Positions 1 through 40,365 of a stretch of DNA of 40,365 bases are shown here, one piece after another. A program made the position numbers and the translations under genes. The notes under the pieces are model-generated. The model made no database searches, was not told the DNA's origin, and saw only the letters and a program-made list of their open reading frames with translations. Position 1 is the stretch's first letter. The number at the start of each line of letters is the position of its first letter. This stretch comes from Elusimicrobiota bacterium (GTDB taxonomy: Bacteria > Elusimicrobiota > Elusimicrobia > Elusimicrobiales > Elusimicrobiaceae), in assembly GCA_012523635.1 (NCBI GenBank), contig JAAYTX010000105.1, positions 1-40,365 of the forward strand. The letters are read 5' to 3'.

Positions 1-93
1 CAGGAGGAAATCTTAAGGCGAAGGGCGGAACTTAAGCGATTGACGCTGGAGAAACGCAAGCAGTACAATCTGGCAGGGAGGGGCGAACCGTAA
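1..93 (+). CDS. C-terminal fragment of a CDS truncated by the window edge (…QEEILRRRAELKRLTLEKRKQYNLAGRGEP*)
   Basis: Frame 1 is open from base 1 to TAA at 91-93. The peptide is charged and helical-looking. No family recognised. Confidence 0.4.
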   Translation, partial: QEEILRRRAELKRLTLEKRKQYNLAGRGEP

Positions 94-185
94 GCTTCAC
101 GCTAGGCAAAAGTGTCCAATAAGGTCTGAACCGCAACAATAATATGATATTATTAAGGGCCCGAGGGGGCGTTTAAGGGGTATTC

Positions 186-1457
186 ATGCCATCTGCCAAA
201 AAAATCAAAGCCTCGTCTTCCGCCAAGCCCGTATTGCTTGCCATTTTGCCGTTCCTGCCGTCGGCCAGCGGCGGCCGCAGTGAAGCCGCGCTGTTCCGTT
301 TTCTGACCGCACTGTCTTCGCGTTTTGAAGTGAAATGCGTACCGGAAGGCCCGCCCACCGCCACCCGCCTGGCCGAAGCCGCCCTTTCGGCCAAGGGCAT
401 GAAAATCTACGCGCTGGGCAAGCCACCCCAGCGGGCCGAACTGGATGCAGGCATCCGCGCCGTGATAACAGAAAACCATTCCGCCCCGGTGGTGCTTGTC
501 TGCGGGCTGGACCTCATAAACAGGCACCTCTTTCAACTGCGCCTGTTCGCGCAGGACAGAAAGTTCGCCGCCCTTCTGCTTCCCGAAGACCTTGGAAAGC
601 TCGATTTTTCCGGCCTGAACCTGGCCGAACGCACCATAAAGAAAGCCGACCTTATAAAAACCCTCTCCCACGCCAATGCCGTGCTTTGTTGCGACAGCGC
701 GGCGGCGGCCAAATTGCAGGCGGCGGCGCGTTTCCCCGTGCTTGGTCCGGCGCAGGGCCTGCGCGAGATAAACGCGCTGTTCCGCCCGCAGAAACCACGG
801 CGCATAGGCGTGGTGCTGCTGCCGCAAGCCTACAAAATGGCCGCGCCGCTGGCGGCCATGCTGAAACGCCAGCCGGTAACAGCCAGATTTTTCAAGGTGG
901 GCACAGTGGCCGAAGCCGCCGCCCGCATAATGTCCGGGCGCGGAACGGAAAGCTGGCTCCTGCTGTGCAGGGCTTTCACCTGCTCGCCGGAAATACCGGG
1001 CAAACTGCTGTTCATGTCGGAACTGTTCCGCGACGCCGGGGCCGTGATGCCAGCCGTCCTGCGAAAGCTGGACAACGCGCACGCGCTTCCGCACAACAAA
1101 ATGCTGGCCGAGGCCTTCGCGCTGTCGCGGCGCGGCCTGTTCCGCGAACCTTTTTACATCAACGAACCGGCCGTGCTGTGCCTCAACCGCGGGGCCCTCC
1201 TGAAAACCGGCGGAACCGACACCCGCTTCTCTTCGCCAGACTACGCGCTGACAGACCTTTGCCTGCGCATGTATCAGGCGGGGCACCGCACCATCACCGC
1301 CGAGGACCTTGCCGTTTTCACCGAAGGCGCGGCCAAGACAGCAAAAGCCGACACCGAAGAACGCCAGCTTGAGAAAGAAACACTGGCGCGCAAATGGTGC
1401 ATGGAAAGCCTCAAATTCATGGAACTGCTGGTTTCAGAACTGCACGCAAACAGCTAG
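186..1457 (+). CDS. Divergent glycosyltransferase-2-like protein
   Basis: 423-aa ORF. The C-terminal segment 'TGGTDTRFSSPDYALTDLCLRMYQAGHRTITAEDLAVFTEG' resembles the GT2 'GxFDExF..YEDxDLCLRxxxAGY' region. Followed directly by a GT4-like gene. Confidence 0.6.
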   Translation: MPSAKKIKASSSAKPVLLAILPFLPSASGGRSEAALFRFLTALSSRFEVKCVPEGPPTATRLAEAALSAKGMKIYALGKPPQRAELDAGIRAVITENHSAPVVLVCGLDLINRHLFQLRLFAQDRKFAALLLPEDLGKLDFSGLNLAERTIKKADLIKTLSHANAVLCCDSAAAAKLQAAARFPVLGPAQGLREINALFRPQKPRRIGVVLLPQAYKMAAPLAAMLKRQPVTARFFKVGTVAEAAARIMSGRGTESWLLLCRAFTCSPEIPGKLLFMSELFRDAGAVMPAVLRKLDNAHALPHNKMLAEAFALSRRGLFREPFYINEPAVLCLNRGALLKTGGTDTRFSSPDYALTDLCLRMYQAGHRTITAEDLAVFTEGAAKTAKADTEERQLEKETLARKWCMESLKFMELLVSELHANS

Positions 1458-1459
1458 CT

Positions 1460-2671
1460 ATGCCGGAAAAGAAACGCATACTGCTTGTAGCCCCACTGCC
1501 GCCCTTCCCGCCTACAAACGGCGGGGTGCTGCGCATCTTCTCGCTGGTGAATTTCCTCAAGGAACGCTTTTCCTTCTCCCTGCTTTGCTTCGCCGCCTCT
1601 GAAGGGCCGGAAAAATACACCCAGGGAATAGCGCTGGTGGCACTGGAAAAACTTTTCGACGAAATACACACGGTGCCGTACGAAAGCATAATTTCCGCCA
1701 GGGATTACGCCTGCCCGGGCCTGCCGCGCCTTGCGCTGGACTGGTATTCCCCCGCCATGGCGGCCAAGGTGCAGGAGCTTTCCGCCGAAGGCGGCTACGA
1801 CATAATGCATTTCGAGTTCCTGCAAATGGCGTTTTATTCGTGGTACGCCTCAGGCGTGAAAACCTTCTACACCGAACACGATTTGAGCCATGTCTCGCTG
1901 TTCAACTCCTATTTCCGCGAATGGACCGGCGCTTCCCGCCTGCGGCAACTGCCGCAATGGCTTAAAGTGGTGCGCTACCACAAAAAGGTCTGCTCCGGCT
2001 TTGACCATATAATCACGCTCACCGAAAAAGACACAGCCGGGCTTGCCCGCATAGTGCCCGGCGCGAAAGTGACGCTCGTCAAAACAGGCTCCGACCCGGA
2101 GCGTTTCCACTTCCGCCTCAGAAACGCCGACGAGAACGGCGACGCCATAGTCTATGTCGGGCACTACCGCCATTATCCCAACGAGGAAGCCGCCCTTCGT
2201 CTTGCGACGAAAATATTCCCGCTGGTGAAGCGCGGCTGGCCCGGCGCGAAACTCCAGCTTGTCGGTTCCGACCCGACCGGGAAGATAAAAGCGCTGGCCT
2301 CGCCTGACATTGCCGTTACCGGCACAGTGCCTGAGATACACCCCTATCTTTCTTCTGGCGCGGTTTTCGCGGCCCCGGTCAGGCTCGGCTTCGGCATCAA
2401 GGGCAAGGTGATAGAAGCATTTTTCTCCGGCATACCGGTGGTGGCCAGCCGCACGGTGGCCGACGGCATACCCGAAGCCCGCCACGGCCAGCACATGCTG
2501 GTGGCCGGCAGCGACGCCGATTTCGCCGCCGCCCTTGTGCGCCTGAAGCAGGACCCGGAACTGAAACTGCGCCTTAGCGCCAACGCCCACGACATGGCCC
2601 GCCGCTGTTATTCCTGGCCCGAACTGGCCTCCAAACTGGGCGACGCCTACGACAGGGAGCTTGCCGGATGA
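1460..2671 (+). CDS. GT4-type glycosyltransferase (glycosyl transferases group 1)
   Basis: MPEKKRILLVAPLPPFPPTNGGVLRIFSL… start at ATG 1460 (the ORF track's 1394 start is upstream and overlaps the previous gene). 'APVRLGFGIKGKVIEAFFSGIPVVAS' is the GT-B donor-site region. Confidence 0.85.
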   Translation: MPEKKRILLVAPLPPFPPTNGGVLRIFSLVNFLKERFSFSLLCFAASEGPEKYTQGIALVALEKLFDEIHTVPYESIISARDYACPGLPRLALDWYSPAMAAKVQELSAEGGYDIMHFEFLQMAFYSWYASGVKTFYTEHDLSHVSLFNSYFREWTGASRLRQLPQWLKVVRYHKKVCSGFDHIITLTEKDTAGLARIVPGAKVTLVKTGSDPERFHFRLRNADENGDAIVYVGHYRHYPNEEAALRLATKIFPLVKRGWPGAKLQLVGSDPTGKIKALASPDIAVTGTVPEIHPYLSSGAVFAAPVRLGFGIKGKVIEAFFSGIPVVASRTVADGIPEARHGQHMLVAGSDADFAAALVRLKQDPELKLRLSANAHDMARRCYSWPELASKLGDAYDRELAG

Positions 2672-3783
2672 CCGCGTCGACGCTCCAAAAAACCTCTCTT
2701 GCGCCGGGCGTGGCGGGCACCCTGGCGTTTTTGGACAAAATCAGGCTCAAAGGCCCCGCCAACGACGGTCTGGCCGAACTGCATATAGAGCTTACCCACG
2801 CCTGCAACCTCAAATGCCCCATGTGCCACCACTGGCGGATGAAAAACCCTCCGCCCGGGAAAATGCTGGACGCCAAATCCCTGGCGCGGATGCTGGACGG
2901 CACAAAAAAACTGGACGGCATAAAGGCGGCGACGCTCACCGGCGGCGAACCTTTCCTGCGCGAAGATTTCGCCGAAATAGCCCTGCTCCTGCACAAGCGT
3001 TTCCCGAAAGCCTCGCTGGGGGCGCTGTCCAACTTCCAGTCGCCGGAGCTTGTCCTGCGCCGCCTGCGGCAACTGCGCGGGGCCGGGATAAAGATGTTCT
3101 GGCTGGGGTCCTCGCTGGACGGCATCGGCCCCGGGCACGACGCCATGCGCGGCGTGAAAGGCGCATACGCCAATCTGCTCAAAACAACGGCCCTGCTGAA
3201 GCAGGAGTTCCCGGACATCAATTTCGGTTTCAACTACACCCTTACGCCGGAAAATACGGACGGGCTGTTTGAAACCTATCTGGCCATGGCCTCGCGCGGA
3301 CTGTGGCTGGGGGCCCAGCTGGTGGTTAACCAGGAAAACCTTCCCGCAAAAGAATATGCGTGTACGGACGCGGCCAGAACCGCCGCCGCCGCGCAGATAG
3401 AGCGCGTGCTGACGCATATCTGCTTCGCCGAACGCGCATACGAACTGATAAACAGCGGCAGAAGCGCCGAGAAACCCTGGCTGTGGACGCAGCTGGCCTA
3501 CTGGCACAACCTGCGCCAGTACGCGCTGAAGCCGCGCCGCCTGTTTGAGACCTGCGGGGCGGGGCGCCGCTACGCGATGCTGGCCCCGGACGGCAGCCTG
3601 TTTTTCTGCCCAGTCAAAAAACATCTTATGGCTGGCAACGCAGCCGAAGCTGGATTTGACGCGGCGTGGAATTCGCCGCAGGCGCGTTCCATACGCAAAA
3701 CCCTTTCAAGCAAAAAATGCCACTGCTGGCTGCACTGCATAGCCAACCCTGTGCTGGAACAGGCGGCGGGAGCGCTGAAATGA
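2668..3783 (+). CDS. Radical SAM protein with SPASM-like C-terminus
   Basis: 'IELTHACNLKCPMCHHW' (CxxxCxxC), 'LTGGEPFLRED', and a C-terminal Cys cluster 'CGAGRRYAMLAPDGSLFFCPVKKH…KKCHCWLHC'. ATGA overlap with the upstream gene. Confidence 0.9.
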   Translation: MTASTLQKTSLAPGVAGTLAFLDKIRLKGPANDGLAELHIELTHACNLKCPMCHHWRMKNPPPGKMLDAKSLARMLDGTKKLDGIKAATLTGGEPFLREDFAEIALLLHKRFPKASLGALSNFQSPELVLRRLRQLRGAGIKMFWLGSSLDGIGPGHDAMRGVKGAYANLLKTTALLKQEFPDINFGFNYTLTPENTDGLFETYLAMASRGLWLGAQLVVNQENLPAKEYACTDAARTAAAAQIERVLTHICFAERAYELINSGRSAEKPWLWTQLAYWHNLRQYALKPRRLFETCGAGRRYAMLAPDGSLFFCPVKKHLMAGNAAEAGFDAAWNSPQARSIRKTLSSKKCHCWLHCIANPVLEQAAGALK

Positions 3784-4535
3784 AGCCGGAATGCAGCATA
3801 GTCATTCTTTGCCACAACGACGCGCATTACCTGGAAAACTGCGCCAAAAGCGTTTTCCGCAACACGCGCGGAGTGCGCTACGAGCTTATTCTTGTGGATA
3901 ACGATTCAAAGGACAACGCCGCCGAGGTGATGCGCAAGGTGAAGAAACGCGCCCCCTGCCCGGTGAAAATAATCAGGACGGGGCAGAACCTGTTTTTCGC
4001 AGGCGGCAACCTGCGCGGCCTGCAGGCCGCCTGCGGCGACTACGTGATGTTCCTCAACGCCGACACACTGGTGCCGCCCGGCTGGCTGAAAACGCTTTTA
4101 GGGCATATGAGGGCCAACCCCAACCTTGGCATGATAGGCCCGCTTACCAACTCGGCCGTGGGGCCGCAGTTCATCAAAGACGGCTGTCCCGATTTCAAAA
4201 AACTGGACAGCTGGCACAAAGCCTGGGCCGCCAAACGCGCCGGACGCCCCGAATGCGTGCCGTGGATAATAGGCTTCTGCGTGCTGATGCCGCGCGCGCT
4301 GGCGCTGCGCACCGAAGGCTTCAGCGCGGCCTACGGCCCCGGCGGCTACGAGGATTACGACCTCTGCCTGCAGTTACGCCTGCTGGGGCTGGAAATAGCG
4401 GTCTCGCCGGACTGCTATGTGCACCACTTTGGAGGAAAAGGCTACGCCGGCATGGACTACCACGCCCTGCGCGCCACCAACCAGACTTTCTACTGGAACG
4501 CCTGGACCGCCAAAATTCTGGAGAGACTGCCATGA
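3780..4535 (+). CDS. GT2-family glycosyltransferase
   Basis: MKPECSIVILCHNDAHYLENCAKSVFRNTRGVRYELILVDNDSKDN…; 'FLNADTLVPPGWL'; 'GPGGYEDYDLCLQLRLLGLEIAVSPDCYVHHFGG'. Start at ATG 3780, ATGA overlap. Confidence 0.92.
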   Translation: MKPECSIVILCHNDAHYLENCAKSVFRNTRGVRYELILVDNDSKDNAAEVMRKVKKRAPCPVKIIRTGQNLFFAGGNLRGLQAACGDYVMFLNADTLVPPGWLKTLLGHMRANPNLGMIGPLTNSAVGPQFIKDGCPDFKKLDSWHKAWAAKRAGRPECVPWIIGFCVLMPRALALRTEGFSAAYGPGGYEDYDLCLQLRLLGLEIAVSPDCYVHHFGGKGYAGMDYHALRATNQTFYWNAWTAKILERLP

Positions 4536-5638
4536 AAAAGAACCCAGCACCAAACAAGCCTTTCTCGCCCGACAAGATTTTCGCGCACTCAAGGCGCATA
4601 GAAAACTGGCTTGAAAACGGCCATTCAAAGCCCGTCACGTTCGAACTGGACATCACCAACATCTGCAACAACCAGTGCCCCGGCTGCTTCGGGTTCTATA
4701 ACGGCCTCAACAGCGAGATAATGCGCTTCCACGAAATAGAGACCGTGCTGCGCCAAGTGGCGGCCTTCGGCGGCAAGGCGGTCACCTTTACCGGCGGCGG
4801 AGAACCGCTGACACACCCGCATTTCATTGAAGCCCTGCAACTGGCCAAAAGCCTGGGGCTGGACACGGCGCTCATCAGCAACGGGCTGGCCCTCACCCCG
4901 AACATAGCCGACGCCGTGCTGAAAAACTGCACCTGGACGCGCATCAGCTTGGACGCGGCCGAGCCGGAAAGCTACCGCCGCACCCATGGCATGGGCTGGC
5001 AGGCCTACGCCAAGGTGCTGGACAACATCGGCATGCTGACCGAGCGCAAGCAGAAGCTTAACTCGCGCTGCACCGTGGGCGTGGGCTTTCTCACTCACGC
5101 CGGGGCCGACCACAACATACACAGCTTCGCGGAGCTGTGCAAAAAACTGGGCGTGGATTACGCCCAGTACCGCCCGCTTCTGCGCCGACACGGCGAAAAA
5201 TCGGCCGACTATTCGTCCAAGGCCGTCCTCAGCGACATGCAGCGGGCCAAGAAGGATTTTTCGAACGGGCACTTCAAGGTGCTGTGCTCGGAGCACAAAT
5301 ACGCCAAGATTTCGGCGGGCCAGACGGCCCGCCCCTACAAAAAATGCTACGGCCACAACTTCGCGGCCGTCATCTGCGCGGACATGAAAATGTACCTGTG
5401 CTGCCATATGCGCGGCGTGGAAAAATACTGCCTCGGCGACCTGCGCAAGGACAGGCTGGCGGACGTCTGGAAGTCGGCGCAGCGCAAGAAAGCTTTCGAG
5501 AACATAAATTTCAGGGACTGCCCGCCCCTGTGCCGCTGCGACTCCTTCAACACCATACTCTGGGAAATCAAGGAGGGCCGCCTGCCGCGCAAGGATTGGC
5601 CCAAGGGCCTTGTCTGGGAGCATGAGAACTTCATCTAA
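4532..5638 (+). CDS. Radical SAM/SPASM protein
   Basis: 'ELDITNICNNQCPGCFGF', 'TFTGGGEPLTHPHF', C-terminal 'CYGHNFAAVICADMKMYLCCHM…CPPLCRCD'. Start at ATG 4532, ATGA overlap. Confidence 0.9.
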   Translation: MKKNPAPNKPFSPDKIFAHSRRIENWLENGHSKPVTFELDITNICNNQCPGCFGFYNGLNSEIMRFHEIETVLRQVAAFGGKAVTFTGGGEPLTHPHFIEALQLAKSLGLDTALISNGLALTPNIADAVLKNCTWTRISLDAAEPESYRRTHGMGWQAYAKVLDNIGMLTERKQKLNSRCTVGVGFLTHAGADHNIHSFAELCKKLGVDYAQYRPLLRRHGEKSADYSSKAVLSDMQRAKKDFSNGHFKVLCSEHKYAKISAGQTARPYKKCYGHNFAAVICADMKMYLCCHMRGVEKYCLGDLRKDRLADVWKSAQRKKAFENINFRDCPPLCRCDSFNTILWEIKEGRLPRKDWPKGLVWEHENFI

Positions 5639-8402
5639 CCCCAAACGCGCCCTGGCGGCGCTGGTGCAGATGCCCGGCTGGGGCGTGGAAGCCCCCCCCT
5701 ACAGCCTGGCCTGCCTTGCCGCGTACATAAAGCAGAACACGCCGCACTCGGCCAAATGTTTCGATTTCAACCTGCGCTGTTACAGGGCGTCGCCTGCGCT
5801 GGCCCGCATGTGGGACGACAAGGACCTCTATTCCCTTTGGGAGGACGACCCGACCGTAGAGCGACTCTTTCAGGAGAACAGGGGGCTGTTTGAAGCCTGC
5901 GCGCGGGAACTGGTGCGCAGCGGCGCGCAACTGATAGGCTTCACCACCCACACCACTTCCTGGCGCCTCAGCCTCAAAATGGCGGAACTGGTGAAAAGCC
6001 TGGCGCCAGACCGGTTTATAGTTTTCGGCGGCCCGCAATGCTCGCTGGCCCAGGCCGGGCTTGAACTGGCGCGCCACCCCTGCGTGGACGCGACCAGCAC
6101 CGGCGAGGGCGAACTTGTGTTGTCGGCGATACTGGACTCGATAGCGGCCACCGGAAAACTGCCGCGACTGCCGGGCTTGGTTGTCAAAGACGGAAAAGGC
6201 GGCGTAAAAAACTGCGGCCCGTCCCCATTCCCGGTGAACCTGGACCATCTGCCCTACCCGGATTATTCCGATTTCGCGAGGGAAATGTCGGCTGACGTGT
6301 ATAAAAACCCGGCCCGTATAGAGATACTGGACAGCAGAGGCTGTCCAACCCGCTGCAACTTCTGCAGCGAATGGCAGTTCTGGCACTGCTACCGCAGCAT
6401 GAGCGGCGAACGCGTTTACGCCGAGGCCATGCACCAGCTCCGCCAAAACCCCAGGGCGGGGCATATCTACTTCATAGGCTCGCTAATGAACGGCAACCCG
6501 GCCGCGCTTGAAAAATTCTGCGACCTGGCCCTGGCGGGGGGCCTGAAATTCACCTGGGAAGGGCAGGCCAAGGTGCATCCGCGCATGACGCCGGAACTGG
6601 TGAGCAAAATGGCCCGCTCAGGCTGCAACTGGCTGGGCATAGGCATAGAGTCCGGCTCCGAACGCCTGCGCTCCAAGCACATGCACAAAAGCTTCACCAA
6701 CGCCAACGCGCTGGACTTCCTGAAAGCCTGCAAGGAATCCGGCATCAAAACCCAAATAAACATAATGTTCGGGCATCCGGGCGAGACGCGTGAAGACTTC
6801 AACGAAACCCTGAAATTCCTTTTGCAGGCCCGTCCCTTCATAGATTCTGTGCTGGCCAGCCAGTCCTTCTGCGTGCTGGACAAGCACACCGAACTTTACA
6901 ACCGCAGTTCCGAGTTCGGCATAGGCAACCGCGAGCATCATCTTTTCTGGCATTCCGACGGAGGGCGCAATACCTATCTGGAACGCTTCCGCCGCTACGA
7001 GGAGTTCTGCAAGCTGGCGCTGTTCCTGGGCCTGCCGGAATCCTCCGGCGTGGCGCGGGTGAAGCCGGATAAATGGTTCATGCTGGGCGAGTATTTCCGC
7101 CACATAAAAGATTTCAGGCACGCGTTGACCTGCTACAGGCGCTCCTACAAGCGCGAGAACATGAAAGAAACGGCCGCCCGGCATATCGACGCGCTGTCGC
7201 GCGAACTGAAACTGCCGCGACCGGACCTGCCCGCCGACAAAACCGGTGAAGCACCGCGGACGCAGGAGGCAAAGCCCTCTTTCGACCCGGAGTTCAGGGC
7301 GAGAAACCTGGCCCTGAACGAAAAGGAATTCGCGGAACGCGCGCTGGTGCTGGAGTCCACCCCCCGCTTCGTCACGCTCGGAACCCACTGGAAATGCAAC
7401 GCCCGCTGCGTTTTCTGCCAGCAGGACGACCTCCCGCTTTTCAACCCCGGCATTTACGATTCTCTGTTCGACAGAAAGCTGGGCCCGGCCCTGCGCGGCG
7501 CGGAAAAGATTTCCTTTGTGGGCTTCGGCGAACTGCTGTTGATGCCGGAAGTGGAGTCCTTCCTTGACAGGCTCAACGCCGAACTGCCCGACACCTGGAA
7601 AATATTCACCACCAACGGCTCGCCCCTGCGCATGGAACTGGACAAACGCTTCCTGCAAGGGAACTATTCTCTGCAAATCTCCCTGCACGCCCCGTATGCC
7701 GCCCTGCACAAGGAGCTTACCGGGCTGGACCGCTTCAACGAAATAACAGCCTCAATACGGCGGCTGTCTGCCCTGCGCCTGGAACACGGCAGACAGCGCA
7801 ACCTGCACCTGAGCCTGGTCTGCGTGCTAAACGAAAAAAACATAGACTGTCTTCCCGAAATGGCGGCTTTCGCTTCCGGCCTGGGCGTACAGGAACTGCG
7901 TTGCGAATATATGACGGTTTTCCGCCCCGAACTGGTGCCGCTGTCCTGCTACTTTTTCCAGAAGCGGACAAACCGGGCGCTGGACTCGGCCCGCGCAATG
8001 ACTGAGCAACTGCGGGCGGCAGGCATGGACCTGAAACTGCCGCCGTCGTTCGGCGACAAAACCGCCACAAAACCCTACGAATCCGGGCAGAAAGGCGAAC
8101 ATTCGGTCTGCGACGACCCGTGGCGGCACATCTATGTGGAAGCGCAGGGCACCTCCCTGCCCTGCTGTTTCTGGGGCGCCCATAGCGGCGACCTCAACAG
8201 ACAAAGCTTTCAGGAACTCTGGAACGGGACTTTTTACAGGCGCCTGCGTCAGGCCATGGCCGAAGGCAAGCCCCTGCCCACCTGCGCCAGCTGCGTCAGG
8301 CTGAAGGGCAATTCCATAGACAGGTTTGAGACGCATATGACAGCGCGCGGGGCCTTGCGCGCGCAGATACTCAAGGCCGCAAAACGGATGAAAAAGTCAT
8401 GA
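5622..8402 (+). CDS. Double radical SAM fusion: B12-binding-like N-terminus + rSAM 1 + TPR-like linker + rSAM 2/SPASM
   Basis: N-terminal 'MPGWGVEAPPYSLACLAAYIKQ…' and 'FIVFGGPQCSL' B12-rSAM style. rSAM 1 'SRGCPTRCNFCSEW' with 'GIGIESGSERLR' and 'MFGHPGET'. rSAM 2 'THWKCNARCVFCQQD', 'TNGSPL', SPASM-like 'CDDPWRHIYVEAQGTSLPCCFW…CASC'. Confidence 0.9.
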   Translation: MRTSSNPKRALAALVQMPGWGVEAPPYSLACLAAYIKQNTPHSAKCFDFNLRCYRASPALARMWDDKDLYSLWEDDPTVERLFQENRGLFEACARELVRSGAQLIGFTTHTTSWRLSLKMAELVKSLAPDRFIVFGGPQCSLAQAGLELARHPCVDATSTGEGELVLSAILDSIAATGKLPRLPGLVVKDGKGGVKNCGPSPFPVNLDHLPYPDYSDFAREMSADVYKNPARIEILDSRGCPTRCNFCSEWQFWHCYRSMSGERVYAEAMHQLRQNPRAGHIYFIGSLMNGNPAALEKFCDLALAGGLKFTWEGQAKVHPRMTPELVSKMARSGCNWLGIGIESGSERLRSKHMHKSFTNANALDFLKACKESGIKTQINIMFGHPGETREDFNETLKFLLQARPFIDSVLASQSFCVLDKHTELYNRSSEFGIGNREHHLFWHSDGGRNTYLERFRRYEEFCKLALFLGLPESSGVARVKPDKWFMLGEYFRHIKDFRHALTCYRRSYKRENMKETAARHIDALSRELKLPRPDLPADKTGEAPRTQEAKPSFDPEFRARNLALNEKEFAERALVLESTPRFVTLGTHWKCNARCVFCQQDDLPLFNPGIYDSLFDRKLGPALRGAEKISFVGFGELLLMPEVESFLDRLNAELPDTWKIFTTNGSPLRMELDKRFLQGNYSLQISLHAPYAALHKELTGLDRFNEITASIRRLSALRLEHGRQRNLHLSLVCVLNEKNIDCLPEMAAFASGLGVQELRCEYMTVFRPELVPLSCYFFQKRTNRALDSARAMTEQLRAAGMDLKLPPSFGDKTATKPYESGQKGEHSVCDDPWRHIYVEAQGTSLPCCFWGAHSGDLNRQSFQELWNGTFYRRLRQAMAEGKPLPTCASCVRLKGNSIDRFETHMTARGALRAQILKAAKRMKKS

Positions 8403-9586
8403 GCGACACCGGCGCGGAACAGGCTGTAGCCGACAAGCTGGCCCAAAGGAAGCTCTGGGCCAAGCTTTTCAACTACCGCGCGGCCCGCGAGCAGGCGCGG
8501 CTTGGCCTTGAATACGCAAGCGCCATGCCCTACTGGCTCACCATAGACCCTTCAAGCTGCTGCCAGCTCCAGTGCCCGTTCTGCCCGACAGGACAGCGCC
8601 GCAACGTGCGCCCGAACGCGCTCATGGAACCGGCGCTTTTCCGCGCAGTCATGAAACAACTCGGCCCTTCGCTTCTTCATGCCGACCTTATGAACTGGGG
8701 AGAACCCATGCTTCATCCCGACATCTTCGAATTCATAGCCCTCACCAAAAGCTACCGCGTGGAAACGTTGCTTTCCTCCAACATGAACCATCTGCCCGAA
8801 GGCGGGGCCGAAAAGCTGGTGCTTTCCGGGCTCGACCTGCTCACCGTCTCCATAGACGGGGCGTCGCAGGAAAACTACGCCAAATACCGAGTAGGAGGAG
8901 ATTTCAACGCGGCGGTGGAAAACACGGCCCGTGTGGCCAGCGCAAAACTCAAGCTCGGGCGGAGCAACCCGAAAATAACATGGCAGTTCCTGGTATTCCG
9001 CCACAACGAACATGAAATGGACAGCGCGCGCGAACTCGCCGTTCAGGCCGGGGCCGACGAAATAGGCTTCACCGCCCCCAACCTGCCGTTCAAGCCCGGC
9101 ATCAAGGACGAGTGGATGTCCACACTGCCCAAATACGCGCTTTACGACGCCGAACATTTCCCCGAACGACCCCCGTGGGAGTGGGACAAAACCACGGACA
9201 CCGAAGGCAAGCCCCTGGATATAAACGTGGATGTTTACGCCGGGGATAAAACGCGCCGCCCTTGCCTCTGGCCCTGGACTGCGACGGCCATAAACCCTGA
9301 CGGCTCGGTCTCCCCCTGCTGTTCGGTCGAGGAACGCTGCCACGACTTCGGCACACTGGCCGAGCACTCTTTCAGCGCCATCTGGAACAACACGCAGTAC
9401 AGGGCCGCGCGCAGGCACATAGCGGCTTACGCCAGGGGCGAGAAGAATTCCCTTCCCGCCTCCCCGCACGCCTGCGAACGCTGTTTCTCCATAGGCAAAT
9501 CCGATTTCCGCTTCCCGCACTGGTGGGAAACCGACAGACTCTGCGCCTTCCCGGACCCTTTGGCCCCGCATAAGGACGGGAAATGA
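8399..9586 (+). CDS. Radical SAM/SPASM protein
   Basis: 'DPSSCCQLQCPFCPTGQ', 'LMNWGEPMLHPD', 'PCLWPWTATAINPDGSVSPCCSVEERCHDFGTLAEHSFSAIWNN'. ATGA overlap. Confidence 0.92.
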   Translation: MSDTGAEQAVADKLAQRKLWAKLFNYRAAREQARLGLEYASAMPYWLTIDPSSCCQLQCPFCPTGQRRNVRPNALMEPALFRAVMKQLGPSLLHADLMNWGEPMLHPDIFEFIALTKSYRVETLLSSNMNHLPEGGAEKLVLSGLDLLTVSIDGASQENYAKYRVGGDFNAAVENTARVASAKLKLGRSNPKITWQFLVFRHNEHEMDSARELAVQAGADEIGFTAPNLPFKPGIKDEWMSTLPKYALYDAEHFPERPPWEWDKTTDTEGKPLDINVDVYAGDKTRRPCLWPWTATAINPDGSVSPCCSVEERCHDFGTLAEHSFSAIWNNTQYRAARRHIAAYARGEKNSLPASPHACERCFSIGKSDFRFPHWWETDRLCAFPDPLAPHKDGK

Positions 9587-12510
9587 AAACAGCGCTGATT
9601 CAATCCACGGTCTGGTGGACTGTGGATATGCCGCTTGGCATAGCCCAGTTGGCCGGTGCGCTTCGCCATGCGGGCCACGAGCCTTGCGCGCTGGACCTCA
9701 ACATTCTTCTCTGGCACAAGGCGACGGAACCGGAAAAACCGCTTTGGGACTGGGAGAATTTCCAATACTGGAACAACCCAGAACTGGTAAAACGCCACAT
9801 AGACTCAAACCGCGCATTTATCGAAAGCGAACTGCAAAAGCTACTCAGGGCGGGAATCGGGGCGGCAGGATTTTCGGTCAATTCCGGCAACCAGTTGTTC
9901 AGCCTTGAACTGGCACGCCTGCTCAAGAAAGAGAAGCCGGACCTGTTTATCATGTTCGGCGGCCAGCATTTCTTCAGGTCCGAAAACGCCTCGGCCTGGA
10001 TGCAGAACCCCGAAGCGGACTGCGTGTTCACCGGCCCCGGCGACCTTGTGATGCCCGCCATGCTGACCGCGCTTGAAAAAACCGGCGGGCCTGCCGTACA
10101 GCCCGGCACGCTGCTGCGCTCCCCGTCGGGGATAATAAACGGCGGCCCCGCCCAGCCGGTGCCTGATTTGGACGCCCTGCCTTTTGCCGACTTCACCGTG
10201 CTTCCTGTCGGGCTTTATGCCAACAAGCTCCACATTCCCTTCCAGTCCAGCCGCGGCTGCATCTGGAAATGCCGCTATTGCAGCGCCACAAATTTCTGGC
10301 AGGGCTACAACCAGATGAGCGGCGAGCGCATGTTCTCCGAGCTGATGCACCACAAAAGCCTGTTTCCGGACCGCACTCACGTGGAGTTCTACGACCTCAC
10401 CGCAAACGGCAGGCCGGAGGCTCTGCACAAGCTGTCTGAACTGCTTATAGAAGACCACAAAGCCAACGGCTGGAAAAATTTTTTCGGCTGGAAGATAAAC
10501 GCAGTAATCCGTCCGGAAATGACGCCGGAACTCCTGAAGAAACTGCGCCAGTCCTTCTGCAAGGACATAATTTACGGAATAGAAAGCGGCTCTGAACGTG
10601 TGCTCAGGCTGATGAACAAAAACTACAGGCCGGACGTGGCCCTGCAAGTCCTTCATGACACGCACCAGGCCGAAATCCACACCACGGCGAACTTCATGTT
10701 CGGCTTCCCGGGCGAAACCGAAGAGGATTTCGGGCAAACGCTGGCTTTTCTTGAAAAAGCCGCGCCGCACCTGGACAGGGTGTACGCAAGCGCCACGTTC
10801 ACCAGCCTGGAAGAAGGCAGCTACCTCACCGACCATAGGGCCGAGTTCGGCATCGCGGTGCCGCCGCCCGACAACTTCCACAACCTCTACTGGGAAAGCT
10901 CCGACGCTACAAACACCTACCCGGTGCGCATGGAGCGCTACAAACGCTTCCGCGCCCGGGCCATAGCGCTGGGGCTGGACGCCTACAAAGGCGTGCAGGG
11001 CGACCTTGAGCAGAACTCCCTCTTCAGCCTGGCCGAATACTACCGCTACAAAGGCGACCACGCAAAAGCTGTTGAAAACCTGCTTGCGGCCTTCGATATA
11101 AATTCCGCCAACGAAGCCGTGCTGGACGCGCTTTTGCCGTATTACAAGGACCTTGCCCTCTACCACTCGGCGGCAAGGCAGTTTATGCGCCTACAACGCT
11201 ACCCTGCACGAGGCACCCGCACCCAAATGGAAAGCCGCATTTCGGCCTTGATATCCGGCATGCGGGACAAAGCGTCGTTTGATGCCGCTACAATGAGCCT
11301 GCGCTGGATGAGTTCCAGCTTTGACCCGCAACAGCTTTCCTATCTGCTGGCCCTGGCGCATGAAACTGTTTCGCGTTTCATCCCGGAGCATAAACTGGAC
11401 GGCATACACCTGTTCCCCCTACTCCCCCAGCGCGGATCGGGAAGAAACAACACTCTGTCTGCCCTGCGAGACCATAACACCCGCTTCAACGCGCAGGAAT
11501 GCTCTCAAAACCGTTCAGTGCTGGGCACTTATCCGCGCCGCGTCTTCCTGCAAATGGACGGCCCCTGCAACGCCGACTGCATTTTCTGCTCCCGGGACGA
11601 CGAATACGAGCATTTCTCCCTGGATAAATATCTCAATGCCCTGCACGGCAGGCTGCGCCCTCTTCTGCGGCATGCCGAAGAGGTGCTGTTCACCGGCTCC
11701 GGCGAATTCCTGCTGCTGCCGGAAGCGGAACGGATAATTGAGTTTTTCAATCGCTTCTATCCACAACTTGAAAAACAGCTGGCCACCAACGCCTCGCACA
11801 AAAATCGCCGCCTGTGGGAGCTGATAAGCGCGCCAGAGAGCCGCTACACCATACAGGTTTCGCTGCACAGCGCCACGCCGCAGACGCATAAAACCATGAC
11901 GCGCCTGCCCTCTTTTGACGACGTGATGGGCAACCTCGAATACCTGGCCTCGCGCCGCAGTATGGCGGGGCATCCCAAATTGCACCTGATGTTCGTGATG
12001 ACCACCGAAAACATACAGGATCTGCCGGCCTTCGTGCGGCTTGGCGCAAAACTCAAGGCCGACAAGCTGATAGCCAACCACGCCTATATCTACAGGCCGG
12101 ACCAGCGCAAGTACTCGCTCCATGGGAACACGGATTCAGACAAATGGCTGGCGCAGGCTTATGCAGAAGCCGAAAAACTAGGCGTAAAAACATTTTTCCC
12201 TCCTCTTTTCACCGGGCAAGTCGCACGAACCGCGCAAGCGCCGCAGAAGATAAACTGCCACGAGCCGTGGACACAGCTTATGGTGAACCCCCGTGCCGAC
12301 GCCCTGCCCTGCGACCTGTACGGCGAATTCTCCCAAAACCTCCTGCGCACTGATTTCTGGGCGCTCTGGAACGGCCCGGAATACAGGAAAATACGCGCCT
12401 CGATACGCGAAAAAGGCGGCTGCCTGGCACGCTGTCCGCGCCACAACCCGGACAGCCTCAAGACCGCTGAAAACCTGCAAATACAGCGCCGGGAATCGCA
12501 ACAGCCATGA
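9583..12510 (+). CDS. Double radical SAM fusion, paralogue of the 5622-8402 product
   Basis: N-terminal B12-binding-like 'MPLGIAQLAGALRHAGHE…FIMFGGQHFF'. rSAM 1 'SSRGCIWKCRYCSATNFWQGYNQMSGERM', 'YGIESGSERVLRLMNK', 'MFGFPGETEEDF'. rSAM 2 'MDGPCNADCIFCSRDD', SPASM-like 'CHEPWTQLMVNPRADALPCDLYGE'. Confidence 0.9.
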   Translation: MKTALIQSTVWWTVDMPLGIAQLAGALRHAGHEPCALDLNILLWHKATEPEKPLWDWENFQYWNNPELVKRHIDSNRAFIESELQKLLRAGIGAAGFSVNSGNQLFSLELARLLKKEKPDLFIMFGGQHFFRSENASAWMQNPEADCVFTGPGDLVMPAMLTALEKTGGPAVQPGTLLRSPSGIINGGPAQPVPDLDALPFADFTVLPVGLYANKLHIPFQSSRGCIWKCRYCSATNFWQGYNQMSGERMFSELMHHKSLFPDRTHVEFYDLTANGRPEALHKLSELLIEDHKANGWKNFFGWKINAVIRPEMTPELLKKLRQSFCKDIIYGIESGSERVLRLMNKNYRPDVALQVLHDTHQAEIHTTANFMFGFPGETEEDFGQTLAFLEKAAPHLDRVYASATFTSLEEGSYLTDHRAEFGIAVPPPDNFHNLYWESSDATNTYPVRMERYKRFRARAIALGLDAYKGVQGDLEQNSLFSLAEYYRYKGDHAKAVENLLAAFDINSANEAVLDALLPYYKDLALYHSAARQFMRLQRYPARGTRTQMESRISALISGMRDKASFDAATMSLRWMSSSFDPQQLSYLLALAHETVSRFIPEHKLDGIHLFPLLPQRGSGRNNTLSALRDHNTRFNAQECSQNRSVLGTYPRRVFLQMDGPCNADCIFCSRDDEYEHFSLDKYLNALHGRLRPLLRHAEEVLFTGSGEFLLLPEAERIIEFFNRFYPQLEKQLATNASHKNRRLWELISAPESRYTIQVSLHSATPQTHKTMTRLPSFDDVMGNLEYLASRRSMAGHPKLHLMFVMTTENIQDLPAFVRLGAKLKADKLIANHAYIYRPDQRKYSLHGNTDSDKWLAQAYAEAEKLGVKTFFPPLFTGQVARTAQAPQKINCHEPWTQLMVNPRADALPCDLYGEFSQNLLRTDFWALWNGPEYRKIRASIREKGGCLARCPRHNPDSLKTAENLQIQRRESQQP

Positions 12511-13628
12511 CCAGCGGGCACAGGCGTTCGCTTGACAAGTATACCGACCTGACGCCGGAGCGCGTGCGCCGCATCCGCGAATGGTTTGCGGGAAAACCGC
12601 AAAGCCCGATATTCGCGGAAATCTATCCCACGATGTCCTGCAACCTGAACTGCCTGTTCTGCCGCAGGCAGACCTACTTTCCGCCAGTGCCGCGCGGCCC
12701 CGAACTGCCGCAAGCCCGGCTTCTGCGGCTGCTAGACGAAATCACCGAAATGGACGTATTGGAAGTATGCATCAAGGGCGGCGGAGAGCCGCTGATGCGG
12801 CGCGGCATACTGGAGCACGCGGCTAAACGCTTCGGCAAGGCGCTTGTGCGCGGGCAATTGGTAACAAACGGCACGCTGATGGACGAGAAACTGGCCGGAT
12901 TGCTGACGGACAGCGGCTGGATGGAAGTCTGCTTCAGTCTTGATTCCCCGTTTGAGCAGACGCACGACTATCTGCGCGACAGGAAAGGCGCTTTCGCACT
13001 GGCGGCAAGAGGAATAAAAGCGCTGGCCGCCGCCAAACGCGCGGCAGGGCGCAAATTCCCAGTTATAAAAATAAACATGGTTATCACCGCCACTAACTGC
13101 AGACAGGTACCGGAAATGCTGCGTTTCTGCGCCGAAAACGGCGTCGGAACTCTGGACCTTGACGCCATGGACCCCGAGGTTCCCGGTTGCGAGCATCTGC
13201 GCCTTTCGCGGGAACAGGCTCAAGAGTTCAGCGCGCATGCGCCGGAATGGGCGGAATTGGCCGCGAACAGCGGCATACATACCAATCTTGCGATGTACTC
13301 TCAAACGGCTTACGTTCAGCGCGGCAAAGCCCCGGAAGCCGCGCCGAAATCAGCGGCGAAGACCCTGCCGCCCTGCCTGCTGCCCTGGCAGCAGATTTCC
13401 ATCAGGGCTGACGGGAGCGTTGTGCCCTGCTGTGTGGCCAGCGACGACTATAAAACTCCGGCCCTGCACTCAAAAACGCTGGCGGAAGCCTGGTTCGGCG
13501 AACCGATGGAAAGCATACGCCGCGCCATGCTGTCCGGCGGCAGGCCATGGTTCTGCCATGCCTGCACCCGGGCTTTCAGCGACGCCAATTCGCGCCTGCT
13601 GGACGAATGCGGCTTAAGCCATAAATAA
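12507..13628 (+). CDS. Radical SAM/SPASM protein
   Basis: 'PTMSCNLNCLFCRRQ', 'CIKGGGEPLMRRG', 'LVTNGTLM', 'CLLPWQQISIRADGSVVPCCVASD…CHAC'. ATGA overlap. Confidence 0.92.
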   Translation: MTSGHRRSLDKYTDLTPERVRRIREWFAGKPQSPIFAEIYPTMSCNLNCLFCRRQTYFPPVPRGPELPQARLLRLLDEITEMDVLEVCIKGGGEPLMRRGILEHAAKRFGKALVRGQLVTNGTLMDEKLAGLLTDSGWMEVCFSLDSPFEQTHDYLRDRKGAFALAARGIKALAAAKRAAGRKFPVIKINMVITATNCRQVPEMLRFCAENGVGTLDLDAMDPEVPGCEHLRLSREQAQEFSAHAPEWAELAANSGIHTNLAMYSQTAYVQRGKAPEAAPKSAAKTLPPCLLPWQQISIRADGSVVPCCVASDDYKTPALHSKTLAEAWFGEPMESIRRAMLSGGRPWFCHACTRAFSDANSRLLDECGLSHK

Positions 13629-13652
13629 GCTATCCTATTTTCCAGAACAACC

Positions 13653-14681
13653 ATGGCAGACAACAGACCTGACAACATCAAAAACGCCCCGCCTCACAGG
13701 GTTTTCTTCAACTGGGACGTGGTGTACCGCTGCAACTATAAATGCACCTACTGCACCTATACCGTGCGCGGCTGGGACAAAATACCCGGCATGGAGATAC
13801 TGCCGACCCACGAGCAGATGGTGGCCGGATGGAAGCGCATGCGCCAGCTATACGGCTGCTGCCATGTGATGATGTCCGGCGGAGAGCCCAGCATACTCCC
13901 CCGCTTTTACGAACTGATGGAGGAAATGTCCGCGCTCCACACTATTGAGCTTATAAGCAACCTCTCTTTCGACGCTAAAAAACTCCTTTCCGTGGTGGGC
14001 CCTGACAAACTGCGGGTCGCGGCTTCGCTTCACCTCAACCACGTTACCCCGGAAGAGTTCCTCGAAAAGGCGCTGGCGCTTAAAAAAGCCGGAGTGGAAG
14101 TTTTCATAAACTTCGTGGCCTACCCGCCGCATCTTCAGCGCATGAAGGAAATCCACGCACTGTTCCTGGCCAACGACATCCCTTTCTACATCCACCCCTT
14201 CACCGGGCCGTTCAACGACAGGCTCTATCCGCGAGACTATATCCCAGCCGAACTGGAGCTTTATCAAGAGGCCGTGAACATCGGCGGACGAATAGCCCAC
14301 AACAGCCACTGGCTTAATTTCAAAAAGGAAAACCTTCAGCCGCGCGTGGCGACCAAGGACGGCTTCGCGACCATGACGCCCCCGCAGTCGGTGAAGGAAA
14401 TAAAGCCGGAGCCGATTGTCTGCAAGATGGGGCACATGTACGCGAAAATACTGCCCGACGGCATGACGCTGCGCTGCTGCGCGAAAAACGAGTTTTTCCG
14501 TTCGCCGGAGAAAATAAGCGCGCCGGACCTTCTTGGCAACATATTCACCGACCCTGACTTCAAAATGCACCCGGAGCCTCAGCCCTGCGCGCACAGGTCC
14601 TGCCCCTGCGACCGCCGCATGAAACTGGGCGAGGAATCCAACTGGCTGGACCGCTGGCGCATAATGCAGCAGCCTTTTTAA
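13653..14681 (+). CDS. Radical SAM protein with compact Cys-rich C-terminus
   Basis: 'DVVYRCNYKCTYCTY', 'MMSGGEPSILPRFY', C-terminal 'CKMGHMYAKILPDGMTLRCCAKN…PCAHRSCPCD'. Confidence 0.88.
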   Translation: MADNRPDNIKNAPPHRVFFNWDVVYRCNYKCTYCTYTVRGWDKIPGMEILPTHEQMVAGWKRMRQLYGCCHVMMSGGEPSILPRFYELMEEMSALHTIELISNLSFDAKKLLSVVGPDKLRVAASLHLNHVTPEEFLEKALALKKAGVEVFINFVAYPPHLQRMKEIHALFLANDIPFYIHPFTGPFNDRLYPRDYIPAELELYQEAVNIGGRIAHNSHWLNFKKENLQPRVATKDGFATMTPPQSVKEIKPEPIVCKMGHMYAKILPDGMTLRCCAKNEFFRSPEKISAPDLLGNIFTDPDFKMHPEPQPCAHRSCPCDRRMKLGEESNWLDRWRIMQQPF

Positions 14682-14685
14682 ACCT

Positions 14686-15543
14686 ATGCCGGAAGACGAC
14701 AACAAACAACCGCAGGTGAGATTCACCTGGAACACGCACTGGGGGTGCAACTTCCGCTGTTCCTACTGCTTTTTTCACGACCTATGGGAACATTACGCCC
14801 CACGCAACGTTTACAAGCCGGCGGATTTCTGGATAGAACGCTGGAAAGCGGTACATGAACGCTACGGGCGCTGCTACATCGTAGTCAACGGCGGCGAGCC
14901 GCTGGCTTACCCCGACTTCGTCAAAATCATACTGGCGGTGTCGCAACTGCATTACCCCATAAACATCACCACCAACGCTTCAATACACCTTGAAGAACTT
15001 ATAGAGAAGGCCGACCCGCGCCGCATAACACTTTCGCTCAGCTTCCACCCGGAACACCACAAGGACATAGACAAATTCATCGCGCTGATGAGCAAAGTGC
15101 GCGGCAGAGGTTTTGAAGGATGCAATAACATAGTGGCCTATCCCCCCTATATGAAAGAACTGCCTGAATGGCTGGACAAGTTTGCCGCCGCAGGGCATCC
15201 GATGAAAATAAACCCCTTCATAGGCGACTACCAGGGCAAACACTACCCCGAAGCCTTCACCCCGGAAGAAAAGAAGATAATGGGCATGCAGGAAGGCTGG
15301 GTTGAGGAAAAGAAGCGCTACTCGAAGCTGTGCGCGGCAGGCTTCAAGGCCGCGCTGATACTGCCCGACGGCGGAGTGACCCGCTGCGGGCAGATAGGCG
15401 ACAGGGGCGTTTTCTCCAATTTCTTCGACCCGGATTTCCGGCTGCTGGACGCCCCCGCCCCCTGCGACGCCGAACGCTGCCCCTGCGACGAATGGAAGAT
15501 AATCCCCGACGAGACCGCCTCCGAGGGCCACTATCTGCCATGA
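14686..15543 (+). CDS. Radical SAM protein, paralogue of the 13653-14681 product
   Basis: 'NTHWGCNFRCSYCFF', 'VVNGGEPLAYPDF', C-terminal 'CAAGFKAALILPDGGVTRCGQ…PCDAERCPCDEW'. Confidence 0.88.
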   Translation: MPEDDNKQPQVRFTWNTHWGCNFRCSYCFFHDLWEHYAPRNVYKPADFWIERWKAVHERYGRCYIVVNGGEPLAYPDFVKIILAVSQLHYPINITTNASIHLEELIEKADPRRITLSLSFHPEHHKDIDKFIALMSKVRGRGFEGCNNIVAYPPYMKELPEWLDKFAAAGHPMKINPFIGDYQGKHYPEAFTPEEKKIMGMQEGWVEEKKRYSKLCAAGFKAALILPDGGVTRCGQIGDRGVFSNFFDPDFRLLDAPAPCDAERCPCDEWKIIPDETASEGHYLP

Positions 15544-15666
15544 GACTAAACGTTACTAGACTGTAAAATTCAAAATTACTACACTGACAATAATACTGAA
15601 CGCCATGACGAGGGGCGGGCATTCAGACAGCCTGTTCATACATACATTAATACGGGGAGAGAGAAG

Positions 15667-16791
15667 ATGCCTGTGCAGAACTCCGCAAAAATGACGGTCA
15701 AATTCGTAAACGCCGTGCGCAATTACCACATGATTCAGAAGGAAATAGACGCCGCCTACAGGGACGTCATGGAAAGCGGCGAATACATCGCCAGGCGCCA
15801 CCTGAGCAGCTTCGAGGAGAATCTGGCCAAATTCGTGGGCACGAAATACGCCGTCGGCCTCAACAGCGGCTACGATGCCCTGCACATGTCCCTTCGCGCT
15901 GCCGGCGTGGGGCGCGGAGACGAAGTGATAGTCCCGGCGCACACCTTTGTGGCCACCTGCTCGGCGGTGGTGAATGCCGGGGCGGAGCCGGTGCTCGTGG
16001 ACGTGGGCAAGGATTTCAACATAGACATTTCCAAAATTGAGGAAGCCATAACCCCCCGCACCAAGGCCATAATACCGGTGCATCTCAGCGGCTACATGGC
16101 CGACATGCCCGCTGTGATGAAAATAGCCGAAAAGCACAAGCTGGCCGTGGTGGAAGACGCCTGCCAGAGCCTTGGCTCGAGCATCAACGGGCGCGGGGCC
16201 GGGTCCTGGGGCCTCACCGGCTGCTGGAGCTTCTATCCCTTCAAGATACTTGGCGGCTACGGCGACGGCGGCGCCATCACCACCAACGACCCGGAAGTGG
16301 CCGACTTCGCGCGCCGTATGCGCTATAACGGCGAAGACCGCCATACCGGCGAATACCACGGCCACGGCTTCACCTGCCTGCTGGACAACCTCCAGGCAGC
16401 ATTCCTGGACGTCAAACTGCGCCACCTGCCGGCCTGGATAAAGTTCCGCAAGGCGCTGGCCCAGCGCTACCGCGACGCCCTTTCCGACCTGCCGGACCTG
16501 TTGCTGCCCCACTACGACAGGGCGGGTTTTGACCACATCTACCAGAACTACACCCTGCGCTCGAAACAGGGAAGCGACTTCTCCGATTACCTCAAGGCAA
16601 ACGGCATAGAGGTGCTGACGCAGTTCCGCAAGCCCTATTACAGGCACGAGGCGCTCAAGCTCAAGGACAGGGGCTTCCCGGAAACCGAGGCGCTGAGCCG
16701 CGAGGTCTGCTCCCTGCCGATGAACGTGGAGATAACGGACGAGGAAGTCGCCTACGTCATAAAAACCGTACGCGCTTTCTACAAAAAGTGA
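15667..16791 (+). CDS. DegT/DnrJ/EryC1/StrS-family PLP aminotransferase
   Basis: 'GTKYAVGLNSGYDALHMSLRAAGVGRGDEVIVPAHTFVATCSAV', 'VVEDACQSLGS', 'WSFYPFKILGGYGDGGAI' (Lys in the PLP-motif context). Confidence 0.95.
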   Translation: MPVQNSAKMTVKFVNAVRNYHMIQKEIDAAYRDVMESGEYIARRHLSSFEENLAKFVGTKYAVGLNSGYDALHMSLRAAGVGRGDEVIVPAHTFVATCSAVVNAGAEPVLVDVGKDFNIDISKIEEAITPRTKAIIPVHLSGYMADMPAVMKIAEKHKLAVVEDACQSLGSSINGRGAGSWGLTGCWSFYPFKILGGYGDGGAITTNDPEVADFARRMRYNGEDRHTGEYHGHGFTCLLDNLQAAFLDVKLRHLPAWIKFRKALAQRYRDALSDLPDLLLPHYDRAGFDHIYQNYTLRSKQGSDFSDYLKANGIEVLTQFRKPYYRHEALKLKDRGFPETEALSREVCSLPMNVEITDEEVAYVIKTVRAFYKK

Positions 16792-17603
16792 ACATGGACG
16801 CCAAAAGACACAGCGAACTGAAAGACATCTGCCGCCTGGTGCGGCGCGACGTGCTGGAAATGTGCGAACGCACCAGTTCCGGCCACGTCGGCTCGGCCTT
16901 CTCGGTGGTGGAGATACTGGTGGCCCTCTACTTTGAGGCCATGCACGCCGACCCGAAAGACCCGGAAAGGGACATCGCCATACTTAGCAAAGGCCATGCC
17001 TGCGCCGCGCAATACTCGGTGCTGCACCGCAAAGGCATAATGCCCGACGACAGGTTCGCCTCCTTCTCGGTAAACGGAAGCGTGCTGGGGCATCACCCTC
17101 ATTGGGAACCGGCCATCGGGCTGGAAGGCAACATGGGCTCGCTCGGGCACGGCCTCCCAATAGCGGCCGGAATGGCCTATGCCGCGTCCAAACAGAAATC
17201 AAAGGCCAAATTCTTCGCCATCATGAGCGACGGCGAGACCGAGGAAGGCTCAGTCTGGGAAGCGGCGATGTTCGCCGCCCACCACAAGCTGTCCAACCTC
17301 TGCGCGATTGTGGACGCCAACGGCATACAGGCCCTGGGCAATACCAGGGACATAGTGTTCCCGGCCCCGCAGCCGCAGCGCTGGCACGGCTTCGGCTGGC
17401 GCGTGGAGGAAGTGGACGGACACGACCTGAAGCAACTGGCCTCGGCGCTCTCCAAGGCCGGAGAACCCGGCGGACCGCTGGTGGTGGTGGCCAACACAGT
17501 AAAGGGCAAGGGAGTCAGCTTCATGGAAAACAAACTCCTCTGGCATTACCGGCAGCCCAAGGGCGAGGAATTCCTCGCCGCCATGAAGGAGCTTGAAAAA
17601 TGA
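16788..17603 (+). CDS. Transketolase, N-terminal (TPP-binding) subunit
   Basis: 'SGHVGSAFSVVEILVALYF', 'ILSKGHACAAQYSVL', 'MGSLGHGLPIAAGMAYA', 'IMSDGETEEGSVWEAAMFAAHHKLSNLCAIVDANGIQ'. Start is GTG 16788 (overlapping the upstream stop) or ATG 16794. Confidence 0.95.
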   Translation: MNMDAKRHSELKDICRLVRRDVLEMCERTSSGHVGSAFSVVEILVALYFEAMHADPKDPERDIAILSKGHACAAQYSVLHRKGIMPDDRFASFSVNGSVLGHHPHWEPAIGLEGNMGSLGHGLPIAAGMAYAASKQKSKAKFFAIMSDGETEEGSVWEAAMFAAHHKLSNLCAIVDANGIQALGNTRDIVFPAPQPQRWHGFGWRVEEVDGHDLKQLASALSKAGEPGGPLVVVANTVKGKGVSFMENKLLWHYRQPKGEEFLAAMKELEK

Positions 17604-18520
17604 GAAGCACTTTCTTCAAAACTTTCTTTGAACTGGCCGACAAAGGCGCGAACATCCACCTGCTCACCGCCGACCTGGGATTTGGCGTGCTTACGCCGTA
17701 CCTGGACAAAGGCTCGCAGCATGTGACAAACGTCGGCGTGGCGGAACAGAACATGATAGGCCTTGGCGCTGGCATGGCCATGCGCGGCGTGCGCCCTTAC
17801 TGCTACTCCATGGTGCCGTTCCTGCTCATGCGCACGCTTGACCAGATACGCGCCGACATCTGCGCCACAAAACTGCCGGTCACGCTGGTAGGCGTTGGGG
17901 CAGGGCTGGCCTACGGCCCGGAGGGCATGACGCACCACGCCATAGAGGACATAGCCATCACTCGCACCCTGCCCAACCTCACTATTTTCTCTCCCGGAGA
18001 CCCGCAGGAATGCGCGTTTGCCGTTGAGGAATCGTTCAAGATAAACGGCCCCGTATATCTGCGCATAGGCGCCAACATGGACCCGGCGCTTCACCCGGCC
18101 TGTTGCGGCCTTAAAACAGGCAAGCTGGCTAAAATGCGCGACGGCTCCAAGGCGGCGGTCATCGCCACTGGCACGATGCTGGCCCGCGCCCATGCGGCGG
18201 TAGACGCCCTCGCCAAGGAAGGAATAGAGTGCGCCCTTTATTCGGCGCATACGCTGAAGCCGCTGGACAAGAACGGGATAGCCGAAATCTCTTTAAAGCA
18301 CAAGCTGATATTAAGCGTGGAAGAGCACAGCCTGATAAATGGGCTGGGCAGCGCCGTAGCCGACATACTGCTGGAGGCCGGCTATAAGGGCCGTTTCCTC
18401 AAAATAGGCCTGCCGGACGAGTATGCTTCGCGCCTGGGCACACGCGACTGGCTGCGCGACCATTACGGCCTCTCGGCCGGGCATATCGGCGCCACGCTGA
18501 AGGACGCGCTTAAGCACTGA
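17600..18520 (+). CDS. Transketolase, C-terminal (Pyr) subunit
   Basis: 'NVGVAEQNMIGLGAGMAMRGVRPYCYSMVPFLLMRTLDQIRADI', 'YGPEGMTHHAIEDIAITRTLPNLTIFSPGD', 'EEHSLINGLGSAVAD'. ATGA overlap. Confidence 0.95.
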   Translation: MRSTFFKTFFELADKGANIHLLTADLGFGVLTPYLDKGSQHVTNVGVAEQNMIGLGAGMAMRGVRPYCYSMVPFLLMRTLDQIRADICATKLPVTLVGVGAGLAYGPEGMTHHAIEDIAITRTLPNLTIFSPGDPQECAFAVEESFKINGPVYLRIGANMDPALHPACCGLKTGKLAKMRDGSKAAVIATGTMLARAHAAVDALAKEGIECALYSAHTLKPLDKNGIAEISLKHKLILSVEEHSLINGLGSAVADILLEAGYKGRFLKIGLPDEYASRLGTRDWLRDHYGLSAGHIGATLKDALKH

Positions 18521-18587
18521 CGGCCCCGCGCCAACGCCAGCAAGCAAGGCGGCGGGACGAAAGCGCTGTACAAAGCGAAGTTTTTGC

Positions 18588-18593
18588 TATAAT
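18588..18593 (+). promoter_or_regulatory. Candidate -10 box (TATAAT) of the tRNA-Gly promoter
   Basis: Consensus TATAAT 13 nt upstream of the mature tRNA 5' end. The -35 is weak. Confidence 0.5.
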
Positions 18594-18605
18594 AGTTCTG
18601 GTAAC

Positions 18606-18679
18606 GCGGGCGTAGTTCAATGGTAGAACGCGACCTTGCCAAGGTCAAGATGTGGGTTCGATTCCCATCGCCCGCTCCA
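18606..18679 (+). tRNA. tRNA-Gly (anticodon GCC), CCA encoded
   Basis: Acceptor GCGGGCG/CGCCCGC, D-arm GTTCAATGGTAGAAC, anticodon loop TTGCCAA, T-arm GTGGGTTCGATTCCCAT, then T + CCA. Confidence 0.95.
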
Positions 18680-18700
18680 GATTTATAAATTTAAAACGAC

Positions 18701-18727
18701 ACGGCAGCCCAACGGCTGCCGTTTTTG
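18701..18727 (+). terminator. Rho-independent terminator downstream of tRNA-Gly
   Basis: ACGGCAGCC-CAAC-GGCTGCCGT hairpin followed by a T-rich tract (TTTTGTTT). Confidence 0.85.
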
Positions 18728-18847
18728 TTTGAACTGAACGGACTCTCTCTGTGCCGAAAATAGCTTTGACGATGCCCGGCCAAATCCCTATACTTCCACT
18801 TTGCCGCTGAACGCACAATAGACTATGACAGCCAGCCCCGAACCGCA

Positions 18848-19798
18848 ATGCCCGGCATAAGCAAACGCTTCCGCTTCGGCAGAGGCCTGCTTGCGGCGGC
18901 CCTTGGCATATTTTTGGCCGCGGGAACAGCGCTCCATGCCAGAGCGGAAGGCACGGAAAAACTTTCGGAAATAGAAGTAGAACTGGACCCGTACTACGCC
19001 AGCGCGGGTTGGTACCGCACGCTCAGCAGCAAGCCCATAGAAAACATGGGCAAAAAAACCGAGTGGGAAATCTACCGCCAGCTGCTCAGCAAATTCTATC
19101 CGCGCACGGTGGTATTTGAACTAAGCGTCAACCCGCTACCCTGCCTTGGGACCTACATTAAAAAGCAGGCCCCAAAGCTCTACAACAAGCTTAACACCTA
19201 TCATGACTTAAACCTGGTGGAATCGGTGACGGCGGGTTTTGAAGAGCCATGGGCCGCGTCGCTGTTCCTGGGCAATGTGCTGGAATTTGAGTCGGTAAAC
19301 AAAGCCTACATGGGCAAACGCCATGGCTACGCAGGCTTCCTTTTCAGCGTCGGCAACTTCCACATCAAGCAGAACGAGATGATTCACGACGACTGGCTGG
19401 AAAGCGAGGTCAAGCTGAAGGGCGAGCAATTGCTCAAGGACCGCGCCCTGCGCTGGAGCTTCCGCGTCGGACTAAAGCACCATGGAAACCCGTACATAGA
19501 AGATTCCATTTATGCAGGCATACGCAGAAGCAGGACCGACTTTTCAGGAACAGACAATTTTTTTATCAACAACACTGGCATAGAATATGTGCTGGACCTC
19601 TCGCGCTCGCGCCTTGAACCCCTGCGCCAACTGTTCCTGGTGGAAAAGAAATTTCCGCTGGAACACAAACGTTTCGCGTTCAGCCTGGGCTTGGGCTTTG
19701 TATGGACTTCCAGCAAGAAATATACCGGCCCGCTTGCCGACATAGGCCGTCCCGGCACGAACACGGAACTGCTGATACGCCCCAATATAGAATTTTAG
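18848..19798 (+). CDS. Putative secreted/outer-membrane β-barrel-like protein
   Basis: N-terminal signal peptide (RFRFGRGLLAAALGIFLAAGTALHARAEG), strand-like alternation, C-terminal aromatic residue (…LLIRPNIEF). Confidence 0.55.
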   Translation: MPGISKRFRFGRGLLAAALGIFLAAGTALHARAEGTEKLSEIEVELDPYYASAGWYRTLSSKPIENMGKKTEWEIYRQLLSKFYPRTVVFELSVNPLPCLGTYIKKQAPKLYNKLNTYHDLNLVESVTAGFEEPWAASLFLGNVLEFESVNKAYMGKRHGYAGFLFSVGNFHIKQNEMIHDDWLESEVKLKGEQLLKDRALRWSFRVGLKHHGNPYIEDSIYAGIRRSRTDFSGTDNFFINNTGIEYVLDLSRSRLEPLRQLFLVEKKFPLEHKRFAFSLGLGFVWTSSKKYTGPLADIGRPGTNTELLIRPNIEF

Positions 19799-19857
19799 CC
19801 ATGTTGAGGCTCTACTCGTTTTACCGGGATTGTAAACGCTATAATTGAAGCACGATT

Positions 19858-21060
19858 ATGAGCGTAACCAGGCAGCTGCTTGATATTTTCCGTCCCAAAG
19901 AACAAACCGTAGCGGACAAAGAAGGATATTTTTCATACATAGACGGACTGCGCGGCACGGCGATATTGCTTGTCGTGCTTGTGCACTGCTTCAACGCCTA
20001 CTCCGGGATATCTAACTCTTTCATTTTTCCCTTCGAAAAAGAATTCATCACCCAATACGGACCGGCTGGAGTACAGCTCTTCTTCATGCTCAGCGCCTTC
20101 ACGCTTTTCAATTCCTCCAAACGACGCTATACCACGGATGCCCATCCTGTAGCTAACTTCTACATCAGGCGCTTTTTCCGAATCTACCCGCTGTTTGCTC
20201 TGGCGATAGTGCTGTATTCTCTGGACGCTAAATTTTCGCTAACAATTACCCGCCTGATAGGAAATCTCCTATTCCTTCCGTCGCTCTCAAGTTCCCTGTT
20301 CTGGCTGGGCACGGTACCCGGAGCCTGGACACTCATGTGCGAGGAGACTTTTTATGTTTTCCTGCCGGTGATATACAAGGAAATTAAAAACGCGTCATCA
20401 TCTTTTCAGTTCCTGCTGGCGACATGCATCCTCTCGCTGACATGGGTAACGCTTGCCCCTGCCATCGGAATTAAAAGCTACGGCGGATTCATCTATGTGC
20501 ATCCGCTCAGACACTGGTTTTGTTTCGCGGCCGGAATATCCCTCTATTTTCTTTCCAGACATGAGAATTTCCGCAGGCTGGTGATAGAGAACCCCGCCAT
20601 GCGCTGGCCTCTTGACCTCTCCGCCGGTTTCAGCGCCATAGTCTGCTCTGGTAATTTTTACGCGCAATGCCTGGCCTTGGCGCTATTTTTTACAGCTTCA
20701 ATGTCCGAAGCCACAATTTGCGGAAAAATAATGCGCAACAGGCTGTTGATGCTTTTCGGAGCCTACTGCTATTCGATATACCTGTTCAACCATCTTCTCA
20801 TCTGGACTCTTGATCCATTTAGGGCGCGTCTCTTCTCCGCGCTTGGGATAACGCATACGGCGGCAGAAATACAGCTGCTGATTACTTTTCCGCTTACGGC
20901 GGCAATCTGTCTGCTCGCAGGATTTATCAGTTTCAACCTGCTTGAAAAACCCAGTGTACGACTTGGCCGCTACCTTATGCCCAAGGCAAACAACTATCTG
21001 GACCGCTTTACCAGCCGCAACAACCAAGCCGATAACGAGCAAGACCCCGGGCAGCGATAG
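19858..21060 (+). CDS. Acyltransferase family 3 (OafA/YrhL-like) membrane protein
   Basis: 'YIDGLRGTAILLVVLVHCFNAYS', 'FFMLSAFTLFNSSKRR', 'FYIRRFFRIYPLFALAI', multiple TM segments. Confidence 0.9.
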   Translation: MSVTRQLLDIFRPKEQTVADKEGYFSYIDGLRGTAILLVVLVHCFNAYSGISNSFIFPFEKEFITQYGPAGVQLFFMLSAFTLFNSSKRRYTTDAHPVANFYIRRFFRIYPLFALAIVLYSLDAKFSLTITRLIGNLLFLPSLSSSLFWLGTVPGAWTLMCEETFYVFLPVIYKEIKNASSSFQFLLATCILSLTWVTLAPAIGIKSYGGFIYVHPLRHWFCFAAGISLYFLSRHENFRRLVIENPAMRWPLDLSAGFSAIVCSGNFYAQCLALALFFTASMSEATICGKIMRNRLLMLFGAYCYSIYLFNHLLIWTLDPFRARLFSALGITHTAAEIQLLITFPLTAAICLLAGFISFNLLEKPSVRLGRYLMPKANNYLDRFTSRNNQADNEQDPGQR

Positions 21061-21075
21061 CTCCCCAGGGTCTTG
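21040..21075. terminator. Candidate hairpin between convergent genes
   Basis: Perfect 8-bp arms CAAGACCC…GGGTCTTG with further internal pairing (GGG/CCC, AGC/GCT), overlapping the stop of the acyltransferase gene. No clear poly-T tract. Confidence 0.5.
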
Positions 21076-21091
21076 AATTATCTCCCGCCAA

Positions 21092-22294
21092 TCAATACTT
21101 GAACTTGCCTTTTTCGTACACGGTCACGTTCTTGCCGCCTGCCGTCACGGCTGTCACACGCTTGTCCTCGATATTCACCAGGTCCCAGTGCAGGGACGAC
21201 TCGTTGAAGCCAAGCCGCGCCTTCTGCGTCTTGCCCAGACTCGCGCTGTCGCCGTCATAGGTGTCTGAGTAGGAACTGCCCACGGCTATGTGGCTGTTGC
21301 CGTTTTTGCCGCCGACGTTTTCATCGTACAGCGTATCGGCCATGAAGCGGTCTATTTTTGAAAATCTCGTGTCGGTGAGCGAAAACTCCCCGATGCGACA
21401 GGCGCCTTCGTCCATCGCAAGCATCTTCTTTACGAAATCCTCGCCCTGCGCCGCCTTCACCTTCACGGCACGCCCGCCCTTGAATTCCAGACGTATGCCG
21501 CGCACGTAATTGCCGCTCCGGAAAGATGGGAAATCGGCGAAATACACGCCTTTCGTGCCGCGCCAGTCCGGGGACGTGAATACTTCAAACGACGGGATAT
21601 TATGCCCGCTAAGACCCAAAAACCTGCGTTTTTCGCCAAGCAGTATTTCAAGGTCCATGGATTTTGATTCCATGCGCAGGGTCTTAATCCTAAGCCCGTA
21701 AAGCCACTTCTTTATCTCCATGCAGTCCTTATACACGCTTTCCCATTTCTTAACCGGGTCCCTGGCGTCCAGAAAGCAGGCCTTGCGCACCTGCGCCGCG
21801 TAAGCGGGCAGGCTCATGCGCGCCTGCCGCGCCAGCTCCGGCGTGGGGTAGGAACACAGCGTCCAGCTGAACTGTCCCTTCTCCTCGCGCCTGTCCATGA
21901 TGTCGCGGGTGCATTTGCGGGCCATCGTGGCGGCAGCTATTTTGCGCGGGTCCGCGTCCTTGAGATGGGTAAGGCTGTCCGGCGCGCGCAGGGCAATGTA
22001 GCCGTGAAGTCCGGCAAAAGTTTCTTTTTCCCCGGGACCGATAAACGCCAGCTGTCTGGCGTCTGCGGATGAGAAGAAGTTCTTCTCCATGCCGGGAGTC
22101 GGGTTCGCGCGCATGACCACATGCAGTCTGCGCTCTACCAGCTGCCTGTACACTTCCTCGGCCAGCGGCAGGGCCGCCAGGTCGTAGCGCACCATCACGG
22201 TTTCATAAGGCGATATTTTGTTGCCTTTGCGGGCCGTCTTAAGCCCCCACAACAGGGTAGCCGCGTACTTCTCCAACTCGGTTTTATTGAACAT
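21092..22294 (-). CDS. M29-family aminopeptidase (leucyl aminopeptidase, AmpS/AmpT-like)
   Basis: 'MARKCTRDIMDRREEKGQFSWTLCSYPTPELARQA', 'NIPSFEVFTSPDWRGTKGVYFADFPSF', 'DENVGGKNGNSHIAVGSSYSDT', 'ESSLHWDLV'. Confidence 0.85.
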   Translation of the reverse strand: MFNKTELEKYAATLLWGLKTARKGNKISPYETVMVRYDLAALPLAEEVYRQLVERRLHVVMRANPTPGMEKNFFSSADARQLAFIGPGEKETFAGLHGYIALRAPDSLTHLKDADPRKIAAATMARKCTRDIMDRREEKGQFSWTLCSYPTPELARQARMSLPAYAAQVRKACFLDARDPVKKWESVYKDCMEIKKWLYGLRIKTLRMESKSMDLEILLGEKRRFLGLSGHNIPSFEVFTSPDWRGTKGVYFADFPSFRSGNYVRGIRLEFKGGRAVKVKAAQGEDFVKKMLAMDEGACRIGEFSLTDTRFSKIDRFMADTLYDENVGGKNGNSHIAVGSSYSDTYDGDSASLGKTQKARLGFNESSLHWDLVNIEDKRVTAVTAGGKNVTVYEKGKFKY

Positions 22295-22298
22295 TGTC

Positions 22299-22841
22299 TC
22301 ACTCCATTATTCTTACTTGGCCCATGGACGGCTGCGGCACCAGCGACTTGGACACAGCGCTCACGCCCGCGCTGACATACAGCGAGGAAATAAGCACCAC
22401 CGCCGCCAGCAGGATGCCCACGGCTATGTTGCCGGCCTCTAACTCTTTTCCTGGCGCCATTATTTTTCGTTCCAGCTTGCCGAACAGCCTCAGCGTTACC
22501 GAAATGGTGAACAGCGCCATAAGCATGGCCATGCCCAAATGAGCTATGCACATGGCCACAAGTTCAGTCCAGGTAAGCACGCGCCCGGCCGGCAGCACCA
22601 CATGCATGCGCACCATGGTGACCACCGAGGTCATCCCCTCTTTCAGTATTATGGACGCCGAGAACAGTATCGCCGCCACCAGTATGCCGACGGCCACGTT
22701 GCCTTTCTTTATCTCAAGCTCCATATTGAAGTCCGGGTTGGCCCTGATGAACAGCTTGAAGGTAAAAAATATCAGCAGCCCCGACATCAGCACCGCCAGC
22801 CCGAATTCGAACAGACTTATAGTCAGCCTTGTCAGAAACAT
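22299..22841 (-). CDS. DUF350-type membrane protein
   Basis: Duplicated hydrophobic motif 'KKGNVAVGILVAAILFSASIIL' / 'EAGNIAVGILLAAVVLISSLYV', typical of DUF350 tandem repeats. Confidence 0.8.
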   Translation of the reverse strand: MFLTRLTISLFEFGLAVLMSGLLIFFTFKLFIRANPDFNMELEIKKGNVAVGILVAAILFSASIILKEGMTSVVTMVRMHVVLPAGRVLTWTELVAMCIAHLGMAMLMALFTISVTLRLFGKLERKIMAPGKELEAGNIAVGILLAAVVLISSLYVSAGVSAVSKSLVPQPSMGQVRIME

Positions 22842-22874
22842 ACTACCCCCTTATCTCTATTTTCCCGCCCCGCC

Positions 22875-23867
22875 TTACGGCTTGAAGAACGGTTCCAGCT
22901 CAAAATCCTGTCCCGCCGTTATCATCTCGCGCGTATCCGCGCCAACCGTCCCTGGGGCCAGCCAGGCCGGGCCGGCGGGCTCCATCAGCACGCATTTCAC
23001 TCCGTGATATTCCACAAACAAATCTCCGCGGCCCGGAGGGCGGCAAATTGCCATCAAATAATGCCCCGGCACCGCTATCACCAGCAGTTTTATCGCGTTC
23101 CAGTTGTTTAGAATCGAGCCAAGAAGGGCGGATTTGCTATCGCAGTCACCCCAAGCCTCGGACAGCGAAGCCACAGGCGGAATCACGCCGCCTGTATAAC
23201 GGCCGTTCTCGTCCTTGGACGGCGGTATTCTGTACATGACGCCGGTCTGCACCAGCGCAAGCGCCGCGCCCACCAGATCTTCGGAACCGTAATTGCGCTG
23301 CTGCGCGACCGATTCCAGCTCCCGCGCCACGACATTCATGCGTTCGCGGTTTTTGCCCACAATGCCGGGGATATCCGCGCCGATTACGTTGTCAGGGGTG
23401 AGCCGGAAACCGCGGGACGTGAAAAACTCCTGCTTCTTTTCGCTGTACTCCGCGTCTATATTGCGCAGCATGCCGTCATAAGTCTCCTGGCTGTAACCCT
23501 TTTCGACGGCATTCTTATAGGCCAGTTCATGCACTTTTTTGCGCCAGTTCTTGAGGTCGTCCAAATCCTGGTCCGTATAACCGAAATTGGCCATATAATC
23601 CCTCAAAGCGGCAAGCGCCACGGCATAGTTCAAAGTAATGAAATCGCTGTTGAAGTTCAAAAAACCGTAGGAGGTGTCCTGCTCTCCGCCGCGCCGGGCA
23701 ACATTGCGGAAAGGCCTGCGTTCGCCGGAACCGGAAAAGCCGTAGGCCGCCTGGGAACGCAGAAGGATGCCGTTTTCCGGCCGGGAGGCCAGCCTCCCGT
23801 CCCATTTAAGGCCAAGAAAAACGCAAACGGACGCGCATAACGCAAAAACAAGTATTGAAAGCCGCAT
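22875..23867 (-). CDS. Membrane-anchored/exported transglutaminase-like protein
   Basis: N-terminal hydrophobic signal. 'SEAWGDCDSKSALLGSIL' (Cys), 'VIAVPGHYLMAI' (His), 'VLMEPAGPAW' (acidic) fit a transglutaminase-like triad. Confidence 0.65.
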   Translation of the reverse strand: MRLSILVFALCASVCVFLGLKWDGRLASRPENGILLRSQAAYGFSGSGERRPFRNVARRGGEQDTSYGFLNFNSDFITLNYAVALAALRDYMANFGYTDQDLDDLKNWRKKVHELAYKNAVEKGYSQETYDGMLRNIDAEYSEKKQEFFTSRGFRLTPDNVIGADIPGIVGKNRERMNVVARELESVAQQRNYGSEDLVGAALALVQTGVMYRIPPSKDENGRYTGGVIPPVASLSEAWGDCDSKSALLGSILNNWNAIKLLVIAVPGHYLMAICRPPGRGDLFVEYHGVKCVLMEPAGPAWLAPGTVGADTREMITAGQDFELEPFFKP

Positions 23868-23988
23868 GGCGAGGGAAAGTATATCAATTTTAAGCGCTGG
23901 CGCAGGGCCGTTTGGCCTATTGAAAATGAGACCATTTTATTGTTTCATTAAGAGAAGATACGTCGCTTATTGAACCCGGGAGAAACTT

Positions 23989-24579
23989 ATGCTTTGTGGG
24001 ATTATTTTGGCTGCCGGAGATTCTTCGCGAATGGCCAGTCCTAAAGCCCTGCTGGACTACCGCGGAAAGACATTCATCGAAACGGTCTGCGACACCATGC
24101 GCGCAGCCGGGATTTACGACATAACCGTGGTGCTGGGAAAGCATGAAGAGCAGATACTGGCCAAATGGCAGCACAACTGCGAACGGATTGTGACCAACCC
24201 CAACCCCTCGGACGGGCAGATTTCCTCGCTCAACGCGGCGCTGGCCGCCCTGCCGCCTTACGCCAAATCAGTGATGATGGCGCTGGTAGACCAGCCCACC
24301 GTCTCCTCCTCCACATATTCCCTGCTTATTAAGAAATCCAAAGCCAATCCCGACTCCATAGTCATACCCAGATACAACGGCAAACGCGGCCACCCGATAG
24401 TGCTTCCGGCCAAGGCCCGCCCGTTGTGCCAGGCCGCGCCGCTGGACAAGGGCCTTCACTGGGTCACCCACCACCCTGACCTTAACATTTTGGACATCGA
24501 AGTCACCGACAGCGGCATCCTGCGCGACATCGACACCCCTGCCGAATACGCCCTGTTGAGCGGAGGAGCCAGCAGATGA
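23989..24579 (+). CDS. MocA-like molybdenum cofactor nucleotidyltransferase (MobA-like NTP transferase)
   Basis: 'MLCGIILAAGDSSRMASPKALLDYRGKTFIE', 'DQPTVSS', 'RGHPIVL'. Adjacent to the XdhC/XDH operon. Confidence 0.85.
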   Translation: MLCGIILAAGDSSRMASPKALLDYRGKTFIETVCDTMRAAGIYDITVVLGKHEEQILAKWQHNCERIVTNPNPSDGQISSLNAALAALPPYAKSVMMALVDQPTVSSSTYSLLIKKSKANPDSIVIPRYNGKRGHPIVLPAKARPLCQAAPLDKGLHWVTHHPDLNILDIEVTDSGILRDIDTPAEYALLSGGASR

Positions 24580-25412
24580 GCAACCAGGATTCAGCGGTTT
24601 TCCAGGCCCTGCACGAAGCTATAGAAACCGGACGGGACGCGGTGCTGGCCACAGTAGTGGCGCAGGAGGGCTCCACGCCGCGCGATTCCGGCGCGAAAAT
24701 GATTGTGTACGGAGACGGCTCCATTGTGGGCACCGTGGGCGGCGGCAAGCTGGAAGCCAAATGCATAGAGGACGCCCTTAAAGCCCTGCCCCTTGGCAAA
24801 AGCCAGCGCAAAAGCTACCTGCTGACGGCCGAGGGCCTGGGCATGGAATGCGCCGGGAAAACCGAGGTTTTCTTCGAGGTTTACAGCGCAAACCTCAAGC
24901 TGTTCATACTGGGCGCTGGCCACGTGGGCCAAAGCATAGCCACGGTGGCTTCCGCTGTAGGCCTGCTTCACTCGGTGGCCGACGAAAGAGGCGAATTCGC
25001 CAACAGGACCAATTTCCCGCACGCTGCCGCCGTTTATGCCGAAGAACCGCACAAAGCCATAACCGCCAAGCGTATCGACGACCGCACCTACATAATCATC
25101 GCCACCCGCGGGCATGCGCTGGACCAGGAATGCCTGGAAGCCGCGCTTCCCACAAAGGCCGCGTATATAGGCATGATAGGCTCGCGACACAAGGTCCCCA
25201 CCATTTTCAAGCGCCTTAACGCCAAAGGCCTGCACCCGGAAAAGGATCCGCGCGTTTATTCCCCCATAGGGCTGGACATCGGGGGCAAAACCCCCGGCGA
25301 AATAGCCATTTCCGTGCTGTCGGAAGTGCTGAAAATAAGCACCGGCAGGAGCGGCGGGCATTACCGCAACTCGATACGCCAGAACGTTAAAAAATCCGGG
25401 AAGAAAGTGTGA
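24576..25412 (+). CDS. XdhC/CoxI-family molybdoenzyme maturation factor
   Basis: 'VLATVVAQEGSTPRDSGAKMIVYGDGSIVGTVGGGKLEA', 'LFILGAGHVGQSIATVA', 'YIGMIGSRHKVPTIFKRL', 'IGLDIGGKTPGEIAISVLSEVLKI'. Confidence 0.95.
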   Translation: MSNQDSAVFQALHEAIETGRDAVLATVVAQEGSTPRDSGAKMIVYGDGSIVGTVGGGKLEAKCIEDALKALPLGKSQRKSYLLTAEGLGMECAGKTEVFFEVYSANLKLFILGAGHVGQSIATVASAVGLLHSVADERGEFANRTNFPHAAAVYAEEPHKAITAKRIDDRTYIIIATRGHALDQECLEAALPTKAAYIGMIGSRHKVPTIFKRLNAKGLHPEKDPRVYSPIGLDIGGKTPGEIAISVLSEVLKISTGRSGGHYRNSIRQNVKKSGKKV

Positions 25413-25508
25413 ACTGTGCCGGATAAAAGTAACTTTTGCGCAAGCCGTCTTTTGCACGCGGAATACATCTGGACAAACGCCGCCAATACATACTATTGTG
25501 TCTCGACC

Positions 25509-25569
25509 GGCGGCAAGCGCCGCCTGCTGTAAGCTGATTTAAAGGCCTGCCGCCTCACCGGCGGCGGCC
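25509..25569 (+). promoter_or_regulatory. Structured leader with two adjacent GC-rich hairpins upstream of the FAD-subunit gene
   Basis: GGCGGC-AAGC-GCCGCC (25509-25524) and GGCC-T-GCCGCC-TCACC-GGCGGC-GGCC (25544-25569). The arms are interchangeable. Confidence 0.5.
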
Positions 25570-25593
25570 GCCAACTAAAAACTGAGGTGCCGT

Positions 25594-26439
25594 ATGCATA
25601 AACTGGACAGATATTGCCTGCCGTCCACGCTGAAGGAAGCCGTGGCGGAACTCAACGCTCCGGGACGCAAAGCCGTCCTGTTCGGAGGCGGAACGCTGGC
25701 GGTCAAAACGCTGCCCCCTTCGGCTGACACCGCCGTGGATTCGCGCCTGCTCAAGCTTAACTACGTAAAGACGGATTCCAAATACCTCACAATAGGCGCT
25801 GGCACCACCTTCACCGAACTGCTGGAAAAACCGGCGGTGAAGACCTGGGCCAGTGGCATACTGCACCAGGCCGCCTTCGCCATCTCAAGCCGCATGGTGC
25901 GCGACATGGGCACGCTTGGCGGAAACCTGGTGCGCCCCTACCCCTACAACCACTTCCCCTGCCTGCTGCTGGCCCTTGACGCGCAGGCCGTGGTGGCCTT
26001 CAAAGGAAAGACGCAGACGGTGCCGCTGGCCGAACTGTGGTCGCCCAAACTGATGCCGCTGCTGGGCACAAAGGCCATATTGACTGAAGTGAAAATCCCG
26101 GCCTCCTCGAAGAACCTCTCCGCCATATTCGAAAAATTCTCCAAAACAGAATCCATGTGGGAGTCCTACGCCATTGTCACCGTGGCTATGGAGAAAAAAG
26201 CCGGAGTGTGCCGCAGCGCGGCAATAGCGCTGGGCTCGGCAGTCCCGACCGCAATGCGTTTCCCCAAGGCGGAAGCCCTGCTGGCGGGAAAAACCATAGA
26301 CGAAACTCTGGCTGAGCAGGCGGCAGCGCAAGCCGCTGCTGCTTTACCCAAGCTTACCCAGCCGGAAAAAGCGGACTATGTACGCGGATTGGTGCAGGTG
26401 CTGGTGCGCCGCGCGATTTTGCAGGCTTTTGCCAAATAG
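25594..26439 (+). CDS. Xanthine dehydrogenase-family FAD-binding subunit (CoxM/XdhB type)
   Basis: 'AVLFGGGTLAVKTL', 'LTIGAGTTFTELLE', 'SSRMVRDMGTLGGNLVRPYPYNHFPCLLLALDAQAVV'. Confidence 0.93.
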   Translation: MHKLDRYCLPSTLKEAVAELNAPGRKAVLFGGGTLAVKTLPPSADTAVDSRLLKLNYVKTDSKYLTIGAGTTFTELLEKPAVKTWASGILHQAAFAISSRMVRDMGTLGGNLVRPYPYNHFPCLLLALDAQAVVAFKGKTQTVPLAELWSPKLMPLLGTKAILTEVKIPASSKNLSAIFEKFSKTESMWESYAIVTVAMEKKAGVCRSAAIALGSAVPTAMRFPKAEALLAGKTIDETLAEQAAAQAAAALPKLTQPEKADYVRGLVQVLVRRAILQAFAK

Positions 26440-26450
26440 GAGACGACACG

Positions 26451-26984
26451 ATGCCTAAAACCGTTAAGAAAAGCAACGCTATAACAGCCTCCAACGGGCT
26501 TTTTACAGTCAATTTCGAGCTAAACGGCGTGAAAACCGAACTTTTGACCAAGCCCGGCGAAACTCTGCTTGACCTTCTGCGGCGCAGCGGCCTGCGCGGC
26601 ACCAAAAAAGGCTGCGACACCGGCGACTGCGGGAGCTGCACCATCATACTGGACGGCAAGACAGCGCTGTCCTGCCTGATGCTGGCGGTTCAGGCGAACG
26701 GACGCAAGGTAACCACCATAGAGGGCCTGGGTTCCCCCGCCGAGCCGCACCCCATACAGACTGCTTTCGTGCAGGCGGGAGCCGTGCAGTGCGGCTTCTG
26801 CATTCCCGGCATGATACTGGCCACCAAGGCCCTGCTGGACAAAAACCCGTCTCCCACCGAGCCGGAAATACGCCACGCGCTGGACGGCAACCTTTGCCGC
26901 TGCACCGGCTACGTGAAGCAAGTGGAAGCGGTGCAAATCGCCGCGCAGGCGCTGAAGAAACAGCCTAAAAAAAAGGGGAAATAA
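26451..26984 (+). CDS. Xanthine dehydrogenase-family [2Fe-2S] subunit (CoxS/XdhC-iron-sulfur type)
   Basis: 'GTKKGCDTGDCGSCTIILDGKTALSCLMLA' and 'QCGFCIPGMILATKALLDKNPSPTEPEIRHALDGNLCRCTGYVK'. Confidence 0.97.
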   Translation: MPKTVKKSNAITASNGLFTVNFELNGVKTELLTKPGETLLDLLRRSGLRGTKKGCDTGDCGSCTIILDGKTALSCLMLAVQANGRKVTTIEGLGSPAEPHPIQTAFVQAGAVQCGFCIPGMILATKALLDKNPSPTEPEIRHALDGNLCRCTGYVKQVEAVQIAAQALKKQPKKKGK

Positions 26985-26985
26985 A

Positions 26986-29316
26986 ATGTCCGCCAACGAG
27001 AAAACCAGGAATTTCAAGGTAGTGAACCAGCGCGTGCTGAAGCTGGACGCCATGGGCATGGCTTGCGGCACTGCCGAATATACCGCCGACTTCACCCTGC
27101 CCGGCATGCTTATCGGCAAGCTGCTTTACTGTCCGCACGCCCACGCCCGGATAAAGAAAATAGACGCCACCGAGGCCCGCAAGGTGCCCGGCGTGAAGGC
27201 CGTGCTTACCCACAAGGACCTGCCGCGCGTACGCCACACCACGGCGGGACAGGGCTACCCGGAACCCTCGCCTTACGACACCCTGCTGCTGGACGACAAG
27301 ATGCGCTTCGCTGGCGACAGAGTGGCCGCCGTGGCGGCCGAAACCGCCGAAGCCGCCGAAGAGGCCCTGCGCAAGATAAAGGTGGAATACGAGGTATTGG
27401 AGCCGGTGCTGAGCATAGAGGACGCCATAAAGCCCGGCGCGCCTGTCATCCACGACGAAGACGACTCCACCAACATCCCAGACGCCAAGCACAACATAGC
27501 CGCTTCCTTTGATTTCGAAGCCAAGGAAACGGAATGGTTCTCCGAAGCCGACGTGGTGATAGAAAAAACATACCGCACGCAGTACGCCCAGCACTGCGCG
27601 CTGGAGCCGCACACGACCATCACCTATTACGACGCCAACGGCAGGCTGGTAATACGCACCTCCACGCAGGTGCCTTTCCATTCGCGGCGCATAGTCTCCA
27701 AAATCCTGCAGATACCGGTGAAAAACATACGCGTGATAAAGCCCCGCGTGGGCGGCGGCTTCGGCTCCAAGCAGGAAGTGCTGCTGGACGGCATCTGCGG
27801 AGCGCTCACCATAGCCACCAAGCGCCCGGTGAAGATAGAGTACACCCGCCGGGAAGTGTTCATCTCATCGCGCACGCGCCACCCCGCGCTCGTTAAGCTC
27901 AAGACTGGCGTGAAGAAAGACGGCACCATCACCGACGCGCAGTTTGAAATCTATATAAACACCGGGGCCTACGGCGCACACGGCCTTACCGTGATGATGT
28001 GCTCCGGTTCGCATACCATACCGATGTACCAGGCCAAAAACAACAGCTTCAAGGGCCGCGCCGTATACACCAACATGCCGGTGGCCGGGGCGTACCGCGG
28101 TTTCGGCGCCACCCAGGGCTTCTTCGCCTGGGAAAGCCAGATGGATCTGATGGCTGACGCCATAGGCATGGACCGCCTGGAATTCCGCAAGAAGAACTAC
28201 ATCCGCCAGGGAGAAGGCTCGCCTGTGTTCAAGGCCATGGGCGAAGGCGGCGAAGGCATCGAACAGGTGATGACCTCCTGCGACATGGACTCCTGCATAG
28301 AGTAAGCTGTCAAGGCTTTCGACTGGGAGGGCCGCAAGGCCCGCATGCAGAACCAAAGCGGCAAAATCCGCCGGGGCATAGGCTGCGTGGGACTGATGCA
28401 GGGCTCTGGCATACCGCATGTGGACATGGCCGCCGCCACAATCAAGCTCAACGACGACGGCTCCTTCAACCTCACCGCCGGCGCCACCGACCTGGGCACC
28501 GGCTCCGACACCGTGCTGGCGCAGATAGCCGCCGAGGTGCTGGGCGTTAAAGCCGACGACTTCAATGTCTATTCCTCCGACACCGACCTTACCCCGTTCG
28601 ACGTCGGGGCCTACGCATCCTCCACGACTTTCATCTCCGGCAACGCGGCCCGCAAGGCCGCCGAAAAGGTGCGCGACATGATAAAAGAGGTGGCCGCGCA
28701 GATTCTGGGCGAGAAAACAGAGGACCTGCGCCTGGAAGGCGGCAAGGTTGTCGCGGCATCAGGAGCTTCGTGCGCGCTGTCGCAGGTGGCCCAGCATTCG
28801 CTGTACTTCAAGGACCAGCACCAGATAACGGCCTCCGCCTCCAACATAGGCCTGACCTCGCCGCCGCCTTTCGCGGCCCACCTTACCGAAGTTGAGGTGG
28901 ACACCGAAACCGGCAAGGTGCGCGTGCTGGACTACGTGACCACAATAGACTGCGGTACCGCCATAAACCCGACACTGGCCGAAGGCCAGAACGACGGCGC
29001 GGTAATGAACGGCCTGTCCTACGCCATGTTCGAGGAAATAGAATTCAACGCGCTGGGTCAGGTGAAAAACCCGTCCTTCCGCAGCTACCGCATCTACTCG
29101 ATGCACGACGCCCCGCGCATACAGTCCATACTGGTGCCCACCTACGACCCGGAAGGCCCGTTCGGAGCGAAATCCGTGTCCGAAATCGGCATAAACGGGG
29201 CGCAGGCCGCCATAGCCAACGCCATAGCCGACGCCACCGGCGCGCGCCTGTACGACGCGCCGTTCACGCCGGAAAAGGTGCTGGCCGCCATCAAGAAAAC
29301 CGGGCGGAAGTTTTAA
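26986..29316 (+). pseudogene. Xanthine dehydrogenase-family molybdenum-binding subunit gene interrupted by an in-frame TAA (28303-28305)
   Basis: ORF 26986-28305 and ORF 28345-29316 lie in the same frame. Translation reads …DMDSCIE*AVKAFDWEGRKARMQNQSGKIRRG… and both halves carry XDH-family motifs (PRVGGGFGSKQE, AYRGFGATQG / TTIDCGTAINP, GPFGAKSVSEIGINGA). Could be a real nonsense mutation, a sequencing error or a split gene. Confidence 0.8.
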
Positions 29317-29333
29317 CCTGACGCGGAGCGCCA

Positions 29334-30104
29334 ATGCCGAAGAAACTCAGCATACTGCTTACTAACGACGACGGCGCCCACGCGCCCGGCCTGAAAACCC
29401 TGCGGGACGCTCTGGCCCCGGTGGCTGAAACCTTCGTCTGCGCCCCGCAGACCGAGCAAAGCGGGGCGGGGCATTCGCTGACGCTGTTCACCCCGCTCAG
29501 GGCGAAAAAACTGATGGAAAACGGCAGGCACATAGGCTATGCCATAGACGGCCGCCCGGCCGACTGCGTGAAGCTGGCCCTGGGCAAGCTGCTAAAGCGC
29601 AAGCCGGACCTTGTCATCTCCGGCATAAACCCCGGCGGCAACATGGCCACCAACGTGTTTTACTCAGGCACGGTGTCCGCCGCGATGGAAGCCTATATGC
29701 TGGGAATCCCGTCGCTTGCAGTCTCCATAGACACCCTGAAGAACGCCGATTTCGAGTTCGCGGCGGGCTTCGCGCTGAAAATGGTGAAGCGTCTGGCGAA
29801 AGCCGGACTGCCCTATTGCATGCTGAACGTGAACATCCCCCCCATACCCCGCAATAAAATAAAGGGCGTGAAAGTTACCTCGCAGGGGTGTTCCCGCTTC
29901 GTGGACGACTACGTTCCCCGCAAGGACCCGTACGGACGGCAGTACTTCTGGCTGGGCGGCGAGATGGTGAATTTCGACAAACAGCCCGGCACCGACTATT
30001 CCGTGCTCAAGGCTGGCTACATCTCCGTGACGCCTCTTCGGCTGGACCTTACCAGCCGCAACGACTTTCCCATCGCGGAAGCCGCGTCCAAGGACCTGCT
30101 ATAA
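29334..30104 (+). CDS. surE: 5'/3'-nucleotidase SurE
   Basis: 'ILLTNDDGAHAPGLKTLRDAL', 'APQTEQSGAGHSLTL', 'VISGINPGGNMATNVFYSGTVSAAMEAYMLGIPSLAVS'. Confidence 0.96.
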   Translation: MPKKLSILLTNDDGAHAPGLKTLRDALAPVAETFVCAPQTEQSGAGHSLTLFTPLRAKKLMENGRHIGYAIDGRPADCVKLALGKLLKRKPDLVISGINPGGNMATNVFYSGTVSAAMEAYMLGIPSLAVSIDTLKNADFEFAAGFALKMVKRLAKAGLPYCMLNVNIPPIPRNKIKGVKVTSQGCSRFVDDYVPRKDPYGRQYFWLGGEMVNFDKQPGTDYSVLKAGYISVTPLRLDLTSRNDFPIAEAASKDLL

Positions 30105-30105
30105 A

Positions 30106-30597
30106 ATGGCCTTCTATTCCGTAATTTCAGGCGCTGCGGCATTCCTGCTGCTGTTGTTGGCGGTAAAAAGCCTCGGCTCGGTGGGGATGGTGCTGTTTCA
30201 GCTGCTAATGGCCGGCGGCATCACCGCCACAATCATGGCCCCGGCGGCAGGCGAAGGTGTTGTGCCGGGAAACATCAACAAAAACGTCTTCATCTGGCTG
30301 GGCGTGGCGTCATCGGTGGCGCAAATGGTGCTTACGACGCTGATGCCGGACATATTCTGGCTGAACACCGCCGCCTATCTGATGATAGCCGCCCATTACC
30401 GCGACGTGAAGCGGCAAGCGGACAAACAACCGGAAGCGGCGAAACAGCCAAAGCCCAATCCCGCTTTCAACTTGCCCAATAAATTGTATTTCTTGCCCTT
30501 CTGCGTGGCGCTGCCGCTTGGAGCTCTCGACTACAGATTCTTCCTGCCAGTCTGCGCCGTGTGGACCTTCGCCCTCTGGTGCTTCAAGCACATCTGA
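30106..30597 (+). CDS. Small multi-TM membrane protein of unknown function
   Basis: 163-aa ORF with several hydrophobic helices, 2 nt downstream of surE. Confidence 0.65.
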   Translation: MAFYSVISGAAAFLLLLLAVKSLGSVGMVLFQLLMAGGITATIMAPAAGEGVVPGNINKNVFIWLGVASSVAQMVLTTLMPDIFWLNTAAYLMIAAHYRDVKRQADKQPEAAKQPKPNPAFNLPNKLYFLPFCVALPLGALDYRFFLPVCAVWTFALWCFKHI

Positions 30598-30608
30598 TCA
30601 AGCCAAAC

Positions 30609-30627
30609 CACGCATCACGCGTGTTTT
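30609..30627. terminator. Weak candidate terminator between convergent genes
   Basis: CACGC-ATCAC-GCGTG then TTTT. Confidence 0.35.
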
Positions 30628-31642
30628 AACATATTCTTGGAAGTTGTTCGCCTTCGGCCAGGATGAGCTTTCTGGCACCGCCGACACCAGTTTTTAACAG
30701 CACGGCCCCGCCCCGCGCTCTGCCCGGCACATGGCCCACAATCGCCGCGCCTCTGCCTTCAGGACGGCTGTGCATGGCCTTCAGCACTGACTGGGCGTCC
30801 TTCTTGGGGACGAAGCAAACCAACCTGCCTTCGTTGGCTGAATACAGCGGGTCCAGCCCCAACAGCGCCGAAGCGGCGCGCACCTGCTCCGACACTGGCA
30901 CCGCTTCAGCCTCCAGTTCAATACCCACGCCGGCACTGCCCGCGATTTCCACCAAAGCCCCGGCCAGTCCGCCGCGCGTAAGGTCGCGCATGGCATGGAC
31001 GTTGCGCGATGCCTTTAAAACCGCCGCAGTAAGGGCGTTAAGCGGCGCGGCATCGCTTTTTATGGCGCTTTTAAGGCCAAGACCGTGCCTTGCGTTAAGC
31101 ACGGCAACGCCGTGCGCGCCCACGGGTCCGCTTACCAGCACCGCGTCTCCGGGCTGCACCTTGGCCGCGCCAATCACGGCAGAACCTGAAATTTCCCCCA
31201 CTCCTGCGGTGGCGATAAAAATTCCGTCGGCCTTGCCCTTTTCCACCACTTTTGTGTCCCCGGTCACTATTTCCACGCCCGCCTCTTGCGCAGCCCTGCG
31301 CATCGAGGCGCAAATCCGTTTCAGGTCGGCTATCGGCAGCCCCTCTTCAAGCACGAAAGCCGCCGAAATCCACTTTGGCTTCGCTCCTTTGACAGACAAA
31401 TCATTCACCGTTCCGCAGACGGCTATGCGCCCGATGTCGCCGCCGGGAAAAAACAGCGGCTGAACCACATAGGCGTCGGTGGTGAAGGCCAGGCGGCGTG
31501 AAGAAGCCGACAGAACGGCGGCGTCGTCAAGCCGCGCCAGTTCGCTTCCGCCGAAATAGCGCAAAAACACTTTGTCCACCAGCTCGCGGCTAAGCCGCCC
31601 GCCGCTTCCGTGCGCCAGCCTTATCTTTTCAGTTTCCGCCAT
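30626..31642 (-). CDS. hypE: Hydrogenase maturation protein HypE
   Basis: 'LAHGSGGRLSRELVDKVF', 'AFTTDAYVVQPLFFPGGDIGRIAVCGTVNDLSVKGAKP', C-terminal '…EGEQLPRIC' (HypE C-terminal Pro-Arg-Ile-Cys). Confidence 0.97.
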   Translation of the reverse strand: MAETEKIRLAHGSGGRLSRELVDKVFLRYFGGSELARLDDAAVLSASSRRLAFTTDAYVVQPLFFPGGDIGRIAVCGTVNDLSVKGAKPKWISAAFVLEEGLPIADLKRICASMRRAAQEAGVEIVTGDTKVVEKGKADGIFIATAGVGEISGSAVIGAAKVQPGDAVLVSGPVGAHGVAVLNARHGLGLKSAIKSDAAPLNALTAAVLKASRNVHAMRDLTRGGLAGALVEIAGSAGVGIELEAEAVPVSEQVRAASALLGLDPLYSANEGRLVCFVPKKDAQSVLKAMHSRPEGRGAAIVGHVPGRARGGAVLLKTGVGGARKLILAEGEQLPRIC

Positions 31643-32747
31643 AACGATACCAGGCCGCGCAGGCCCCCTCCGAAGACACCATGCACGGCCCCACCGGGTC
31701 GGCTGGAGTGCATTTTTTGCCGAACAGCCTGCAGTCGGCCGGGGCGGCGCGGCCCGTCAGCACGGCCCCGCACAAACAACCCTTAGGCTCGGCATTAGGA
31801 AAATCAGGCGGCTGAAAAAATTTCTCTGCGTCGAAAGATGCGAAATCCTTTCTGAAAACCAGCCCGGAACCGGGAATCACGCCCAAAGAACGCCACAAGC
31901 CATCCGCCGGGCGGAACACCTCGTCAATGGCTTTCATCGCCATGGGGTTTCCTTCCGTTTTGACGGCCCTTTCATACTCGTTCTCCACAACACTGCGCCC
32001 CTCGGCCAGTTGACGCAACAGCATGTGTATTGCGCGCAAAATGTCCAGCGGCTCAAAACCTGCCACCACGCAGGGAACCTTGTGCCTCCCCGCCGCAAAA
32101 GCATAGGGCCTTAAACCTATCACTGCGCTTACATGCCCCGGCAACAGCAACCCGTCCACGGCCGCGCCGCCTCCGGACAAAACAGTTTCCAGCGCCGGAG
32201 GCACCAGCTTCATCAGCGGATAAACATAAAAATTTTTAAGCCCCAGCCGCGCCGCTTCCAGCACCGAGGCGGCTATGGCCGGGGCGGTGGTTTCAAACCC
32301 CACGCCTGCGAAAACCACTTTACTGCCGTGGTTTTCTCTAGCCAGTTCCACAGCGTCCAAAGGCGAATACACCACGCGGATGTCCGCCCCGTTTTCGCGG
32401 CAGCTCTCGAGACTGCCGCGCGAGCCGCGCACCCGCACCATATCGCCGAAGGTGGCCAGAATGACTCCCTTGCGCGAAGCCGTATGGTGCAACCTGTCTA
32501 TGTCGCGCGGGGCTGTGACGCATACCGGGCATCCCGGCCCGGACAGCAGTTTTACGCCGCGCGGAAGCAAACTGCGTATGCCCCCCATGGCTATTGCCAC
32601 TGTGTGTGTGCCGCATACTTCCATGAATGAAACCGGTTTTTTAAGCGTTTTGACGCATTCGTCAAGCGCGGCGGCAATGCGCGCGGCTGTGGGCGCGTCC
32701 TGCAATGAAAAACCCGCGCCGGCAGACCGCCTATTTGCCCTGTTCAT
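31629..32747 (-). CDS. hypD: Hydrogenase maturation protein HypD
   Basis: 'FMEVCGTHTVAIAMGGIRSLLPRGVKLLSGPGCPVCVT', 'FAGVGFETTAPAIA', 'PGHVSAVIG', 'CLCGAVLTGRAAPADCRLFGKKCTP'. Start trimmed to MNRANRR (32747). Confidence 0.97.
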   Translation of the reverse strand: MNRANRRSAGAGFSLQDAPTAARIAAALDECVKTLKKPVSFMEVCGTHTVAIAMGGIRSLLPRGVKLLSGPGCPVCVTAPRDIDRLHHTASRKGVILATFGDMVRVRGSRGSLESCRENGADIRVVYSPLDAVELARENHGSKVVFAGVGFETTAPAIAASVLEAARLGLKNFYVYPLMKLVPPALETVLSGGGAAVDGLLLPGHVSAVIGLRPYAFAAGRHKVPCVVAGFEPLDILRAIHMLLRQLAEGRSVVENEYERAVKTEGNPMAMKAIDEVFRPADGLWRSLGVIPGSGLVFRKDFASFDAEKFFQPPDFPNAEPKGCLCGAVLTGRAAPADCRLFGKKCTPADPVGPCMVSSEGACAAWYRYGGN

Positions 32748-32952
32748 AAATGTCGCGGAACGCTTCGAGGGTTTTGAGGGCGTCCTGGGGGTCAAGTTCC
32801 TGTATGGCAAACCCGGCATGCACCAGCACGTAAGAGCCGGGCTTCACTTTTGGCGTAAAACGTATGGAGGCTGCACGGACTACCCCGCCGAAATCAACTT
32901 CGGCTGTTTCTCCGCTGAGTTTCACTACTTTTCCCGGCACAGCAAGACACAT
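32731..32952 (-). CDS. hypC: Hydrogenase assembly chaperone HypC/HupF
   Basis: 'MCLAVPGKVVKLSGETAEVDFGGVVRAASI…KPGSYVLVHAGFAIQELD'. Start corrected to ATG 32952. Confidence 0.97.
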   Translation of the reverse strand: MCLAVPGKVVKLSGETAEVDFGGVVRAASIRFTPKVKPGSYVLVHAGFAIQELDPQDALKTLEAFRDIYEQGK

Positions 32953-33053
32953 GTGGCCTCCGCGCTTAGTATTGTAGATTTTATCGCTTGCGGAATCCCT
33001 TGTAAATGCCGTCGGCACTGCCCGGAGCAAATAGGTATAATTCACCAGATAGC

Positions 33054-33878
33054 ATGAACGCACGCGCCAAATACCCGGCAATAATTCTTGCGACGTTAGT
33101 CGCCTTATCTGCGGCATGGCTTTTCAGCCGCAAGCAAAACCGCGCCGCCATGCCGCAACAGCCCGGTCCCGTCGAAGAAAATGCGAAAAAGCTGGACATG
33201 GCCCTCATACCGGCAGGCGAATTTCAGATGGGCTCGGTCGAGGGATTGGCCACGTCGACCGAAACCCCGAAACATGCTGTTTATCTGGACGCTTTTTACA
33301 TGGCCCGCAACGAAGTTACAGTCGCGCAATACAGGGAATTCGCCAAAGCTACGGGCAGAAAAATGCACGCCCAGCCCGCTGCCAGCGCCGACAACCACCC
33401 CGTGGTGTATGTGGACTGGCACGACGCCACCGCCTATTGCAACTGGCTGGGCGCGCGCCTGCCGACGGAAGCGGAATGGGAAAAAGCCGCAAGGGCAGGG
33501 ACAGAAAGCAAATGGCACTTCGGAGACGACGCGTCAGTGTTGCCTGATTATGCCTGGGTAGCCGCGAACTCAGGAGGAGTAACCCACCCTGTAGGCCTTA
33601 AAAAGCCCAACCAGTACGGGCTTTATGACATGTACGGCAATGTATGGAACTGGTGCTCCGACTGGTATCTGATGACCTACTACAAAATCAGCCCTAAAAA
33701 TAACCCGCCCGGAGCTGAAAGCGGGATTTTCCATTCTATACGCGGCGGTTCCTGGCTGGACCACAGCGACGTCGCACGTTCGGCTTACCGGTACTGGTAC
33801 AAGCCGGACAGCCTGGCGCGCGGAACCGGAATACGATGCGCGATGAGCCGTTCCGGCGCACCCGGCCATTCCAATTGA
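33054..33878 (+). CDS. FGE-sulfatase-fold (SUMF1) protein, membrane-anchored
   Basis: N-terminal TM. 'MALIPAGEFQMGSVEG', 'YLDAFYMARNEVTVAQYREF', 'PVVYVDWHDATAYCNWLGARLPTEAEWEKAAR', 'GNVWNWCSDWY', 'IRGGSWLDHSDVARSAYR', 'GTGIRCAMSR'. Confidence 0.9.
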   Translation: MNARAKYPAIILATLVALSAAWLFSRKQNRAAMPQQPGPVEENAKKLDMALIPAGEFQMGSVEGLATSTETPKHAVYLDAFYMARNEVTVAQYREFAKATGRKMHAQPAASADNHPVVYVDWHDATAYCNWLGARLPTEAEWEKAARAGTESKWHFGDDASVLPDYAWVAANSGGVTHPVGLKKPNQYGLYDMYGNVWNWCSDWYLMTYYKISPKNNPPGAESGIFHSIRGGSWLDHSDVARSAYRYWYKPDSLARGTGIRCAMSRSGAPGHSN

Positions 33879-33944
33879 CACCCGTCAGGCTTTACAATAC
33901 AATTTACTAGGTATTCAGCCAGCACACTCCGGCGGAGAGAGAAC

Positions 33945-35261
33945 ATGAAAACCTTGCGCCTTCTTTCAAACAAAATACTGCCCCTGGCACTGCTGTCGTC
34001 CCTGTTTGCGTCCGCAGCTTGGGCGGTCGACCTAGCCCCTCGCGAAGCGCTGGTAAAGCAGAATCCAAAAAATCCAGAAGCCCGCCTGAATCTGGGCTGG
34101 GGCTATTATGAAAACGGGCAGAAGGACAATGCGGAAGCGGAATTCAAAACCGCACTCGCGCTCAACCCCGACTATACAGACGCCTATGCGGCGCTTGGCA
34201 ACCTCTACAAAGAAAAAGGCGATGCCAAGACCTACGAAACCTATTTCCGGAAGGGCCTGGCGGCGGCAACCAAGAAAAAAGGCAGCGAGAAAGCAGCCCT
34301 CTCTGATATGCATTCTGCCATCAACTACTCTTCTTACGGCTGGCTACTGCGCGATTCCGGCAAAAAAGCCCAGGCCCTTGAGATGTTCAAGGCCGCAGTA
34401 ACGTCAGACCCTAAAAATCCCGCTCACTACGAAACACTGGCCTCAGTTTATTCCTGGGACAACAAACCGGAGGAAGCGTTGAAGTGGTTCAAACAGGGCC
34501 TGGCCATGGCCGCAAAGATAAAAGGCTCTGAACAAGCTGTGCTTTCCGACATGAATTCTCCGCTCAACTATCTTGCACTCGGCAGGCTCTATCTGGAGAT
34601 GAAACAGCCGGACAAAGCCGAAGACAACCTGCTTCAGGCGGTTAAACTGCAGCCCGAGAATATCAGCGCCCTCTGCGCGCTGAGCGAAGTATACCTTGCA
34701 AAAGGCAACGCCGCCCAATATCTGGCGCAAATGAAGCGCGCCATGGCTGCCGCGATAAAGCAGAAGGGCAGCGAAAAAGCCGCGCTTTCCGACATGTCGC
34801 AGCCAGTCAATTATCTCTCAATGGGCTGGGCTTTCCGCCAGGCCGGAGATTATGACAACGCCATCCGCATGATGAAAGAAGCTCTAGCGGTTCAGCCTGA
34901 CAACATGGACGCCTACATGGCGATAGCTTCCGCCTATCAGGACCAGAACAAAACATCGGAGGGCGCCGCCTGGATGCAGAAGGCGCTGGGAACCAAGGCC
35001 CGCAAAAAAGGAAGCGAGAAAGCCGCTCTTTCCGATTTCTCCTCACAGCCAAATTACACCTCAATGGGCGAGTTCTACCTTAAGGCCAAGCAATACACCA
35101 AAGCGGCCGAAATGTTCGAAGCCGCGGCTAAAATACAACCCGACGAATCCTCTCACTACAAGGCGGTTTCCGACTGCTACGCCGCACAGGCGCGTTACGA
35201 CCTGGCCCTGGAGTGGATCAAAAAAGCCATCACGGTGGAACTTAAAAAAAGCAAATCCTGA
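33945..35261 (+). CDS. Exported TPR-repeat protein with a regular insertion motif
   Basis: Signal peptide (ILPLALLSSLFASAAWA) and multiple TPR helices (e.g. 'ARLNLGWGYYENGQKDNAEAEFKTALALNPDYTDAYAALGNLY'). Confidence 0.9.
   Translation: MKTLRLLSNKILPLALLSSLFASAAWAVDLAPREALVKQNPKNPEARLNLGWGYYENGQKDNAEAEFKTALALNPDYTDAYAALGNLYKEKGDAKTYETYFRKGLAAATKKKGSEKAALSDMHSAINYSSYGWLLRDSGKKAQALEMFKAAVTSDPKNPAHYETLASVYSWDNKPEEALKWFKQGLAMAAKIKGSEQAVLSDMNSPLNYLALGRLYLEMKQPDKAEDNLLQAVKLQPENISALCALSEVYLAKGNAAQYLAQMKRAMAAAIKQKGSEKAALSDMSQPVNYLSMGWAFRQAGDYDNAIRMMKEALAVQPDNMDAYMAIASAYQDQNKTSEGAAWMQKALGTKARKKGSEKAALSDFSSQPNYTSMGEFYLKAKQYTKAAEMFEAAAKIQPDESSHYKAVSDCYAAQARYDLALEWIKKAITVELKKSKS
34281..35252 (+). repeat. 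Four tandem 243-bp (81-aa) coding repeats, each opening with GSE(K/Q)A(A/V)LSD
   Basis: GSE codons start at 34281, 34524, 34767 and 35010. Spacing is exactly 243 bp each time. Confidence 0.9.
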
Positions 35262-35318
35262 CACTGACGGCCTTGCCGCGCGCCCATCTCCGCGCCGAGG
35301 CTACTTTGTCGCCTGCCA

Positions 35319-37319
35319 ATGCTTAATCTAGCCGCTTATACGGCCAAACTTACGCAAAAGTTCAGAGACTGGGGCCCATTTCTGGCTGCGGCTGCCCCGT
35401 GCCTGCTGGCATGCCTTCTTTACACAAACTCTCTTCACAACCAGCTTATCTGGGACGACGCAATATATGTCGGGGCAGACCCCTTCATACGCCAGCCGAA
35501 AAACCTTTTTGTAGTGCTGAATCCGGCCAACCTGTGGTATGTGCTGCCGGTGTCCAACTCCTCGCGGCCGATATGGCTGGCCTCGGCCATAATGGACCTG
35601 TCCGCGTCAGGCGGAGAGTTCGCGCCGATGCGCATGACCAATCTTCTGATAAATGGCTTCAACGCTTCGCTAGTCTATTGCGCGGCGCTGTTGATAAGCG
35701 CCAGCCCAATGGCGGCGCTTGCCTCCGCCCTGCTGTTTGCGGCTCATCCGCTCCACACGAAAAATGTGAATATAATCTCATTCCGCACCCATATGCTTGC
35801 TCTGGCCTTTCTGCTGGCAGGCTTTATTTTCAGACAATTGGCCAGACAACAGGATCGCAGGAGCACAACTGTTATCTGCAATGCAATAGCCCTGTTTTCG
35901 CTGCTGCTTTCAATGCTTTCGCATGAAATAGGAGTAGTGGGACTGCCGATATTGGTGGCTTACGAACTGCTTAACCGCAAAAATGCGCCGCAAATCCAGC
36001 CAGCCACGCAACAACAACCGCCTCAGCCGCCTCAACCCAGCGCCAAAACGCCAATTGGCTGGCTTCTGCTATTGGCGCTATTATTATCCTTCTTCACTAT
36101 CTACCGTTTGCCGCGCGCCGGCTACGACATAGGCCCTGTGAAAGACACGCTTACCCCCCTCTCTGACACCATGAAAAAACACGGCATAATGCCGCCGACC
36201 CCAACGCCACTTGACGTTGATACCGTCCGTTCCCAGATAGTGCCGCCGGGACTGCCGCCATGGCATGCCGTTTACGAGTCTCGCTACTCCAATTTCCTCA
36301 CCATGTCGCGGATATTCGGAGAGTATCTCCTGAAAATGGTTCTCCCTTATCCGCTTCAGGGCGACTACAGCCCGCGCATCTCTTCGTCTTTGGCGGACTG
36401 GCGCATATGGTTTTCCTGGGCAGGCTGGATTGCTCTCGGGACACTTTGCTGGCGTTTTCGCGCGTCATCTCCATTGATTCCGGCGGGCTTCGTCTGGCTG
36501 GCTATTTCCATGCTCCCCATGAGCAATATCATCCGCCTCTACAATATCGAGGCCGAACGCTATCTCTATCTGCCCTCGGCCGGATTCTGCATGATGTGCG
36601 GCGGTTTCCTTCACGCATGGGCTTCGCGCCTGCGCAGGCCTGCAGCAGTCACGACCGCAATACTGATTCCAATACTCCTGGCCTGGGGCGCCGTTACAAT
36701 CGCCAGAAACCGGGACTATAAAGATGCCAGAGCCTTTTTCAGCTCTATCATCAGGCAGGATGCCCAGGTGGGCCGGGCCTTGACCAATCTGGCCCACTAC
36801 CATATAGGGCGGCAAGAGTACCCTGAAGCCAGAAAACTTCTGGCTCAGGCCATAACCGTGTATCCGCAAGGCTCCGAGGCGCGCACCACGCTGGCGGACA
36901 TGAACGTAGCGTTGAAAGACTATCCGTCGGCGCTTGAAACACTGCAGCCGCTGATGACAAAGGGCGGCGACCTCTCACAGAAAGCCAGACATCTGCATGC
37001 TATCATCATGGGTGAAACCGGGAAAACATCCGAAGCTGTCAAAGAGCTATGCGACGCTCTTGACCTATGGCCCGACAGCGTGCCTCTCCTGACCTCGCTG
37101 GCTTTCTACAGCATTAAGCAGAGGGAACCTGAAATTTTTCTCCGCAAGTTGGCGAAAACTGACAAGCGCCACACCTCAGAAAGCGTGAAATGCTACGGGG
37201 CCATGGCTTATTTCCAGACCGGACAGCCCAACGAAGCCAAAGCCATGCTGGGCTTCATGACAGAGGAAAAACGCAGCGCCTGCCTGTCAAAAATAAGGCA
37301 AGGCACAGTGCAGCCATAA
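35319..37319 (+). CDS. Multi-TM GT-C/TMTC-like protein with C-terminal TPRs
   Basis: '[19 protein letters not shown]', '[32 protein letters not shown]', repeated TM helices, C-terminal TPR-like '[44 protein letters not shown]'-style region. Confidence 0.75.
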
Positions 37320-37320
37320 C

Positions 37321-40170
37321 ATGCAAAACATCAAGATAAGCGGCGCCAGGCAGCACAACCTGAAAAACATCTCGCTGGAAATCCCCCGCGGCAAGCTGGT
37401 GGTGGTGACCGGGCTTTCCGGCTCGGGCAAGTCCAGCCTTGCATTCGACACCATCTACGCCGAAGGCCAGCGGCGGTATGTGGAAAGCCTGTCCGCCTAT
37501 GCCAGACAGTTTCTGGAACTGATGGAAAAGCCGGACGTGGACCACATTGAGGGCCTTTCCCCCTCCATCTCGATAGAGCAGCATTCGCCATCCCATAATC
37601 CGCGCTCGACTGTGGCCACCGTGACCGAGATATACGACTATTTCAGGCTGCTGTACGCCAGAACCGGAAAGCGCAGCTGCCATCAGTGCGGACGCCCCGT
37701 GCAAAAATGGTCGCGCCAGGAAATACTATCGGATCTGCGCGCCAAATTCAGCGGCAAAACCGTCTATTTGCTGGCGCCGCTGGTCAGCGGCAAAACAGGC
37801 AGCTACGAGGAACTTTTTTCGCGTTTGAAAAAATCAGGCTACGCCAAAGTACGCGTTGACGGACAGCTGCACGAACTGGGCTCGGTTCCGGCCCTTGCCC
37901 GCTATAAGAAACACGACATAGAACTGCTGGTGGACGAACTGGCTGTCTCCGCGGATGAAGCGGAACGCCTTACCGACTCGTTGGAAAACGCGCTGGGCCA
38001 GTCCAAAGGCCTGCTGCTGGCGCAGGAGAAAACGCCGGGCAAAGCCAAAACGCCGGCCGCCGCGTTCCTCTACAGCGAACATAACGCCTGCCCGCATTGC
38101 GCCATAGGCTTCCAGGAAACTGAACCCAGGCTCTTCTCTTTCAACTCGCCGCATGGAGCCTGTCCTGAATGCGACGGCCTTGGCATAAAGACGGAGATAG
38201 CCGAGGAACTGGTAGTACCGGACCCCTCCCTCTCCATACGCAACGGCGCCGTGGCAGCATGGTCCAACCCAATCACCACCAGGACAAGTCGCTGGAAAGG
38301 TTCCTGGGGCTCGTATTACATGGACATTCTGCGGCAGGTGTGCCGCGCCAGCTCAATCCCGGAAAATGCCCCCTGGAAAACCCTGACCCGCGCCCAGAAG
38401 GACATAATACTCTACGGCAAAGGCGCCACCTACCGCTCGCCATGGGGCGGAGACAAGGAATTTGAGGGAGTCATAGGCAACCTGCAAAGGCGGCACTCCG
38501 AATCCGAATCAGAATTCGTGCGCGAAGAGGTTTATCACCGGTACATGCGGGAGCGCCAGTGCCCGGCCTGCCGCGGTGCGCGCCTGAAACCCGAAGCGCT
38601 GGCCGTAACTGTGGGCGGGAAAAACATCGCGGAACTGTCGGCGATGGCGGTTTCAGAATGCCTGGGATTTTTTCAGAACCTGCAACTGGATTCCCGCAAC
38701 GGCAAAATAGCGGTGCAGATTTTAAAGGAGATAAAAGCGCGGCTGGGGTTTCTCGCCAGCGTGGGTCTTACATATCTGACGCTGGACAGACGTTCCGAAA
38801 CGCTCTCCGGCGGAGAGTCCCAGCGCATACACCTTGCCACGCAGATAGGCTCGGGCCTTACAGGAGTGCTGTACGTCCTGGACGAACCCACCATAGGCCT
38901 GCACCCGCGGGACAACACCCGCCTGCTCCAGACCCTTAAAACTCTGCGCGACCTGGACAATACCCTTATCATTGTGGAACATGACGCCGAGACCATACGC
39001 ACGGCGGACTGGGTGGTGGATTTGGGCCCCGGCGCGGGGGAACACGGCGGACGCATAGTCGCTCAGGGCACCCCGGCGGACATCATGTCCGACCCGAATT
39101 CCCTTACAGGGCTCTACCTGAGCGGCGGAAAAAAGGACACTCAGGCCTCGCGCGCCAGAAAACCCGGCGGCAAATACCTGTGCATCAACGGCGCTTCCCA
39201 GTTCAACCTGAAGAATATCGACGTGAAAATTCCTCTTGGCCTGTTTGTGAGCGTCACCGGGGTATCCGGCTCCGGCAAATCGACGCTTGTGCACGAAATA
39301 CTGTACAAAGCAATGGCAAAGCATTTTTACGGCGCCAAGGAACTGCCCGGAGCACACAAATCCATAAAAGGCCTTGAGCACATCAGCAAGGCCATCATAG
39401 TGGATCAGTCGCCTATAGGACGCACGCCCCGCTCAAACCCTGCCACATACACCGGACTCTTCGGCCCGATACGGGAACTGTTCAGCCGGCTGCCGGAAGC
39501 CCGCAGGCGCGGATACCAGGCCGGGCGCTTCTCATTCAACGTAAAAGGCGGGCGCTGCGAAAAATGCCAGGGCGACGGCACCATCAGGATACAGATGCAG
39601 TTTCTGCCGGACATACACATAGTGTGCGAAGAATGCGCAGGGCAGCGCTTCAACCCCGACACCCTTGCGGTCAAATACAAAGGCAAAAGCATCGCAGAAG
39701 TGCTGGACATGAGCGTAAGCCAGGCGCTTGAATTCTTCGGCCCGGTGCCCGGCGTCACAAACACTCTTAAAACCCTTGAAGAAGTGGGGCTTGGCTACAT
39801 AAAGTTGGGCCAAAGCGCCACCACGCTTTCCGGCGGAGAGGCCCAGCGCGTAAAGCTGGCGTCTGAACTCTGCCGCCGCTCCAGCGGAGGCGCGCTATAT
39901 GTTCTGGACGAGCCCACCACCGGGCTGCACTTTGCAGACGTGGAAAAACTGCTGCAAGTGCTGCACAAGCTTGTGGACAACGGCAACACGGTGCTGGTGA
40001 TAGAACACAATCTGGAAGTCATTAAAACCTCTGATTGGATACTGGACCTGGGCCCCGAAGGCGGAAACGCAGGCGGGGAAATAGTGGCCCAGGGCTCGCC
40101 GGACAAGATAATGGCCTGCGCCGCTTCGCATACCGGACGCTACCTCAAAGCCGAACAGGATGCCGGATGA
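37321..40170 (+). CDS. uvrA: Excinuclease ABC subunit A (UvrA)
   Basis: '[35 protein letters not shown]', '[38 protein letters not shown]', '[15 protein letters not shown]', '[33 protein letters not shown]'. Confidence 0.99.
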
Positions 40171-40365
40171 GCTGGCTCAAGGAATTGCTGGCAAGCAGGC
40201 TGCTGGTGCTTGAAACACTGTGCATAGTGGTGCTCTTTTCACATGCGTTCCTTCTGCCGGTGCCGCTGGTCACACAGGAATCAGCCCTGCTGGACGGCAG
40301 CCCCCCGTCCGCGTCGGCGACGCGGCAGACCATAATCCAAACCGCCGGGCCGCTTCCGTCGCTGA
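40167..40365 (+). CDS. N-terminal fragment of a membrane-anchored protein (truncated by the window edge)
   Basis: ATG at 40167 overlaps the uvrA stop (ATGA). [35 protein letters not shown]… has a TM-like helix. Frame is open to the window end. Confidence 0.6.
   Translation, partial: MSWLKELLASRLLVLETLCIVVLFSHAFLLPVPLVTQESALLDGSPPSASATRQTIIQTAGPLPSL

Follow-up and report, generated by a model that had tools for sequence, protein, structure and literature searches.

T1 is a 926 aa tandem radical SAM (rSAM) protein encoded at positions 5622..8402 of the window, the 40,365-nt stretch of an Elusimicrobiota contig analysed here (all features named below are located on the + strand). It joins a predicted cobalamin (Cbl)-type rSAM module and a SPASM rSAM module in one chain. 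With moderate confidence, we regard T1 as a bifunctional enzyme that tailors a surface glycan by radical chemistry and belongs to an operon for the synthesis of this glycan. In the wider system, about ten rSAM enzymes in two uncultured groups probably decorate a cell-surface sugar polymer.

Architecture of T1

The T1 gene is a single uninterrupted frame that is open over 926 codons, as the preliminary description of this DNA had claimed, and the two CxxxCxxC motifs pointed out there lie within 1-2 nt of the coordinates it gave. From the N- to the C-terminus, T1 comprises a B12-type Rossmann domain, an rSAM core, TPR-like helices, a linker, a second rSAM core and a SPASM domain. The Rossmann domain (aa 11-200, 5652..6221) is predicted from PF02310, the AlphaFold2 secondary structure and the top Foldseek matches OxsB, TsrM and MgmA; the PF02310 score of 30.2 bits is slightly below the curated Pfam cut-off of 32.1. 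The barrel of core 1 (about aa 230-412, nt 6309-6857) carries the motif CPTRCNFC (aa 241-248, 6342..6365). When the N-half is scanned alone, PF04055 scores 78 bits with CxxxCxxC inside the rSAM barrel. Between the cores lies a TPR-like helical segment (aa 452-528, 6975..7205). It is modelled as helices by AlphaFold2, a sequence profile of T1 and its paralogue T2 matches designed TPR proteins, and Pfam detects TPR_1 in one Omnitrophota relative. The following linker (aa 529-555, 7206..7286) varies among orthologues and is partly modelled with low confidence. Core 2 (about aa 556-800, nt 7287-8021) contains the motif CNARCVFC (aa 592-599, 7395..7418). Radical_SAM covers two stretches in the Pfam scan of T1, and the C-half alone yields 24.5 bits, below the Radical_SAM cut-off of 29.5. 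The SPASM domain (8109..8294) is matched by PF13186 with 42.5 bits (cut-off 21.5) and provides Cys 830, 848, 888 and 891 (plus C849) in a tail of the type C830-DDPW...PCC(847-849)...C888-ASC891. No Cys of the two cores or of SPASM varies among the three closest orthologues. The preliminary description mentioned neither the TPR-like segment nor the second gene of the same architecture (9583-12510).

The AlphaFold2 model is good for both halves (mean pLDDT 90.1), and at a pTM of 0.64 it does not fix their mutual arrangement. In Foldseek, the best matches are the Cbl-dependent rSAM enzymes OxsB, TsrM, CysS and MgmA, followed by the SPASM/sugar rSAM enzymes SuiB, DesII, BlsE and PqqE. The output is not assigned to halves; presumably, the N-half accounts for the first group and the C-half for the second. 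By its predicted fold, the N-half contains a Cbl-binding Rossmann domain, the hallmark by which it is classed as a class B rSAM. The C-half is classed as a SPASM rSAM by its motifs, CxxxCxxC and the C-terminal SPASM Cys set. The combination of a B12-type and a SPASM rSAM in one chain, as proposed earlier, is borne out.

An assembly artefact, a missed stop or a frameshift joining two genes is ruled out, since the same fusion is present in one frame in nine further Elusimicrobiota genomes, each with both CxxxCxxC motifs intact. Both halves of T1 are under purifying selection of similar strength. In four close pairs of orthologues, dN/dS amounts to 0.08-0.14 for the N-half and 0.09-0.10 for the C-half. 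One more distant pair gives 0.23 and 0.19, respectively, and the pair L042/L043 about 0.21 and 0.27 (ratios of computed dN and dS). A dead half can be dismissed, too: The Cys motifs are intact and dN/dS is about 0.1 in both halves.

The T1 operon

The operon encodes ten rSAM cores, T1 and T2 included, and two recognisable glycosyltransferases (GT4 and GT2). The contig starts 185 nt upstream of gene A (186..1457, 423 aa), which is conserved in the operon and looks glycosyltransferase-like by eye only; neither Pfam nor NCBIfam gives a match for it, and homologues from two related genomes yield none above cut-off in Pfam. Gene B (1394..2671) encodes the GT4 glycosyltransferase (PF13692, 1e-20) and gene D (3780..4535) the GT2 glycosyltransferase (PF00535, 3.4e-26). 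Genes C (2668..3783) and E (4532..5638) encode rSAM/SPASM proteins, and E overlaps the T1 start by 17 nt. Downstream of T1 follow gene F (rSAM/SPASM, 8399..9586) and T2 (9583..12510). T2, a 975 aa protein two genes downstream of T1, has the same architecture and shares 31-32% identity with T1 end to end. The operon ends with gene G (rSAM/SPASM, 12507..13628) and the rSAM genes H (13653..14681) and I (14686..15543). Genes D, F, T2 and G each begin with an ATGA overlap, which F shares with T1 and G with T2, indicating a coupled operon. The core gene order is kept in two other genomes (G074 and G097). A DegT aminotransferase gene and a split transketolase (N and C) adjoin the operon (15667..18520). 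They are probably not core genes, because no counterpart was found in the orthologous G074 and G097 loci, and as core candidates they were rejected. A role in antiviral defence was likewise discarded, as PADLOC returned only a weak viperin-type match and one candidate-system match.

Alternatively, the operon might produce a RiPP or serve to modify a protein. T1 and T2 would then be peptide maturases responsible for C-methylation, epimerisation or crosslinks, and the glycosyltransferases would glycosylate the peptide. We consider this unlikely. In NCBIfam, the N-half indeed matches the RiPP families TIGR03975 and ApyD best, but they reach 137.3 bits against a cut-off of 281.85 and 129 against 750, and among the best 25 of 38 matched families every score of T1 is far below the model cut-off. 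SPASM domains, as in the C-half, are frequent in peptide maturases, and Foldseek also matches SuiB and SkfB. However, a precursor gene would not fit into operon A-I, in which the gaps measure 24 and 4 nt and the space after gene I 123 nt. Small ORFs common to G097 and G074 are mostly antisense, and the one that looks real is PqqD-type, so that a nearby precursor was rejected. This PqqD-type protein, encoded upstream of the cluster in both genomes, would fit a peptide substrate, but a PqqD (PF05402) match is absent from 5 of 30 cluster-positive genomes. The window's contig has no PF05402 match either; the host's PqqD gene is located on another contig with neighbours of its own. As the contig starts 185 nt before gene A, a further gene of the cluster could lie beyond its edge. 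PqqD as a core part is ruled out by these absences and by the lack of linkage in the window's genome. Finally, the exporters found nearby in relatives are of the polysaccharide ABC type.

Polysaccharide exporters and cobalamin

In relatives, the clusters adjoin Wzm/Wzt polysaccharide exporters beyond chance. A Wzm-type permease is encoded at most 16 kb from the N-module of T1 (T1N) in 8 of 20 Elusimicrobiota genomes, compared to 1.1 expected; the P value of this enrichment is optimistic, because related genomes (G307, G310, G311 and G317, one family) entered the test. In all three Omnitrophota genomes with both on one contig, a Wzt C-terminal domain is located 5-8 kb upstream of T1N. Neither Wzm nor Wzt was found on the window's contig, whose end lies just upstream of the operon. 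For the window's genome, the link to a glycan is drawn from the operon's own glycosyltransferases and from relatives.

These exporters also bear on the idea that the product of the operon is a small glycosylated secondary metabolite, similar to an aminoglycoside or nucleoside, with rSAMs acting on free sugars like AprD4, BtrN, DesII and OxsB. Sequence-profile and fold matches to OxsB, AprD4, BtrN, DesII and BlsE, the adjoining DegT aminotransferase and a carbamoyltransferase downstream of the cluster in G074 speak for it. Nevertheless, it appears rather improbable: Fold matches to sugar rSAMs are common to much of the superfamily, the two conserved loci contain no counterpart of DegT or transketolase, and the proximity of Wzm/Wzt fits the export of a polymer.

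The host probably uses cobalamin, since a match to the MetH activation domain was found in its genome (G000). In the same genome, which was searched piecewise, there was no CobS match, which would leave import as the source of cobalamin.

Reshuffling of modules in relatives

Here and in the nine other Elusimicrobiota genomes, T1N and its cognate SPASM module (T1C) form one protein. The preliminary description had assumed a more fixed fusion than is actually found, as the N-module is free or attached to a different SPASM-rSAM in relatives. In nine Omnitrophota loci, T1N carries at its C-terminal side an orthologue of gene F. In several Omnitrophota loci, T1C is found at the end of a glycosyltransferase-rSAM chain; it can terminate a 2077 aa glycosyltransferase-rSAM-rSAM chain. 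L044, L121 and L122 encode triple-rSAM proteins of the order C-T1N-T1C. In Elusimicrobiota L045, L046 and L049, the N- and C-modules are encoded by separate genes of one cluster. In the module tree, T1C (97), F (99) and T1C together with T2C (99) form separate groups. Across Elusimicrobiota and Omnitrophota, B12-rSAM and SPASM modules have been cut and joined in varying ways. In an IMG/VR scan, most matches span the N-half only.

That the same modules are combined differently in relatives suggests teamwork among them. An N-module that occurs free or switches partners points to several enzymes that cooperate in varying pairs, T1N-T1C being one of these, rather than to a dedicated two-step enzyme. 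Separate modules in three loci and changing partners of the N-module would also be expected if the halves of T1 were independent enzymes joined only for co-expression or stoichiometry, with no sequential chemistry on one substrate. This is very unlikely in our opinion: When split, the N- and C-modules stay in the same cluster, and repeated joining of cluster-sharing modules together with a conserved helical segment more often reflects cooperation.

Proposed function

We propose that T1 acts together with T2 and the other rSAM and glycosyltransferase proteins of the operon on a cytosolic, probably glycosyl, intermediate prior to export. The N-half, a putative cobalamin-dependent ('class B') module, would most likely methylate its substrate or catalyse a rearrangement/deoxygenation. 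The C-half, a SPASM rSAM module that would bind a single auxiliary Fe-S cluster, would most likely perform a redox reaction or an epimerisation. The Cbl-dependent step might come first and the SPASM step second. The TPR-like segment may keep the cores together or dock partner proteins. We infer glycan substrate, cobalamin use, reactions and physical assembly of the T1 system from the data above. The precedent of AlsB/AlsA (see below) and the similar constraint on both halves make it plausible that one substrate undergoes two radical steps in sequence. C-methylation followed by dehydrogenation or epimerisation, the example given in the preliminary description, would be a more speculative version of this idea. 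More tentatively, an array of about ten interchangeable rSAM modules might form one complex with the glycosyltransferases in uncultured Elusimicrobiota and Omnitrophota, joined by lineage-specific double, triple and glycosyltransferase-rSAM-rSAM fusions. As a radical assembly line, it would build a surface glycan with C-C bonds or unusual residues by successive radical steps.

Cbl-dependent and SPASM rSAMs are usually studied singly and mostly on peptides or small metabolites. Here, rSAM modules are covalently joined and reshuffled, some of them fused to glycosyltransferases, in apparent surface-polysaccharide loci. If the proposal is true, two little-known phyla harbour an undescribed bacterial glycan chemistry and offer ready-made single-chain two-step radical enzymes for study. 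It would also caution that automated genome mining may wrongly call such rSAM-rich clusters RiPP clusters.

Comparison with known systems

Tandem fusions of different rSAM subclasses had been described beforehand as uncommon among characterised enzymes, and the papers and structures searched contained none with the architecture of T1. For tandem B12-rSAM/SPASM proteins and rSAM polysaccharide loci, the open-licence PMC literature gave only FO synthase and AlsA/AlsB. What relatives have in common with the ABC-transporter-dependent Wzm/Wzt O-antigen/polysaccharide loci is the presence of GT2, GT4, Wzm and Wzt in the vicinity of T1N. Literature searches returned no Wzm/Wzt locus with ten rSAM cores or glycosyltransferase-rSAM-rSAM fusions, and to our knowledge, none is known.

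The Cbl-rSAM enzymes OxsB, TsrM, TokK, CysS and MgmA as well as the models of HpnJ and BchE have, like T1, a Rossmann Cbl-type domain followed by an rSAM barrel. They contain one rSAM core, whereas T1 adds the TPR-like segment and a second core with SPASM. The SPASM/twitch rSAMs SuiB, SkfB, PqqE, anSME and BtrN share CxxxCxxC and the SPASM Cys set with the C-half of T1; the first four are Foldseek matches, and BtrN and PqqE are sequence-profile matches. These enzymes are stand-alone chains, whereas the SPASM half of T1 is C-terminal to a Cbl-type rSAM.

FO synthase, of which FbiC is the single-chain form, has neither a B12 domain nor SPASM, and its product is an F420 precursor. T1 is not FbiC, since CofG/CofH are not among the best 25 of its 38 NCBIfam matches and B12 and SPASM domains are present instead. 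Both proteins are alike in their two radical SAM domains, with which FO synthase (CofG/CofH) employs two 5'-deoxyadenosyl radicals (PMC11917521). In albucidin synthesis, AlsB (a Cbl-rSAM) and AlsA (an rSAM) are both needed in one pathway (cited in PMC13331322). They are two separate proteins with a nucleoside substrate, whereas T1 combines its two cores in one chain.

T1 and its fusion across genomes

T1 is a 926 aa protein encoded by a single uninterrupted reading frame at 5622-8402 (+). As the preliminary description had proposed, it unites a B12-type domain, two radical SAM (rSAM) cores and a SPASM domain in one chain: Pfam recognises SPASM at 42.5 bits and Radical_SAM in two stretches, and B12-binding scores 30.2 bits, slightly under its cut-off. 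When its C-half is scanned alone, Radical_SAM scores 24.5 bits versus a cut-off of 29.5, and SPASM lies well over its cut-off. The CxxxCxxC motifs occupy aa 241-248 and aa 592-599, and the SPASM cysteines 830, 848/849, 888 and 891 show no variation in the three closest orthologues. An AlphaFold2 model computed from a 34-row alignment has a mean pLDDT of 90.1 and a pTM of 0.64. Judged by its secondary structure, the chain opens with a Rossmann-type domain and a barrel, continues through helices (aa 452-528) and a low-confidence linker (~aa 540-550), and closes with a second barrel and SPASM. The inter-core helices are TPR-like, since a joint profile of T1 and its paralogue T2 matches designed TPR proteins there.

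Of 342 Elusimicrobiota genomes searched with a profile, 31 contain the T1 family, and ten have the full-length fusion as one open frame (the window's genome, G097, G074, G230, G234, G218, G219, G220, G215 and G216). L044, a locus in G345, and G234 were counted once, as their match coordinates are nearly equal and their frame lengths equal. An assembly artefact is thus ruled out, and no missed stop or frameshift separates the domains, a point on which the preliminary description had made the fusion depend. Both halves are constrained: dN/dS amounts to 0.08-0.14 (N-half) and 0.09-0.10 (C-half) in four close pairs, 0.23 and 0.19 in one more distant pair, and ~0.21 and ~0.27 for L042/L043, as obtained from computed dN and dS.

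The operon and a second tandem protein

T1 belongs to an operon of genes A-I (186-15543), all on one strand, with a largest gap of 24 nt. The starts of D, F, T2 and G overlap the preceding stop as ATGA, and T1 starts 17 nt within gene E. Besides one GT4 and one GT2 glycosyltransferase and gene A, to which no family was assigned, the operon contains ten rSAM cores (C, E, two in T1, F, two in T2, G, H and I); the whole genome has 53 rSAM matches. T2, absent from the preliminary description, is encoded two genes downstream of T1 (9583-12510, +; 975 aa) and has the same B12-rSAM-rSAM-SPASM order according to Pfam. The two proteins align end to end with 31-32% identity. Their C-modules are sister groups in the module tree (support 99), as expected if a linked pair was duplicated.

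The core gene order recurs in two further genomes of the order. DegT and transketolase genes follow the operon in the window and have no counterpart in these two loci. Elsewhere in the window, a xanthine-dehydrogenase-type molybdenum subunit (26986-29316; MoCoBD_1 then MoCoBD_2) is interrupted by an in-frame TAA at 28303-28305, after which the same frame resumes; it may be a pseudogene, a split subunit or an assembly error. On contig C136 of the same genome (L036:5060-8711), a single-core B12-rSAM relative adjoins a gene that is carbamoyltransferase-like by its start only.

Reshuffled modules in two phyla

Two T1 peptide patterns were searched in 85,462 species genomes, yielding 22 loci with titles that all read Elusimicrobia(les) or Omnitrophota/Omnitrophica. 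Among them is Candidatus Gygaella obscura, placed under Candidatus Omnitrophota in the tree output. No pattern was found beyond these groups, an absence that holds only at this sensitivity because exact matches were needed. In the Omnitrophota sample, 12 of 286 genomes were positive. Two contigs of the viral-sequence collection IMG/VR (L098, L099) match both T1 halves (query residues 14-898 and 8-898) with 27% identity, in either one gene or two.

Module arrangements were derived from every CxxxCxxC core in the loci and two module trees. The N-module (T1N) is joined to the C-module (T1C) in the window, L042, L043 and others, and stands as its own gene in L045, L046, L049, L053 and L054. Nine Omnitrophota loci (L047, L048, L050-L052, L055-L057 and L060) instead pair it, within one protein, with an orthologue of gene F. 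L044, L121 and L122 combine gene C, T1N and T1C in a triple-rSAM protein, and in L053, T1C terminates a chain of 2077 aa that also includes GT2, GT4 and a C-type rSAM. Each of T1C and F forms a clean group of its own in the module tree (support 97 and 99, respectively), which identifies the Omnitrophota partner as F rather than a diverged T1C. By parsimony, on an informal reading of the tree, T1N would have acquired different fusion partners in the two phyla. More unusual than the single T1 fusion itself is the reshuffled repertoire of rSAM and glycosyltransferase modules of which it is part.

Three CxxxCxxC rSAM motifs lie within one frame in L044:8639-12727, L121, L122 and L057:20236-23631. 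Very long Omnitrophota chains (L053:4835-11068, L048:2-4729) carry GT2, GT4 and one or two rSAM/SPASM modules, and within the cluster a methyltransferase (Methyltransf_24) is fused to an rSAM/SPASM module (L048:12931-14904).

Glycan or peptide substrate

A glycan substrate is ranked above a peptide of the RiPP type. The best NCBIfam matches of the T1 N-half are RiPP maturases, but they fall far under cut-off, and operon A-I offers no space for a peptide precursor gene. A PqqD-type gene is located upstream of the cluster in G074 and G097, and G234 has a GT2-PqqD fusion; however, PqqD sits on a different contig in the window's genome and is absent from five of 30 cluster-positive genomes. The glycan reading is preferred because of these sub-cut-off matches, the missing precursor space and the distant or absent PqqD. 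A glycopeptide may also be considered.

In cluster-positive G234, the PqqD-type domain forms the C-terminus of a GT2 glycosyltransferase (L161:12797-13984). Furthermore, a PqqD-type protein and a gene with a GYASG...SDIDV motif, nucleotidyltransferase-like with a Pfam E of only 0.12, constitute a conserved pair (L032:2535-4402, L035:11329-11649, L042:2964-4544, L160:5669-7466), which adjoins the cluster in two genomes and has another location in the window's genome.

In relatives, genes of polysaccharide exporter type occur near the cluster. In Omnitrophota genome G425, an ABC-2 permease and an ABC ATPase come before the cluster, together with a Wzt C-terminal domain and a GT2 gene. Among the Omnitrophota genomes searched, three (G343, G474 and G425) have Wzt_C and the T1 modules on one contig, and in each of them Wzt_C is encoded 5-8 kb upstream. 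Of 20 Elusimicrobiota genomes, six carry a Wzm-type ABC2_membrane gene at most 6 kb from T1N, against 0.5 expected, and eight at most 16 kb away, against 1.1 expected (simulated P ~5e-6). This P is optimistic because several of the genomes are related and the null takes no account of gene clustering. The contig of the window carries no Wzm/Wzt; upstream of gene A it extends for 185 nt.

Proposed mechanism and known systems

The N-half would catalyse a cobalamin-dependent rSAM reaction, either a methylation or an OxsB-like rearrangement, and the C-half a SPASM rSAM reaction with one auxiliary cluster, an oxidation or epimerisation. The preliminary description's interpretation, in which one chain could run two sequential radical steps (for example cobalamin-dependent chemistry followed by dehydrogenation or epimerisation), is partly supported: its domain reading holds, and the steps themselves are putative. 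Cobalamin would be scavenged, since the host genome has a MetH activation-domain match (with a TGA reported within it) and no CobS match.

No solved structure covers the whole T1 chain (best query-normalised TM-score 0.38 among the hits listed). Top structural matches are OxsB, TsrM, CysS and MgmA, followed at lower rank by AprD4, SuiB, DesII, SkfB, BlsE and PqqE. AlsB/AlsA, cited in PMC13331322, provide a precedent for a cobalamin-dependent rSAM enzyme acting in sequence with a second rSAM enzyme. In FO synthase, two rSAM domains work together (PMC11917521).

Follow-up and report, generated by a model that had tools for sequence, protein, structure and literature searches.

Two paralogous double radical-SAM fusions in an Elusimicrobiota operon and the modular gene set to which they appear to belong

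Introduction

Why does an operon of an uncultivated bacterium encode, close to each other, two long proteins that each carry two radical-SAM (rSAM) enzymes? Proteins of this double kind are rare; among them, only FbiC is, to our knowledge, well studied. The pair considered here lies in a stretch of 40,365 nt from an Elusimicrobiota bacterium (GCA_012523635.1, contig JAAYTX010000105.1, positions 1 to 40,365, forward strand), hereafter called the window. We asked how the two fusions, proteins A and B, are related, when they arose and what they might do.

Results

Protein B (975 residues; 9583-12510, + strand) is a double rSAM fusion with two intact cores, as the original prediction had it, and was delineated from its open reading frame, BLASTP matches and an AlphaFold2 model (mean pLDDT 87.8, pTM 0.73). 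Its gene starts with ATG and shares ATGA overlaps with both adjoining genes. The N-terminal half, B_N (9583-11052, +), combines a B12-binding-like Rossmann domain (residues ~1-190) with the rSAM core CIWKCRYC (residues 226-233), as judged by Pfam, Foldseek and profile matches; residue 226 corresponds to nt 10258, exactly where the motif had been placed. Then comes a helical linker (residues ~475-625; 11053-11460, +) that is TPR-like at its start; the model has helices at 475-600 and disorder at 602-619, and by BLAST the linker matches the C-terminal tails of unfused B_N proteins of relatives. The C-terminal half, B_C (11461-12510, +), was delimited by Pfam, alignment and profile searches and comprises the rSAM core CNADCIFC (residues 662-669) and a twitch domain with auxiliary cysteines at 892, 910, 947 and 951. 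Residue 662 falls at nt 11566, one nucleotide away from the predicted ~11565. PF04055 matches in two stretches, the CxxxCxxC motifs, the model and Foldseek all identify both halves as radical-SAM enzymes.

Protein A (926 residues; 5622-8402, +; open reading frame from 5610, likely ATG at 5622), identified from its open reading frame and BLASTP, carries the cores CPTRCNFC and CNARCVFC. The predicted common domain order is indeed found, both proteins running B12-binding-like domain, rSAM, helical linker, rSAM and SPASM/twitch, and the proposed domain-by-domain alignment is colinear over 959 columns (BLASTP, 30% identity, E=1e-121). The N halves share 34% identity (E 4e-89) and the C halves 30% (E 4e-43), and the other rSAM proteins of the operon are far less close to B (best E 8e-11; all BLASTP). 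As for the shared stretches put forward as signatures, the quoted letters are exact, but GIESGS and MFG.PGET are general to the wider rSAM class (10/50 and 24/50 free-standing relatives, respectively), whereas 'FW...MSGER' is largely restricted to A and B. A non-functional half had been named as a refuting case; no sign of one was found, as the cluster cysteines are kept in all four cores and in every orthologue. The CxxxCxxC motif is present in 100% of 19 A_N, 44 B_N, 29 A_C and 40 B_C sequences, and the four auxiliary cysteines in 97-100% of C halves. Since both halves are paralogous and the cluster cysteines are conserved throughout, A and B are, as far as sequences can tell, old paralogues in both halves, and none of the four cores looks dead.

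Separate trees of the two halves, which had also been suggested, gave a clear answer for one half only. A_C and B_C form sister clades (SH-aLRT 98-99 for the pair), and the C halves thus do not fall into unrelated clades. By contrast, A_N and B_N do not form a strict clade: this topology was rejected (p-AU 0.0005), with solo proteins branching in between, while a clade in which these solo relatives are counted was not (p-AU 0.505). Clearly different histories of the N and C halves are therefore not supported, as the rejection of the strict clade came from omitting the solo relatives. The outgroup-rooted N-half tree gave no resolved order among A_N, B_N and the solo clades. As the clade passes only with solo relatives included, the old duplication that had been proposed stands for the N and C modules, but not for the fused form. 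Furthermore, co-divergence does not single out fused pairs (r=0.89 for B_N/B_C vs 0.87 for the unfused A_N/B_N). Fused pairs co-vary no more than unfused ones, which gives no sign that fusion itself matters.

The two genes belong to a long operon on the + strand. It opens with a conserved protein without Pfam match (g1, 186-1457), followed by a GT4 glycosyltransferase (1394-2671), the rSAM/SPASM enzyme r3 (2668-3783), a GT2 glycosyltransferase (3781-4535, with a tentative start; longest open reading frame from 3666) and a second rSAM/SPASM enzyme, r5 (4526-5638; longest open reading frame from 4253, homology from near 4526). A third rSAM/SPASM enzyme, r7 (8399-9586), lies between A and B, and B is followed by a fourth, r9 (12507-13628), and by two STM4011-like rSAM enzymes, r10 (13653-14681) and r11 (14686-15543), the latter being the most multiplied module among relatives. 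A DegT-type sugar aminotransferase (PseC/WecE-like, 15667-16791) probably belongs to the same transcription unit, and a transketolase is encoded as two genes (16788-18520; N part 16788-17603, C part 17600-18520). Between 186 and 18520, the sole gap longer than about 25 nt is 15544-15666.

We mapped these modules in the window and in some 75 stretches besides, a sample that was collected with A- and B-derived patterns, is biased toward A/B and consists almost entirely of metagenome-assembled records. Elsewhere in Elusimicrobiota, and in Omnitrophota and Sumerlaeota, the modules are separate, reversed, unlinked or joined to other partners. Within Elusimicrobiota, the A_N+A_C join is confined to class Elusimicrobia, and it was found in no other phylum. 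Omnitrophota join A_N to r7 and A_C to GT4-r3, and Endomicrobia carry A_N and A_C at unlinked loci. Most Elusimicrobiota encode B_N and B_C separately, the order of the two is reversed in Endomicrobia and Sumerlaeota, and B is fused in Omnitrophota and in Elusimicrobiales. Other joins are glycosyltransferase+r3+A_C, r3+A_N+A_C (locus L061), B_N+r11+B_C and r7+B_C (locus L081). Altogether, at least 15 arrangements contain two or more cores, with one CxxxCxxC per module. The two genes of a split pair share 1-4 nt or are closely spaced, mostly in a different frame, which indicates that such pairs are real.

These maps bear on the age of the fusions. The A and B fusions of the window are most readily interpreted as independent and more recent, each having joined adjacent genes; judged from the sequences, they are not old, unlike the underlying duplication of the modules. 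Conversely, as the original prediction implies, a single fused gene might have been duplicated anciently, with A and B descending directly from it and the unfused genes of relatives resulting from repeated splitting. The A_C/B_C sister clades fit such a history, as do the possible sister subfamilies A_N/B_N once solo relatives are included and the occurrence of fused B in both Omnitrophota and Elusimicrobiales. Nevertheless, we regard it as unlikely: on the N-half tree, a single fused ancestor requires one gain and 14 losses (15 changes) against 7 changes, splitting does not explain reversed orders (A_C before A_N, B_C before B_N), unlinked loci and new partners, the A fusion is restricted to one class, and the linkers of A and B look like tails of unfused N proteins. 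That the splits and fusions are assembly artefacts, frameshifts or misjoins, would be conceivable for short contigs that are almost all metagenome-assembled. However, stop/start overlaps are regular and identical architectures recur in independent assemblies (for example, five Omnitrophota share A_N+r7 and four share GT4+r3+A_C, while A_C-r7-B_C-B_N occurs at least eight times), making this explanation highly improbable. The view that fusion is selected rather than accidental is right in a different sense: the module set does stay together, but the exact fusion is not retained.

What the C half might be was addressed by profile and fold searches. With a C-half profile, BtrN (4m7t) was the best PDB relative (E 3e-12), while phmmer with B_C alone returned no PDB relative. 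The auxiliary cysteines are spaced C892-X17-C910 and C947-X3-C951 in B_C, and C834-X17-C852 and C892-X2-C895 in A_C. The C-X17-C spacing is identical in B_C and BtrN, and B_C has the one four-cysteine auxiliary cluster of BtrN-like twitch enzymes. The short Pfam model PF13186 passes its cut-off on the C half; the conserved auxiliary cysteines number four in B_C and five in A_C rather than the seven with which SPASM domains bind two auxiliary clusters. The C half is thus predicted to be a twitch enzyme with one auxiliary cluster, whose nearest solved relative is BtrN.

In B_N, Pfam recognizes Radical_SAM, and the B12-binding domain PF02310 scores 27.5 bits, under its cut-off of 32.1. Foldseek retrieved MgmA, OxsB, TsrM and AprD4, with the MgmA/OxsB and AprD4 types fitting equally well, and profile searches matched MgmA and OxsB. 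The best curated families for the N halves are RiPP C-methyltransferases, far under their cut-offs (TIGR03975, 117.6 bits for 281.85; ApyD model, 110 for 750), so that the N half does not qualify as a TIGR03975 member. According to its model, B_N has the fold of cobalamin-type rSAM enzymes (MgmA, OxsB, AprD4), and it may bind B12. The sub-threshold Pfam match and the lack of CobS and BtuR from the genome of the window count against such binding, although a MetH B12-activation domain is encoded.

Discussion

Protein B joins two rSAM enzymes that are separate, adjoining genes in most relatives, and A is its paralogue, probably joined by a fusion event of its own. B_N may act as a cobalamin-type methylase or in an AprD4-like deoxygenation, and B_C would probably catalyse a two-electron oxidation of its substrate via one auxiliary [4Fe-4S] cluster. 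Reciprocal fusions, co-occurrence and glycosyltransferase partners argue for one multi-rSAM pathway. Of 30 genomes with r7, 27 are among the 34 A/B carriers in a total of 341 (Fisher p 3e-30), and GT2/GT4 are physically fused to r3 and A_C in relatives. GT2, GT4, r3, A_N, A_C, r7, B_N, B_C and r10/r11 would then form one set, co-inherited even though its members become fused, split or reordered. This set most likely modifies sugar units stepwise by radical chemistry (oxidation, methylation, deoxygenation or epimerisation), and the glycosyltransferases would build the modified sugars into a surface glycan. A sugar role is suggested by the neighbouring genes, among them the sugar aminotransferase of the operon, by related loci carrying GT2, GT9, PMT_2, SGNH, carbamoyltransferase and ABC-2 exporter genes, and by structural relatives, which are distant (13-18% identity). 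Fusion may hold consecutive enzymes together, and it seems dispensable. Domains, intact cysteines, paralogy, the other fusions, co-occurrence and glycosyltransferase neighbours are observed; the glycan substrate, the reaction types, the order of steps and the use of cobalamin are inferred. As a whole, separate later fusions within a co-inherited rSAM set that modifies surface-glycan sugars are, to our mind, the probable explanation.

Two other roles deserve consideration. The rSAM enzymes might modify a ribosomal peptide that the glycosyltransferases then glycosylate. RiPP-type families are the top curated, sub-threshold matches of the N halves, twitch/SPASM domains are common among RiPP enzymes, with SuiB and SkfB also listed by Foldseek for the C half, and tandem copies would fit many sites per peptide. 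We nonetheless hold this to be improbable, as the tightly packed operon leaves no room for a precursor gene, no small gene recurs among the clustered open reading frames (150 aa and above, the search for smaller ones in relatives being non-exhaustive), neither a peptide exporter nor a domain for peptide recognition gave a match, and the profile search ranks BtrN, an aminocyclitol enzyme, first. A cofactor or modified lipid rather than a glycan appears slightly less plausible still. Suites of nitrogenase paralogues and rSAM enzymes in groundwater Elusimicrobia reportedly have a proposed role of this kind, weak matches to hopanoid/ladderane-type and metallo-cofactor rSAM models were obtained, and some carriers have many nitrogenase-like genes. 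However, such genes (PF00148) are absent from the genome of the window and from three others (G123, G306 and G325), they never lie on the contig of the set where they do occur, and the rSAM modules are fused with glycosyltransferases. We have therefore rejected a link with nitrogenase paralogues.

Returning to surface-glycan modification, the variety of ways in which one set of modules is fused in different phyla provides strong genomic evidence for a physical or pathway partnership between some ten rSAM enzymes and their glycosyltransferases. For uncultivated Elusimicrobiota and Omnitrophota, an unannotated row of rSAM genes thereby becomes a pathway that can be tested and whose partners are named. 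It suggests a surface-glycan chemistry not described in the literature that we searched, in which no account of this rSAM set was found either. It is tempting to speculate, though we do so tentatively, that a modular, fusion-shuffled line new to description, with six fixed core rSAM enzymes, a variable number of STM4011-like ones and physically tied glycosyltransferases, remodels surface-glycan sugars in uncultivated bacteria.

Several known systems offer points of comparison. BtrN, of butirosin biosynthesis, catalyses aminocyclitol oxidation and has a four-cysteine auxiliary cluster (PMC9012708). It shares with the C half the CxxxCxxC core and the C-X17-C and C-X2/3-C auxiliary cysteines, but it is a stand-alone protein of about 250 residues, whereas B_C is part of a fusion. 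The N half shares a Rossmann B12-binding-like domain and an rSAM barrel with the class B enzymes MgmA (9ccb), OxsB (5ul4), TsrM, TokK and CysS, at less than 20% identity, and differs from them by a second rSAM enzyme fused or encoded alongside. AprD4, the apramycin 1,2-diol dehydratase (6fd2), shares this fold (TM-score 0.71, normalised by target length) at 14% identity; its partner is the reductase AprD3, of which no counterpart was identified here. Its substrate is of a sugar type: like GenK and GenD1, AprD4 works on aminoglycosides (PMC5461906). As for TIGR03975 and ApyD, the top-scoring curated families for the N half, no precursor peptide was seen at the operon of the window.

At the level of the whole locus, a plasmid of Brachyspira hyodysenteriae harbours a block of rSAM, glycosyltransferase and epimerase genes thought to serve LOS biosynthesis or glycosylation (PMC4267127). 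There too, several rSAM genes lie amid sugar genes; a search of plasmids yielded no such double fusion, only distant B12-type rSAM proteins, the best covering at most about half of B. As for FbiC, we know of no B12-binding domain, TPR-like linker or twitch domain in it, and the FbiC, CofG and CofH models are not among the best 25 NCBIfam matches, the best curated ones pointing to other families. FbiC, the FO synthase of coenzyme F420 biosynthesis, has two rSAM cores that are fused in many bacteria and separate, as CofG and CofH, in archaea; each domain cleaves SAM within one pathway (PMC11917521). FbiC and CofG/CofH thus set a precedent for a labile double fusion, from which the present case differs in that two paralogous fusions lie side by side and their modules have many alternative partners.

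Two paralogous double-rSAM proteins in one operon

The predicted two-rSAM reading frame at 9583-12510 (forward strand) is borne out: it encodes a 975-aa protein, B, with an ATG start, ATGA overlaps with the adjoining genes, as are common between many other genes of the operon, and two CxxxCxxC motifs, at residues 226 (nt 10258) and 662 (nt 11566). Its paralogue A ends at 8402 and most likely starts at ATG 5622, which is favoured over TTG 5610. Their single-direction operon (186-18520) comprises a first gene, a GT4 glycosyltransferase gene, the rSAM gene r3, a GT2 glycosyltransferase gene, r5, A, r7, B, r9, r10, r11 (the r genes all encoding rSAM proteins), a DegT sugar aminotransferase gene and a two-gene transketolase, leaving scant room for a peptide gene; the source genome is 2.35 Mb and 94% complete, and its relatives place it in Elusimicrobiota (Elusimicrobiales). 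Downstream of the operon, at 18606-18722, lies a tRNA-Gly(GCC) gene accompanied by a strong terminator-like hairpin. Elsewhere in the window, a molybdenum-hydroxylase large-subunit gene (26986-29316), whose operon also has FAD, 2Fe-2S, XdhC-like and MobA-like genes, is interrupted by an in-frame TAA at 28303-28305 between MoCoBD_1 upstream and MoCoBD_2 downstream; coding similarity seems to continue through the stop.

A and B are colinear across 959 columns (BLASTP, 30% identity, E=1e-121), and domain-by-domain alignment shows both halves to be paralogous (N 34%, C 30% identity), while BLASTP found none of the other rSAMs of the operon close to either half. Two of the three shared signatures quoted in the original prediction are general class signatures of little weight for this paralogy. 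In the AlphaFold2 model of B (alignment of 47 rows; mean pLDDT 87.8, pTM 0.73), the first rSAM barrel follows a Rossmann-like domain and is joined by a helical linker (helices 475-600, disordered gap 602-619) to the second, after which comes a short cluster-binding domain. In Foldseek and profile searches the N half groups with MgmA, OxsB, TsrM, TokK, CysS and AprD4; the C-half profile matches BtrN best (E 2.6e-12), then PqqE. As four auxiliary Cys with BtrN-like spacing (C-X17-C and C-X2/3-C) are present in A and B alike, the C half of both carries a twitch domain, which has a single auxiliary cluster, rather than a complete SPASM domain. The auxiliary cluster of BtrN, which oxidises an aminocyclitol, has four Cys ligands (PMC9012708). 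Neither half looks dead, since CxxxCxxC is kept in every orthologue of all four modules, the N and C halves of A and B (A_N, A_C, B_N, B_C).

Fusion states across relatives

We mapped each window module onto ~75 other stretches, sampled by motifs of A and B from genomes that are nearly all metagenome bins. A_N+A_C and B_N+B_C both exist as fusions in the window, as they do in L052 and L057, two relatives from Elusimicrobiales. In other Elusimicrobia A is fused and B split (L059, L061, L063, L068). Both are split in L058, L064, L067 and L074. In Omnitrophota B is fused, A_C precedes A_N, A_N is fused to r7, and GT4+r3 or GT4+r3+A_C fusions occur. Endomicrobia and Sumerlaeota have A_C, r7, B_C and B_N in that order as separate genes; in the Endomicrobia examined, A_N lies at a different locus, next to r3, a GT2 gene and an ABC-2 exporter. 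Further fusions are r7+B_C (L081), B_N+r11+B_C (L069, L095) and r3+A_N+A_C (L061). One cluster motif is retained per module across arrangements, and fusion is labile. Where genes are split, they share 1-4 nt or are closely spaced, mostly in different frames, so simple sequencing slips do not account for them. In its linker, B matches the tail of B_N proteins that stand alone, which locates the join where B_N ends and B_C begins; it probably came about when coupled genes lost the stop codon separating them.

Expansions also occur. One locus (L065:3969-16619) has six B_N-type genes in tandem (two weak matches), then one B_C, the N module alone being amplified. In L104 and L106:10001-14974, three rSAM cores (A_N-type, A_N-type, r3) are combined in one protein of 1657 aa, encoded next to a GT4 gene. 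STM4011-like r10/r11 enzymes are strongly multiplied (L069, L070, L071, L076-L080, L084, L103) and, in Omnitrophota, fused to each other in pairs and triples.

A/B-type proteins (E<=1e-40) occur in 34 of the 341 genomes of the phylum; r7 homologues (E<=1e-47) are found in 27 of these and just 3 others (Fisher p 3e-30). The relatives that have names belong to Elusimicrobia, Endomicrobia, Omnitrophota and Sumerlaeota, whereas in Nitrospirota and a few other groups the modules are limited to N-type, r3 and GT4.

History of the duplication

The original prediction was an old duplication of a fused gene, with fusion selected rather than accidental. Separate quick maximum-likelihood trees of the halves (SH-aLRT support) make A_C (98) and B_C (92) sisters (pair 99). 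For the N halves, A_N is a supported clade (100) and B_N a clade without support; in the outgroup-rooted tree, A_N, B_N and the solo (unfused N-type) clades branch from one fork in no resolved order. A_N+B_N as a strict clade is rejected (p 0.0005), which traces to solo B_N-like proteins; once these are included, it is not (p 0.505). On the rooted N tree, fusion state requires 7 changes, against 1 gain and 14 losses from a single fused ancestor; if a gain is charged three times as much as a loss, the scores are 13 for the free optimum and 17 for the fused ancestor. From the trees and these counts we conclude that the module pair was duplicated long ago, as predicted, but probably not as a fused gene, and that A and B of the window became fused in separate events. 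Nor did selection for fusion find support: distances of fused halves correlate at 0.89 (B) and 0.84 (A), and those of unfused modules likewise (0.87-0.90). The whole module set is therefore co-inherited, and fusion adds nothing visible.

Possible function

Glycosyltransferases both adjoin and are fused to the radical enzymes of this recurring set, and we infer that these enzymes modify sugars for a surface glycan. This reading draws on the sugar aminotransferase in the operon, on GT2, GT9, PMT_2, SGNH, carbamoyltransferase and ABC-2 genes at related loci, and on the aminosugar/aminocyclitol enzymes (AprD4, BtrN) among the best structural models for both halves; GenK exemplifies the class of enzymes acting on such substrates (PMC5461906). 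Against it, the best curated matches are RiPP-type models, similarity is only distant and B12 use is putative.

Relation to known systems

A 2020 survey of Elusimicrobia reportedly described rSAM suites with nitrogenase paralogues. The window cluster is not such a suite; where carriers have nitrogenase-like genes, these lie away from the rSAM cluster. Nitrogenase-component-like genes are numerous in some Elusimicrobia carriers (G192, G230, G186), G192 having 18 PF00148 stretches, mostly on one contig (C16). No description of the module set was found in the literature searched; the family itself, the pair of neighbouring paralogous fusions and the many different ways in which a single set of modules is fused are new. 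There is a clear precedent for an rSAM pair whose fusion depends on lineage, as with the modules here: FbiC/CofG/CofH, encoded by some lineages as one fused protein and by others as two (PMC11917521).
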